Shown here piece by piece: positions 1 to 47,486 of a stretch of DNA of 47,486 nucleotides. Positions within the stretch are counted from its first letter, which is position 1; each line of letters begins with the position of its first letter. Source of the DNA: a virus. Under the pieces are notes generated by a model. The model was not told where the DNA came from. It did not search any database and was given only the letters and a program-made list of their open reading frames with translations. The position numbers and the translations under genes are program-made. The stretch spans positions 1-47,486 of IMG/VR virus record IMGVR_UViG_3300024520_000118; one strand, given 5' to 3'.

Positions 1-930
1 GGCACAACGCTCGCTGTTGTCTCGCCATGCGATTCTGGTCATGAATGACTGGCCGCCGATGGTGTCGGTCAGCTTGAAGAACCCAAGGCGCTGCTCGAAC
101 GACTTGCGGCTACCCTCGCGGACGAAGCCGGGCCATGCGATCTCGCACTGTGCCCACCAGTCTGCTGGGGACTTCGGCGATGGGGTGCCAGTCATCAGGA
201 TCGTGTAGCCATCGTTACCGTGCTCCTCCCTGATAGCGTCTGAGAGAGCCTGTGCGGCCTTTGTACGCTGTGCTGCTGGTGTCTTCAGCCTCTGGGACTC
301 ATCGAAGATGACGCCCACAGGGGCGGGATCTCCAGCCTTCCACTTGCGGAGCAGGCTGACAACGCCTTCGTACGTGAGCATCCTGGTGACGGTCCCCTCT
401 TCGAGACCCCACTTTTCGAATTCTTGACGGATGCCGTAGAGGCTGGACTTGGGTCCGACCCACCACCAGCCCTTACGACCCGACTTTTGCATGGTCGCGA
501 TAGCTGCGAGGGTTTTACCTGTACCCATCTCGGCAGCCCAGATGTGGTAATGGTACGTGAGTGCGGCGTTAGCCATATCTACCTGCTGCGGCATCAGGTC
601 GTAGTAGCCAAAGCCAGGCGAACCAAACTGGGGGTAGGTGTGCTCCTGGACGGGCTGGTCGAACTCCTCAAAGGGGTTCAGGCCTTCCATCCACTGCATT
701 TGGATACGGTTGCGCTGGCAGTCCGAGACAGACCAGGCCATACGCTTGGGCTCCTCGAAGCCATGCCACTTGGCACCCTTCATTGCCTTGATTTCGTCCT
801 TCATTGAGAAGGGCGACTTGTCGAAATAGATACGGCCACCCTCGTACGAGAGGACGCATTGGGCCTTAGTCATATGCCCTTTACGACCTGTCGGAACTAG
901 GAACGTCTTGTTTACTTTCACTCTAGTCAT
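1..930 (-). CDS. SNF2/DEXH-type DNA helicase, C-terminal part beyond window
   Basis: An ATP-dependent helicase/translocase of superfamily 2, likely acting in phage DNA replication or recombination. The reading frame is open from an ATG at 928-930 to the window edge (310 residues seen). An N-terminal ~110-residue region precedes the helicase core. The core shows a Q-like motif (LMPQQVDMA, ~112-120), Walker A (AAEMGTGKT, 132-140), a Walker B DESQ box (VIFDESQ, 207-213) and motif III (LMTGTPSP, ~242). The second RecA-like domain lies outside the window. Its ATG overlaps the stop of the upstream 161-residue gene (ATGA), so the two are translationally coupled and probably share the promoter at 1441-1478. 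The family is well supported by motifs; the exact role (replicative, recombinational or regulatory) is inference. Confidence 0.85.
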   Translation of the reverse strand, partial: MTRVKVNKTFLVPTGRKGHMTKAQCVLSYEGGRIYFDKSPFSMKDEIKAMKGAKWHGFEEPKRMAWSVSDCQRNRIQMQWMEGLNPFEEFDQPVQEHTYPQFGSPGFGYYDLMPQQVDMANAALTYHYHIWAAEMGTGKTLAAIATMQKSGRKGWWWVGPKSSLYGIRQEFEKWGLEEGTVTRMLTYEGVVSLLRKWKAGDPAPVGVIFDESQRLKTPAAQRTKAAQALSDAIREEHGNDGYTILMTGTPSPKSPADWWAQCEIAWPGFVREGSRKSFEQRLGFFKLTDTIGGQSFMTRIAWRDNSERCA

Positions 931-1412
931 GCTATCAATCCCTTCACGTCGTTGGCCGTCGGTTGTTTCAGTTCCATGAATTCGTTCAGGTTGTGCTTGA
1001 AGAATTGGAGCGTAGCTTGAACCTGGAACAGTGGTGAGCAGCAGTAGCCGGTCAGTTCGGCACGCCACTGGTTCGCTGTTCCTTGCATGTACATTACGCT
1101 GACGCGTTGGTTGTTGGTCTTGATGTTGAGTGTTGCCAGTGATGTCCACCCGCTGATGTCGTAGACGTCCCACAAGTCGCCTGCTACCAGCATGCCGAAT
1201 ATAGCAAGGTGGCGCAGAGGCTTAATGTCACATGTTCCAGCCATCGCTGCCAGGGCCTGAAGGTCCTTGACTAGCGTGCCACCCTTCACCTTGGGGCAGG
1301 CTTGGAGTATCTGAGCGACGTTCTCACCGCTGATTTGCTCGTGCATCGTGTAAAGTTCAGGCAGGATGGCTGGCCCGTAGCCCACCAACTCGCAGCCTAT
1401 TTTTGCATTCAT
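927..1412 (-). CDS. hypothetical protein (161 aa) coupled to the helicase
   Basis: I do not recognise this protein. It is a 161-residue soluble-looking protein with several cysteines (a CC pair near residue 124), no signal peptide and no membrane segment. The start ATG is preceded by GGAG with 6 nt spacing, and the stop overlaps the helicase start codon as ATGA. It is the first gene after the promoter-like element at 1441-1478. Position suggests an accessory factor for the helicase or an early function, but nothing in the sequence proves this. Confidence 0.75.
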   Translation of the reverse strand: MNAKIGCELVGYGPAILPELYTMHEQISGENVAQILQACPKVKGGTLVKDLQALAAMAGTCDIKPLRHLAIFGMLVAGDLWDVYDISGWTSLATLNIKTNNQRVSVMYMQGTANQWRAELTGYCCSPLFQVQATLQFFKHNLNEFMELKQPTANDVKGLIA

Positions 1413-1440
1413 AATGAACTCCAGTGGTTTCAGTTGTCTG

Positions 1441-1478
1441 TCTATTAGGTTATTGGTGTTGTCGGTCAGGGTCGGACA
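1441..1478 (-). promoter_or_regulatory. promoter-like element, copy 1
   Basis: On the minus strand TGTCC is followed after 20 nt by AATAACCTAATAGA. It matches four other copies in the window and sits about 30 nt upstream of the start of the 161-residue gene. Its TGTCC box lies inside the last codons of the upstream HNH-like gene. Function as promoter is inferred from repetition and position. Confidence 0.6.
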
Positions 1479-1987
1479 GCGAATGTGCCGTCTTCTTGCA
1501 TTTTGTGCGTTCTGTGGTACTCCTTGTGGTCGGCCCTGGCCATAACTACTGTCAGCTCATGGGCTTCCTCCCAGGCCTGCTCCCAGGTAGGCTTATGCAA
1601 TAACAGACGGGCGACCGTTTGGTGTCCTGTGGTCTTACGTCCAGTCACGTGGTGGAAGTCGTAGGTCTGGGTCAGGTCAGTGACTCCCATCGACATCAGC
1701 AGTAGGTTGCGATGTGCGTTGCGTTCTGACTTGGCCCTGTCGTGGATCGCGGCCTGCTTGGCCTTGACCTCGGGTAAGGCATGGTACGCGGCCTTGGCGT
1801 CCTTGTTTTTGTCGTACCATGCGGCGTGCAACGCAGCCTGCTTGGCCTTGCCCTCTGGCCTGGCACGTCGTGCTGCCTGGTACTTGGCCATGCAGGCCTT
1901 GCAGTCGCCAGTCTTCTTGCCCTTCTTGGGCTTGTACCGGTCGGTTGATCCACATTTGATACATGGTTTGTCGTTGGTGTTGGGCAT
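1466..1987 (-). CDS. HNH-like endonuclease with zinc-binding CxxC motifs
   Basis: A probable HNH-family nuclease of 173 residues. The N-terminus has two CxxC pairs (CIKC near residue 9 and CKAC near residue 28) suggesting a zinc finger. A basic Ala/Lys-rich helical linker follows, with an internal repeat of PExKAKQAAxH. The C-terminal region has FHHVTGRKT followed by HELTVVMARADHKEYHR, the His/His/Asn-like spacing of degenerate HNH domains. The second CxxC usually flanking such sites is missing. The start chosen has GGAG 6 nt upstream; the longer open frame upstream only reads through tRNA-Val. A terminator hairpin lies directly upstream. Could be a free-standing homing endonuclease or a packaging-type nuclease. 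Confidence 0.6.
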   Translation of the reverse strand: MPNTNDKPCIKCGSTDRYKPKKGKKTGDCKACMAKYQAARRARPEGKAKQAALHAAWYDKNKDAKAAYHALPEVKAKQAAIHDRAKSERNAHRNLLLMSMGVTDLTQTYDFHHVTGRKTTGHQTVARLLLHKPTWEQAWEEAHELTVVMARADHKEYHRTHKMQEDGTFAVRP

Positions 1988-2006
1988 AGTGATCTCCAGA
2001 TATGAG

Positions 2007-2042
2007 AAAAACCCCCGCTGACTGGCAAACACCAGGGCGGGG
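2007..2042 (-). terminator. rho-independent terminator after tRNA-Val
   Basis: On the minus strand CCCCGC/GCGGGG pair, with an inner CCTGG/CCAG stem and a TGTTTG loop, followed by GTTTTTCTC. It lies downstream of tRNA-Val and just upstream of the ribosome-binding site of the HNH-like gene. Confidence 0.75.
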
Positions 2043-2097
2043 ATTGTTCTTGTGGCCCACCTCAAGTGAAGTGGCGCTGCGTCCGGTTGCTTTGAAG

Positions 2098-2172
2098 TAG
2101 TCCTGGTCGGGCTCGAACCGACGACCTCCACGATGTCACCGTGGCGCTGCTAACCAACTGAGCTACAGGACT
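2098..2172 (-). tRNA. tRNA-Val (GAC)
   Basis: Full cloverleaf on the minus strand: acceptor AGTCCTG/CAGGACT, D arm TAGCTCAGTTGG, anticodon stem CCACG/CGTGG with loop GTGACAT (anticodon GAC), T loop TTCGAGC. CCA is not encoded. It reads GUC. Confidence 0.92.
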
Positions 2173-2198
2173 CTGTGCTATCTCTCTCTCTCACACGG

Positions 2199-2864
2199 TT
2201 ATTTTGTGGGGTAGATGTAATCATCAGGCTCGTACCCTGGGCGCCAACGTATGCCTGACAGCCAGAGTGCCTTGTTCCTGATGGCTCTGCGTGTATCATT
2301 CGTCTTCAGCAGCTTGACGGTGTTGGGGCCACCACTTGGGTACATCAGGTCGTTGTTGTGCCTGCTGTGCGTCGTACCGAATGCGTGTCCCAATTCATGA
2401 GTCATTACTGTCTGGAGATCGAAGGCGCCTTCGCCACCGCCACCGTAGGTGAAGCGTACGTTGGTGTTGAAGTGGATGACGGCCACGCGACGGTAGGTGT
2501 CGCCCACCCATCGGATCTCGCAGTACGCCAGCGTTTTTTGGTTGTTGTTGACGTTGTGGGCTACAATGACGATGTCTGCTTCGTTTGGGTCTGTCGTGAG
2601 GACGACTCGACTACCCAGAGCCTGGGCCCAGTCGTTGGCCGCTTCAAGTGCGATGTTGTCAACCTCAGGCACGCCCAGTTGGTCTACTGATGCGGAGACT
2701 TCCTCTGCGCGTATCAGGGCGAGCTTCAGGACGTCCTGCGTTGCCCAGTTGCGTAGGTCTCGCATCTTGATTACAGCTCGCTCGTGTGGAGTCGTGATGT
2801 CGCCGGGTTGCGCACTCACTGTTGTTGTAATTAAGACGAGGATGGTAGTCAAAAGGTTCCGCAT
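2199..2864 (-). CDS. exported metzincin-type zinc metalloprotease
   Basis: A 221-residue metalloprotease predicted to leave the cytoplasm. The start with GGAG upstream gives an N-terminal signal peptide (basic MRN, hydrophobic core to ~17, SAQ cleavage-like end). The active site is the metzincin signature HELGHAFGTTH (His156, Glu157, His160, His166), followed at the right distance by the Met-turn LMYP (Met174). Length and layout fit a single M10/matrixin-like catalytic domain with no propeptide or hemopexin domain. It is directly preceded by promoter-like copy 2 and followed by tRNA-Val. Secreted metzincins are unusual in phages. Possible roles are envelope passage, release, or action on host surface proteins; no inhibitor or immunity gene is seen nearby. 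Confidence 0.82.
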   Translation of the reverse strand: MRNLLTTILVLITTTVSAQPGDITTPHERAVIKMRDLRNWATQDVLKLALIRAEEVSASVDQLGVPEVDNIALEAANDWAQALGSRVVLTTDPNEADIVIVAHNVNNNQKTLAYCEIRWVGDTYRRVAVIHFNTNVRFTYGGGGEGAFDLQTVMTHELGHAFGTTHSRHNNDLMYPSGGPNTVKLLKTNDTRRAIRNKALWLSGIRWRPGYEPDDYIYPTK

Positions 2865-2906
2865 GTTTAGGCTCTCCTTGGAAAATACCCGGTTGTCAAT
2901 CACTCT

Positions 2907-2945
2907 CTCTATAGGGTAATGGGCAGCCGGGGTGTACTTTGGACA
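2907..2945 (-). promoter_or_regulatory. promoter-like element, copy 2
   Basis: Minus-strand TGTCC, 20 nt, then ATTACCCTATAGAGAGA, immediately upstream of the metalloprotease gene and just after the stop of the 105-residue gene. This copy resembles single-subunit RNA polymerase promoters (CTATAGAGAGA) most closely. Confidence 0.6.
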
Positions 2946-2947
2946 GG

Positions 2948-3265
2948 CTATTTGCCAAAGATGTCACGGATTTCGTTCTTAGCATCCCAGTACAGATCGA
3001 AGTACAGGTCAACTTGTTCTTCGCTACGCAGGTAGCACGACATCAGTTGCATATATGCGTCTTCCAGATGGCCCAGGTCCGTAGCAGTCGACCACGCGCT
3101 TTCGGCAAGTTCCCGGTAGTCACGTTCGTCGGTCGTCTCAGGGAGAACTTCGGAATAGCTGACGCGGCGGGAACCGTCGAACAGTTCGAATGCCAGGAAG
3201 GACAAAACCATCAGTGCTGCGATGCTCGCCAGGCTCATGCCAAGCAACAGGAAGATTCCAACCAT
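2948..3265 (-). CDS. small membrane-anchored protein (105 aa)
   Basis: Unknown function. An N-terminal hydrophobic segment of about 28 residues (positions 1-28, ending LAFELF) should be a membrane anchor, followed by an acidic, probably helical ~75-residue domain. GGAG lies upstream of the ATG in the same leader context (CTGGAGAACTGA) as the 230-residue gene. It lies downstream of the tRNA-Thr/tRNA-Leu pair on the same strand. Could be an inner-membrane accessory or spanin-like protein, but no lipobox or proline-rich linker is present. Confidence 0.7.
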   Translation of the reverse strand: MVGIFLLLGMSLASIAALMVLSFLAFELFDGSRRVSYSEVLPETTDERDYRELAESAWSTATDLGHLEDAYMQLMSCYLRSEEQVDLYFDLYWDAKNEIRDIFGK

Positions 3266-3335
3266 GACTCAGTTCTCCAGTGTTAAAGGGGTTTAGTTGC
3301 AGCTCAGGGACGCGTTCGCAATGCTTTCATAAAAG

Positions 3336-3408
3336 AGCTGCAGGTGAGACTTGAACTCACGGCCTCCTCGATACCAACGAGGTGCTCTGCCAACTGAGCT
3401 ACTGCAGC
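3336..3408 (-). tRNA. tRNA-Thr (GGT)
   Basis: Acceptor GCTGCAG/CTGCAGC, D arm TAGCTCAGTTGGCAGAGC, anticodon stem CCTCG/CGAGG with loop TTGGTAT (anticodon GGT), T loop TTCAAGT. No encoded CCA. Reads ACC. Confidence 0.93.
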
Positions 3409-3413
3409 TTGAG

Positions 3414-3498
3414 TGCCCAAAAGAGGATTCGAACCTCCACGCCTATTACAGGCACATGCTTCTGAGGCATGCGTGTCTGCCAATTCCACCACTTGGGC
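3414..3498 (-). tRNA. tRNA-Leu (CAG)
   Basis: Class II tRNA of 85 nt with a long variable arm (GTGCCTGTAATAGGCGT). Acceptor GCCCAAG pairs with the 3' TTTGGGC, anticodon stem CATGC/GCATG with loop CTCAGAA (anticodon CAG), T loop TTCGAAT. Only five bases separate it from tRNA-Thr, so they are co-transcribed. Reads CUG. Confidence 0.92.
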
Positions 3499-3541
3499 AG
3501 TGGCCTACCCAGGCCCGGTTAGGGGCCCAGGTAGGGTGTCT

Positions 3542-4234
3542 TTAGCGACTACGTCGCTCACCGTCAGCGGCGGGGGCGGAGACAAAGCCACCCTCTGGCT
3601 TCAGGAAGTCTTCGACCTTGGCGACCAGACGGTCGGCTTCGGGCAAGGTGCTGAAAGGCGTAATGCAATCAGAAGCCTTGGGACCGAACCAGGAGAATCG
3701 TCCCTTCTCAATCAGCTCGCGGCCCAGGGTCATGGGTTTGGGCCCATGGTCAGCCGTGGGCAAGTAGCTGTTGATGACGGAAGACTCGTAGCGTGCAGTC
3801 TTGTTGCCGCAGAAGAACTCCAGAAAAGTATCAGTGGTACGCTCGTAGAGCAAGTAGCAGGGGCCGAAGGAACAGCCGCTGTCCTTGACGTCAGCGTCAG
3901 CCATGATGCGTTGGAACTCAGGGCTGTTCACGTCGTTTTCGACGATCACATTGCTGGTGTCCGACAGATCCACAGCCTTCGCCTTACGGGCGATAACCAG
4001 AACATCCATGCTTTGACCGAGATCAACCAGGTCTTCCTTGGAAGCGAAGAAGCCGAAGTTGCCCTTCTTGATTTGGTCGAGGTCGACGTTTTTGCCAGCG
4101 ACGAACAGCTTGACACGGCGCGTGAAGTCAGACTTGCCAGCAGACTTGGACAGAGAGTCCAGTGCGGCGAGGTCCTGACCAGCAGTTGTCAGAGCGTGCA
4201 GGCCTTGGCCCAGGATGGAAAGATCGTTGCTCAT
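3542..4234 (-). CDS. conserved-type phage hypothetical protein (230 aa)
   Basis: A 230-residue cytoplasmic protein whose layout (KIKKGNFGFF-like opening, middle block CSFGPCYLLYER with FLEFFCGNKTAR, closing RFSWFGPK with an acidic FL tail) reminds me of a family seen in other phages and plasmids, for which I know no function. Four cysteines are spread in the middle and C-terminal part. The start has GGAG upstream, and it is the first gene behind promoter-like copy 3. No nuclease or polymerase motif is visible; a DNA-binding accessory role would be a guess. Confidence 0.75.
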   Translation of the reverse strand: MSNDLSILGQGLHALTTAGQDLAALDSLSKSAGKSDFTRRVKLFVAGKNVDLDQIKKGNFGFFASKEDLVDLGQSMDVLVIARKAKAVDLSDTSNVIVENDVNSPEFQRIMADADVKDSGCSFGPCYLLYERTTDTFLEFFCGNKTARYESSVINSYLPTADHGPKPMTLGRELIEKGRFSWFGPKASDCITPFSTLPEADRLVAKVEDFLKPEGGFVSAPAADGERRSR

Positions 4235-4274
4235 AGTTCAGTTCTCCAGTAAGTGAAAAGGGTTTCAGTGACGT

Positions 4275-4312
4275 TCTATTAGGTAATTGGTGTTTGGTGT
4301 CCGACGCGGACA
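4275..4312 (-). promoter_or_regulatory. promoter-like element, copy 3
   Basis: Minus-strand TGTCC, 20 nt, AATTACCTAATAGA. The TGTCC box is part of a perfect inverted repeat TGTCCG-CGT-CGGACA, which looks like an operator. It lies in the gap between the ParB-like gene and the 230-residue gene it would transcribe. Confidence 0.62.
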
Positions 4313-4320
4313 TGCTTTCT

Positions 4321-5271
4321 TCAGTTCTTTTTCGATTCTCGGGTTTTTCTTATCTGATCCAGTTCCTCCAGTTCTCGATATCGTTGTTTCGCGAGTTTAG
4401 CACGTCGCTCCTCGCGGGACATGCGTTCATGCCACTGCGTCACCTTAAGTGCTCTGGTCTGTTCATCCAGGCCAAGCATCCATTCAAGGGCAGCCTGGGC
4501 TCCCTCGGCAGGCGTCGTCAGGTTGTCTCTGAGTATTATCATTGAGAGATTCTCTAGCGAGTCCAACTCGTTAAGCGAGTCGTCAATCGGTCGATACCTC
4601 GGGGTCAGTCTGGTGTAGTCGTCTCTGCGTTCCTCGTCACGCTTTGAGATGCGGTCCCGCAGGATTCTACCCGCCTCAAGCTGCGTCTCTCGTACGGTGT
4701 GCTCGAGTGCGTAGTTGTAGACGTCTCTGCGAATGAATCGGTTCTTGATGCGTACCAGTTCAACAGCATGGCCCAGCGCGATCTTCTTGTCGTCCAGGGC
4801 CTTCAGGTATTTTGGCTGCAGGTCCAGCAGTGCGAGTCGTTGTCGTACCCAGGCGGGGGACTTGCCCACCATCTTGGCGATCTCTACCGCACTGAGGGTT
4901 TGCCCCACGGACTCATACCGCTGCAGCAGTCGTTGGATCTGCCGCGCGAATTCGGCGTCGGACGTCGTGATGTAGTTGGCGTTGGCCGTTATCTGGAACT
5001 GCAGAACTTCGTTGTCACTCATTTCCCGAATGACGACGGCAACCTCTGTCAGGTGGAGTGCCTTACAGGCTCGGAACCTGTGCAGGCCATCCACAAGCTG
5101 ATAGTTGCCTTCAGTTGTGGGGCTGGATCGTACGAGGATAGGTTTGAGAAGTCCGTGGTCACGGATCGAATGTACAAGTTCTTGAAACTCCAGGGTTTGC
5201 TCCCGCACAGGGCGTAGCAAATTCCAAGGTTCGTCGATTGCTTGTATCGGGATTGGTTTAACCTCGACCAC
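4321..5271 (-). CDS. ParB-like nuclease/DNA-binding protein
   Basis: A 316-residue ParB/Spo0J-family protein. The N-terminal ParB (CTPase/nuclease-fold) domain includes the LVDGLHRFRAC box (family consensus near GERRxRA), preceded by GLLKPILVR. A helix-turn-helix follows (SAVEIAKMVGKSPAWVRQRLALL). The C-terminal ~110 residues are charged and helical, ending very basic. The best start is GTG at 5269-5271, inside the end of the zinc-ribbon gene and behind an AGAGA ribosome site; an upstream GTG is possible but has no good site. No ParA partner is visible, so a role in plasmid-style partition is doubtful. Transcription control, replication regulation or DNA nicking are alternatives. Confidence 0.8.
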   Translation of the reverse strand: MVEVKPIPIQAIDEPWNLLRPVREQTLEFQELVHSIRDHGLLKPILVRSSPTTEGNYQLVDGLHRFRACKALHLTEVAVVIREMSDNEVLQFQITANANYITTSDAEFARQIQRLLQRYESVGQTLSAVEIAKMVGKSPAWVRQRLALLDLQPKYLKALDDKKIALGHAVELVRIKNRFIRRDVYNYALEHTVRETQLEAGRILRDRISKRDEERRDDYTRLTPRYRPIDDSLNELDSLENLSMIILRDNLTTPAEGAQAALEWMLGLDEQTRALKVTQWHERMSREERRAKLAKQRYRELEELDQIRKTRESKKN

Positions 5272-5722
5272 GGAGAATTCTCTTTTCTGTCTGTGCACGA
5301 TCCATTTGATGGGTGAGTCTGTGGGGTGCCTGGTGGATGATGCCCGTGGCTCCCAGACGTGCTTTGGCCATGTATACGAAGATTTGACGGCCAGTGATGC
5401 CACCTGGGATTGCCTTGGAGCCGAAGGCCAGTGCCTTGAGTTCCCGCACCCAGATGCCGTCCTCGTTGATCTCGTCAATGACGAAGGTCCCGAAGCTGCC
5501 GTAGCTTACTCGCTCGCCCTTGTGCTTGCCGGTCTTGATGACGGCATAGGGGCCTGCACCTCGGACTGACTTGACGGTCGATCCAACTTCAAGGGTCGCC
5601 CAGTCTGCCGAGACATCGGTGTTCCGCTTGACATAAAAGATATGACCGCATGAACACTCGGATGCACGTGAGTGCAGATCCTTCCGTGCGCATGCGGGAC
5701 AGTGTTTTTTGAGCTGTGGCAT
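5258..5722 (-). CDS. zinc-ribbon protein (154 aa)
   Basis: Function unknown. The N-terminus holds a zinc-ribbon: CPAC at residues 8-11 and CSCG at about 23-26. A ~95-residue middle domain is rich in beta-type sequence (VGSTVKSVRGAGPYAV, GTFVIDEI) and may be an SH3/KOW-like small barrel. The C-terminus is basic (TEKRILRGRG). The stop overlaps the GTG start of the ParB-like gene, so both are expressed together. tRNA-Glu lies just upstream. A nucleic-acid-binding regulatory role is plausible but unproven. Confidence 0.7.
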   Translation of the reverse strand: MPQLKKHCPACARKDLHSRASECSCGHIFYVKRNTDVSADWATLEVGSTVKSVRGAGPYAVIKTGKHKGERVSYGSFGTFVIDEINEDGIWVRELKALAFGSKAIPGGITGRQIFVYMAKARLGATGIIHQAPHRLTHQMDRAQTEKRILRGRG

Positions 5723-5765
5723 CGTTCCAGTCCTTCAGTTGAGTTTCAGTTTCAGTTTCAGTGAG

Positions 5766-5836
5766 TGACCCCACGGGGTAACGATCCCCGCTCTCCAGGA
5801 TGAGAACCTGGTATCCTGCCAATAGACGATGGGGCC
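5766..5836 (-). tRNA. tRNA-Glu (CTC)
   Basis: Acceptor GGCCCCA/TGGGGTC with discriminator A, anticodon stem CCAGG/CCTGG with loop TTCTCAT (anticodon CTC). The T loop is ATCGTTA, slightly off the usual TTCGAAT. Reads GAG. Confidence 0.88.
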
Positions 5837-5851
5837 ATGTAAATCAGTCAG

Positions 5852-5937
5852 CGGAAGCGCAGGGCGACGACCCCTGAACCCCATTACTGGGGCGCTGCCT
5901 TTCCAAGACAGGTGCTAAGCCACTTCGCGTCACTTCC
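5852..5937 (-). tRNA. tRNA-Ser (GGA), divergent
   Basis: Class II tRNA: acceptor GGAAGTG/CGCTTCC with discriminator G, anticodon stem CTGTC/GGCAG with loop TTGGAAA (anticodon GGA), long variable hairpin CCCC-AGTAAT-GGGG, T stem CAGGG/CCCTG. The T loop GTCGTCG lacks T54 and A58, and the D stem is weak. First transcript behind promoter-like copy 4. Reads UCC if functional. Confidence 0.75.
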
Positions 5938-5949
5938 GTAGTGCTGCTC

Positions 5950-5986
5950 TCTATTAGGTAATGGGTGTTTGACGCAAGGGCGGACA
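5950..5986 (-). promoter_or_regulatory. promoter-like element, copy 4
   Basis: Minus-strand TGTCC, 19 nt, ATTACCTAATAGAGAG, ending about 12 nt before the mature 5' end of tRNA-Ser. It would drive the tRNA-Ser, tRNA-Glu, zinc-ribbon and ParB-like genes. It diverges from copy 5 about 90 nt away. Confidence 0.62.
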
Positions 5987-6074
5987 CTCTAGTTCCATTC
6001 TTTCTAAGAAAAACCCTGATCTGGGTGCCCCTATAGAAGAGGTCAGAATGTCGGAACTATTTTGTCGGTTAGAC

Positions 6075-6111
6075 TGTCCAACTGAGACAACAACGCCAAT
6101 TACCTAGTAGA
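6075..6111 (+). promoter_or_regulatory. promoter-like element, copy 5 (plus strand)
   Basis: TGTCC, 19 nt, AATTACCTAGTAGA on the plus strand, about 30 nt before the primase-helicase start codon. The TGTCC box overlaps an imperfect inverted repeat GTTAGAC-T-GTCCAAC. Being the only copy on the plus strand and placed before the only plus-strand operon strengthens the promoter reading. Confidence 0.62.
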
Positions 6112-6140
6112 CAACAATACTCTAGCATTGAGGAACGACA

Positions 6141-8885
6141 ATGCCAACAACGACTGAGACGATCAAGACCTACTTAGAGAATGCACCCATCAACTTTGCC
6201 AAAGACCTGACCAGTCTGTACAGTGCAGACATGGAAGTACAGGTGCTCGTGAAGCCATTGGGTGAGCCCGCCACCAATGATGAGGGTAACCCCATCCCGG
6301 GTGTCCGCGAGTACAGTTCCCCCAAGTACGGAACCTTCACGCACCACAGTATCCGTATCCCTAAGGATGCCGGTGGTGATCCCTACTACAATGACCCCAC
6401 GCTCCGGTTCCCACTGGACGAGGTAGTCAACTCCATCGGTATGACCGGATGGGATTGGAAGAACAAAGTCTCCCGTTGGGTTGGCTTTGACTTCGACTCC
6501 ATCGTAGGTCACGCTGCCGGTGTTGGTGTCGAGGACTCCGAACTGGAGCGCATCCGTGCAGCCTGTGAAGACGTGTCCTGGATTCAGGTTCGACGTTCAA
6601 CCGGCGGTGGCGGTCTGCATCTCTACGTCTTCTTCAACGAGAGTGACTTGCCCAAGACTGAGAACCACCATCAACATGCTGCGGCTGCCCGTGCGGTCCT
6701 GGGCCTGATGGAGAAGGAGTTGGGTTTTGACCTGACGTCTTCCGTCGACGTCTGCGGTTCAGTCATGTGGGTGCACGCCACCCGCATCACCGAAGTCAGC
6801 CGGGGGCTTGAAGTACTCAGCCCTGCCGTGGATGCCTTCCCTGGTCTGCCTCTCAACTGGCTCGACAACGAAGCCGTCATCCGAGGCACCAGCGGTAAGG
6901 TGCAGGTTCGCGGCCTCAGTGGTTCGGACCAGGATGCCTTCACGCAACTTACCAACAGCCAGTCCAAGGTCAAGCCGGATGCGACGCATCTGCTGATCGA
7001 AGACCGTATCGCTGAACTTGGGTACACCATCGTCTGGCAGCCTGACTTCGGCTGCTGGCAGTCGCATACTGCTGCACTGCGGGACATCATGTTGAAGTAC
7101 CCGGGCGACTATCGGGGTGTCTTCGAGACGTTGTCGGACGGTATCGACCAGAGCAAAGCCAACGTGTTCATGTATCCAATGCGGGATGGCGGACTTCGCC
7201 TGACCCGGTTCGGTCGCGGTACGAATGAGCATGCGTCCTGGAAACAGGATGGTAAGGACTGGACGACTACAACCTTCAACGTCAACCCAGACCTGCGGGC
7301 AGTCGCTGCCGTGACCAACGGTATCGAGGACCCAGATGGTAAGGGCTACGTCATGGATGTCGCTCAGGCTGCCAAGGCCTGTGAGATGCTTGGTACCAAC
7401 CTCGACCTGGATGCCGACTGGCTCCAGGACTTCGGTACCAAGGACCGCTCCGTCAACCTGAAGGCCAACAAGCAGGGTTCCCTGGTCGTGGAGATCCAGA
7501 AGAAAAACGGCGACGTGGCACCGGCTGGCTTCATCGCCAAGCCCGGGAAGTTCGTCAAAAAGTTCAACGTGGACACCGAGAACGAGGAGCAGGGTACAAG
7601 TGTCGAACAGTTCGACGCCATGCTGCGCTCGCTCGTCAGTCCCGACCACTCCCATGTGGGCTGGGTCAACAAGGACCAGAACAGTCTTGAGTGGATCGGT
7701 CACGGGCGAACCAACGTACGCCACATCCTACAGGCCATGGATGTCGAAGACCCAGACGTCCTGATCGGTAAGCTGCTCATGCAGTCTTGGCGGTTGGTCA
7801 ACGTGCCTTTTGCGCCCGAGTACCCGGCACCACGTCAGTGGAATCGAGACGCTGCACAGTTCGCTGTGACGCCAACCGATCCCCACAACCACCCCACGTG
7901 GGACCTGGTCCTGGAACACCTGGGCAAGGAACTGAACGAGCCCGTCAAGGCGGACAAGTGGTGCGACCAGAACGGGATCACCACGGGTGCCGAATACCTG
8001 AAGCTGTGGATTGCCTGCCTCTTCAGATTCCCTTACGATCCGGTCCCGTACATCTTCCTGTACGGCCCTCAGAACTCTGGAAAGTCAACCCTGCACGAAG
8101 CGTTGACGATCCTGGTCAAGGGTGGTCGAGGTATCACGATGGCTGACGAGGCACTGAAGTCTGCGGGTAACTTCAACGGCGAACTGGCAAACGCCATTCT
8201 CTGCGTTGTTGAAGAAACCGACCTGTCCAAGTACGGTCAGGCTTACAACCGAATCAAGGCCTGGGTGACCGGGCAGGAGATCCTGATCCACCGTAAGGGC
8301 CAGGAGCCATACAACCAGGCCAATACAACTCACTGGGTGCACTGTGCGAACCATCAACACGAGTGTCCTATCTTCCCAGGGGACACCCGGATTACGATGG
8401 TCTACGTTCAGAACCTGGGGCAGGGCGGTGGTGCTGAGGTTCCCAAGGACTTGCTCATGCGGCGTCTGAAGGACGAGGCAGCCAGCTTCCTGGGTACGAT
8501 CAAAGGCATGTCGATCCCGGCACCGCCAGGACGTCTGAGGCTGCCTGTTATCGTCACTGAGTCTAAGAAGGAAGCCATGCAGTCGGCGCAGTCCGCTCTG
8601 GTCGAGTTCATCGACAGGGCCTGTTTCAAGACCGCTGGTGAGTTGACACTGTTCACAGACTTCTACGATGCCATGACTAAGTGGATGGGACCGGAACAGG
8701 TCGCCGTCTGGACGAAGTCACGAGTCAGAACTGAGATGAAGGAGCAGGGCTTGTTGCCCTACGGTCGCGGAACTGGTAACAAGGTCTTCGTCGGTAACGT
8801 ATCGCTGAGGGCACCCAAGGCCAACAGGGACCCACAACCGTTGTGGGTGCAAGACGGTCCTAAACTCAAGCAAATGGAAGGTTGA
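6141..8885 (+). CDS. primase-polymerase / SF3 helicase fusion
   Basis: A 914-residue replication initiator combining primer synthesis and DNA unwinding. The N-terminal half has archaeo-eukaryotic primase (AEP) hallmarks: the metal-binding DFD (GFDFDS, Asp117 and Asp119) and the STGGGGLHLY box with His160. A linker region follows. The C-terminal third is a superfamily 3 helicase: Walker A GPQNSGKST (~642-650), Walker B CVVEE (~689-693), and a motif C-like HWVHCANHQ segment followed by the FPGDTRI box. The last ~100 residues look like a winged-helix DNA-binding tail. The start has GAGGA with 6 nt spacing. It is the first gene of the plus-strand operon, directly behind promoter-like copy 5. Such PrimPol-helicases usually serve phage or plasmid origin-dependent replication. 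Confidence 0.88.
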   Translation: MPTTTETIKTYLENAPINFAKDLTSLYSADMEVQVLVKPLGEPATNDEGNPIPGVREYSSPKYGTFTHHSIRIPKDAGGDPYYNDPTLRFPLDEVVNSIGMTGWDWKNKVSRWVGFDFDSIVGHAAGVGVEDSELERIRAACEDVSWIQVRRSTGGGGLHLYVFFNESDLPKTENHHQHAAAARAVLGLMEKELGFDLTSSVDVCGSVMWVHATRITEVSRGLEVLSPAVDAFPGLPLNWLDNEAVIRGTSGKVQVRGLSGSDQDAFTQLTNSQSKVKPDATHLLIEDRIAELGYTIVWQPDFGCWQSHTAALRDIMLKYPGDYRGVFETLSDGIDQSKANVFMYPMRDGGLRLTRFGRGTNEHASWKQDGKDWTTTTFNVNPDLRAVAAVTNGIEDPDGKGYVMDVAQAAKACEMLGTNLDLDADWLQDFGTKDRSVNLKANKQGSLVVEIQKKNGDVAPAGFIAKPGKFVKKFNVDTENEEQGTSVEQFDAMLRSLVSPDHSHVGWVNKDQNSLEWIGHGRTNVRHILQAMDVEDPDVLIGKLLMQSWRLVNVPFAPEYPAPRQWNRDAAQFAVTPTDPHNHPTWDLVLEHLGKELNEPVKADKWCDQNGITTGAEYLKLWIACLFRFPYDPVPYIFLYGPQNSGKSTLHEALTILVKGGRGITMADEALKSAGNFNGELANAILCVVEETDLSKYGQAYNRIKAWVTGQEILIHRKGQEPYNQANTTHWVHCANHQHECPIFPGDTRITMVYVQNLGQGGGAEVPKDLLMRRLKDEAASFLGTIKGMSIPAPPGRLRLPVIVTESKKEAMQSAQSALVEFIDRACFKTAGELTLFTDFYDAMTKWMGPEQVAVWTKSRVRTEMKEQGLLPYGRGTGNKVFVGNVSLRAPKANRDPQPLWVQDGPKLKQMEG

Positions 8886-8890
8886 ATCTG

Positions 8891-9475
8891 ATGAAGAAAC
8901 CATTATTCATAGGCCTCGGCCATCGTAAGCGCACCGGAAAAGATACCTTCGCCAGCATGTTGTCTGGTGAGTTGATGTACAACAAGGGTCTGCGGGTTGC
9001 GATCAGATCGTTTGCCCGCCCCCTGAAGGTCCAGGCGGCACAGATATACGGCTGGGCTGGTCTTGAGGTCCCTGAGGTGTACGAACAGAAGGCGACAGAG
9101 TACCTGCGTGAGGTCACGCTGCCGGCCATCGGTAAGACGCCACGGGAAATCTGGATCGAGTTCGGTATGAAGATGCGGGAAATCTACCCAGACACCTGGC
9201 TGGACATCCTGCTGAAGGACGAGAACAACATTGACTATGACGTCATCATCATCCCAGACACCCGGTTCCCGAACGAATGCACGGGCATTCTGGACCACAA
9301 CGGTCTGCTGTACCGCATCCTGAACGACCGTGTAGAGGTCAGCGACGACAGGGCGGACAATGCTCTGGTTGGTCACGAGGCTGTCTGGACCGGGGACATC
9401 AACAACAATAGCACGCTGCGGGGCTTGGCCGATCAGGCCAGGAACCTGGCAGACGAGATTCACGGGGTGCTCTAA
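8891..9475 (+). CDS. deoxynucleoside monophosphate kinase-like protein
   Basis: A 194-residue P-loop kinase. The N-terminal GLGHRKRTGKDTFA segment (residues 8-21) is a Walker A of the dNMP-kinase type (compare T4 gene 1 kinase). A LID-like RARP/FARP stretch and the IIIPDTRFPNE block (~120-130) fit the family, which phosphorylates dNMPs to raise dNTP pools for phage replication. ATG at 8891 is preferred to the TTG at 8882 because GGAAGG lies 8 nt before it. It follows the primase gene by 5 nt and its TAA shares a base with the ATG of the exonuclease, so the three genes form a tight operon. Confidence 0.78.
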   Translation: MKKPLFIGLGHRKRTGKDTFASMLSGELMYNKGLRVAIRSFARPLKVQAAQIYGWAGLEVPEVYEQKATEYLREVTLPAIGKTPREIWIEFGMKMREIYPDTWLDILLKDENNIDYDVIIIPDTRFPNECTGILDHNGLLYRILNDRVEVSDDRADNALVGHEAVWTGDINNNSTLRGLADQARNLADEIHGVL

Positions 9476-10092
9476 TGGCTGAGATCCGATCACTTGTTAC
9501 ACTGGACGGTAACCCGCTGGCTGCCCTGGACATTGAGACCACCGGGGCAGAGGGTGGCTACCATGAGATCATCCAAATCGCTGTCGTCCCCTTGGACATC
9601 AACCTAGACCCTGCTGAGAACCAACTGCCGTTCTACGTCAACGTCCGTCCCAACTTCCCGGAACGGGCAGAGCCTAATGCGATGCGCGTCCACGGTATCA
9701 GCCTTGACGAGCTGATGACCTGCGGCGCCTCACAGGGGCAGGCTGTGGACTGGCTGTACGACTACTTTACCAACCTGCCGCTGGCCTGGGGCAAGAAGCT
9801 GACGCCCCTGGCTGCCAACTGGTCGTTTGAACGGTCTTTCCTGGTCCCCTGGCTGGGCAACGACCTGTTCAACGAGATATTCCACCACCACCCCCGGGAC
9901 ACCATGGCCATGGGGATCAGCCTAAATGACCAAGCCGCCATGATGGGCAGGACCCAGCCGTTTACCTATCTCTCCCTGTCCTACATGTGCTCCAAGTTTG
10001 GCATAACTATCCAGGGTGCCCACGACGCCCTATCTGACAGCCTTGCCACGGCGAAGCTCTACAAGGCAATGATGTCCTCGTTCAGCGGGTAG
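9475..10092 (+). CDS. DnaQ-like 3'-5' exonuclease (DEDDh)
   Basis: A 205-residue exonuclease of the DEDD superfamily. Exo I motif is DIETTG (Asp19, Glu21), Exo II is around NWSFERSFL with upstream basic/aromatic context (~114), and Exo III is HDALSDSLATAKLY (His and Asp, ~185-190), the DEDDh arrangement. It probably proofreads for, or processes ends made by, the phage replication machinery. Translation is coupled to the kinase gene by a TAATG overlap. A strong terminator follows after ~30 nt, ending the plus-strand operon. Confidence 0.85.
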   Translation: MAEIRSLVTLDGNPLAALDIETTGAEGGYHEIIQIAVVPLDINLDPAENQLPFYVNVRPNFPERAEPNAMRVHGISLDELMTCGASQGQAVDWLYDYFTNLPLAWGKKLTPLAANWSFERSFLVPWLGNDLFNEIFHHHPRDTMAMGISLNDQAAMMGRTQPFTYLSLSYMCSKFGITIQGAHDALSDSLATAKLYKAMMSSFSG

Positions 10093-10120
10093 CCCCTTAA
10101 CAAGGCCCCTCGAAATTCGG

Positions 10121-10166
10121 AAACCCCTTTTTGTCGGATTCGTTCCCCGACATCTAGGGGTTTTTT
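10121..10166 (+). terminator. terminator of the plus-strand replication operon
   Basis: An inner TGTCGG/CCGACA stem and an outer ACCCC/GGGGT stem are followed by TTTTTT on the plus strand. The A-rich and T-rich flanks could make it work weakly in the other direction. Confidence 0.8.
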
Positions 10167-10290
10167 CACGTCTGTACGGGACGGCTGAGACGTTCTATTT
10201 GCCCCTGTACCGTATAGGGGTGGAATCGTACTTGTAGGCAATCGAAGTCCCGCCTACCCACCAATGCGCAAGCCTGCTGGAGGCTCCGTA

Positions 10291-10320
10291 TGTTGGGGGT
10301 ACGTAAAAATACCCCCGAAA
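10291..10320 (-). terminator. terminator of the minus-strand virion operon
   Basis: A perfect 7-bp stem GGGGGTA/TACCCCC (10295-10301 with 10310-10316) and an 8-nt loop containing five T on the minus strand. It lies ~85 nt past the last virion-operon gene. No long T-run follows the stem, so efficiency is uncertain. Confidence 0.5.
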
Positions 10321-10400
10321 CCACCCAGGAGGGCAGAGACGGGGGGAACGGGACTTCAGGCCGGGAGGGAACGGCGGGTTGGAGTCCCTGGGGAATCGTT

Positions 10401-10757
10401 CTATTGGCAGGCGGTACGGACGGGACAGGACGCACAGTTGTCCTTCCCGACCATCATGGCGTAGACTTCCGCTTCGGAGTTCATGCACATGTACTGACCC
10501 TTGTACTCCCCACCCGCATTGAGCAGGGGCATTGTGGACCGTTTAGTACAGCACAGGTCGACTATTGGCAGCAGCACGTTGGGGTCGTCAGACGCCTCGT
10601 GCATGACCCAGGTCTCCGCCTCGAGCGGGGCGGCGTGGGTAACCGTATGATCTGGGCCAACTACGGGGACCTTGTGCTTTGTGGCCAGGTCTTTGGGCGT
10701 TGGGACAGTGAACTTCTTACGTGTACAACAGGACATGAGTGGGTGGGCTCCCTTCAT
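10401..10757 (-). CDS. cysteine-rich small protein (118 aa)
   Basis: Unrecognised. It has eight cysteines: CC near residue 10, CC near residue 69, a single Cys near 91 and a C-terminal cluster CASCPVRTAC. The spacing suggests a metal or iron-sulfur site, or disulfides if virion-borne. The ATG at 10757 follows the hub stop by only 7 nt; the internal ATG at 10736 has AGGGAG upstream and may be the true start. It is the last gene of the virion operon and follows a hub protein that itself ends in a Cys-rich region, so a joint role at the tail tip is possible. Confidence 0.7.
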   Translation of the reverse strand: MKGAHPLMSCCTRKKFTVPTPKDLATKHKVPVVGPDHTVTHAAPLEAETWVMHEASDDPNVLLPIVDLCCTKRSTMPLLNAGGEYKGQYMCMNSEAEVYAMMVGKDNCASCPVRTACQ

Positions 10758-10763
10758 TCTTGG

Positions 10764-13700
10764 TTAGTATGTAATGGCGGCGTGCACACCAGCATTGCCG
10801 GTCATGGCATTGTATGCGGGCGAGCTGGTACCGATGTTCATCCCAGTGGGTCCGTTGGTGCCATCGTTCTGAGCGCACATGCAGTCCTTACAGGATGGGA
10901 TGGTAGCCCCACCTGGCAGGGAGAACAGGTTGTCATAGGGACCTTGACCCAGGTAGGCGTCGTAGTCTGCCTGCTGGGACGCAGTCATGGCATCCAGGCC
11001 GAACGCCTGGCCGTTACCTTCGATGTCGGTACGGTCGTAAGGGCTCGTACCTTCTAGTGGGGCACTGTCCAGGGCAGTATTGTATCCGCCGGGGACATTG
11101 GTGCCTGTGGCTTCGTCTCCACCGTACGTCGTGGTGGTGGAGGGGTCACCCCAGGGCATGGTGCCGGGCGTATCTGTAACCGTCTGCGGTGAGTTGGAGT
11201 TGACGACATTGTTGCTCTGGGATGAGCGGCTGGGCATCATACCAGTAACACCAAGGCTGCCACTCGAACCACCGTAGGTGCAACCGGAGCCACCCTTGTA
11301 GTTACCGTCGTAGGTGTGCTGCTCTTTCACAACACCGTTCTCAGGATCGATGATGTAGTCGTTACCACCCTCCTGCTCGTGGGCGTAGTTGACGGTCGCG
11401 ATACGGGAACCAGTACCCACGCCACCACAACGACCCCATGACTTGAAGTAGGCCTGCCGTGCATACTTACGCGCGGCGAGTGCGTTGTTGAAGTACATAG
11501 TGGAACCTTCAGTAATGGTGTTCGACGTGTAGATGTAGGTACAACCGTCTTCTGGTTTCATGTTTGCGCAGATGGGGCAAGCGTAACCAGAGGTGGAGGC
11601 AGCGGTGCCAGTACAGGATTCTGATTGGATGCAGTTGGCACCAAGGCTGTCACAACACTCGGAGTCAAAGCATTGGCGGACGCCGCAGATGTACTTGATG
11701 TTCTCAGGGAAACCACCGGTACAGTTGGGGTTGGGGTTGGGCGCGTGGCTGGAGTCCTTGGAGGCACCAGTTGTAGCGTGCGCGGCAGATGCCGTGCCCT
11801 CCCACATCTTGACCTGGACGGAGTAGAAACCACCCCAGCGGTCAAGCAGCGTGTCTTCGTAGGCTGACTTGGCAGCGTCGTAGTCTTCCTCGCTCTGCTC
11901 TGTAACGTAGCCTGCGTTGGCAGCGTCCTGAGACGTACAGTCGGAGATCAGCTCGGCCTCAGATGGTGCTGGGACCTCGTAGTCGCCGATGTCCATGTCA
12001 GCAGCTTCGCCCGCGCCGAACTCTGTCTCGTTTCCTTCGGAATCGAATCCAGTTTCGTAGTTGGGGGAGCCGACACTACCGTCACGACCACCAGACTGCT
12101 GGTAGCCAGTCTCGGTGTTGTCGTTGGTCTGCTGGGCAGTCGTGCCGTCTTGGACAAACTCGGTGGCATCAATGTCACCAATTTGCTCCAGGTCGGCCTG
12201 GGGTTGCTGCTGCTTGAGGGGGATATCATCAGCCGTGGTGTTGTCATCCACGTTGTTTTCCCAGTCGCTGGCTTGCTCGTCATCTGTGCCGTCGTAGCCG
12301 CAGAGGAAGTAGGAGCTGGCGTGAAGGGACCCTTCGCCGCACTCACCGGAGGACCAGTCACTGAAACCAATTGTGATGGAGGGTAGGTTGTTTACGATAC
12401 CGCCGCCAGCAGGTTGGGATTGTTCCTGTGCGGTCCACTGGACAGCAAGGGGGTGACCTTCGGGGGCTGTGATCGCTGCGTTGAGTGTCTGGGCACCGAC
12501 GTGTGGGATGTCGTCAGTCTCGAAGATCGAGCTTCCGGCAGCCATGGAGCCGGGCCATGCTGTTGGGGATACAACCATGCTACCCGCCTTGACTGGGACC
12601 CAGGCAGAAAGGGAGATGGTGTTACTGCCAGTCTCCAGAACGGCTGTCTTGACCATGGCCTTGACCGTACCGTCTGCGACGTCTGGCAGCGTGATGTTGA
12701 TGTAGTCCAGGGACTCCAGCTCGAGCAGGTTGATTGGCACAACCATGTCGACCTTCTTCCAACTGTTGGCCATTCGGTAGGCCCAGAAGGTAGCGGACTT
12801 CAGGACAAGGTCCCTGTGCTTGAATGCGTAGAATTCGAACTCTTCCTCTTTGACACCGTAGAGGTCGGTGTTGAGTTGGAGCGTAACTTTGAAGGGCTTG
12901 GGATCGGCGCCGTTGGGACGCCAGTTGGCGACGAACTTGGTGACCAGGGACTCGGTGTCAGTGTAACCGACTCGCAGGGTGTCAATCAAGACGTGGTCCT
13001 CGGAGACCGTGTCGACTACGGAGCCGGGCTCCGCAGACAGGTAGGTCAGGCTCAGGACGTTATCGCGCAGGGTGATGGCACATCGGTTCTGGAAGGCCAG
13101 TTCGCGCAGGACATCTAACAGGTTTTTCCTGGTGGGCATGACGAAGTGCATTGGGTAGGCGTTGAAGAAGGACTGCAGGGCGGCGAAGGTGCCGTCCATG
13201 GTGTACTCAGGGCCATAGGTGTCGACCAACCACGTCATGATGTCGACCATGTTGGGACCGACAGTCGAGGTGTAGCTGACGTACAGTTCGTCTTCCCAAC
13301 CGTTGCCGTACAGGCTCAGGCGGGAGGGGGTGACGATCTCGGTGACCGTGTATCCGTTGTAGTCGGAGTTCCGCACGGTGTAATACTCGGCGGGGACGGT
13401 GGCCAACTGTCTGAAGTTGGTGTCGGGGAAGGTCCTATATGCCTTGACCGTGTGGACTGTGGAGGGGATCAGGTTGACGATGTGGACGCCTTCCTGGTCA
13501 CCGTAGATGTTGACTTGGACGCCGGGCTGCATCCAGGAGAAGCCAGCTTCCTTGAAGTTGGCCATGTAGTCGAAGGACTCCTTGATGGACGCGCCGTTGG
13601 TACGGTCGTACTCGCCACCGGGGGACAGCGTCTCTGTGGTGCAGTTGGTACCATCGGATGTGATCGTACACGTGATCTCGGAGTCGTTGGTATCAATGCC

Positions 13701-14792
13701 CGCTTCCTCAGCGTATATCTGGGGCAGGGTCCGGGTCAGGAACTCAGACTCGGAGCAGTCCTGGCGGAAGACCCTGATCTCGGGTGCATTGATGGGGTTG
13801 ACCTGCAGACGTGCAGGGTGGACCCAGGTGTTGGCAATGAAGGTGTCGCTGGGGGTCTCGTCGGTACCATTGAAGTAACCAACGATCTTAGCGCCTTCGA
13901 TGTACAGACCGAAGTAGATGTCCTGAGGGAACAGCTTGCCGTTCTCGATCTCCAGAGATGAGTATTGGTAGGCGACTTGTGCGTTGTAGTTGTTGGTATA
14001 CTGGCAGGTGAGGGCGCGCTTCTTGCACTCACACTCAACGGAGCGGCCCCAGGATGGGATCTTCTGCTGACGTGAGCCCGTGGGGAACCCGTTGCTGAAT
14101 GTTGGGACGGACTGGGTGCGCCAGCCTTTGAAGACGTAGGGGCAGCAGATGTTGGCCAACTGCTCCAGCTTGGCTTTCAGAACGTGGTCGGCGATACCGA
14201 AACCGGTCTTTAAGCGACCGACGCGGGGGCTTGGAATGTGCAGGGCGGGTTCGTCAACGACAGTACCGAAGCCCATGGGCCATGCGTCGCCGACGTTGGC
14301 ATTTTCCTGGCGGAAGAATCCTTCCTCAATGGAGAAGCCTACTTCGTTGTCCTCGACCTTGGACAGGATGTCACAGGTCAGGGTGCGGTCACCCTCGTTC
14401 CACTGGATGGGGGACGAGACCTCACCAGTGAACAGCAGGACTTTGTCCAGGGCCAGGTCAGTACCTTCGAAGTATTGGTAGACCTTGGCAGGTGCCTTGT
14501 GGACGTTGGTCGTATCCATGATGCCTTTGATCTCACCGGACGTGTCGTCCAGCTTGACCATGATCTGCTGGGAGTCGCCACTTGTACCGGCTTCGACACC
14601 GCCTTGGATAACGATGGTGTTGTCCAGCCCGGAGACTTCCAGGATGGCACCTGGGATGCCAGTCAGGGGCTTGTCGGAGTATTGCCTTGGCGTTCCGCCA
14701 CGTGCCCACGTAATCTCAACGATTGTGACTGGCTTCAGGGCGTACTGCTCTGCCAGCTTGGCAATGGTCGCGGCTGTTAGGATTCTAGCCAT
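10764..14792 (-). CDS. tail-tip / baseplate hub protein with Cys-rich C-terminal extension (1342 aa)
   Basis: A very large tail-tip protein. Residues ~1-760 read as a siphophage hub: N-terminal beta domains with LLFTGEVSSPIQW and LTCDILSKVEDNEVG, then a middle part ending in LLELESLDYINITLPD and LSAWVPV, which is the usual end of hub/Tal-like domains. Residues ~800-1342 are an unusual extension, rich in Gly, Ser, Asn, Asp and Thr, with a dense cysteine block around 1060-1130 (for instance CDSLGANC, CPICANMKPEDGC) and a final CKDCMC. It begins inside the stop of the 43-residue gene with GAGGGA upstream. It is the last large gene of the tail module, as expected for the hub. Possible host-receptor contact through the extension is inference. 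Confidence 0.75.
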   Translation of the reverse strand: MARILTAATIAKLAEQYALKPVTIVEITWARGGTPRQYSDKPLTGIPGAILEVSGLDNTIVIQGGVEAGTSGDSQQIMVKLDDTSGEIKGIMDTTNVHKAPAKVYQYFEGTDLALDKVLLFTGEVSSPIQWNEGDRTLTCDILSKVEDNEVGFSIEEGFFRQENANVGDAWPMGFGTVVDEPALHIPSPRVGRLKTGFGIADHVLKAKLEQLANICCPYVFKGWRTQSVPTFSNGFPTGSRQQKIPSWGRSVECECKKRALTCQYTNNYNAQVAYQYSSLEIENGKLFPQDIYFGLYIEGAKIVGYFNGTDETPSDTFIANTWVHPARLQVNPINAPEIRVFRQDCSESEFLTRTLPQIYAEEAGIDTNDSEITCTITSDGTNCTTETLSPGGEYDRTNGASIKESFDYMANFKEAGFSWMQPGVQVNIYGDQEGVHIVNLIPSTVHTVKAYRTFPDTNFRQLATVPAEYYTVRNSDYNGYTVTEIVTPSRLSLYGNGWEDELYVSYTSTVGPNMVDIMTWLVDTYGPEYTMDGTFAALQSFFNAYPMHFVMPTRKNLLDVLRELAFQNRCAITLRDNVLSLTYLSAEPGSVVDTVSEDHVLIDTLRVGYTDTESLVTKFVANWRPNGADPKPFKVTLQLNTDLYGVKEEEFEFYAFKHRDLVLKSATFWAYRMANSWKKVDMVVPINLLELESLDYINITLPDVADGTVKAMVKTAVLETGSNTISLSAWVPVKAGSMVVSPTAWPGSMAAGSSIFETDDIPHVGAQTLNAAITAPEGHPLAVQWTAQEQSQPAGGGIVNNLPSITIGFSDWSSGECGEGSLHASSYFLCGYDGTDDEQASDWENNVDDNTTADDIPLKQQQPQADLEQIGDIDATEFVQDGTTAQQTNDNTETGYQQSGGRDGSVGSPNYETGFDSEGNETEFGAGEAADMDIGDYEVPAPSEAELISDCTSQDAANAGYVTEQSEEDYDAAKSAYEDTLLDRWGGFYSVQVKMWEGTASAAHATTGASKDSSHAPNPNPNCTGGFPENIKYICGVRQCFDSECCDSLGANCIQSESCTGTAASTSGYACPICANMKPEDGCTYIYTSNTITEGSTMYFNNALAARKYARQAYFKSWGRCGGVGTGSRIATVNYAHEQEGGNDYIIDPENGVVKEQHTYDGNYKGGSGCTYGGSSGSLGVTGMMPSRSSQSNNVVNSNSPQTVTDTPGTMPWGDPSTTTTYGGDEATGTNVPGGYNTALDSAPLEGTSPYDRTDIEGNGQAFGLDAMTASQQADYDAYLGQGPYDNLFSLPGGATIPSCKDCMCAQNDGTNGPTGMNIGTSSPAYNAMTGNAGVHAAITY

Positions 14793-14916
14793 GGATAAGA
14801 ATTTCCCTCATGAGTTCCAAGACGTTCTCGACGTCCTGGTTAGTTGATTGTGGTTCGGAGATGGGCTCGAGGCACCGATCGCCGATGATGTGGTAGGCAC
14901 AGGACAGTAGGTCCAT
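14785..14916 (-). CDS. small protein between tail gene and hub (43 aa)
   Basis: Short frame starting MDLLSCAYHIIGDRC and ending ELMREILIHG. It starts 20 nt after the stop of the 128-residue tail gene and its TAG overlaps the hub start codon. An AAAGGGA lies ~15 nt upstream, a long spacing. The frame continues upstream through the end of the 128-residue gene without a stop, so a frameshift extension of that gene is an alternative. Tight packing argues that something is translated here. Confidence 0.5.
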   Translation of the reverse strand: MDLLSCAYHIIGDRCLEPISEPQSTNQDVENVLELMREILIHG

Positions 14917-14935
14917 TAGCTCGGTGCGGGTCCCT

Positions 14936-15322
14936 TTAAGGTTGGAGAGTCCCTTCAAACTCGACCTGTATTTGCTGGGCGCTGTACCCTGCCCTTGCAG
15001 AATGTCTAGCGACTGACTCGAACTCAAATGGATTGGACGTGAAGTAGCCGACATAAGTATTACCAATGTGATCGGTGATCTTGACCTGGGAAGAGTTGTA
15101 CGCGTTGTACAGCTCGCGAAGTTCCTGTGCTTTCTTACGTGCGAGGTCGAAGGACCAGAGCATCTTCATGCGGCCTCTGGGCTTGACGTAGGTGTATTTC
15201 TGGCCAGACATCGTGCGCTTCATGTCGAAGCTAGCCAGGATGCCCTCGGTGTCCCCGAACTTTGGGTTGGGGAGTTGGGTGGTTGTGGTGAGGGCTGGGT
15301 AGGGTGCGCGTATGGTGAACAT
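14936..15322 (-). CDS. tail protein, stand-alone paralogue of the 1272-aa C-terminus (128 aa)
   Basis: Small distal-tail structural protein. It has the same order of features as the last ~120 residues of the preceding 1272-residue protein: an N-terminal P-x-x-GD element (LPNPKFGDTEG versus LRTPQMGDVER), Lys/Arg-rich strand with a G-x-x-(Y/L) turn, a helix rich in charged residues, then VKITDHIGNTYVGYFTSNP versus VSFTDWESNIWKGIILNP, and an acidic strand end. Its ATG overlaps the TAA of that gene (TAATG), with GGAG upstream. Probably a ring component near the tail tip; the exact family is not assigned. Confidence 0.7.
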   Translation of the reverse strand: MFTIRAPYPALTTTTQLPNPKFGDTEGILASFDMKRTMSGQKYTYVKPRGRMKMLWSFDLARKKAQELRELYNAYNSSQVKITDHIGNTYVGYFTSNPFEFESVARHSARAGYSAQQIQVEFEGTLQP

Positions 15323-18300
15323 TACAGGGACTCCGTTAGTTCTATTTCGATTTGGAGGTCAAAGTTGTCACGCCCGTTGCGGACAATCGGAGTCTCTGGA
15401 TTCAGGATGATGCCCTTCCAGATGTTGGATTCCCAGTCGGTGAAGGATACCTCGGCGCCGAGGGACGCTTCCATGAAGTCGTGGATGTTGGTTACCTCGT
15501 CCTCCTTGATACCTACGAAGGTCAGGACCATCTGGTGGATGTCTGGCCATGTGGGGTCTCTGAAGACTTTCAGCGTTCCGCCCCGAGTCTCGCGGACAAC
15601 CCGCTTGAAGGACTTACGCTCGACGTCACCCATCTGGGGCGTGCGGAGCGTGACGGTGTTGGTGGGACCAGTTACGGGGAACTGGAAGGTCACAGAGTTC
15701 GCCCGTGTCAGGGTTGGTTCACTAGCGGGGACCAGGGACCCGGTACCAACGGCTGGCTGGTAGTCACAGGCGTTGAACGTGACGGGGTCAAACGTGAAGG
15801 CGTGCGAGACGCCGATTGCGCCCGAGGCAGTCAGGTTGGTGCGGGTGACGTTGCAGACGACGGTATGGCCCAGGGTTATGACACTGTAACCACGACGTGC
15901 GTTGTCAACCGAGGCGGTATGAGTCATGGCCAGAGTGTTCTGGGCGCTGTTCTCGGTAGCACGACCGGCGAAGCCGTTGGTTATTGTTGCGGTATTGCTG
16001 GCAGTCAGGAAGAGGTTCCTGGCTGAGGCGTTTGACGTGAAGGTCAGGGCGGATTGGCCAGATCTGATCTCGGTCTTACCGTGCCGCGTGGGGTTGGGCT
16101 GAGACAGGGTCAGGATGCTGGAGGCGCTGAAGTGGTTTCCGAAGAAGCTAGAGTTATCCTGAATCAGGTTCAGTCCGTCGATGTCACCAGCGGCGTGGTC
16201 TGCCGTGTTGGTGTTGATCGTACTGAAGGGCGTGAAGGCCGCTTCATTGTGATCGACAGTGATTACGTCGGAGGCTGTAAGGCTCAGCGTGACGTTCACG
16301 ATGGCGGTCTGGCTCAGGGTAAGGGTGGCTTCGTCTGTATCAGCTCTGACGTAGAATGCGTCCGCGTCGGCTGTCTGTGACAGGCTCAGGGTGGATGCTG
16401 ATGTCAATACCGTGGGGATGACTGGTCGGGAGGCGGACTGGGTCAGGCTTGTGGTGTCTGTAGCCGTGACGGTCAGAGTGCTGCCAGTGATGGCGGCAGT
16501 CGCGCCCAGGGATAAGTACCAACGACGGTCGTTCGCTACGGGAGCGTCAATCCAGTTGACGTCGATTTCGTTCGCGCGGATGGCGCTGGCGCTGGCCTCG
16601 GACAGTCGTCGGTCAGTCTGATTGGCAGGATAGGTGCCGGACGTCCAGTTGTAGTTGTACTCGAGACCAAAGGTATCTTCGGACAACCAGACACGGGTGT
16701 TTACCGCGTAGGGGTCATCGATGGCATTACCCTGGGTGGACTGGTTGCCGTCAGAGGTTAGCGTGGCTCGACTGTAGGCTAGGTGGAAGTCAGTAGTGTT
16801 GTCCTCGGTGGTGCCACCAACGGAGTAACCCAGGGTCAGTGTGGGTGTGGTGCCGTCCAGTACAAATGTCTCGGTAGTGATACCCGTTGAGGCTACGTCT
16901 GTCGTCTCTATCAGGGAGGCTTCGAAGTCGCCCGTGAGGAACAGCAGTGTGAAACCGCCGCCGTCGTAGTTACTGTTCGCGGTACCGTACCACTGGATGT
17001 TAATGTCCGACGCTGTCACAGAGGCGACACCGCCGTTGATGCGTGTGGTACTGGTGGTGGCTGAGCCACCGGCGGTTTGGGAGATCAACGTGTCCGTGAC
17101 CCTACGTGTATCATCACCACCGATGATCCAGGAGAACTCCTTGATGGTACCCAGGTAGTCTTCACACCAGACGCCGTGGCACAGGGCTGAGCTGCCACGT
17201 GCGGCTGTGCTGTTGGGTGTTGTCCAGTAGGTATTCGAGGTGGCATTACCCGCGCTGTTGAAGCACAAGACGGCCTTAGGTGCGGCACCTAGACTATGGC
17301 TGTACGCTATGGGGCTACTGATGTCGTCTGTTGAGAGTGGTGCGAAGAACGTCTTGGCGGTACACGTGGTGCCACCAATAACGGTGTAATGAACTTTCAG
17401 GTTACGGGGGAGTTGGGTTGCGGGAACACCGTCCCAGTCCAGGGTGAAGGAGCCGTCAACGTTGAAGGAAACCAGCTCAGCACTGAACGAGGCCGCGCCC
17501 TGCCATGCAGTAGCGCTGGAACTGCTGCTATTCACGTACCCGGTTGCGGGGAACAACAGAACTTTCTCATCGGAGCGGAGAGATAGACCGGTCTGCCAAC
17601 GTGACTTCTTGGCTGCTGTGACGCCCTGGGCCGCAGGACCCGTGGCAACACCACGCATGACCAAATTACAGGGTGTTGTGGTGACGCCCACGCCGTCTTC
17701 GTCTGCGTAGAAGTAGGACATGGACAGGATGATGGCGGTGGGCGCGACGCCCAGACCGGTCTGAATCCGTTGTTGTCCGGCCTCGACGGGCGTGGCGAAT
17801 GTACCCTGTGCGGACTTGAAGCCACCGATACCGGGCGCGACGCCCTGCTGCAGTGTGAGTGGTTGCGTGACCGCACGGTTGATAACTGTAGCCGTTTCGG
17901 CGATAGCGAGTACGACCATGACGTCACCCTGTGGGGGTGCGTCCACGATGTTGATGGTGGTGGTGTCTGCGGCTGTGGATACGAAGGCAATCTCGCAATC
18001 TAGTGCGTTGGTGCTGTCACCCACGAAGGAGTAGGAGAGTGCCGTGTTGTCGAAAACCCGACGACCAGTCCATGTGGTCTGGGACGAGCCTGCGTTGGTG
18101 AAGTTACCAAAGGCCAGTTGGTTGGTACCATCGGAGACGCCGCACGCATCACGCGTATCATTAGACTGGTCGGTCCCGGTCAAGCGACTATAGCCAGGAC
18201 CGCCTGTCTCGGGGAAGGCGTTGCCTGCGGAGTAGGTCATGATCGCATCAGGGGTGGCACCGTCCAGGGGGGTTGACAGGGCTTGAGTACCTGTACTGGT

Positions 18301-19140
18301 ATTGATCGTGTGCTCGGTGAGGCTCGCGGAGATGTGGCCACCCAGACAGAGGGCAAACATGAAGGCTGAGTATGGGGCCGTGCCTTGGATGTAGATGTTG
18401 GTATCATCAACGTGATGTAGCTCAATAGTCATCTCATCGTCGTTGTTGATTTCGGGTGCTGCAGGGCGGTAGGTCCGGCCCAGGTACTCGGACAAGAACG
18501 TCTTGGTTCCGTGCTCCTTGGTCCAGACGGATCGTGCGACGTTGGGTCGCGAGTTGGTCAGGGTGTTGATGTTGGTGGTGACCTGAAACGCAGACATGTT
18601 GGTCAGGACGGCTTTGGGGGTTGTCCCCAGACCATGTGCAATGGCCTCGACGCCGTTACCAAAGGGCGTTGCGGAACTGACATCCTGTCTATCCGTGTTG
18701 TGGACCAGGAGGGAGGCATCACAGCCAGTGAAGGCCTGGTAGCCGATCGAGAAGCCAGAGGCGGCAACGACGGACCAGTTGATGGTGACCTGGTTGTTGG
18801 CGAAGCTGACGAATGAGGCTTGATTGATGACGGTGGTGCGGTCGACGTACTCTGTACCAGTGAAGTAGATACAGGCGTCGTTGCGGGTGGATGTCTTGTA
18901 GAACTCACTGCCATCATGTCTGTAGATGTCCCAACGGACGCCTTCAGCAGTGGCGGTGGCGGCACCTTCCCCGGAGTTGTAGATCGGACCCGTGTCGGAA
19001 GTGTACCCAGACAGGGTGGAGTCTGCGACCCAGAAGAAACGTATAGCTACGGGGGTTCCACCCAGGCCGGTCAGGGATATGACCTGATTGCCTGTGACTG
19101 TTGGTGATTGAAATGTACCGACGAGGGAATTGAAAGCCAT
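15322..19140 (-). CDS. giant modular tail protein with C-terminal tail-anchor domain (1272 aa)
   Basis: A tail-tip structural/receptor-contact protein. Residues ~1-438 and ~439-882 are two copies of one three-part unit. Matching points include GTFQSP/GTFATP, HGLGTTPKAVL/HSLGAAPKAVL, ISASLTEHT/FEASLIETT, LDGATPDAIMTYS/LDGTTPTLTLGYS and NIVDAPP/NWIDAPV. Residues ~883-1140 hold several copies of the ~20-residue beta repeat (TLSLSQTADAD, TLTLSQTAIVN) also found in the 2073-residue protein. The last ~120 residues resemble the neighbouring 128-residue tail protein and presumably dock it to the tail. AAGG lies upstream of the start. A strong terminator precedes the gene, so it may have its own promoter or rely on read-through. 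Receptor-binding is inference. Confidence 0.72.
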   Translation of the reverse strand: MAFNSLVGTFQSPTVTGNQVISLTGLGGTPVAIRFFWVADSTLSGYTSDTGPIYNSGEGAATATAEGVRWDIYRHDGSEFYKTSTRNDACIYFTGTEYVDRTTVINQASFVSFANNQVTINWSVVAASGFSIGYQAFTGCDASLLVHNTDRQDVSSATPFGNGVEAIAHGLGTTPKAVLTNMSAFQVTTNINTLTNSRPNVARSVWTKEHGTKTFLSEYLGRTYRPAAPEINNDDEMTIELHHVDDTNIYIQGTAPYSAFMFALCLGGHISASLTEHTINTSTGTQALSTPLDGATPDAIMTYSAGNAFPETGGPGYSRLTGTDQSNDTRDACGVSDGTNQLAFGNFTNAGSSQTTWTGRRVFDNTALSYSFVGDSTNALDCEIAFVSTAADTTTINIVDAPPQGDVMVVLAIAETATVINRAVTQPLTLQQGVAPGIGGFKSAQGTFATPVEAGQQRIQTGLGVAPTAIILSMSYFYADEDGVGVTTTPCNLVMRGVATGPAAQGVTAAKKSRWQTGLSLRSDEKVLLFPATGYVNSSSSSATAWQGAASFSAELVSFNVDGSFTLDWDGVPATQLPRNLKVHYTVIGGTTCTAKTFFAPLSTDDISSPIAYSHSLGAAPKAVLCFNSAGNATSNTYWTTPNSTAARGSSALCHGVWCEDYLGTIKEFSWIIGGDDTRRVTDTLISQTAGGSATTSTTRINGGVASVTASDINIQWYGTANSNYDGGGFTLLFLTGDFEASLIETTDVASTGITTETFVLDGTTPTLTLGYSVGGTTEDNTTDFHLAYSRATLTSDGNQSTQGNAIDDPYAVNTRVWLSEDTFGLEYNYNWTSGTYPANQTDRRLSEASASAIRANEIDVNWIDAPVANDRRWYLSLGATAAITGSTLTVTATDTTSLTQSASRPVIPTVLTSASTLSLSQTADADAFYVRADTDEATLTLSQTAIVNVTLSLTASDVITVDHNEAAFTPFSTINTNTADHAAGDIDGLNLIQDNSSFFGNHFSASSILTLSQPNPTRHGKTEIRSGQSALTFTSNASARNLFLTASNTATITNGFAGRATENSAQNTLAMTHTASVDNARRGYSVITLGHTVVCNVTRTNLTASGAIGVSHAFTFDPVTFNACDYQPAVGTGSLVPASEPTLTRANSVTFQFPVTGPTNTVTLRTPQMGDVERKSFKRVVRETRGGTLKVFRDPTWPDIHQMVLTFVGIKEDEVTNIHDFMEASLGAEVSFTDWESNIWKGIILNPETPIVRNGRDNFDLQIEIELTESL

Positions 19141-19171
19141 GGTAGAACCTTAGTGTAGGGAGCGCAGAAAA

Positions 19172-19201
19172 GGGCGAGGCAAGGAATTCCCTGCCCCGCC
19201 C
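19172..19201 (-). terminator. strong terminator hairpin after the 176-aa gene
   Basis: On the minus strand GGGCGGGGCAGGG pairs with TTTGCC/CTCGCCC-type partner across a 15-bp stem (two G-T wobbles) with an AATT tip, followed by TTTTCTG. It sits 35 nt after the 176-residue gene, upstream of the 1272-residue gene. Confidence 0.85.
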
Positions 19202-19236
19202 GAAAGCGGTATGCTCAAGTGAGCATGAGTTCAGAA

Positions 19237-19767
19237 TTAGGCACTGACGGTGTAGGTAACCTTCAGTTGGTCACCAGAGACGACAGCGGTGTCACCCTGG
19301 TCGAACAGTGCGGTGGCCCACAGTTTGTGAGCAGCACCGGCAGTGTGGTCGCCCTTGGTGGCGGCGGAAGTACCGGCACAGATGAACAGACCCTTGCAGG
19401 TGTTGGTGGCGTTCATGTTGAAGACAACCTGGGCAGAGTTGGTGATGGACTGGGAAGCGGCAGCGTCAGCGGTCCACACGGGGCGAGTAGCCTCGGTGTA
19501 GGCCTGCAGTGCGTCCCAACCGTTACCGGCTTGGTCGATGTTGTCGTAGGTGTCGCCAGCAGCCAGAGCGGTGAAGTTGGCCAGGTCGATCAGACCCATG
19601 TACCAAGTGGTGAGCTGAGCGACAGCACCACCCTCGAACATGATGTCCAACAGGGCGTCTTTGCCTTCGTTGGTGATACCGTTGTTCATGGTGTGGATGG
19701 CGATGGTCTCGCCGTTGCGGACGTGCTCGACAACGAAGCGACCTTTGGGGGAAATGTTAGAGATCAT
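19237..19767 (-). CDS. tail/fibre-associated virion protein (176 aa)
   Basis: Resembles a small virion protein commonly found near tail-fibre genes of phages. Family-like marks are the opening with VRNGETIAIHTMNNGITNEG, then LLDIMFEGG, TTWYMGLID, a STRPxW-type turn (EATRPVW), and a closing VVSGDQLKVTYTVS. It has GGAGG upstream and is separated from the 41-residue gene by 36 nt. A strong hairpin terminator follows, suggesting high copy number. No enzymatic motif. The biochemical role of this family is unknown to me. Confidence 0.6.
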   Translation of the reverse strand: MISNISPKGRFVVEHVRNGETIAIHTMNNGITNEGKDALLDIMFEGGAVAQLTTWYMGLIDLANFTALAAGDTYDNIDQAGNGWDALQAYTEATRPVWTADAAASQSITNSAQVVFNMNATNTCKGLFICAGTSAATKGDHTAGAAHKLWATALFDQGDTAVVSGDQLKVTYTVSA

Positions 19768-19803
19768 TGTAGGGGTTAGCCTCCATAATTGGTTGTGAGA
19801 TGC

Positions 19804-19929
19804 TTAGTCTCGGGATTGTTGATCATTTTGACGGTCCTGGGCGGGGGATGGTTCCCCCTTTTTACCAGAATCCGCTCGTACGATCTGCACAGAAGCGCGC
19901 TGATCGACTTTGATGGGTTCAAAACCCAT
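19804..19929 (-). CDS. small charged protein (41 aa)
   Basis: A short gene between tape measure and the 176-residue gene. It has an excellent ribosome-binding site (GGAGG, 5 nt, ATG) 24 nt after the tape-measure stop. The product starts MGFEPIKVDQRASVQIV and ends in a polar tail rich in Gln, Asp and Arg. No domain recognised. The good ribosome site and tight placement support translation; the function is unknown. Confidence 0.6.
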   Translation of the reverse strand: MGFEPIKVDQRASVQIVRADSGKKGEPSPAQDRQNDQQSRD

Positions 19930-19952
19930 GGTTACCTCCGTTTCAGTGGGGT

Positions 19953-22900
19953 TTAGAACGACGAAGTACCGCGTCGGAACTCTCGCTTCAACTGCCCAAC
20001 CACCTGCCGTGCTGTGGCTTCTGGGTTGGATGAGCTGCTGATGTTGATGTCACCGACGTTGACGTTGTTGTTCGTAGTAGTCTGGGCACGGCTGGAAGGA
20101 GCTATGCCCGCGTTCATTGCTTGTAGTTGAGATGCGAACTGGGCCGCATTCTTGGAGTTGGTTACGTGCTCACCACGTTGGAGCATGGCTGGGATACTGT
20201 CCTGTCCTTGGACGGCACCACCGGATGCCCGGTAGAGGAATCCACCAGCGGCACGTTTGGTGGGAGCACCACCACCACCGTTGGCGTTGGCACGGTTCAG
20301 GCGCTCGACGGCTTCGGCAGCGGTGATGGCCTGACGGGCCAGGTTGCCTGCGGCTGTCGCCTCGTTGTTTAAGCCCGTGGCTGCGGCTGGGGCAGCACCA
20401 GCCAGTGTGGCTGTGGCTGTGGCGATGGCCTGGGCGGGTTCAGCGCCCTGTTGGGCGGACTGGACGAAGTTGGCCAGGGCGCCGGCATTGCCAAGCGTCT
20501 CGTCAAATTTGCTCAGGTTCTCTTGGTTCGAGACCAGGAAGTCGACTCTTGCTTGGACTTCCTTCTTCAGTGTCTCGATCTGCTCGAGGCCTTTGGCCGT
20601 TGCTGGGTCATCGCGGTCGAGTAGTTCGCCGAAGTTACCAGAGGCCTTGGCCTGGGTCTCAAGCCGGGACAGTGCCAGTGTGAGTTCACCCAGCTTTGCA
20701 ATCTGCTCGTCCGTGGGGAGGTCGATCAGGCTGGTGGCGTCGAAACCCCCATCATCGGGGTTCAGGTCGGCCAGGGCGTCATAGAAGGGCTTGAAGGCTG
20801 CGACACCACCGCCGAGGAACTCAGGGAGTGTTGCGGTCGCGTTGTCCAGGTCGAACTGCGTTGCCAGGATCTGTTTCCTGAGCGCCTCCATGGCGGACAG
20901 TGCGGTTCCACTGTTGTGACCAACGGCGGAGAGTGCCTTGTTATTCTTATTGACGGCGCCCTCCATGTCCGCGACGTCCTGGAGGCTGAGGCCCAGTACG
21001 CTGCGGACGTCGGCCTGTCTGGCTGTCGTCGCTTGGAGGTCGGTGATCTTCGTCAGGTTGGCTGGGTCCAGTTGCGTGACGTTGATGCCCTTCCCGAAAG
21101 CCTCACCCGCTTTGTACATGCCCTTCTCGAGGGCAGGTATCTCGTCTGTGATCATGGTACGGAGACCGTTCAGGGCGGATGCGTGCCACTGCAGCTTGCT
21201 CGCGTCCTGGAGCGTTTCCAGGTACTGGCGTGCGGTAGCCTTCATGGCCTCGGTCTGATCCAACAGCTTGGTGACGCCCGCGTCGGCCTTAATGCCGTCA
21301 GCGGCTGCTGCGTCTCCCAGCAGTTCTCGGACCTTCTGGCGTCCTTCCAGGGATGCGATCAGTTGCTTCTCGGCGTCGTCCCGGAAACCCTTCCGGCCTT
21401 CTTCACCGAATGCCTTGGCGGCTTCGCGCGATCGTTGGATAGAAAGCTCAATCAGCTCCCAGGCTTGTTGCAGGTTGACTGTGCCGCCCTTGGCGATCAG
21501 GTCGTTGACCTGGGGGATAAGTTGTGCCGCCTCGTTGGCGTCTGCGAGCGCGTTCTGACCCGTAGACTTGCCACGGCGTGACTGGGCGCGTTGCAGATCG
21601 GCGATCTCTTGGGCACCGGATTTGAGGTCGGCTTCCGTGGAGTCGACGATCTTCTGCAGGTCCGAAGCATGGCCCTTCATGCGGCGTAGTTCGGCTTCGT
21701 TCTTGCCGAGGGCCCGGAACAGGTCGCGACCAACGGAGTCGGCGAGGTTCGATGCGATATCGTCCAGGTCCTGGGTAGCGCCGGTCAGCTTGTTCATCTC
21801 GACGACAGACTTGCGGAGTTCGTCGAACTGCCGCTCGAACGCCAGCTTCTCGGCTGCGTTGACGGCCTCGCCGATGCTGTCGACCATACGTTTGTTGGCC
21901 TTCTCCAGCTCGTCGGCGCGGTCTGCTGCGCGCTGACTGGCCTTCGCGTTCTCAGTGTACACGGCGGTGAGGATACCGACAGCGGTGGCGGTGGCGGTCA
22001 CTGCGATCAGGATGGGACTCAGGGCACCGAGGAACGTGGTGACAGAGGCAGTGGCAGTAATGAAGGAACCAGTGATGATTGCGTTGGTGGTGGCGATCAG
22101 TGTGCCGACACCTACGAACGTACCCACAGCCGTAGACACGGTGCCCAGACCGTCATCAACGAAGGAGACGACGGCTTCTACGAGTTGGAAGAAACCGGTC
22201 TTCAGGGGTATCATGGTTTCGGCCATGGCGTCAAAGGCTGCCTGCATACCGGAACGTGCACGCTCAAGCTCTTTAGCCTGGGTGTCGTTCAGGGTCTTGA
22301 AGGCGTCGTCCAGGGTGTTGACCTCACCGGAGATGGCTTCCAGAGCCTTGGCGAGTCCGCCCTTCTCTTGGGTCAGAGCGGTCTGACCAACGGTGGCACG
22401 GATGTTCTTAAACAGCTTGGCGATCTCTGGCAGGTTGCCCTTCTTCAGCTCATCGATCTGCTCGATCAGGGGGATGAATCCACCGGACTTGTTCAAGGCG
22501 TCGGTGATGTCCTCGAAGCCCAACTCGGAGAATGCCTTGCGGATTTCGGGGCCTTCCTTGATCAACTGCTGCAGGACGGATCGTAACTGGGTGACTGCGA
22601 CGGTTGGGGCGTTACCACCCTTGGTCAGGGTTGCCAGTGCGGCACCGACCTCAGAGAAGTCAATACCCAACTGGGCAGCCAGTGGTGAAACACGACCCAT
22701 GGATGTGGACAGTTCGCCCAGAGTGATACGGCCTTGCTCGACGGTCTTGAACAGGGTGTTGGCGAACTGCTCAGATTCGTTGGCAGACTTGCCGTTGGAG
22801 TTCAGGGCGGTTGCCAGTGCGTCGACCGAGTTGGTGACGGAGGTGTTGGTTGCGACTGCCAGCTTCTGTGCGGTCTGGAAGAACTTGCTGTTCTTGGTTG

Positions 22901-23489
22901 AGTCCTTGACCTGATTAGAGAACTGTTGGTACTTGGCGTTCGCAAGGTCCAGAACGTCCAGACCGAAGGTCTTGGCGTCGGCGCGTAGCTCTTTCTGCAA
23001 CTCAGGGGTTGTGAACTGGCCACCAGAAATGGTGGAGGCCTCGGCGACCTTCTTCTCGAACTCGACGACGCGGTCACCGGCTTCACTGATCTGCTGACCA
23101 AGTGCTGCCCAGGCGCGGAGGAGAATCTGGACCTGACCGACGCGGGCCAGGGTCTGCATGGAAGCGGTGACTCCGCCGACTGCGACCTTGGCGTTGTTGG
23201 CACCGTTGGTGATCGTGTTGAACATGGCAGCACCTTGTGCGGCGCGTGCACCCTGAACCAGGTGGCTCAGGTTGGTACCGATACCGGTGGTGGCGAGTTT
23301 CAACTTGTCTGCGTTGCGGGCTGCGTTAGCCAAGGAGCGACCGAGACCGGAGGCAGAGAATTGTTTGGTGGACGTAGCCATCTTGACCAAGGACTGGTCG
23401 ACGAGGAAGAGTGAATTGTTCAATGTATTCAACTGGGCGATGGCACCAGTTGCATCGAATCCGAGTTGTTGTACGATGGGAGAAGTCAT
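19953..23489 (-). CDS. tail tape measure protein (1178 aa)
   Basis: Sets tail length and is delivered through the tail during infection. The N-terminal ~450 residues match the phage tape-measure (TIGR01760-type) family: coiled segments then a block with LAVATNTSVTNSVDALATAL, ELSTSMGRVSPLAAQLG and GAALATLTKGG. Residues ~440-515 form long hydrophobic stretches (TFVGVGTLIATTNAIITGSF and following) suited to membrane insertion. The rest is alpha-helical with coiled coil and an Ala-rich region. The C-terminus has GGFLYRASGG and a GQDSIPAMLQRGEHV motif, frequent at the end of such proteins. At ~0.15 nm per residue, a tail near 170-180 nm is expected. Its start overlaps the upstream stop (TAATG). 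Confidence 0.92.
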   Translation of the reverse strand: MTSPIVQQLGFDATGAIAQLNTLNNSLFLVDQSLVKMATSTKQFSASGLGRSLANAARNADKLKLATTGIGTNLSHLVQGARAAQGAAMFNTITNGANNAKVAVGGVTASMQTLARVGQVQILLRAWAALGQQISEAGDRVVEFEKKVAEASTISGGQFTTPELQKELRADAKTFGLDVLDLANAKYQQFSNQVKDSTKNSKFFQTAQKLAVATNTSVTNSVDALATALNSNGKSANESEQFANTLFKTVEQGRITLGELSTSMGRVSPLAAQLGIDFSEVGAALATLTKGGNAPTVAVTQLRSVLQQLIKEGPEIRKAFSELGFEDITDALNKSGGFIPLIEQIDELKKGNLPEIAKLFKNIRATVGQTALTQEKGGLAKALEAISGEVNTLDDAFKTLNDTQAKELERARSGMQAAFDAMAETMIPLKTGFFQLVEAVVSFVDDGLGTVSTAVGTFVGVGTLIATTNAIITGSFITATASVTTFLGALSPILIAVTATATAVGILTAVYTENAKASQRAADRADELEKANKRMVDSIGEAVNAAEKLAFERQFDELRKSVVEMNKLTGATQDLDDIASNLADSVGRDLFRALGKNEAELRRMKGHASDLQKIVDSTEADLKSGAQEIADLQRAQSRRGKSTGQNALADANEAAQLIPQVNDLIAKGGTVNLQQAWELIELSIQRSREAAKAFGEEGRKGFRDDAEKQLIASLEGRQKVRELLGDAAAADGIKADAGVTKLLDQTEAMKATARQYLETLQDASKLQWHASALNGLRTMITDEIPALEKGMYKAGEAFGKGINVTQLDPANLTKITDLQATTARQADVRSVLGLSLQDVADMEGAVNKNNKALSAVGHNSGTALSAMEALRKQILATQFDLDNATATLPEFLGGGVAAFKPFYDALADLNPDDGGFDATSLIDLPTDEQIAKLGELTLALSRLETQAKASGNFGELLDRDDPATAKGLEQIETLKKEVQARVDFLVSNQENLSKFDETLGNAGALANFVQSAQQGAEPAQAIATATATLAGAAPAAATGLNNEATAAGNLARQAITAAEAVERLNRANANGGGGAPTKRAAGGFLYRASGGAVQGQDSIPAMLQRGEHVTNSKNAAQFASQLQAMNAGIAPSSRAQTTTNNNVNVGDINISSSSNPEATARQVVGQLKREFRRGTSSF

Positions 23490-24001
23490 TACTTGATCTT
23501 TCGTCGGCTTTGGAATTTGAATGGGTTGGGCAAGAAGCGTGCCCTGTGAGTTGTCAGATAGGTGTTGAATGCGTCGGCACCGGCGTCCTGGAACTTGTAG
23601 GGACCGGGTGTCTTCAGGTTGTGGCCAAACGCATTGGCGTTGTTGTATTCGTTGAATACAAGGTGGTCAAGTGAAGTGCTGTACTTCATCATGACGATGC
23701 CGTCATTACCGTTGTCGTCCAACTCACCTGAACTATTGGCCAATCCGAGACTGATGCGTGGGGTCTTGGCTGTCGGTGATACCTGGATGTCAATTGGGAA
23801 GTTAAGCTCCTGCGCGAGGTGCAGGAAGGTGGCGCGTGAAGCACCGGACCAGACTGGTATCTTAGAGATCGCTGTGGCATTTAACCAGCGGATACCAGCT
23901 TGGTTGATGTGCAGGTTGAGAGACTCCGCCAGCGCTGCTCGCCATGCCTGTAGTTGTAGGCTGACGGTGGTGAAGTTCTTGGTGAATTTGAAGAATGCCA
24001 T
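23489..24001 (-). CDS. tail/neck completion-like protein (170 aa)
   Basis: A minor structural protein between the chaperone and tape measure. It begins MAFFKFTKNF, contains IPVWSGASRATFLHLAQ and ends in a basic FKFQSRRKIK. The PVWSGASR box followed by beta strands and a PGPYKFQDAGADAF end is like HK97-gp10-type head-tail/tail-completion proteins, an assignment by feel rather than by firm motif. The start at 24001 has GAGGA upstream and lies 18 nt after the stop of the frameshifted chaperone; the longer open frame upstream overlaps that product and is rejected. Its stop overlaps the tape-measure start. Confidence 0.6.
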   Translation of the reverse strand: MAFFKFTKNFTTVSLQLQAWRAALAESLNLHINQAGIRWLNATAISKIPVWSGASRATFLHLAQELNFPIDIQVSPTAKTPRISLGLANSSGELDDNGNDGIVMMKYSTSLDHLVFNEYNNANAFGHNLKTPGPYKFQDAGADAFNTYLTTHRARFLPNPFKFQSRRKIK

Positions 24002-24018
24002 ATGGTCTGAAGGTCCTC

Positions 24019-24665
24019 TTAGCCCTTGGATGCTTTTTCTTGTTCGTGGCCATGTCGTTGGTCGTAGGCCAGAATGAGTGCTTGGGTCCAAGCGTCACAG
24101 TCATCCCAAGAGTCCTTGACTCCCGGGGGACGAACACCGAGGCGCTCACATGCGGCCCAGATTGCGAACTTGGTTGTAGTGTACTTGGGCCAAAGGATCT
24201 TCCTTCTTACCCCTCCAGACCATGTAGAAAAGACTGCCGTGCAGCTTCGAGTTTGGCTTCGTCCAGGGCGTTGGCCTCCAGGACTGCGTTGCCAATTCTA
24301 CTGATCTCAACCGTCGAGAAACCTGCGTCCTGCAGCTCTTGGTTGTAGTTGCTCCAGGTCTTGGGGTCGTCCATGTCGACGGTGTCCCACTCGACGTCAG
24401 AGGGCTCCAGAGACTTCAGAGTCATCCAGGCCATGCGTTGGATCTCGCGCGCCTGCAGTTGTAGTCTGTAGTTGGGGTCATTCCTGTTCTCGACCTCACC
24501 CTGTGGGGTGATGGACTTGGGAGCCAGGGGCATTGGGGCGACATTCTCGAATTCTTCGAAGGATGTGACGGCGACGCACTTGAAGACGATGTCTTCACTG
24601 TTGCCACGAGGGATAACCAGGACGATCTCGTTGGGGCCGTCAATCTTGCGACCGGCAATCTTCAT
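24019..24665 (-). CDS. tail assembly chaperone, long form by -1 frameshift (about 215 aa)
   Basis: The 152-residue short form ends GLEG-stop at GAG GGG TAA. If the glycine tRNA on GGG slips back one base along the GGGG at 24210-24213, reading continues with GTA AGA AGG for 63 more codons to a TAA at 24019-24021. The extension looks like a genuine protein (FAIWAACERLGVRPPG, then DSWDDCDAWTQALILAYDQ) and has no start codon of its own. This copies the lambda gpG/gpGT logic, where the long form binds the tape measure. The next gene begins 18 nt later, and the extension fills an otherwise empty 200-nt gap. Slippage itself is inferred. Confidence 0.65.
24207..24665 (-). CDS. tail assembly chaperone, short form (152 aa)
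   Basis: A tail assembly chaperone-type protein lying between tail tube and tape measure, the invariant position of this family. It starts MKIAGRKIDGPNE with AAGGA upstream, has beta-rich N-terminus then a helical part, and ends QSFLHGLEG. No direct sequence signature is known to me, so the call rests on position, size and the frameshift-ready 3' end. It is preceded by a UUCG hairpin after the tube gene. Confidence 0.65.
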   Translation of the reverse strand: MKIAGRKIDGPNEIVLVIPRGNSEDIVFKCVAVTSFEEFENVAPMPLAPKSITPQGEVENRNDPNYRLQLQAREIQRMAWMTLKSLEPSDVEWDTVDMDDPKTWSNYNQELQDAGFSTVEISRIGNAVLEANALDEAKLEAARQSFLHGLEG

Positions 24666-24707
24666 TGTATTGTTCCTTGCATGTTTCAGTATGGAGGAAA
24701 GACGTCA

Positions 24708-24723
24708 GGGGGCCGAAGCCCCC
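24708..24723 (-). terminator. UUCG tetraloop hairpin after the tail tube gene
   Basis: GGGGGC-TTCG-GCCCCC on the minus strand, a very stable stem-loop, followed by TGACGTCTTTCC. It lies 31 nt after the tail tube stop and 42 nt before the chaperone start. Acts as a partial terminator or 3' stabiliser. Confidence 0.7.
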
Positions 24724-24754
24724 ATCAGTCAAGTCAGCAAGTCATCAGGTAGGG

Positions 24755-25477
24755 TTAGCTACGGGTGATGACGGGGGAGACAGTGTTGCAACGACCGGAA
24801 ACGACGATGGCGGCATCTCGCAGGGAGACGTCGAAGGACTCGTAACGGAAGTCAGCCAGCAGGGTGGTCTCGTCCTGGGAGGAACCACAGGGAGCGGCGT
24901 GCGCAACTTCGACATCGACGGCGTAAGGCTCGCAGGCGTCAGCAGCGGAAGAAACCCAAGCAGCAGCACCACCGACCTTGTTCAGGGCGTCGTATGGTGT
25001 GATGACTTCGGAAGTACCGGTTGTGATGTGCTCGTAGACAGCGTCAATGTTGACGTCCAGAGGTTGTTGGTCGCCCTCACGGACGGAATCCAAGTCACCA
25101 CGGTCCAGCAGGTACTCGAAGTCCCTGTTCTTGGTCCAGGACAGGTCGCCGTCGCCCAGCTTGATCTCAACCTGCTGAGGCAGGAAGGTGATGACGGAGT
25201 CATCGGCAGAGATGGAGGTGGCGGCGGGGGTGAATGTCAACGTGGCGGGAGTACCGGGCGTGTCAACGGCGGTAACGGTGTAGATGGTGGTATCACCAAC
25301 GAGGGTGAAACGGGCACCAACGGGAACGTCTGTGGCGAGGACAGCGTTGGTAGCAACGGTGTCCAAAGCGACAGTGGTGTCGGAAACGGCAACGCCAGCG
25401 ACGTCATTGACAGCGGCGGTACCAGCGAAGCCATCCTTCAGGGTGATGACGGCGTCGCGTAATTCGATTCTTGCCAT
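24755..25477 (-). CDS. major tail tube protein (240 aa)
   Basis: Probable structural subunit of the tail tube. The start MARIELRDAVITLKDG has GGAG upstream; the longer frame beginning at 25741 is a chance extension over the next gene. The protein is beta-rich, with an Ig-like ~70-residue insert (VGARFTLVGDTTIYTV, TLTFTPAATSIS) followed by the tube core (QVEIKLGDGDLSWTKNRDFEYLLDRG, split here for length) and a paired-strand end (FDVSLRDAAIVVSGR). Position directly before the chaperone supports the call. A stable hairpin after the gene fits high expression. Confidence 0.72.
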   Translation of the reverse strand: MARIELRDAVITLKDGFAGTAAVNDVAGVAVSDTTVALDTVATNAVLATDVPVGARFTLVGDTTIYTVTAVDTPGTPATLTFTPAATSISADDSVITFLPQQVEIKLGDGDLSWTKNRDFEYLLDRGDLDSVREGDQQPLDVNIDAVYEHITTGTSEVITPYDALNKVGGAAAWVSSAADACEPYAVDVEVAHAAPCGSSQDETTLLADFRYESFDVSLRDAAIVVSGRCNTVSPVITRS

Positions 25478-25508
25478 GGGTAAAAAACTCCAGGTAAGCA
25501 AGTGATAG

Positions 25509-25997
25509 TTAGTTGGAAACGTACATGGTGTACGAACAGGTGACGGCGAGTTGGCGAAGGCGGTCTTCGCGGTTGATCTCGCCAAAGTGGTGGACCTTGA
25601 CACCCCCATCGGAGGAGTCGGTGAAGCGTAGACAGCCGATGGCAGAACCATCATCGTCAACGCCCAGGCCATGCTTGAGTACGGGAATACTGGCGGACGC
25701 CTCTGCCATCTTCCCGGCGATCTCTGTCCCGGCGTACGCATTATCAGCAGCGTCGCCCATATGGGAGAAAATCATAACGTAGGTATCAACCTTGAATCGG
25801 TAATACCCTGCACTCACTTCAGTGACGTGCGGACCATTCACGCGGATCTCACAGCGGTTTTCCGCTTCCTGAAACGCGGTGGTTCGTTCCTCTAACTCTT
25901 CCACAAGCGAGGCGTAACCTTCGGAGTTGGCTACTGTTTTGAAATGGTTGGCAACACTGGACTGCACCCAGCGGGGCCAATTCGAATTGTAAGCCAT
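25509..25997 (-). CDS. tail terminator-like protein (162 aa)
   Basis: A connector-region protein between the neck genes and the tail tube. Starts MAYNSNWPRWVQSSV with AAAGG upstream. It has an N-terminal helix then beta strands (CEIRVNGPHVTEV, YRFKVDTYVMIF) and a C-terminal strand (LAVTCSYTMYVSN), the alpha/beta order of tail terminators. Position immediately upstream of the tube gene is typical. Identification is by position and shape, not by a diagnostic motif. Confidence 0.5.
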   Translation of the reverse strand: MAYNSNWPRWVQSSVANHFKTVANSEGYASLVEELEERTTAFQEAENRCEIRVNGPHVTEVSAGYYRFKVDTYVMIFSHMGDAADNAYAGTEIAGKMAEASASIPVLKHGLGVDDDGSAIGCLRFTDSSDGGVKVHHFGEINREDRLRQLAVTCSYTMYVSN

Positions 25998-26069
25998 AGT
26001 GGTTACCTTTGAAAAGAATGACACGGCTTTGTAGACGCCAATCTTGGAGCCGGTCTGGAAAGTGGTTGG

Positions 26070-26360
26070 TTATCGTGTTGGTGTTTCGGGGGTGTTGTCC
26101 CAGCCTGAGACCAGGGTGGTGGCTTGGGCGTGGGTCAGGTATGCGGCGCGGGCGCCGTCCTTGTGGTTCTCGACGAGGTTGGCGATCATTGTGGGTACCT
26201 GCCTGGTCTCGTAGCGGAGTAACAGCAGGGCCCCGTCTGGAGACTTGCGGCACTTGTCCTCTGTATCTAAGAACCCGTTGCGCCGCGTGATTCGGGAATC
26301 GAGCGCGGCGGATGTTTTCAGGACCACGTAGGTTCTGTGGTCCCAACGGCTGGATGACAT
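26070..26360 (-). CDS. hypothetical neck-region protein (96 aa)
   Basis: Unrecognised 96-residue protein starting MSSSRWDHRTYVVL, with AAAGG upstream. It has a mixed alpha/beta look and many charged residues, no membrane segment. It starts 14 nt after the 2073-residue gene ends, followed by 72 nt without a gene before the tail terminator-like gene. Likely a minor connector or non-structural assembly factor. Confidence 0.6.
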   Translation of the reverse strand: MSSSRWDHRTYVVLKTSAALDSRITRRNGFLDTEDKCRKSPDGALLLLRYETRQVPTMIANLVENHKDGARAAYLTHAQATTLVSGWDNTPETPTR

Positions 26361-26374
26361 AGTATGCCTTTCTA

Positions 26375-29300
26375 TCAGACGCCGAAGCGTCCGCGTTGTT
26401 CGCCGTACAGCGCCCAGATAGCGGCGGTGGGCGCGACGTCGTTGTAAGTGGTGATACGTCCGGTACTACCTTCCCAGTTACGACCTGTCGTTGGCTCCCA
26501 GGCTGCGACGGTGATGTCGTCGATAGAGGGTTCCAGAGGACCGGTACGGTTGGTGACCGAGTCGAGCAGGATACCGTCGAGGTAGATGTGCATCTCACTG
26601 CTGGTACCGAGTGTACCGTCTGCAGTGAAGGAGAGCATGTGCCACGTGTTATCCAGGATGCTGTTGATGTTGATGGCGGTGGTGTAGTTCAGCGAGGCGA
26701 TGCTGGCGCCAGCGAAGGCTACACGTGCGGCAAGGGTTGAGGCTACATATTCAAGTGTCCAGGTGTCGGTGTGGTTGGCTATAACCTGAAGACCACCATG
26801 GTATAGGGCCTTGACCCACATGTTGACCGTCAGCTTGTCAGTGATGGCGAAGTCAGATGAGTATGGGACCGTACCATAACTGGCGTTGTTAGCACCGGAC
26901 CAGGCCAACTGACCACCGTCAGGGGTGGTATGTACTGGTGAGCCAAACAGGGTACAGTCGTTGGCATTGGCAGAGGAGTCGGCCCAGAGGGTACCCACGG
27001 GTGCAACTGCTGCGTCGAGGTCGAGGAGTGTTGGGGCCACGGTGTCGTTGATACCGTAGCGAACCTTCTCCTTGTTGAAGTCTTCCAGGATCGTTGCGTC
27101 GGAGAGCGTGGATTGCTGGAATTGGAACATGCCCAAGTCACCGTTGACGTAGCTGCCGCCGCCGAATATACCACGGTGCATCAGGTATAGGTCTGTCATG
27201 GCGTAGTTGTTCGCGGCGACTGAGTTCGTCCCGGCGAGATGGCCGTTGATGTAGAGGGAGAACGAATTGGTAGTCGAGTTGAAGGTCATCGTGTAGTGAT
27301 ACCACTCGTTCGACTCGAGCCGGTTGGCAGGTGATTGGATGTATTCCCAACCAGCAGTAGTGTCATTCATGTAAGCCCTCAACGTACTTCCACTTCCGTT
27401 GAAGTATAAGGCTGGGTCGGAGTCTTGGTCGAATTCTACTGCCATGGCGGCAGTTGATACATTGTGGTTTCGCAGCCACATCTTCATGGTGAAGTCACCA
27501 GAGAGACCACCAAAGGTCGTGTTGTTTTTAAGACCGTCGTTGACACCGTCGCACGCCCAGAAGGCACCACCGACGTCGGCGGTTGGGGTGCTGAATGTTG
27601 GTGTTCCGGTGTAGTCCAGGTAGGTGCCGTGGGAACCAGGGAGGCCTTGGGCTTCACCCAGGTCTCGGACCTGCGTTGATAACCCAACGCCACCACCCTC
27701 AGCCGAACGGAGACGACCTGCGTCGAACCACGCCTTGGAGTTGGTAGTGTCTGGCTCGTAGTTACCACGACGGGCATCGAAGTCTTCTTGGATCTGGAGG
27801 GCGGTCAGTACGCCGTCGAAGGCGGCGGCATATTGCAGCTCGCAGTTTAGGTGGTCGGACGTAGAGGATACACCGGAGCGGAGCGCGCCTAGGGCGAACT
27901 CTGCTGCCGTGTTATTCATCGTGAGGCCCATAGATGTGGCGCTGTTATCCAGCATACCGTTAATGAATATCTGGCCATTACCATCGCCGTCCAGCGTGGT
28001 GGCGACCTGGTACCACTGACCGTAGCTCAGTGTGGTTGCTGATATGACAGACGACCAGGACGTACCATCGTTGACCCAGAGGTAGATTTTCTTGTCTGCT
28101 GATCTGTGCTGTACGATCCACTCACGGTCTGAGTCAACGTAGTTGGTCTTACCCATGATCGTACCATAGGCATGCCCAGAGCCCATGATTCGGACCCAGG
28201 ACAGGGTTGAGAATGTGGCGTCTCGGAAAGTCGTTACGAGTTGATCGTCGTCGACTGCGGCGTCGTTGACACCGTCGAACGTGACCTCACCGCTGTTGTT
28301 AGACGTGAATACGGGACCACCCTCAAGTGTGATATTCGCGGTACCGACCCGGTCGTTCCAGGTTGTGGCTGCGGCGCCAGCGTAGGATGCGGTGTTGGTT
28401 GCGTCGTACTCGACAACCTTGGTGGCGACTTTATATAGCTTTTTCTCAGATTTGAAGTTACGCGCGACTTCGTCGGCGGTCAGTGCCTTGCCATAGTACA
28501 GACGTGCGTTACCGGTCTCACCAGTTCTGTAGTGAGCGGAGCCTGCCCTTCTACCGAAGTAGAGCTGGCGGGCATTGGAGGCTTGGGACGCGGCGGTACC
28601 TGCGGAGGCAGTGGATACCAGTTCGCCGTCAACGTATAGTTCCAGGTTACCATCACGGTCTGCGGAGAGCACCAGGTGATGCCACCTAGAGTCGACAAGG
28701 TTAAAGGCGTCGGTACCGTCACCATAGGTGGGGTCCTGGCCGGGACCGAAGTCCACACCGTACTGTGATGACGCGTTACCGTAGATGACACGGGCTCCGT
28801 TATTACAACCGTAGGTTGCGCCACCCATACCAAGCATCGCGCCCGAACGGGGGTTGGAACCGGTGTCGAGCCAATCCATGTAACCTAAATCCCAGCCGGG
28901 GTTGTATTCTGCGGTTTGCCTGCCCCAGACTTCCATGGTGTAGTCCTGACCTGTACCGTCGAACTGAGTGTTCCACTGGGCGTTCTCGGGGATGTAGGTG
29001 TAGGAGCTGGTTCCGTCCAGGACGTAGCCCTGTTCGCTGACGGTCGCACCGCCGATGAGAAGACCGTTGTTTTGGTTGGTCGCTTGGTCATAGATTGTGG
29101 TGCCTGAAGCCCAGGTACGCCAGTCGTGCCAGAGGGAGACGTTCTCGCGGAGGGGTGCCAGGTAGTGGTCCTTGTCGACGAGGAAGTTCTGTTCAATAGA
29201 CGTGGCACCAAGTGCGAAGTCGTACATACGACAGGCTGCCCAGTCACCATTGATCCAGTCCCAGCCCGTGGTGTTACCCATGAACTTGACGATGTCGGTG

Positions 29301-32300
29301 TTGTAGGTGACGGCCACCCCTGTGCTGGTCGTTGCAGCCAGGGTACCGTCGATGTAGAGTTTGTGGTCGGCGCCATCGAAGGTGGCGGCAACGTGCACCC
29401 AGTAGTCGTCAAGACCTGCGGTGTCAGCATGGACACCCTCGGCAGAGTTCCAGGTGTTCTTACGCCCGGAGATGTTCTGAGTCCCGCCCGTGGCGTCCAT
29501 ACCATAGGTAATCTTACAACCCGTGGTATCGGTTCCAGAACCGAACGCACCCATGAGACCATAGGTGACATGGGACCGTACACGTATCCAGATTTCTCGG
29601 GTGTAGTTGGCAGTCAGCAGGGAGGCATTGCCGGTACCGGGGAGGGTCAGGTAGTCGTTCACGCCGTCAAAGGTCAGGTATTTTGCACCAGTGGTTGGGT
29701 CTATACGCAGGGCGTCCTCGCCAAGACCGCTGGTCTCCAGTCGTTGCGTCGTGTCGGCTGCGTCTTGAGCGTTGGGGAGTTGGTAGGTAGAGCTACCAAT
29801 ATCCCAGGCCAGTGCGCCGGTTCTGGTGTTCCAGTCTGCGAGCAGCCCGTAGGGGACGTAGGTGCTATCGAAGCGTTCCTTGTCAACATCGAAGTTTTGG
29901 ACGACCTCGGAGGGGGTCAGGGCGGTGTGGTACATACGCATGACACCGATACGTCCAGTCCAGAAGGTGCCAGTTGTGCCACGGCGACCAAGGACCATAC
30001 CAGATGCGTTGTCGATGTTGGCGGTTGAACCCATGGACTTACGGGCTTCCTCGACACCGTCGATGTAGATAATGGCATCGCCGTCACGGTCGACGGTCAT
30101 GAGAAGATGGTGCCACTTCCAACCGTAGGTCAGGTCGGTACCGTTAGAGCCGTCACCGTAGGAGGGGTCAACACCTGAGCCGAGGTCAACACCGAACTGA
30201 TCGGCGTTACCAACGACGGCGCGGGCTTGGCCCGTGTCCCCGTAGAGGGAACCGGAAATACCGAGGCGGAAACCCGTTCTGGGGTTGTCAGCTTCGATGA
30301 AGTTGTCAATGACGGGGAGGTCCCAGTTGCCAGCCGTGTCGGAGGCGTCGCGACGGACCCAGGCTTCAACAGTGAAGTCGGTTGCGGTGCCCATGTCGGC
30401 CCAGGAGGGGGCGTTCTCAATGGCCATGAACGTGGAGGTACCATCCAGGTTGAATGAACCTTCGCCAGGCGTGTTAATGTCTTCCCAATCAACGGTACCG
30501 AAAATTGTTGCGTCGTTACCGTTGCCAGAGAGGTCAGACCACGTGTTGCCTGTACCACCGTAGGAAGAGGCGTCGCCTGCGTCCAGGTGGATGACGGAAC
30601 CAGAAACGAGCGTCCCACCACCTTGTCCAACCTTCTGGACGGAACCAGAGGCTGTCAGGGAGAGACTGTCGCTGGCTGATCGGGTGCCGACCAACTCGCG
30701 GTGCGAGACGTCACCTTGTAGAACCAGTGCGTTGTTGGCAGTACGGGGGCCACCGACGTGGGCGCGGGTGGCGGATTGAATCAGGGAGAGTGTATCGGAG
30801 CCTGTGAGACCGAAGACCTTTTCGATGGAACCGGACTGCGTCAGGACCAGTGTAGCAGATGTGGTCAGGGTGGCGACCTTGTCGGCGTTGGCGCTAGCAG
30901 TCAGGGCCAGTGCGTCGGAGGCAGTCAGGGACTGAACCAGGGAGACGCTGGCGGCGTCGGTCATGGCGAGTGCGTCAGTGGCAGTCAGAGACTGAACCAG
31001 GGAGACGCTGGCGCTTTGAGCAACAACCAGGGCGTCGGCTGCGGATCGGGCGGCGACCTTGTCGGCGTCAGCAGTCTGCGTGACGGACAGGGTGTCGCTG
31101 GCGCTGAGTCCGAAGCCCAGGTCAACCATATTGTCTTGCGTAACAACCAGGGTGTCGGCACCCGTCAGGGCGCGGTCATGGTTGCGGTCGGCAGTGTCGG
31201 CCAGACTCAGTGAGTCGGTAGCCGTTGTGGATGCGATGTAGACACGGGCACCGGAGTCTGTCAGGACCAAGGCATCGGAACCGGTCAGGCTCAGGCCCAG
31301 GCTGATGTCACCGGACTGCGTGAGGCTCAGGGTATCGGATGCCGTGATGGCACCGAAGGTCTTGTTCAGTACGTTGCTGTCCGTGACGGTCAGGGTGTCG
31401 GCACTGGTGCGGGCGCGAGAGACAGACAGGGCGGCAGTGTCGGACAGGGACAGGTTGCTGGTTACCGTGAAGTTGGAACCCAGACTGACGACGTTGGACT
31501 GACTCAGGGCCAGGGCGTCGGATGTGGTCAGGGAAGCGACCTTGGCTGCGTCTGCGGACTGGGTGACGACCAGGGTCCCGGAACCAGTCAGGGACTGAAC
31601 CAGGGCGATGTCACCGGAGTCGGTCAGGGCAAGGGTACCGGATGCGGACAGGATGGCGACCTTGTCGGCGTTGGCTGCCTGGGTGATAGAGACGACGCTG
31701 GAACCGGTCAGTGCGCTAGACTCACTTGTGAGGCCAGAGTGACTCAGGGACAGGGCGTCAGAGGCTGTGATATTTCGGGTCAGGCTGGCAGAACCAGACT
31801 GCGTGATGGTTAGGACCTCGGCGTCACTACGTTTGGCATCAAAGGCGCGCACCCCCTGTTGCGTGACGGCGAGGGGAGAGTCAGCAGTGGTGAAAGTGTT
31901 ACGGACGACGTCACCCAGGTCGCCTTGTAGGACGAGGCTATCGTCGGCGGTGATGGTGGCAACGTAGGTACGTGCAGCCGTATGCGTGATGGCTGTGGTA
32001 CTGCTCGCAGTCAGGATGCGTTCCAAACCTGTACGCAGAGCCTGATCAGCCAGGCCGACGATGTCGGTAGCCGTCAGTTGCTTGACGCGGTTGGAGACGA
32101 TTGCACCGGAGTGGTCCAGGGAGATCGTGCTGGAGCCGTAGAGGAAGTATTGAGGAGTTGTCGTAACGGGCGAATCGGAGACATCAGCACGTACAGCCGT
32201 GAGGGTCCAGGGTGAGCCGAACTTGCTGGGACTGATGCTATGGATGTCGAAGCGGTCGCCGTCGAACTCGACCCAATCGTCATTCTCGATCTCGTAGCCT

Positions 32301-32596
32301 GCGGGGAGGTCCCGAGGATCAATGAGGAAGTTCCATGTGGACCGGTCGTAGAACGCACCGTACATGAACTCTTTACCAGAGTCAACCTGAGACGCGCCTT
32401 GCGTCTGGGACCGCTTGGTTTTGGCTGGAATGACAACAGCACGTTTGATAGTTGTAGACGTAGAAGAGGAGGACTTGACACCGGTCAGGAGATCGGTAGT
32501 TTCAGTGCCTTGCTTAACCAGAACAATGGTACCACCGTAGAGGCGCTTCAACTGGTAGATGGGTGCGCGGTTGGTGCGCTTACGATAGTTCGCCAT
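26375..32596 (-). CDS. giant neck-anchored display protein: stopper-like domain, 25 beta repeats, six LamG domains (2073 aa)
   Basis: Residues ~1-140 are a paralogue of the adjacent 143-residue protein: IYQLKRLYGG versus IYQLKRLHGS, KEFMYGAFYD versus KQFMYGGFYD, FLIDPRDL versus FLIDPAEL, and similar strand ends. Residues ~155-655 hold about 25 tandem repeats of ~20 residues, consensus near SDxLxLTQSGxxxxxxxLTA. Residues ~666-2073 hold six LamG/concanavalin A-like modules of ~190-250 residues, recognisable by WSDLSGNGNDAT-, FDGVNDYL-, WVHVAATFDG- and MRMYHTALT-type blocks. LamG folds bind glycans or host surface molecules. By its first domain the protein should join the head-tail connector, giving a neck whisker or collar. 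GAAAGG precedes the start. No catalytic motif seen. Confidence 0.78.
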   Translation of the reverse strand: MANYRKRTNRAPIYQLKRLYGGTIVLVKQGTETTDLLTGVKSSSSTSTTIKRAVVIPAKTKRSQTQGASQVDSGKEFMYGAFYDRSTWNFLIDPRDLPAGYEIENDDWVEFDGDRFDIHSISPSKFGSPWTLTAVRADVSDSPVTTTPQYFLYGSSTISLDHSGAIVSNRVKQLTATDIVGLADQALRTGLERILTASSTTAITHTAARTYVATITADDSLVLQGDLGDVVRNTFTTADSPLAVTQQGVRAFDAKRSDAEVLTITQSGSASLTRNITASDALSLSHSGLTSESSALTGSSVVSITQAANADKVAILSASGTLALTDSGDIALVQSLTGSGTLVVTQSADAAKVASLTTSDALALSQSNVVSLGSNFTVTSNLSLSDTAALSVSRARTSADTLTVTDSNVLNKTFGAITASDTLSLTQSGDISLGLSLTGSDALVLTDSGARVYIASTTATDSLSLADTADRNHDRALTGADTLVVTQDNMVDLGFGLSASDTLSVTQTADADKVAARSAADALVVAQSASVSLVQSLTATDALAMTDAASVSLVQSLTASDALALTASANADKVATLTTSATLVLTQSGSIEKVFGLTGSDTLSLIQSATRAHVGGPRTANNALVLQGDVSHRELVGTRSASDSLSLTASGSVQKVGQGGGTLVSGSVIHLDAGDASSYGGTGNTWSDLSGNGNDATIFGTVDWEDINTPGEGSFNLDGTSTFMAIENAPSWADMGTATDFTVEAWVRRDASDTAGNWDLPVIDNFIEADNPRTGFRLGISGSLYGDTGQARAVVGNADQFGVDLGSGVDPSYGDGSNGTDLTYGWKWHHLLMTVDRDGDAIIYIDGVEEARKSMGSTANIDNASGMVLGRRGTTGTFWTGRIGVMRMYHTALTPSEVVQNFDVDKERFDSTYVPYGLLADWNTRTGALAWDIGSSTYQLPNAQDAADTTQRLETSGLGEDALRIDPTTGAKYLTFDGVNDYLTLPGTGNASLLTANYTREIWIRVRSHVTYGLMGAFGSGTDTTGCKITYGMDATGGTQNISGRKNTWNSAEGVHADTAGLDDYWVHVAATFDGADHKLYIDGTLAATTSTGVAVTYNTDIVKFMGNTTGWDWINGDWAACRMYDFALGATSIEQNFLVDKDHYLAPLRENVSLWHDWRTWASGTTIYDQATNQNNGLLIGGATVSEQGYVLDGTSSYTYIPENAQWNTQFDGTGQDYTMEVWGRQTAEYNPGWDLGYMDWLDTGSNPRSGAMLGMGGATYGCNNGARVIYGNASSQYGVDFGPGQDPTYGDGTDAFNLVDSRWHHLVLSADRDGNLELYVDGELVSTASAGTAASQASNARQLYFGRRAGSAHYRTGETGNARLYYGKALTADEVARNFKSEKKLYKVATKVVEYDATNTASYAGAAATTWNDRVGTANITLEGGPVFTSNNSGEVTFDGVNDAAVDDDQLVTTFRDATFSTLSWVRIMGSGHAYGTIMGKTNYVDSDREWIVQHRSADKKIYLWVNDGTSWSSVISATTLSYGQWYQVATTLDGDGNGQIFINGMLDNSATSMGLTMNNTAAEFALGALRSGVSSTSDHLNCELQYAAAFDGVLTALQIQEDFDARRGNYEPDTTNSKAWFDAGRLRSAEGGGVGLSTQVRDLGEAQGLPGSHGTYLDYTGTPTFSTPTADVGGAFWACDGVNDGLKNNTTFGGLSGDFTMKMWLRNHNVSTAAMAVEFDQDSDPALYFNGSGSTLRAYMNDTTAGWEYIQSPANRLESNEWYHYTMTFNSTTNSFSLYINGHLAGTNSVAANNYAMTDLYLMHRGIFGGGSYVNGDLGMFQFQQSTLSDATILEDFNKEKVRYGINDTVAPTLLDLDAAVAPVGTLWADSSANANDCTLFGSPVHTTPDGGQLAWSGANNASYGTVPYSSDFAITDKLTVNMWVKALYHGGLQVIANHTDTWTLEYVASTLAARVAFAGASIASLNYTTAININSILDNTWHMLSFTADGTLGTSSEMHIYLDGILLDSVTNRTGPLEPSIDDITVAAWEPTTGRNWEGSTGRITTYNDVAPTAAIWALYGEQRGRFGV
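30601..32134 (-). repeat. tandem 60-nt coding repeats (about 25 copies)
   Basis: DNA encoding the 20-residue beta repeats of the 2073-residue protein. Copies recur with a period close to 60 nt and recognisable blocks such as GTCGGAGGCAGTCAGGG-like plus-strand strings, but they have diverged, with few identical copies. The reading frame is kept throughout. Confidence 0.8.
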
Positions 32597-32617
32597 CTTG
32601 GGTTTGCCTTTCGGGTG

Positions 32618-33049
32618 TTAGGAGATATCTGCTGCGATGCCGTCGACTTCCCAGATGGAGTCGAACTCGGATTCGCGAATGTCCTTGACGTCGTAACGGA
32701 CGTCGTCAAAAACGATGTAGTCATCAATCGCGATCTCAAACTCGTGAGTGAGTTCTGCAGGATCGATGAGAAAGCGTACGTTGTCGTGGTCGTAGAAACC
32801 GCCATACATGAACTGCTTACCGGAGCCGGTCATTGCGGTTGTCTGGGTTTGATTTCTTGTAGTCAGTTGGGGGAGGACGATGCAGCGAGGGATCGTCACT
32901 TCCAGGGGTTTCTTGTAGTGCTTCTTGCCTGTGGTGAGGTTTACCGAACCAGCGGAGAGTCGGAAGAGGGTGACAGTTGAGCCGTGGAGGCGTTTCAACT
33001 GGTAGATGGTCGCCCGGTTCCGGCGTTCCAAGTTTCGGTTAGTTGTCAT
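32618..33049 (-). CDS. head-tail stopper-like connector (143 aa)
   Basis: A small connector protein, likely the head-tail stopper. It follows the coat gene region, is of usual stopper length, and has the beta-rich layout of the family (VTLFRLSAGSVNLTTG, then FMYGGFYDHDNVRFLIDP and the YIVFDDVRYDVKDI strand pair, similar to phage head-tail joining proteins). Its paralogue forms the N-terminus of the giant protein downstream. AGG lies before the ATG, 8-9 nt away. Assignment as stopper rather than adaptor rests on order, because the adaptor is the 180-residue gene upstream. Confidence 0.6.
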   Translation of the reverse strand: MTTNRNLERRNRATIYQLKRLHGSTVTLFRLSAGSVNLTTGKKHYKKPLEVTIPRCIVLPQLTTRNQTQTTAMTGSGKQFMYGGFYDHDNVRFLIDPAELTHEFEIAIDDYIVFDDVRYDVKDIRESEFDSIWEVDGIAADIS

Positions 33050-33058
33050 CTTGTTTAC

Positions 33059-33358
33059 CTAGAAAAGAAGTTTGGTAACGAGGCTGGCAGCGACACCCAT
33101 TAGTAGGGTGACAAGATACCATGTAGTCTTGGACGACCTGGCCGCCTTTGACTCGAGGCTGTGCACTTTCGTCAGGATGCCTGGGTTTTTGAGATCACCC
33201 AGCAGGGCTGACTTGATCTCGGTGACGTCCTCACGCATACCTGCAATAACTGCACCCTGGCGGGTTTGTTCTCTCAGCATGTCGATGACGTCGACTCTGG
33301 GTTGGTGTGCGGTGTTGGTTTTGGATGGTGACATAGGTACGAACTTGGTTAGAGGCAT
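33059..33358 (-). CDS. small protein with C-terminal membrane segment, holin/XhlA-like (99 aa)
   Basis: A 99-residue protein with an amphipathic charged coiled region (residues ~22-72, including KVHSLESKAARSSK) and a C-terminal membrane segment TWYLVTLLMGVAASLVTKLLF (about residues 79-99; shown split from its neighbours). This is the layout of XhlA-type lysis-membrane proteins. Alternatively a minor virion membrane protein. Its ribosome site directly abuts the hairpin at 33369-33393, so translation may be held down. It sits between coat and stopper, an unusual place for a lysis gene. Confidence 0.55.
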   Translation of the reverse strand: MPLTKFVPMSPSKTNTAHQPRVDVIDMLREQTRQGAVIAGMREDVTEIKSALLGDLKNPGILTKVHSLESKAARSSKTTWYLVTLLMGVAASLVTKLLF

Positions 33359-33368
33359 AAGAACACCC

Positions 33369-33393
33369 CTGCCCCAGGACGATCCCAGGGCAG
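33369..33393 (-). terminator. 11-bp hairpin between coat gene and the 99-aa gene
   Basis: CTGCCCTGGGA-TCG-TCCTGGGGCAG on the minus strand: 11 bp (two G-T pairs) with a three-base loop. It follows the coat gene by ~50 nt and ends 10 nt before the next ATG. The tail (GGGTGTTCTT) is only partly T-rich, so it may be an attenuator or a cover for the ribosome site. Confidence 0.6.
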
Positions 33394-33440
33394 AGGATAT
33401 TCGTATCGGATAGCTGGATGGTCAAGCGACCATCAGGCGA

Positions 33441-34850
33441 TTAGCCGAGCAGCAGCGTGGCGAGTCGGTTGTCGAGGACAGCGACACCAGCCAGCAGGTC
33501 CAGAACAACTTTGGTGCCCTGAGCGTCGATGTCGTACTGCATCGTGGCGCGCATGGCGATGTTGTTGTGGGAAGCGACGAAGGATCGTGCACCGAAAGCG
33601 TTCTCAGGCTGGGCCAGAGGACGGGAGATCAGGGCGACGGAATCGCGCTGGAAGCAAGCGTTGAAGTCACCAGCGGGGCCGGGGAAGCAAGCGTCGTCGT
33701 TAGCGATGGCGGCGTCCAGAGGACGGTCCAGCAAGACAACCGTATCGGTGGAACCGTTGGACAGAACCTCGATGACGGAGTAGACGTGACGCGTACCTGG
33801 GGTGGAACCGAAGGCAACCAACTGACCCAGAACCAAGTTCTTACCGGCGGCGTGACCGTCGATGGAGATGGACTTGGCGTACTGAGCGGCAGCGGCACCG
33901 TTGACGGCGGCAGCCTTGTAGACGGTGGCGACGGAAGAACCGGCGACGTCGTACTTCAGGGCTTCGTTCAGGGTAACGGCGGAGGTGTTGCCAGCGGCAA
34001 CAGTGGAAGCGGTAGCCCAAGAAGGCTGAGCGTTGTCAGCCAAGACGACGAACTCACCAGCGGCGACTTCGTGGCCCGTGAAGGCAACGGCCAAGGAACC
34101 GGTGTCACCAGCGGAGGCGGCGGGAGCCGTACCAGCCAGGGAGTCACGCAGGGAAGCGTCGGCGGAGATACCGTTGACGTTTTGATCCATGTAGGTATTG
34201 AAACCCAGGATACGGCCCAAGCGGGCTTCGGTCAGAGCGGAACCACCGTCACCACGCTCATCGGCTTTGATGAACAGGTCGTTGGACAGCATGGCGGTCT
34301 CGGAACCGGGAGCCAGAACCATCTGACGGCCAGACAGGGAGGCCAAGTTGCGGTTCAGTCGCTCACGTGCGGCCAGGACGAAGTCCTTGGCGTTGGAGGA
34401 GGACAGGCCGAGCAGTTTACCAACGCGGTCAGCGGGGGCGCCAAGCAGAGCGTGAGCCATTCGGCCCAGGATTGCGCGGTCGATACCGTTGGCGATGGAC
34501 TTCAGGGCGGGGACCAAGTGGATGGCGATCAGGTCCTGCATGGACTTGGAGCCTTCACCGTCTTTGATGACGAAGCCGGTGTACATGTGCTGGTCCAGGG
34601 GGACTTGGACGTTGGTCAGGATGGCGTCATTGTAAGAAACGACGTCGGCGTCGGTCTTACGGTTGACGGTCATGTCACCGGGCTTACGGGTGTTGACGAC
34701 GTCACCGAAGGCAGCGATCTCGGAAGAGAAGTCGCGGTGGATCAGGTTACCCATGACCATGTTCTCTTCGAGAACGGCGATGGACTCGCGGGCCCACAGC
34801 TCTGGGATCAGAGCGTCGTTGTTGTTGGCGAAAGTAGCGAAGTTCAACAT
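33441..34850 (-). CDS. major capsid protein, P22 coat-like (469 aa)
   Basis: Main shell protein. The N-terminal part matches the P22 gp5-like coat family (HK97 fold): VLEENMVMGNLIHRDFSSEI, AFGDVVNTRKPG, TNVQVPLDQHMYTGFVIKDG and the spine helix SMQDLIAIHLVPALKSIANG. Residues ~250-390 form an insertion (I-domain-like or decoration-anchoring), and the chain ends with MRATMQYDIDAQGTKVVLDL. TAGGAG precedes the ATG. The scaffold gene is directly upstream and a hairpin follows, both usual for coat genes. Confidence 0.88.
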   Translation of the reverse strand: MLNFATFANNNDALIPELWARESIAVLEENMVMGNLIHRDFSSEIAAFGDVVNTRKPGDMTVNRKTDADVVSYNDAILTNVQVPLDQHMYTGFVIKDGEGSKSMQDLIAIHLVPALKSIANGIDRAILGRMAHALLGAPADRVGKLLGLSSSNAKDFVLAARERLNRNLASLSGRQMVLAPGSETAMLSNDLFIKADERGDGGSALTEARLGRILGFNTYMDQNVNGISADASLRDSLAGTAPAASAGDTGSLAVAFTGHEVAAGEFVVLADNAQPSWATASTVAAGNTSAVTLNEALKYDVAGSSVATVYKAAAVNGAAAAQYAKSISIDGHAAGKNLVLGQLVAFGSTPGTRHVYSVIEVLSNGSTDTVVLLDRPLDAAIANDDACFPGPAGDFNACFQRDSVALISRPLAQPENAFGARSFVASHNNIAMRATMQYDIDAQGTKVVLDLLAGVAVLDNRLATLLLG

Positions 34851-34900
34851 TATGCTGAATACTCCTATAGTTTGGGGTTAAGATTGGAGCCAGACCTTAC

Positions 34901-35716
34901 TCAGAAGGTGCGGCGGTTGGGGTCCAGGCCAAGGGCGCTGGGGTTCGACTTGCGCAGTTGCATGTACTGCTCAGTGGTCAGTTTGGTGTGGTCGACGGCA
35001 GAACCGTCCCCGATGCTTCCATCGGTAGCAGAGGTGGAGCCCATTCCTTCGCGAATGTTATTCTTGAAGAAGTTGCCCCATTTCTCTGGAGACTTTTTCA
35101 TGTACGCGACCGCTTCAGTGGGCGTCATTTGAAGCGTCTCGGTAGCACCATCAGTGTTGACTTTCATCTCGACCATGGGGACCAACCGACCAGTGGCCTG
35201 GTTGTTGTCCGTCATCTCTTCGACGAGACGGGTGTTACTTTGCAACTGCGTAATGATCTGGTTAGGGTTGAAGGCATCGTGCTCGATTGCGGCACTCTGC
35301 AAGGCTGTGGAAATGGAAGTATCGGTGTAACGATCTTCCCAAATCTTTTTGTCGGACTGGAGCTGCTCGATCTGTCGCTCGTAGCCGGTCTTGGCCTCTT
35401 GGGCTTCGAAGGCTGCCTGTTGTTCCTTTGTGCGGAACTGGGCGCGGAGATCGTTCAGTTGTGATTCGAGGTTGGAGCGCTCGTCACCTTGAACAGTGCT
35501 GTTGTTCAGCAGTTCTTGGTAGGAGGTTTCCAAAGAAGTGTACTTGTCAGTGTGCTTGCGCCTGTCGTCGGCCAGGAACTTGTTGACTTGCTCTTGACTG
35601 AATGCCTTGGGGCCGGGGTCAGCGCTGGGAGCAGGATCGTTGGTGGGCTCAGGTGCAGGCTGAGGCTCATCGAAACAAGCGGTGGGGACAAAAGCGGCGT
35701 AAGTAAACTTGGACAT
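34901..35716 (-). CDS. capsid scaffold protein (271 aa)
   Basis: Internal scaffold needed for procapsid assembly. It has the usual traits: just upstream of the coat gene, a proline-rich acidic N-terminus (PAPEPTNDPAPSADPGPK), a long coiled coil (~45-135, with SNLESQLNDLRAQFRTKEQQ), and a charged C-terminal helix region. The ribosome site is GGAGG with 6 nt spacing. No protease motif is seen, so removal from the head probably does not involve self-cleavage. It has one cysteine near the N-terminus. Confidence 0.8.
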   Translation of the reverse strand: MSKFTYAAFVPTACFDEPQPAPEPTNDPAPSADPGPKAFSQEQVNKFLADDRRKHTDKYTSLETSYQELLNNSTVQGDERSNLESQLNDLRAQFRTKEQQAAFEAQEAKTGYERQIEQLQSDKKIWEDRYTDTSISTALQSAAIEHDAFNPNQIITQLQSNTRLVEEMTDNNQATGRLVPMVEMKVNTDGATETLQMTPTEAVAYMKKSPEKWGNFFKNNIREGMGSTSATDGSIGDGSAVDHTKLTTEQYMQLRKSNPSALGLDPNRRTF

Positions 35717-35794
35717 GTGGGGCCTCCGTAAGGAGTAAGGGACCTCGTTAATTGTTCCAGTGGAAGCAACGAGTAATCTTCCACCGGTCGCGCT

Positions 35795-36337
35795 TTAGGA
35801 AACGCGAGATATGCGGATATGGTCGCCGTCAAGCAGGAAGGGGCGCAGGTTACGCCAAGCAGTGGCCGAGGGGACACCGTTGACGATGTGCTGTGGGGCT
35901 TCCTGGTTGCGGTCGTAGACCGTGGTCGTGCCACCGATTGAGTGACGTGCAACGGCCAAGTTCTCCATCTCCAGGTCAGGGTCAACCCCGTCCAGGAGAG
36001 AGTAGGCGATTTCGTAGCAGGCGTCTAGGATGGCATCAGGGGTAGAAGCGTCAGTACCTCTGGGGAACTCCAGGGCCTGACTGGCCTCGGCGGCGCGGAC
36101 AGTGACCAGTGCGTCGGCATCGCCTTGGGCGGCGAGGTTCTCCAGGGTGTTGTCGGCGAGGAAGGCGTCGTTGACGGCCTTCTTGACACCTTTGAAAGCC
36201 AGCCGGTCAATAATGGCGGTGGCGGCGTAGATGGAGTTCTGCTGGTCGGTGGCGCTCGAGAGGGACCATGCCGTTTCATGTAAGCGCGTGTCGAAGTAAG
36301 TTTGTGCCTCAACGACGGAAGCGTAGGCGTTTGGCAT
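35795..36337 (-). CDS. head-tail adaptor protein (180 aa)
   Basis: Binds under the portal and closes the head. It matches the DnaT-like/head-tail adaptor family common in phages: opening AYASVVEAQTYFDTRL, helix IYAATAIIDRLAFKG, EFPRGTDASTPDAILDACYEIAYSLLDG (here in part), then GIPSATAWRxLRP-like VPSATAWRNLRPFLLD and ending IRISRVS. AGGA precedes the ATG. Order scaffold-coat after it rather than before is slightly unusual but seen in other phages. Confidence 0.78.
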   Translation of the reverse strand: MPNAYASVVEAQTYFDTRLHETAWSLSSATDQQNSIYAATAIIDRLAFKGVKKAVNDAFLADNTLENLAAQGDADALVTVRAAEASQALEFPRGTDASTPDAILDACYEIAYSLLDGVDPDLEMENLAVARHSIGGTTTVYDRNQEAPQHIVNGVPSATAWRNLRPFLLDGDHIRISRVS

Positions 36338-36381
36338 GGGTTATTTCCTATGGAAGGGGGTTGTCTGAGGTTATTTGACTC

Positions 36382-36413
36382 CTGGGAAGAGGGGAAAGTT
36401 CCCCTAAACCCAG
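36382..36413 (-). terminator. hairpin between the 997-aa gene and the adaptor gene
   Basis: Nested stem on the minus strand: outer CTGGG/CCCAG, inner AGGGGAA/TTCCCCT. No U-run follows, so transcript stabilisation or partial termination is more likely than a full stop. Confidence 0.45.
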
Positions 36414-36426
36414 AATATCATTAGAT

Positions 36427-39420
36427 TTATGGCGCAAGGTTGACAATATCGCCCGAATTCATGTTGAACATGGTCAGGAGGTCATAGTCAGCAGTCGAAG
36501 ACTCGTTGACTTGGTTGCGCAGGTTGGGATATGCGTCATTTGGACCGTCTCCCATGACCCAAGCATGGGTAATGGATGCGGTGCCCAGGGACTGGGCTGT
36601 GGGGTCCAGAGTCATGTTACCCAGGGTGGCGACTTCGGCGGCAGTCAGGACACCATCGTAGATGCACTGGCGGTAGATCCAGCCCTTCCACTCCTTGTTG
36701 GTGGCGCGCTCGGTGCCTGAGTTGAACTCGTTGTCAGCCAGGCCGGCTGACCAACCATCGTTCTTCATAGTCCAGACACCTGTCTGACCGATGGCATCGT
36801 CATCTGTCCAGGAAGTGTTGCGGTTGTTACCACTGGCAGATCCGTTGCCGGTCAGTTCCCAGGTGGTTCCGGCAACTGCCAGGTCCTTGACGTAAATCTT
36901 GAACCGTTGGTAGTAGTCCTGCAGATTGGCTGAATTAGAACCGGTGGTGCCACCGTCATAGGTGACCGTGATGTGGTACCAGTTCAGATTGTCGAACTCG
37001 TCGCCTTGGGACTTGAACTCCAGCTTGGCGTCCTTGCCGCCGTAGCGGAAGAAGAAATCCTTGGCTTGGTGACCGCAGCCGACACCACCGGAGGATTTCT
37101 CAGGCTCGCCGTAGCCCCAGAAGTATTTCTTACCGTTGCCAGTATCATTGCGGCGTACGACTGAAGAGACAGACCATGAGTCGCCGACGCCAGAACCGTT
37201 AGAGGCGCGGGCCAAGGGGAAGGAGGCGCCCATGGCGGCGTTACAGGCGCTGTAGTCGTTGGAGCCATCGTAGTAGATGGACTTGGTGCCAGCGGAGAAG
37301 GTGACCTCGTAAACGTTGATGGTCAGGTTGACCGTTGTGATACCATGTGGGTTGGCAGCGGAGACACTGACGACGTATTGGTCAGGGGTGCCTGAGGATG
37401 GCGTTCCGGCGTAGGCGGGAGCCGTACCAAGAAGCTGGCCAGAGGTCTGACTTGCAACGAGCCATGCGGGCAAGTTGGTGAAGGACCACATTGTAACGAG
37501 GTCGCTACCAGGGTCCAGGACCATGGTGTAGTTTATGGGGTCAGTTTCGTCAGCGTCGAAACTCTGCGCCGTGAGGTCAGGTGCGAGTGCGGATGGTGTT
37601 CCACCGCCGGTCTGAGTGAACAGGCCGTTCAGGACGTTGACGACGTTTGCCAGTGTCTGATCGACAGGGGCGGTACCGTCAATGGTGACGTTGGTAGGAT
37701 CGATGTTACTGATCTGGATACGGTCGGAAGAACTTTGGATGATACCGACTGTGAGGCCATCGGCGTAAGCCTGGATGGTGTTGACGGGGTAGTTGTTGAA
37801 CAGTGTGCCCGTGTCCGATTCTTTCAGGATGATGGTGGTTGCCGTCTCATCGATGGAGGCATCAAGGCTGACCGCGTTAGTGTGCTGGTTGGAGTAAGCC
37901 ATTTCGTACCAGTGACCGGAACCTAACTGGGATACGTTCTGGATAGCAGTATCCGTGTACCGCAGATCACCCAGGGTCAGTCGGACCGAGTCGAGGTCGG
38001 CAGTGTTCTCGATGGCGTAGTCGTGTTTGTGGAAACCAACATTGTCGATGTTGATCAGGCAGCGGGTCTTGTCGTTGATGTTGGAGATGGTTGAGTCGAT
38101 GTGGAGGCCGACACGCGTTGTGGCGGCTGCCAGTGTGGTGTTGTGCACCTGACAACCGAGGACATCGATGATGAAACCGGCGGAGTTACGGATGGAGTCA
38201 CCGGAGATGTCGATGGCGGCTGTCGCGTCAGCGTTGTTACCGATACCGTTGAAGGCAGACCTGTTGTTGTCGGCCATATCCAAGTTACGCAGACGACTGT
38301 CTGATGCGTGTTGGATGGTGGCACCACCGTTCCAGTTACGCTTGACGACGTTGCGGCTGAGGATGTTGTTCTGGCCACCGATCATGAGCATGCCGTTATT
38401 GGCGTTCTCGGTGCTCGAGTTATCGAAGACTCGGAAGTTCTCACAGCCAGAACCGGCGTTGGGTGTAGCGGCGCCCAAGTAGATACCAGTCTCGACGTTG
38501 TTGTGGGTAGTGTTCCGGGTGATGACGCCCTGGCCACCAATGCCGCAGTCCTGGAGGCGGATACCTCGGAAGTTGTACTCGGCAACGCAGTCCTTGACCG
38601 TGACGATAGCGGTATTCTCGAGGCGGCAAGCGCCACCATTTGAGGTGTCGTTACCGGCGTAGAAAGCCTGCAGGTCGACCTGGGATGAGTCGTAGCCGAC
38701 GTCATTGACGGTTTCGGCGTCGAGGGTGAGGAGGCCGTCACCGGTCCAACCGTTGTTTCGGAAGAAGCAGTTGTCGACCAGGACCTCGTCGGCGGAGCGG
38801 ACGAAGATACCATACTGACCGTTGTGGAACTCAATGTTCTGGAACGTCAGGGTGCCTGTTTGAGCGAGGCTCGTACGCTCGAAGACGTTACCGTTGGTGT
38901 TCAGGAAGGTTGCGTAACGAACCTTCGTACCCGTCTTACCAATGAAGGTCAGGGACATGTTGTCAGGAAGTACGATGGGTGCGGTGATGACAAAGTCACC
39001 CTCGATGCTGATCGTGTCGCCAGCAGTGGCGGCGGCAATACCGTCAGCGAGGTTATTGAAGGGGAGGTCCTGCGAGCCCGTGGGGAACTGCGTTGCTGCG
39101 CTGGACTGGACGTAGATGGTGGGGATGGAGTCGCTGAACAGGACGTTGCCAATGTCGTTGATGTAGGTGGCTGCCGCTGCTGCGGAACCGAAAGCGACAC
39201 CGTCCGCGTCTGTGAACTCGCTGTAGTGGATGTTGAAGAACTCGTAGAACTTCGTACCGTCAGTCAGGTTCTTGGACTGGATGTCGTTGATGACGTTGAT
39301 CAGATCGGGGGAGGCCTGGACGACTTCTGCGGAGAGGCACGCATTCCAGTACGTGGGCTGAGACGCACCTTCGAAGTTGATACAGTTACCGTCCGAGTTA
39401 CGTTTGACTTTGAAAGCCAT
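36427..39420 (-). CDS. head-module spike/fibre: beta-helix, Ig-like and LamG domains (997 aa)
   Basis: A large surface protein. Residues ~1-110 form a unique N-terminal domain. Residues ~110-510 are a right-handed parallel beta-helix of the pectate-lyase type: repeated short strands with Asn/Gly turns (DLPFNNLADGIAAATAGDTI start, then rungs such as NVVKRNWNGGATI). Such helices occur in tailspikes that bind or cut polysaccharides. Residues ~630-720 look like a putative Ig/cadherin-type domain (PAWLVASQTSGQLLGTAP). Residues ~725-950 are a LamG-like module (YDGSNDYSACNAAMG; NWYHITVTYDGG). Placed between portal and adaptor genes, it suggests a capsid or vertex fibre. No active-site residues can be assigned. 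Confidence 0.72.
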   Translation of the reverse strand: MAFKVKRNSDGNCINFEGASQPTYWNACLSAEVVQASPDLINVINDIQSKNLTDGTKFYEFFNIHYSEFTDADGVAFGSAAAAATYINDIGNVLFSDSIPTIYVQSSAATQFPTGSQDLPFNNLADGIAAATAGDTISIEGDFVITAPIVLPDNMSLTFIGKTGTKVRYATFLNTNGNVFERTSLAQTGTLTFQNIEFHNGQYGIFVRSADEVLVDNCFFRNNGWTGDGLLTLDAETVNDVGYDSSQVDLQAFYAGNDTSNGGACRLENTAIVTVKDCVAEYNFRGIRLQDCGIGGQGVITRNTTHNNVETGIYLGAATPNAGSGCENFRVFDNSSTENANNGMLMIGGQNNILSRNVVKRNWNGGATIQHASDSRLRNLDMADNNRSAFNGIGNNADATAAIDISGDSIRNSAGFIIDVLGCQVHNTTLAAATTRVGLHIDSTISNINDKTRCLINIDNVGFHKHDYAIENTADLDSVRLTLGDLRYTDTAIQNVSQLGSGHWYEMAYSNQHTNAVSLDASIDETATTIILKESDTGTLFNNYPVNTIQAYADGLTVGIIQSSSDRIQISNIDPTNVTIDGTAPVDQTLANVVNVLNGLFTQTGGGTPSALAPDLTAQSFDADETDPINYTMVLDPGSDLVTMWSFTNLPAWLVASQTSGQLLGTAPAYAGTPSSGTPDQYVVSVSAANPHGITTVNLTINVYEVTFSAGTKSIYYDGSNDYSACNAAMGASFPLARASNGSGVGDSWSVSSVVRRNDTGNGKKYFWGYGEPEKSSGGVGCGHQAKDFFFRYGGKDAKLEFKSQGDEFDNLNWYHITVTYDGGTTGSNSANLQDYYQRFKIYVKDLAVAGTTWELTGNGSASGNNRNTSWTDDDAIGQTGVWTMKNDGWSAGLADNEFNSGTERATNKEWKGWIYRQCIYDGVLTAAEVATLGNMTLDPTAQSLGTASITHAWVMGDGPNDAYPNLRNQVNESSTADYDLLTMFNMNSGDIVNLAP

Positions 39421-39428
39421 TGTGGTTG

Positions 39429-40625
39429 TTACCTTTCAATCGTGGCGAAGACTGCCAAGGGTTGGATGATGATGGGGTTATCGGCACGAATGATAGGAAG
39501 TGCGTGGGCATAGACGTCCTCGTCTGATGCGAAGTACGCAGAGATGATGGGACGCATGAGGTAGGAGCGACCAATGGAACCGGCACCAAAGAAAGAGGGT
39601 GTACCCATAAGGTCGAAAGAGAAGGTGGTGGCCAGGGTGTTGGGATCTCGAGTCTGCCACCACAGGCCCATCTCCAACGTGGTGTTGGCGATCTGGGGGA
39701 TGACGTTGAAGTCGAAACGCAACAACAGGAGGTCACCGACAAGGCACTCTCTGAAGTAGAGGGAGCCGACAGTCGCTTCACCGTTGGGGCCTGTGCCGGC
39801 CTCGGAGAAGTCGAACATCTGGGTGACACCTTGGGGCATACTCACACCGCCGAACAGACCTTTATCAATGTGGGACTGGGGCGTAGGGGAGGACCAGTAG
39901 GGGTTGTCGGATGAGAGGTGGACCTGGCGGTCAAGGGAGAAGACCCGGAACTCCTCTGCGTCGGCTTCGGCCTTGGTGTACAGAACACCGGACTCGTAAC
40001 CGTTCAGAGTTAGAGTGACCTCAGTACCAACGATGTGGGAGGTCGCGGTCGTACCGTTGACGCCGCGCGTCAGGGTGTGGAAGTATGGTCCGTTGACGTC
40101 GGTGCCGAAGTCAACGTAGTCGATCTGTTCGTCTTCAATGACCAAGGTACCACCCGTGGACAGGAAACCGAGGGCGGTCAGGGCGGCTTCGTCAACGACA
40201 TTGGCGTACAGCTTTGTGACCTCACCAGTGGTGAGCGTCTGGATGGCAACCGCCGTGGTGGGGATGTCACCGGGGAGAACTTGCCAGCCGTACTGAGAGT
40301 CGGAGACGGCGTCGCCTGCGGTATGGGATGTAGCCGTCGTGAAGTTCTGGGCGCGGGTGCAACCAGTCAGGTCGTTACCGGATACGCCAGTGTACGCGAT
40401 GACCTCAGAGTTGATGACGATCTTACCACCACCGGTTGCGAAACCAGCAGAGTCGACGAGTGCGATGGTCGTTTGCAGGTCGTTCAAGTTAGCGGCCAGA
40501 GTGGTCTGGACTGATATCTTGTCGGCGAAGCCACCAGTATACTCGTAGCCACCGTCAGAGTTTTTGATGTTGGCAATCTGTTGAGCGGTTGCGCCGTGGG
40601 CGGAGTGAAAATTGGGACTTGTCAT
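39429..40625 (-). CDS. virion protein with two phage-type beta repeats (398 aa)
   Basis: A structural protein carrying two copies of a ~65-residue module often seen in phage virion proteins: GGKIVINSEVIAYTGVSGND with LTGCTRAQNFTTATSHTAGD, and GGTLVIEDEQIDYVDFGTD with HTLTRGVNGTTATSHIVGTE. The C-terminal half (~215-398) starts RQVHLSSDNPYW and is a beta-rich domain of unknown type ending IIIQPLAVFATIER. The gene lies 8 nt upstream of the 997-residue gene, and 14 nt after the 98-residue gene, so these three form a likely decoration set. Possibly a head fibre base. Confidence 0.6.
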   Translation of the reverse strand: MTSPNFHSAHGATAQQIANIKNSDGGYEYTGGFADKISVQTTLAANLNDLQTTIALVDSAGFATGGGKIVINSEVIAYTGVSGNDLTGCTRAQNFTTATSHTAGDAVSDSQYGWQVLPGDIPTTAVAIQTLTTGEVTKLYANVVDEAALTALGFLSTGGTLVIEDEQIDYVDFGTDVNGPYFHTLTRGVNGTTATSHIVGTEVTLTLNGYESGVLYTKAEADAEEFRVFSLDRQVHLSSDNPYWSSPTPQSHIDKGLFGGVSMPQGVTQMFDFSEAGTGPNGEATVGSLYFRECLVGDLLLLRFDFNVIPQIANTTLEMGLWWQTRDPNTLATTFSFDLMGTPSFFGAGSIGRSYLMRPIISAYFASDEDVYAHALPIIRADNPIIIQPLAVFATIER

Positions 40626-40639
40626 AATTGACTTTCGAG

Positions 40640-40936
40640 TTAGCTGCCGATGAAGTAGACGGACTGGGTGTCGTTGGAAGCAACGACGTATACCTTATCG
40701 ACTGCGTTGATAGCCAAGGTCAGAGAGTCGCCAGCGTATAGGGGGAAAGCAGCAACGGTGTCTGCGGCGGCGGCGGTGAAGCCGACGTGGATGGAACCGG
40801 TGTTGCTGGTAGCCGCTTTGAGGACGATGCCCTTGTACAGCTTACGACCGTCAGTGGAGACGGCTTCAGGCGTGATGCCCACGGTCTTGATCCCATGGAT
40901 GAATACAGGGGATGTTTCTTGTTGGTTAAAAGCCAT
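40640..40936 (-). CDS. small head decoration-like protein (98 aa)
   Basis: An all-beta 98-residue protein (KLYKGIVLKAATSNTGSIHV, FPLYAGDSLTLAINAVDKVY, ending SVYFIGS). This layout is typical of small beta-sandwich proteins next to portal or capsid genes in many phages, which decorate heads or anchor fibres. AAGGA precedes its start. It lies 11 nt after the portal gene. Confidence 0.6.
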   Translation of the reverse strand: MAFNQQETSPVFIHGIKTVGITPEAVSTDGRKLYKGIVLKAATSNTGSIHVGFTAAAADTVAAFPLYAGDSLTLAINAVDKVYVVASNDTQSVYFIGS

Positions 40937-40947
40937 GGGCTTGATCC

Positions 40948-42729
40948 TTACTTGGTGGACTTACCTTTGCCACGGGTCTGTACTCGACCTGCGGCATCGG
41001 TGGAATTCTTCTTCTCGGCGGCAGCACCCTTATTGTCTGGGGCAAGGTCTTTGAGACCTCGTGCTGCGGGATTGTCGTCACCGGCTGCGGGCTGTGGTTT
41101 GCCAGCGGCTTGAGCTTCGGCCAGGACCTTGACGCGCTCGGCGTGGTCCTTCTTGGCCTGGGGGATTTCTTTTTCGCCGTCGAAGCCGAGGGCGTTGGAT
41201 AGTGTGATGTCAGAGGCGAGGCCCTCTTCCTTGGCCAACCTGATGACTTCGGGGTCACTGGTGGAGAAGGATGCGGAGTCGATCTCATTGTAAATCTTGG
41301 TCAGAACTTCGGGACCGATGCGGGCACCCAGGAGGGATGCAACAGCGTCCTTGGACAGTTCTTTCTTGACTTCGTTACCGGGGATGGAGAACATCAAGGC
41401 GGTCAGCTTCTCTGCTTCCTCGATGCGATCATTGGCAGTCTTCAGGGTGTAACGATCGGGGTAGCTGATGACAACATTGTCGCGCTTGTCGTTGCCTTCG
41501 TACATGGCCCAGTGGTCTGCGACCTTACGCTCGGTGGTCTCGAGGACCAGACCGATGTAGGCCAGACCGGCTTCTAAGCCCTGGTTGTCGAAGGAACGGG
41601 CGTCGCCGGAAGCGCGGGAGGAACCCAGAGCAACAACGCTCAGGTTGACCAGCTTACGGATGTCGTCTTCCAGCTTACGTTGCAACTCCATGCTGACCCG
41701 CAGGGGCTCGGCAGAGGGGTTGATGAAACCGGGACGTTCGGCCTGGATGTCGTAGACACGACCGTCGATTGCGCCAACCTTGACCTCAGACTGTCCGGCC
41801 TTCTGACCGCCAGCGGAGGCGGTACCGTCTTCCATGACTGAGTTCTTCAGGTGGGAACCGATGGCTCTACCGTCCTGCTGCTCAGTGTAGAATGGGAAGT
41901 TGGCCTTCAAGGCGTAGGCGACGTCGGTGGAGCCCAGGTTCAGCAAAGCGATCTGGTGCTTGGCGATGTCCCGCATCAGGGAGTCGCCGACGTCAGCCAG
42001 GACGAAGGGGATACGTCGCATGGTCGTCTTGACACCGTTGGGGAGGCCAGTCTGGATGCTACCATCTGCATCGAACAGTTGGTAGTTGACGAAGCCGTCG
42101 ACATCGATCCAAACCAGGCGGAGACGTTCGCTGGTCTCGGAGGGGAGTTCGATACCCGCGTAGGCGGAGTCGTAGCCCGTGACCCAGTCGCGCAGCAGCA
42201 CGGCAGAGAAGTCGGACTCACTACCGGGCTTGGACATGTTCCAGGACAGGATGTCTTCGCAACGGTAGGTGTAAACGTATGGCGTGGCCTCGGCGGCGTC
42301 AGCCAGTGTTGGGCCGCTTGGGGCGAGGTTGTCAACGAAGATACCAACCTTACCCATCAACAGCATCTCGGGGATGATCTGCGTGCCCAGGTAGTGATTC
42401 ATGGAAGCGCCCTGACGGTCGACGCCACCCTTGAAGCCCTTGACGGCTCGCTGGTAGGTCTCGGAACCACCACGACGAACGATATCGCCCATGCGGTGGA
42501 AGACGGCGTTCTTGATGTCGGTGATCGCAGCTTTGGCGAAACCGGGAACGGGCGTGATGGAGCGGCGTGACTCGTAGTCAGACTGGCTCTCGCGACCGGA
42601 GGTCTTCTGCAGGTGCGTCCAGACGAAGTCGTCGCCACCTTCCCAGATGGAACGCCACGTTGCCCAGTCGAGGGAGCTGGCGGTGTACTGGGGATGACGC
42701 ATTGACAGGAGTGAGGGTGGCTGGGCCAT
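40948..42729 (-). CDS. portal protein (593 aa)
   Basis: Dodecameric gate for DNA entry and exit. The family is seen in the N-terminal part (TWRSIWEGGDDFVWTHLQKT, GFAKAAITDIKNAVF), the wing/stem region with VYTYRCEDILSWN, RRIPFVLADVGDSL and HQIALLNLGSTDVAYALK, and the long stem helices around 345-430. The C-terminal ~90 residues are basic and Ala/Lys-rich, likely in the head interior. Starts with AAGGA upstream, directly after the terminase gene. Length is within the normal range. Confidence 0.88.
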   Translation of the reverse strand: MAQPPSLLSMRHPQYTASSLDWATWRSIWEGGDDFVWTHLQKTSGRESQSDYESRRSITPVPGFAKAAITDIKNAVFHRMGDIVRRGGSETYQRAVKGFKGGVDRQGASMNHYLGTQIIPEMLLMGKVGIFVDNLAPSGPTLADAAEATPYVYTYRCEDILSWNMSKPGSESDFSAVLLRDWVTGYDSAYAGIELPSETSERLRLVWIDVDGFVNYQLFDADGSIQTGLPNGVKTTMRRIPFVLADVGDSLMRDIAKHQIALLNLGSTDVAYALKANFPFYTEQQDGRAIGSHLKNSVMEDGTASAGGQKAGQSEVKVGAIDGRVYDIQAERPGFINPSAEPLRVSMELQRKLEDDIRKLVNLSVVALGSSRASGDARSFDNQGLEAGLAYIGLVLETTERKVADHWAMYEGNDKRDNVVISYPDRYTLKTANDRIEEAEKLTALMFSIPGNEVKKELSKDAVASLLGARIGPEVLTKIYNEIDSASFSTSDPEVIRLAKEEGLASDITLSNALGFDGEKEIPQAKKDHAERVKVLAEAQAAGKPQPAAGDDNPAARGLKDLAPDNKGAAAEKKNSTDAAGRVQTRGKGKSTK

Positions 42730-42740
42730 GGAATAGTTCC

Positions 42741-44438
42741 TTACAGGAATGCTTTGATGTTCTTGTTGGTTGCGATGGCTGCAGCACAGGGCAGAGCCAT
42801 TTCAGCGTAGTTGAGCGCGTGGGCAAAGTGATCGTGGCCAAAGTTCTTGTATGATGCCACTGGGTTGCCCAGTTGATCCACGTCGTAGACGCGGACGAGA
42901 TTCTTGACGTGCTCGCGGAAAGCACGGGGGGTGTCTTTTGGAATCTGAATGCGACCGGAGTAGAAGCGACCAAGGGTCACGTCCAGCCAGTTGGTTCTGT
43001 CGACGACTGCGATAGGTGCATAGCTGCCGTCATCCGTGATCGACATCTCTTTACCGACCTTACCGGCACGGTACCGATTCAGCCAGACGTAGCCGGGGAA
43101 CCGGCGTGCAAAGCTACGCGCAGTGAGCACGTTTGGATCGGCATCGACCATTGCGGCGCGTACCTGATACTCGTGCATCAGTCTGTCTGGGACAATCTCC
43201 CACTCGTCTTCGTAGAACCTCACGATGTCGAGTACCCGTGGCTTGGCCATGGTGTTGACGTCGGTTGAGAGTTCAGTGAACTCCCAGTCTAGGATGACTG
43301 CGTAGTTCCATTTACCTTGGTCGATGCCCATGGTAATGAGTCGGTTGTCACCAACGGTAGGCATGAGTTGCTTCATGCTGTAGTCTGCGACGCAGGTGTC
43401 CATGTTCTTGTCAGTGACCTGAGAGGATTCGCCAACGTATGGCTGCCCCAGGACGGACTTGTGGAATTCTTGTTTCGCGAACTCGTTCTGCTCACCCTTG
43501 AAGAAGTCACCGACGATTTCGCCAGGGTTGACTGTGGATGAGTAGAGCTGGTTGATGGCAAAGCCGCGTCGGTCAGGATCGCAGTCCTCGGCGCTGGGAA
43601 CCCAGACGCCAGAGTCCAACTGCGTCATCATCTTCTCTTCTTGACGGACGAACCCAGTGTCATCTTGCCATTGCTTGTAGATGTGGCCGCACATCGTACA
43701 CTTGATGCGGGACTTGTGGATGTCTGGGTCGTTGAAGTCGTCGCCACAGATGTGCATCGAGTCTGGCCATCTGAAGATGTCCATCTTGTTACAACCTGGG
43801 CACTTGAACGTGAATTCTTCCATCGTGCTCTTGACGTACTCCTTATGGACGCCGTGGTTGGGCACGGTTGGTGTCGAGATCATCCAGGCAGTCTTTTGTG
43901 GCTGACCACGCAAACGCTGGAAGGCAAGTTCGACTTGGCTCTGGTCCATTTCGTCGAGTTCATCGAGGATCAGGACAGAGACGGGGATTGATTTCAAACC
44001 GGAGTCACCGCGAGATCCACGGATGTACAACGAAATGTTACCCGCCTGCTTCAGTCCTACGTTGTTGGAGTCGGTGAAAACCGTCTTCAAGTACGGAGAG
44101 AACGAAAGGGCGGGATTGAATCGGGTGCGACTGAAGTCAGAGGCATCCGTTAATGTTGGTAGGACGTACAGGACGTTCTTCTTCAGGACGTCGACTGTAT
44201 ACAGGGCGAGGTTGATACCCAGCTCCGTAAATCCACCCTGTGCTGATTTCAGTGTGCAGTTCCAAGACGCCTTGGAGTCGTGCAGTTCTTTCGTCCAGGG
44301 GGTGACGTTGAACTTGTATGGGCCTGGGAACGGATGTCCCATGACGCGACGCTTCTGGGCCCAGCGCGAGCAAGATGTGATGGTCTTGCCTACGATGCGG
44401 GTGCTCAGTTCTCTTTTGAAAGCATCGGCCAGTGACAT
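42741..44438 (-). CDS. terL: terminase large subunit, lambda GpA type (565 aa)
   Basis: ATP-driven packaging motor and nuclease. The Walker A is of the deviant lambda type, KSAQGGFTE (residues 64-72; lambda gpA has KSARVGYSK), and Walker B is VLILDE (155-160). A zinc finger follows (CPGC at 213-216 and CTMC at 247-250), another GpA-family mark. The C-terminal nuclease domain has TMGIDQGKWNYAV, a middle acidic VDADPN and the late FGHDHFAHALNYAEMAL. The start with GGAG 6 nt upstream (44438) is preferred over an upstream ATG. The lambda affinity hints at cohesive-end packaging, but this needs end mapping. No small subunit is recognised nearby. Confidence 0.9.
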   Translation of the reverse strand: MSLADAFKRELSTRIVGKTITSCSRWAQKRRVMGHPFPGPYKFNVTPWTKELHDSKASWNCTLKSAQGGFTELGINLALYTVDVLKKNVLYVLPTLTDASDFSRTRFNPALSFSPYLKTVFTDSNNVGLKQAGNISLYIRGSRGDSGLKSIPVSVLILDELDEMDQSQVELAFQRLRGQPQKTAWMISTPTVPNHGVHKEYVKSTMEEFTFKCPGCNKMDIFRWPDSMHICGDDFNDPDIHKSRIKCTMCGHIYKQWQDDTGFVRQEEKMMTQLDSGVWVPSAEDCDPDRRGFAINQLYSSTVNPGEIVGDFFKGEQNEFAKQEFHKSVLGQPYVGESSQVTDKNMDTCVADYSMKQLMPTVGDNRLITMGIDQGKWNYAVILDWEFTELSTDVNTMAKPRVLDIVRFYEDEWEIVPDRLMHEYQVRAAMVDADPNVLTARSFARRFPGYVWLNRYRAGKVGKEMSITDDGSYAPIAVVDRTNWLDVTLGRFYSGRIQIPKDTPRAFREHVKNLVRVYDVDQLGNPVASYKNFGHDHFAHALNYAEMALPCAAAIATNKNIKAFL

Positions 44439-44561
44439 AAGTGCTCCAGTTTGTATTGGCCTTGTCGCCTGGGGGAGTGGCACAGTTGGGACGCAGCGGA
44501 TTTCTCAACGCGGTCGCACAGGTGCTGCTCTTTAGCAAGACCCCAGACGACGTGGCGTGGA

Positions 44562-44927
44562 TTAGACGGCGTCGTCAGTCTTAGGTTCCGGTTTTGGCGT
44601 TGGCTTCTTCTTGGCCTTGGCCTTGGGCTTTGGTTGTGGCTTTGGTGTCGTTGGGACAGGGTCCAGAGCCTCGTCGTAGTCAACCCAGGCGCCTCGGCCT
44701 CGGTCACCAGCCCAGTCGTAAACCCAGGCTTGGGTCAGGGCGTGGAGCATGTCGTTGGCCATACACTGCATAACAACCCGTGGCTGTTCGAAGTCGCAGT
44801 CGAAGGCGACGGGGCCGATGGCTTGCGTCATGCGGAACTTGGTGTCGTCGAATGCAATGAAGACGTGTACCAGCCCACGGAAATCGGGAGCCTGCAAAGG
44901 GCGTGGCAGTGAGATTTTATGGGCCAT
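44562..44927 (-). CDS. hypothetical protein with Pro/Lys tail (121 aa)
   Basis: An unrecognised 121-residue protein. Residues ~1-85 form a folded-looking domain (DFRGLVHVFIAFDDTKFRMT, CMANDMLHALTQAWVYDW), and the last ~32 residues are a Pro/Lys/Ala tail (PKPQPKPKAKAKKKPTPKPE). It lies just before the terminase gene across a 123-nt gap that is open in another frame. Position would suit a small terminase subunit, but no helix-turn-helix is visible. Confidence 0.65.
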   Translation of the reverse strand: MAHKISLPRPLQAPDFRGLVHVFIAFDDTKFRMTQAIGPVAFDCDFEQPRVVMQCMANDMLHALTQAWVYDWAGDRGRGAWVDYDEALDPVPTTPKPQPKPKAKAKKKPTPKPEPKTDDAV

Positions 44928-44950
44928 TGTTTTCTTTCTAGGTGAGAACA

Positions 44951-44978
44951 CCCCGGCGAACCAAACTGGCCACCGGGG
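44951..44978 (-). terminator. hairpin after the 118-aa gene
   Basis: CCCCGGTG/CGCCGGGG stem of 8 bp on the minus strand with a 12-nt loop, followed by TGTTCTCACC. It lies between the 118-residue and 121-residue genes and might separate the right-end genes from the virion operon. The T-run is weak. Confidence 0.5.
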
Positions 44979-45020
44979 CGCACTGAAACGGCGCAGGGGG
45001 TGCGGCTAGGCACCATGCTT

Positions 45021-45377
45021 TCAGATGAACATTATCAGGATGGTGGCGACCGTCTTGGCGATCTCCATCCAGTTATCTTTCAAATACTCAAGCAGATCGT
45101 CCCAGTTCCAGTCGCGCAAACGCTTGCCGGTAGTGGCTTTGACCTTCCTGGCGACTATTTTAAGTGCATGAGGAGTAGTGTCAACATCTGCGAAAAGAGC
45201 GCGGTATGGATTTGGATTGTTCTGTATCTTGGTGCGACCAAAGAGGTCGCCGTAGGTGATTGGGTTTGGTGTCGAGAAGACCAGAGCGATATCCCGTTCC
45301 TCGACGGATCGGTTGGGGTCTAGCTCGATGGCCAGGCCGGTCTGCTTCAGGGCTTCGGACCATTTGAAATGGTTCAT
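45021..45377 (-). CDS. small protein with C-terminal membrane anchor (118 aa)
   Basis: Unrecognised. A soluble N-terminal ~95 residues (GLAIELDPNRSVEERDIALV, YRALFADVDTTPHALKIVAR) are followed by a short hydrophobic C-terminus (IAKTVATILIMFI) that could be a tail anchor. Its ATG overlaps the TGA of the thioredoxin-like gene (ATGA), so both are co-translated, and both may act at the envelope. A single short hydrophobic end argues against a classical holin. Confidence 0.65.
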   Translation of the reverse strand: MNHFKWSEALKQTGLAIELDPNRSVEERDIALVFSTPNPITYGDLFGRTKIQNNPNPYRALFADVDTTPHALKIVARKVKATTGKRLRDWNWDDLLEYLKDNWMEIAKTVATILIMFI

Positions 45378-45946
45378 ATCTTGTAATCCGGCTTCTTGGG
45401 GTTCAACTTGAGGTGGCGCTTGAAGTCGGCCAAGGTCAGTCCGCCAACCAGCGTGTGGATGTGCTTACCGTCCTTGAAGATTAAAGTTGTGGGGTATGCG
45501 TCGTACAAGTTGTCGTACCGGTGTCCGATGTCGCGCAGAGGGCTGCGGGGATCATCAGTCGTCCAGACGAAGACGGCATATCCCGCCTTCTGGGCTTTCT
45601 TGATCTCAGGTTTCATTGCCTGGCAAGGACCACACCAAGAGGCGCTGATCGTGACAGAGAAATAACCCTTCTTTTCCAGACCGGCCTTCTTGACCACGTC
45701 TGGGATGTAGATCATATCTGGTACGGGTTGACTTCGATAACTGTCGTCTCGACTGGGTCTGCTTGCGGTGTAGAGGGGGCTTCCACAAGTTTCACAGGTG
45801 GTGCACCCAATAGGTCGAATGCTCGATTCAAGAACACTGTCATATCCTTGAGGACCAGTTCCCAGTCCACTGAGGTCGAATCCGATTTGAGTCGCGATGA
45901 AAGCCGACGCAAATAAGACGAGACGGCCCAGATAAGTTGTAACCAT
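45374..45946 (-). CDS. exported or membrane-anchored thioredoxin-like protein (190 aa)
   Basis: A thioredoxin-fold oxidoreductase. The active site is SASWCGPCQAMKPE (Cys105, Cys108), followed by AVFVWTTDD and the cis-proline strand (AYPTTLIFKDGKH). The N-terminal ~25 residues (YLGRLVLFASAFIATQIGF) form a signal anchor, so the domain should face the periplasm or outside. Residues 48-54 have an extra cysteine triplet CTTCETC. This differs from cytoplasmic phage thioredoxins/glutaredoxins that serve ribonucleotide reductase. It may fold or reduce exported phage proteins such as the two proteases. GAGAGA precedes the start. Confidence 0.82.
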   Translation of the reverse strand: MVTTYLGRLVLFASAFIATQIGFDLSGLGTGPQGYDSVLESSIRPIGCTTCETCGSPLYTASRPSRDDSYRSQPVPDMIYIPDVVKKAGLEKKGYFSVTISASWCGPCQAMKPEIKKAQKAGYAVFVWTTDDPRSPLRDIGHRYDNLYDAYPTTLIFKDGKHIHTLVGGLTLADFKRHLKLNPKKPDYKI

Positions 45947-45986
45947 TTCATTGATCTCTCGTTTCAGTGAGTGATGATGAGTAAAG

Positions 45987-46059
45987 CTGTCCCACTTGGG
46001 GTCGAACCAAGAATCTTTTCATTAACAGTGAAGTGCATTACCAATTATGCTATGGGACA
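45987..46059 (-). tRNA. tRNA-Asn (GTT)
   Basis: Acceptor TGTCCCA/TGGGACA with discriminator G, D arm TAGCATAATTGGTAATGC, anticodon loop CTGTTAA (anticodon GTT), T loop TTCGACC. The outer pair of the anticodon stem (C27-A43) is mismatched. Reads AAC. Confidence 0.88.
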
Positions 46060-46103
46060 AAATGACTCTGCCCAAGTGGACAGAGCGCTGGCCTCCGATG
46101 CTT

Positions 46104-46352
46104 CTAGTTGCGGTTGGCGTCCAAGATCAGCGAAACGCTGGCGACGTCAGATTTGACGCGGCGGGCGATTGCTTGGATACCCATACCCTGCTTGGTGAAC
46201 CGCAGAACGGCTTCTTCAATCAGGGTCAGTTGAGCGGGCTTGGTGACAGGGGCTTCGACGACTGGGGCGGCGACGACTGGGGCTTCCTTGACGATCTCGA
46301 CGTCGAAGGAACCATCCTTATTCTCGCGGCTCAGGAAAAAACCAAGTGTCAT
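46104..46352 (-). CDS. small possible DNA-binding protein (82 aa)
   Basis: N-terminal ~20 residues are strand-like (MTLGFFLSRENKDGSF), then a Pro/Val/Ala linker with repeats of APVV, then ~40 residues shaped like a helix-turn-helix (LTLIEEAVLRFTKQGMGIQA followed by IARRVKSDVASVS). It lies among four tRNA genes. GAAAGG precedes the start. It could be a regulator or part of the packaging machinery; the fold is inferred. Confidence 0.55.
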   Translation of the reverse strand: MTLGFFLSRENKDGSFDVEIVKEAPVVAAPVVEAPVTKPAQLTLIEEAVLRFTKQGMGIQAIARRVKSDVASVSLILDANRN

Positions 46353-46414
46353 TTGATGGCCTTTCGTTAGGTGAAGCTGGAGCCTGTTCGGCTTCATCCA
46401 GCGTGATGTTTAAG

Positions 46415-46487
46415 TGGAACGTATCGGGCTCGAACCGATGACCTCCACGCTGCCAGCGTGGCGCTCTCCCAACTGAGCTAACATCCC
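46415..46487 (-). tRNA. tRNA-Ala (GGC)
   Basis: Acceptor GGGATGT/ACGTTCC (two wobbles), D arm TAGCTCAGTTGGGAGAGC, anticodon stem CCACG/CGTGG with loop CTGGCAG (anticodon GGC), T loop TTCGAGC, discriminator A. Reads GCC. Confidence 0.92.
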
Positions 46488-46498
46488 ATGTAGTGTAG

Positions 46499-46571
46499 CG
46501 AAGACGACGGGACTCGAACCCGCAACATCCTGGTAGACAACCAGGCACTCTGCCAATTGAGCTACGTCCCC
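46499..46571 (-). tRNA. tRNA-Asp (GTC)
   Basis: Acceptor GGGGACG/CGTCTTC with two G-T pairs, anticodon stem CCTGG/CCAGG with loop TTGTCTA (anticodon GTC), T loop TTCGAGT, discriminator G. Reads GAC. Confidence 0.9.
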
Positions 46572-46621
46572 GTAAGTAGTATTCAGACGCAGGTGGAACC
46601 ATAACAGTTCCCAGAAAAGAG

Positions 46622-46692
46622 AGCGAGTACCGAGAATCGAACTCGGGTAGCCACGTTGGCAACGTGGTGCATAACCATTGTGCTATACTCGC
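46622..46692 (-). tRNA. tRNA-Gly (GCC)
   Basis: Acceptor GCGAGTA/TACTCGC, anticodon stem CCACG/CGTGG with loop TTGCCAA (anticodon GCC), T loop TTCGATT, discriminator T. It begins 6 nt after the stop of the papain-like gene, so it is probably cut from the same transcript. Reads GGC. Confidence 0.92.
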
Positions 46693-46698
46693 TTGACT

Positions 46699-47486
46699 CT
46701 AGAAGTCGTATTTAAAAACCTGACGTGGGAAGCCCACGTAGTTACTGATTGCGTAGCTGTCGCCCTCGCCAAGCATGGCGTCGACAACGTCGGCATCGAC
46801 CCAAAAACTGCCCTCGGGTTGCCCGTGTCGTCGAGGACCAGTGACCCAGTCATCTCCCCAAGAGTTTTGGCAGAGCAGACCTGGTCGGCTGTAGTTGTCG
46901 TCGACTGCTGTGAACACCATGCAGTGATACCACGTGTCGGCAGGGTACAGGAAGCCTTGGTGATCGCGCCCGCCTTGGTTCTCGCCCTTGTTGGGATCGA
47001 AACCGACCGAACTGCATACTGGGACGGGGTAACCGTTGGCGATTGCGTCGCGTGCTTCCTTGTAGGAGGTGACTCGAGCGGCGGTGCGGACTGGGTGCTT
47101 GCGTGCCAGGATTTTGATGTCCTGGGGCAGGCCGTGCAGTGTCAGTTCGCGACCACGGTTGCCACTGTAGGTAGACAGGTCAACACTGTACTTTGATCTG
47201 GGGACAGAGCCGTAGTCAGCCAGGAACTCCGCTGCGTAGCCACCGAAGGAACCGTCGCCACGCAGCAGAGCGGTGATGCCGTGTTTTTGAAATGCGATCT
47301 CGTTCTTACTGCCAGCGTAGATGACTTCGACGGCGGCAGGTCCTGGGAAGGACTCAGCCAGATGGTAGCCTCTGATCTGGACAGCGGTGAGTAGGTCGAC
47401 ACCCATGGCGAAGCCGTGGCCGACGCAGTCACCAATGGTTTGGCGGTGAGGTCTTGCGGCAAGTAGGTTGGTCTTTTCCAAGAACT
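46699..47486 (-). CDS. papain-like (C1-type) cysteine protease, start beyond window
   Basis: About 262 codons are seen; the frame stays open to the window edge and the start codon is probably outside. The papain triad is visible in order: RQTIGDCVGHGFA (Gln of the oxyanion hole, nucleophile Cys), WYHCMVFTAVDD (His) and CQNSWGDDW (Asn, with the conserved NSWGxxW box). No inhibitory propeptide is seen in the visible part. It ends next to tRNA-Gly, in the right-end block with the thioredoxin-like gene. Papain-like proteases are rare in tailed phages; roles may include head-protein processing, host protein attack or wall-associated peptide cleavage. No endolysin was recognised elsewhere, so a lysis role is also open. 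Confidence 0.82.
   Translation of the reverse strand, partial: FLEKTNLLAARPHRQTIGDCVGHGFAMGVDLLTAVQIRGYHLAESFPGPAAVEVIYAGSKNEIAFQKHGITALLRGDGSFGGYAAEFLADYGSVPRSKYSVDLSTYSGNRGRELTLHGLPQDIKILARKHPVRTAARVTSYKEARDAIANGYPVPVCSSVGFDPNKGENQGGRDHQGFLYPADTWYHCMVFTAVDDNYSRPGLLCQNSWGDDWVTGPRRHGQPEGSFWVDADVVDAMLGEGDSYAISNYVGFPRQVFKYDF

Follow-up and report, generated by a model that had tools for sequence, protein, structure and literature searches.

In tailed phages the stopper, a small ring below the adaptor, shuts the DNA channel and serves as the docking site of the tail. The window (the whole stretch of DNA analysed here, a 47.5-kb virus record that belongs to a tailed phage judging by its genes) appears to encode this protein twice in tandem, once as a bare domain and once as the N-terminal end of a protein of more than two thousand residues. 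The locus raises the question of whether the two genes are related, how one of them acquired its extension, and where in the particle so large a protein would be placed.

Genome organization

The head-to-tail genes of the window are all located on the minus strand. They comprise the terminase (42741-44483), the portal protein (40948-42729), the head-tail adaptor Ad1 (35795-36337; phrog_477, E 3.4e-14), which is the expected ring partner above the stopper, the scaffold protein (34901-35716) and the major capsid protein (33441-34850; phrog_283, E 6.7e-59; Pfam P22_CoatProtein, E 8.6e-22). These are followed by the short copy, a 143-aa putative stopper or head-closure protein (Hc1) without the usual C-terminal tail (32618-33049), and by the long copy of 2073 aa (26375-32596); the coordinates and lengths given for both genes in an earlier note on this DNA were exact. 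A spacer of 21 nt (32597-32617) with the purine-rich, RBS-like GAAAGG separates the two genes. In the long copy, the predicted stopper domain covers residues 1-140 (32177-32596), a repeat array residues 152-660 (30617-32143) and a LamG array residues 660-2073 (26378-30619, borders approximate). Further downstream are a candidate tail terminator (25509-25997), the expected ring partner below the stopper, a candidate tail tube protein starting with MARIELRD (24755-25477) and the tape measure protein (19953-23489).

The terminator candidate is located directly after Hc1 in relatives, and Vibrio phage SSP002 has its annotated tail terminator in the matching slot. It had no family match of its own and hhalign against the SSP002 tail terminator gave no signal, so that the assignment remains positional. 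The tail tube candidate was likewise assigned by its position, which is conserved in relatives; it matches twice in tandem in four of them (L006, L007, L018 and L022), where it is duplicated or split. The long copy is separated from the terminator candidate by a 96-aa reading frame (26070-26360); no family match was found for it, and the relatives have nearly no spacing at that place.

Relatives were collected by a capsid-protein search (22 loci), with an Hc1 profile (43) and with a capsid profile (best 80 of 376). The order Ad1, scaffold, capsid, Hc1, tail terminator candidate and tail tube candidate is conserved among them, and Hc1 stands among the head and connector genes, just before the positionally assigned terminator. 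A syntenic terminase-to-tail block was located in a 444-kb contig of a Planctomycetota MAG (L076), which is a lead to the hosts of the phage group. The window also encodes a 997-aa protein with a beta-helix (36427-39420). Its 94-residue N-terminus is conserved and recurs in L011 and in contig 3300002231_003302 (L001/L005) with differing C-terminal parts, which suggests that the head module has another variable appendage gene.

Two stopper copies

Kinship of the 143-aa protein with the N-terminus of the large one, as proposed in the earlier note, was confirmed by BLASTP against residues 1-152 of the latter: 60 of 136 residues are identical (44%) with one gap and 120 bits, and the E-value of 1e-40 rules out chance similarity. 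The blocks that had been named (IYQLKRL, SGKxFMYG, FYD, FLIDP and the end strands) are all present in the alignment. Sequence-family support for Hc1 is weak. The short copy matched phrog_161 (head closure Hc1) in PHROGs with an E-value of 3e-4, and of 16 aligned members three matched this family (best E 9.5e-6); hhalign found no match to the Hc1 of Vibrio phage SSP002, and the A2 profile had no sequence match among PDB chains. The Hc1 identity is thus taken from predicted fold and gene order.

The two N-terminal domains were modelled with AlphaFold2 from 47 aligned sequences, and each model contains one N-terminal helix followed by six strands. The mean pLDDT of the short-copy model was 79.8; for residues 1-140 of the long copy it was mostly 79-96, with the exception of the loop near 61-80. 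The top two Foldseek matches of both models were the Pam3 neck protein 8hdr (E 2.9e-4 for the short and 2.8e-4 for the long copy) and the T1 stopper 9l0e (E 1.6e-3 and 9.7e-5), the latter being the best match of the long copy. Both models also matched SPP1 gp16 (7z4w) and the lambda stopper (8xow). VIA-align returned 29 chains at a Z-score of at least 8 for each model (range 8-11), nearly all of them neck or stopper proteins, including those of lambda, SPP1 (gp16), R4C, T4 and GTA. The short copy reached Z 9-11 to the Pam3 neck protein and the T1, SPP1 gp16 and lambda stoppers, and the long N-terminal domain up to 10.7. Both models have the predicted stopper fold, a beta-sandwich or barrel with a channel loop and the N-terminal helix found in one subgroup. 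Differing folds of the two domains had been named in the earlier note as a result that would refute its proposal; compared via common PDB matches, the folds agree in the main order of elements. The models support the reading of both genes as encoding head-closure (stopper, Hc1) paralogues.

Weaker VIA-align matches of both models included tail-tip proteins. Related beta domains thus recur in other tail proteins, and a collar around the neck exists in Milano (PMC10491603), as would suit an arrangement in which the stopper ring is made up entirely of the short copy, and the stopper fold of the long protein lets it stack as one more ring or a neck collar. The long copy has, however, kept the N-terminal helix and the loop positions typical of a stopper, and we regard a stacked ring as improbable.

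Duplication and selection

The stopper paralogues are most likely the product of one lineage-specific tandem duplication, as judged from sequence comparison. In the DNA examined, where many contigs are fragments, one Hc1 was seen per locus with an Hc1 match, except in the window and in contig 3300002231_003302; some of these genomes may carry another copy outside the fragment. This contig carries both copies, which are 80% (short) and about 75-79% (long) identical to those of the window, and is broken off inside the long gene. No cultured relatives of the Hc1s were found by tblastn in 50,697 phage records, and a first Hc1 scan of genome contigs gave no confirmed match. The four sequences from the window and L001 form one clade with support of 100/97 and 98/95 in two trees. 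Grouping a copy with single-copy relatives instead gave a worse fit (AU p 0.047 and 0.025), by which import of one copy from such a relative is rejected, if marginally. The copies are as distant from each other as from some single-copy relatives (43-44%), and a long-branch caveat weakens the duplication tree.

Fourteen residues are common to the copies and rare (at most 11%) across 106 other Hc1s. Several map to the helix at the N-terminus, to the surroundings of the channel loop and to the C-terminal end of the domain. The fourteen residues probably predate the duplication and were retained in both copies, which suits, and does not prove, that both still face the same partners. Conservation in at least 85% of the relatives was seen at 24 columns, 18 of which are kept in the short copy and 17 in the long one. 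Against L001, the short copy has an NG86 dN/dS of 0.105 and the long N-terminal domain one of 0.18-0.22; with these values both copies look to be under purifying selection and are apparently kept as working proteins.

The intergenic spacer of L001 is 19 nt long and contains the same CACCCGAAAGG as that of the window. Stop-codon readthrough joining the two genes would be in register in the window (21 nt) but not in L001 (19 nt), and is also disfavoured by the own start of each gene, the long one with an RBS-like site. This rejection is not absolute, as L001 has apparent indels.

Repeat array and LamG domains

The earlier note had counted about 25 beta repeats and six LamG-like domains in the long copy, and both counts were reproduced. 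A consensus scan identified 25 units from residue 152 to about 652, with a spacing of nearly always 20-21 residues and the consensus LTASDALSLTQSG; AlphaFold2 predicted the array with low confidence. The LamG array consists of six Pfam Laminin_G_3 stretches (E 5.1e-78; profile score 260.9 bits versus a cut-off of 27.6) and belongs by this score to the LamG/concanavalin A-like lectin family. With approximate borders, the domains are LG1 (29867-30619), LG2 (29147-29866), LG3 (28421-29146), LG4 (27752-28420), LG5 (27041-27751) and LG6 (26378-27040). LG1 and LG3 share 37% identity and the remaining domains are more diverged. Close relatives of LG1-LG2 were sought among viral contigs and none was confirmed. 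As the second two-copy contig ends within the long gene, the LamG part has been seen in a single genome.

In L008 (1142-2179), a 346-aa protein encoded upstream of the terminase likewise consists largely of the 20-residue repeats found in the long copy. In L010 (19115-21424), a LamG-like tail-region protein ends in them, and this combination suggests that the modules are mobile.

An inherited tail

The extension of Hc1s past the domain of about 138 residues has a median length of 26 residues. It often resembles one repeat unit, e.g. VLLDADNALSLTQSND in L006 and ITLDASDALSLDSDGS in L016, and the first unit of the long-copy array aligns to this short C-terminal tail of single-copy Hc1s. Tails were scored with a position matrix derived from the 25 units of the window, with other C-termini as background and 500 shuffles. 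The 95% background level was exceeded by 15 of 44 Hc1 tails (about two expected), and the best seven scored above all 500 shuffles. Two to four units are apparently held in the tails of L019, L115, L129 and L136. Since the tails of single-copy Hc1s are repeat-like, the long copy would continue an inherited tail. At the sequence level, the locus reads better as a long copy that extends the ancestral tail beside a short copy that is the tail-less one. The earlier note is supported on the two paralogues and on the long one being a stopper subunit with an adhesin-like array; its description of one copy having grown needs correction in that the tail is already present in single-copy Hc1s and the short copy lacks it.

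Fusions at the stopper C-terminus

Three other lineages have the only Hc1 seen fused to a different large domain, at the same gene position. In L035 (645-2399) and L037 (9926-11674), Hc1 is joined to a DUF6923 repeat domain, propeller-like in appearance; L033 is identical to L037 across the length of L033. The fusion in L124 (11756-13345, 530 aa) is propeller-like by eye, and its fused domain had no Pfam match. In L144 (14485-16374, 630 aa), PKD and leucine-rich repeats are attached. The terminator candidate is the next gene in each fused lineage, with one small intervening frame in L144. The extra residues number some 300-490 in these three lineages, and the extension of the window, at 1,935 residues, exceeds the next longest (485) fourfold. 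Counting the window's, four separate lineages have more than 300 residues fused past the stopper domain. In a tree of 108 Hc1 domains, many other forks of which are weak, the fused state requires four changes; the same number is forced if the starred branches alone are considered.

The fusions to a single Hc1 in three lineages indicate that large neck extensions need no paralogue. The earlier proposal of anchoring in the connector through a paralogous ring subunit is upheld in that the long N-terminal domain is a stopper paralogue (44% identity, predicted fold), and not in making the paralogue the enabling factor. In the best reading, the stopper C-terminus is a recurrent mounting site for surface-binding domains, of which the window lineage has the largest. 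Recruitment of a stopper domain by an ordinary tail fibre, or by an adhesin absent from the virion, would fit the LamG-like domain with the same repeats in the tail-region protein of L010, but neither the gene position, nor the purifying selection on the conserved domain, nor the fact that four fusions arose independently at one point of one protein agrees with such an origin, which we consider very unlikely.

Proposed arrangement at the neck

Display of the lectin domains at the neck, anchored in the stopper, is the probable function of the long protein. A duplicated stopper gene would have given one copy that kept and greatly lengthened its tail (25 repeats, six LamG domains) and another that lost it. 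The N-terminal helix and beta domain of the long protein, normal for a stopper, would most likely give it a place in the ring. From there the stalk of repeats would carry the lectin domains out sideways at the neck, and the LamG domains would contact host-surface or environmental glycans.

In solved phages the stopper is a hexamer below a twelve-fold adaptor, and the self-contacts of the SPP1 stopper are weak at 510 A2 (PMC9701221). The N-terminal helix of the R4C stopper binds the adaptor (PMC10276861), and lambda gpFII has such a helix (PMC10721106). Weak self-contacts and adaptor-driven assembly would permit two kinds of subunit. The C-terminus of the TP901-1 stopper is predicted at the tail-terminator side (PMC10747895), so that a C-terminal extension could exit sideways. 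SPP1 gp17.1 and its extended form mix 3:1 in the tail tube (PMC8718954). For the window phage, presence of the long protein in virions, its sideways exit, glycan binding and the mixed ring are inferred.

The bare copy most likely occupies the remaining places of the ring, because six subunits of 2,073 residues would be very crowded. The three lineages with fused single-copy stoppers caution against taking a mixed ring as a forced result of crowding, although their extensions reach at most about a quarter of the length of the window's. A ring of short and long subunits is a possibility of slightly less than even chance. That the long protein alone forms the stopper ring, with the short copy in a second, extra ring or another role, is unlikely. 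In its favour, the fused single-copy Hc1s would need to fill their rings alone, and it is the long copy that has the ancestral tail motif and lies next to the tail genes of the cluster. The short copy, however, is equally or more constrained (see dN/dS above) and has kept the conserved helix and loop positions, and a ring of six chains of 2,073 residues would far exceed any other case. Returning to stopper-anchored display, an obligate mixture of bare and lectin-bearing subunits, in which glycan engagement at the neck is mechanically coupled to the DNA gate and aids genome release, is highly speculative.

Comparison with known systems

Neck-mounted carbohydrate-binding modules are already known from the neck passage structure (NPS; PMC6669499), as are decorated ring proteins. 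The NPS of lactococcal 936 and P335 phages (TP901-1) consists of long neck-anchored proteins with carbohydrate-binding modules at their ends, the N-terminal domain being constant and the ends variable (PMC6669499, PMC10747895). The long protein of the window would resemble it in its proposed neck anchoring and in the glycan binding proposed for its ends. The NPS is a separate, non-essential collar protein with a BppU-like anchor domain and coiled coils, whereas the long protein has a predicted stopper domain in place of a BppU-like N-terminal anchor, a beta-repeat stalk and LamG ends.

In fold and gene position both copies resemble the stoppers of SPP1 (gp16), lambda (gpFII), T1, Pam3 and R4C, and their N-terminal helix is also present in the R4C and lambda stoppers. 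The best-matching solved stoppers are mostly chains of about 88-270 residues, unlike the long copy. Tail tube decorations (the extended form of SPP1 gp17.1, lambda gpV and T5 pb6) likewise combine a ring subunit with a C-terminal surface domain. They carry one small added domain on the tail tube, whereas about 1,930 residues are added to the stopper in the window, and the two forms arise by frameshift in SPP1 and from two genes here. LamG-type modules are likewise found in phage structural proteins such as the virion structural proteins of phrog_8510 and phrog_24074 and a LamG-like protein of cyanophage S-PM2; this likeness, compared over the LamG region, is distant and confined to it. A search of the open-access literature, which omits most subscription papers, turned up no stopper described as bearing a large extension for surface binding.

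According to PMC10747895, how exactly the TP901-1 NPS is attached is not known. In the window the attachment would be encoded in the gene itself, the display domain and the stopper forming one chain. That four lineages have independently used this C-terminus, each for a different domain, points to the DNA-gate ring as a general mounting point. Fused stoppers could help to track down further proteins of this kind in uncultured phages, and mixing of subunits in the gate ring becomes testable.
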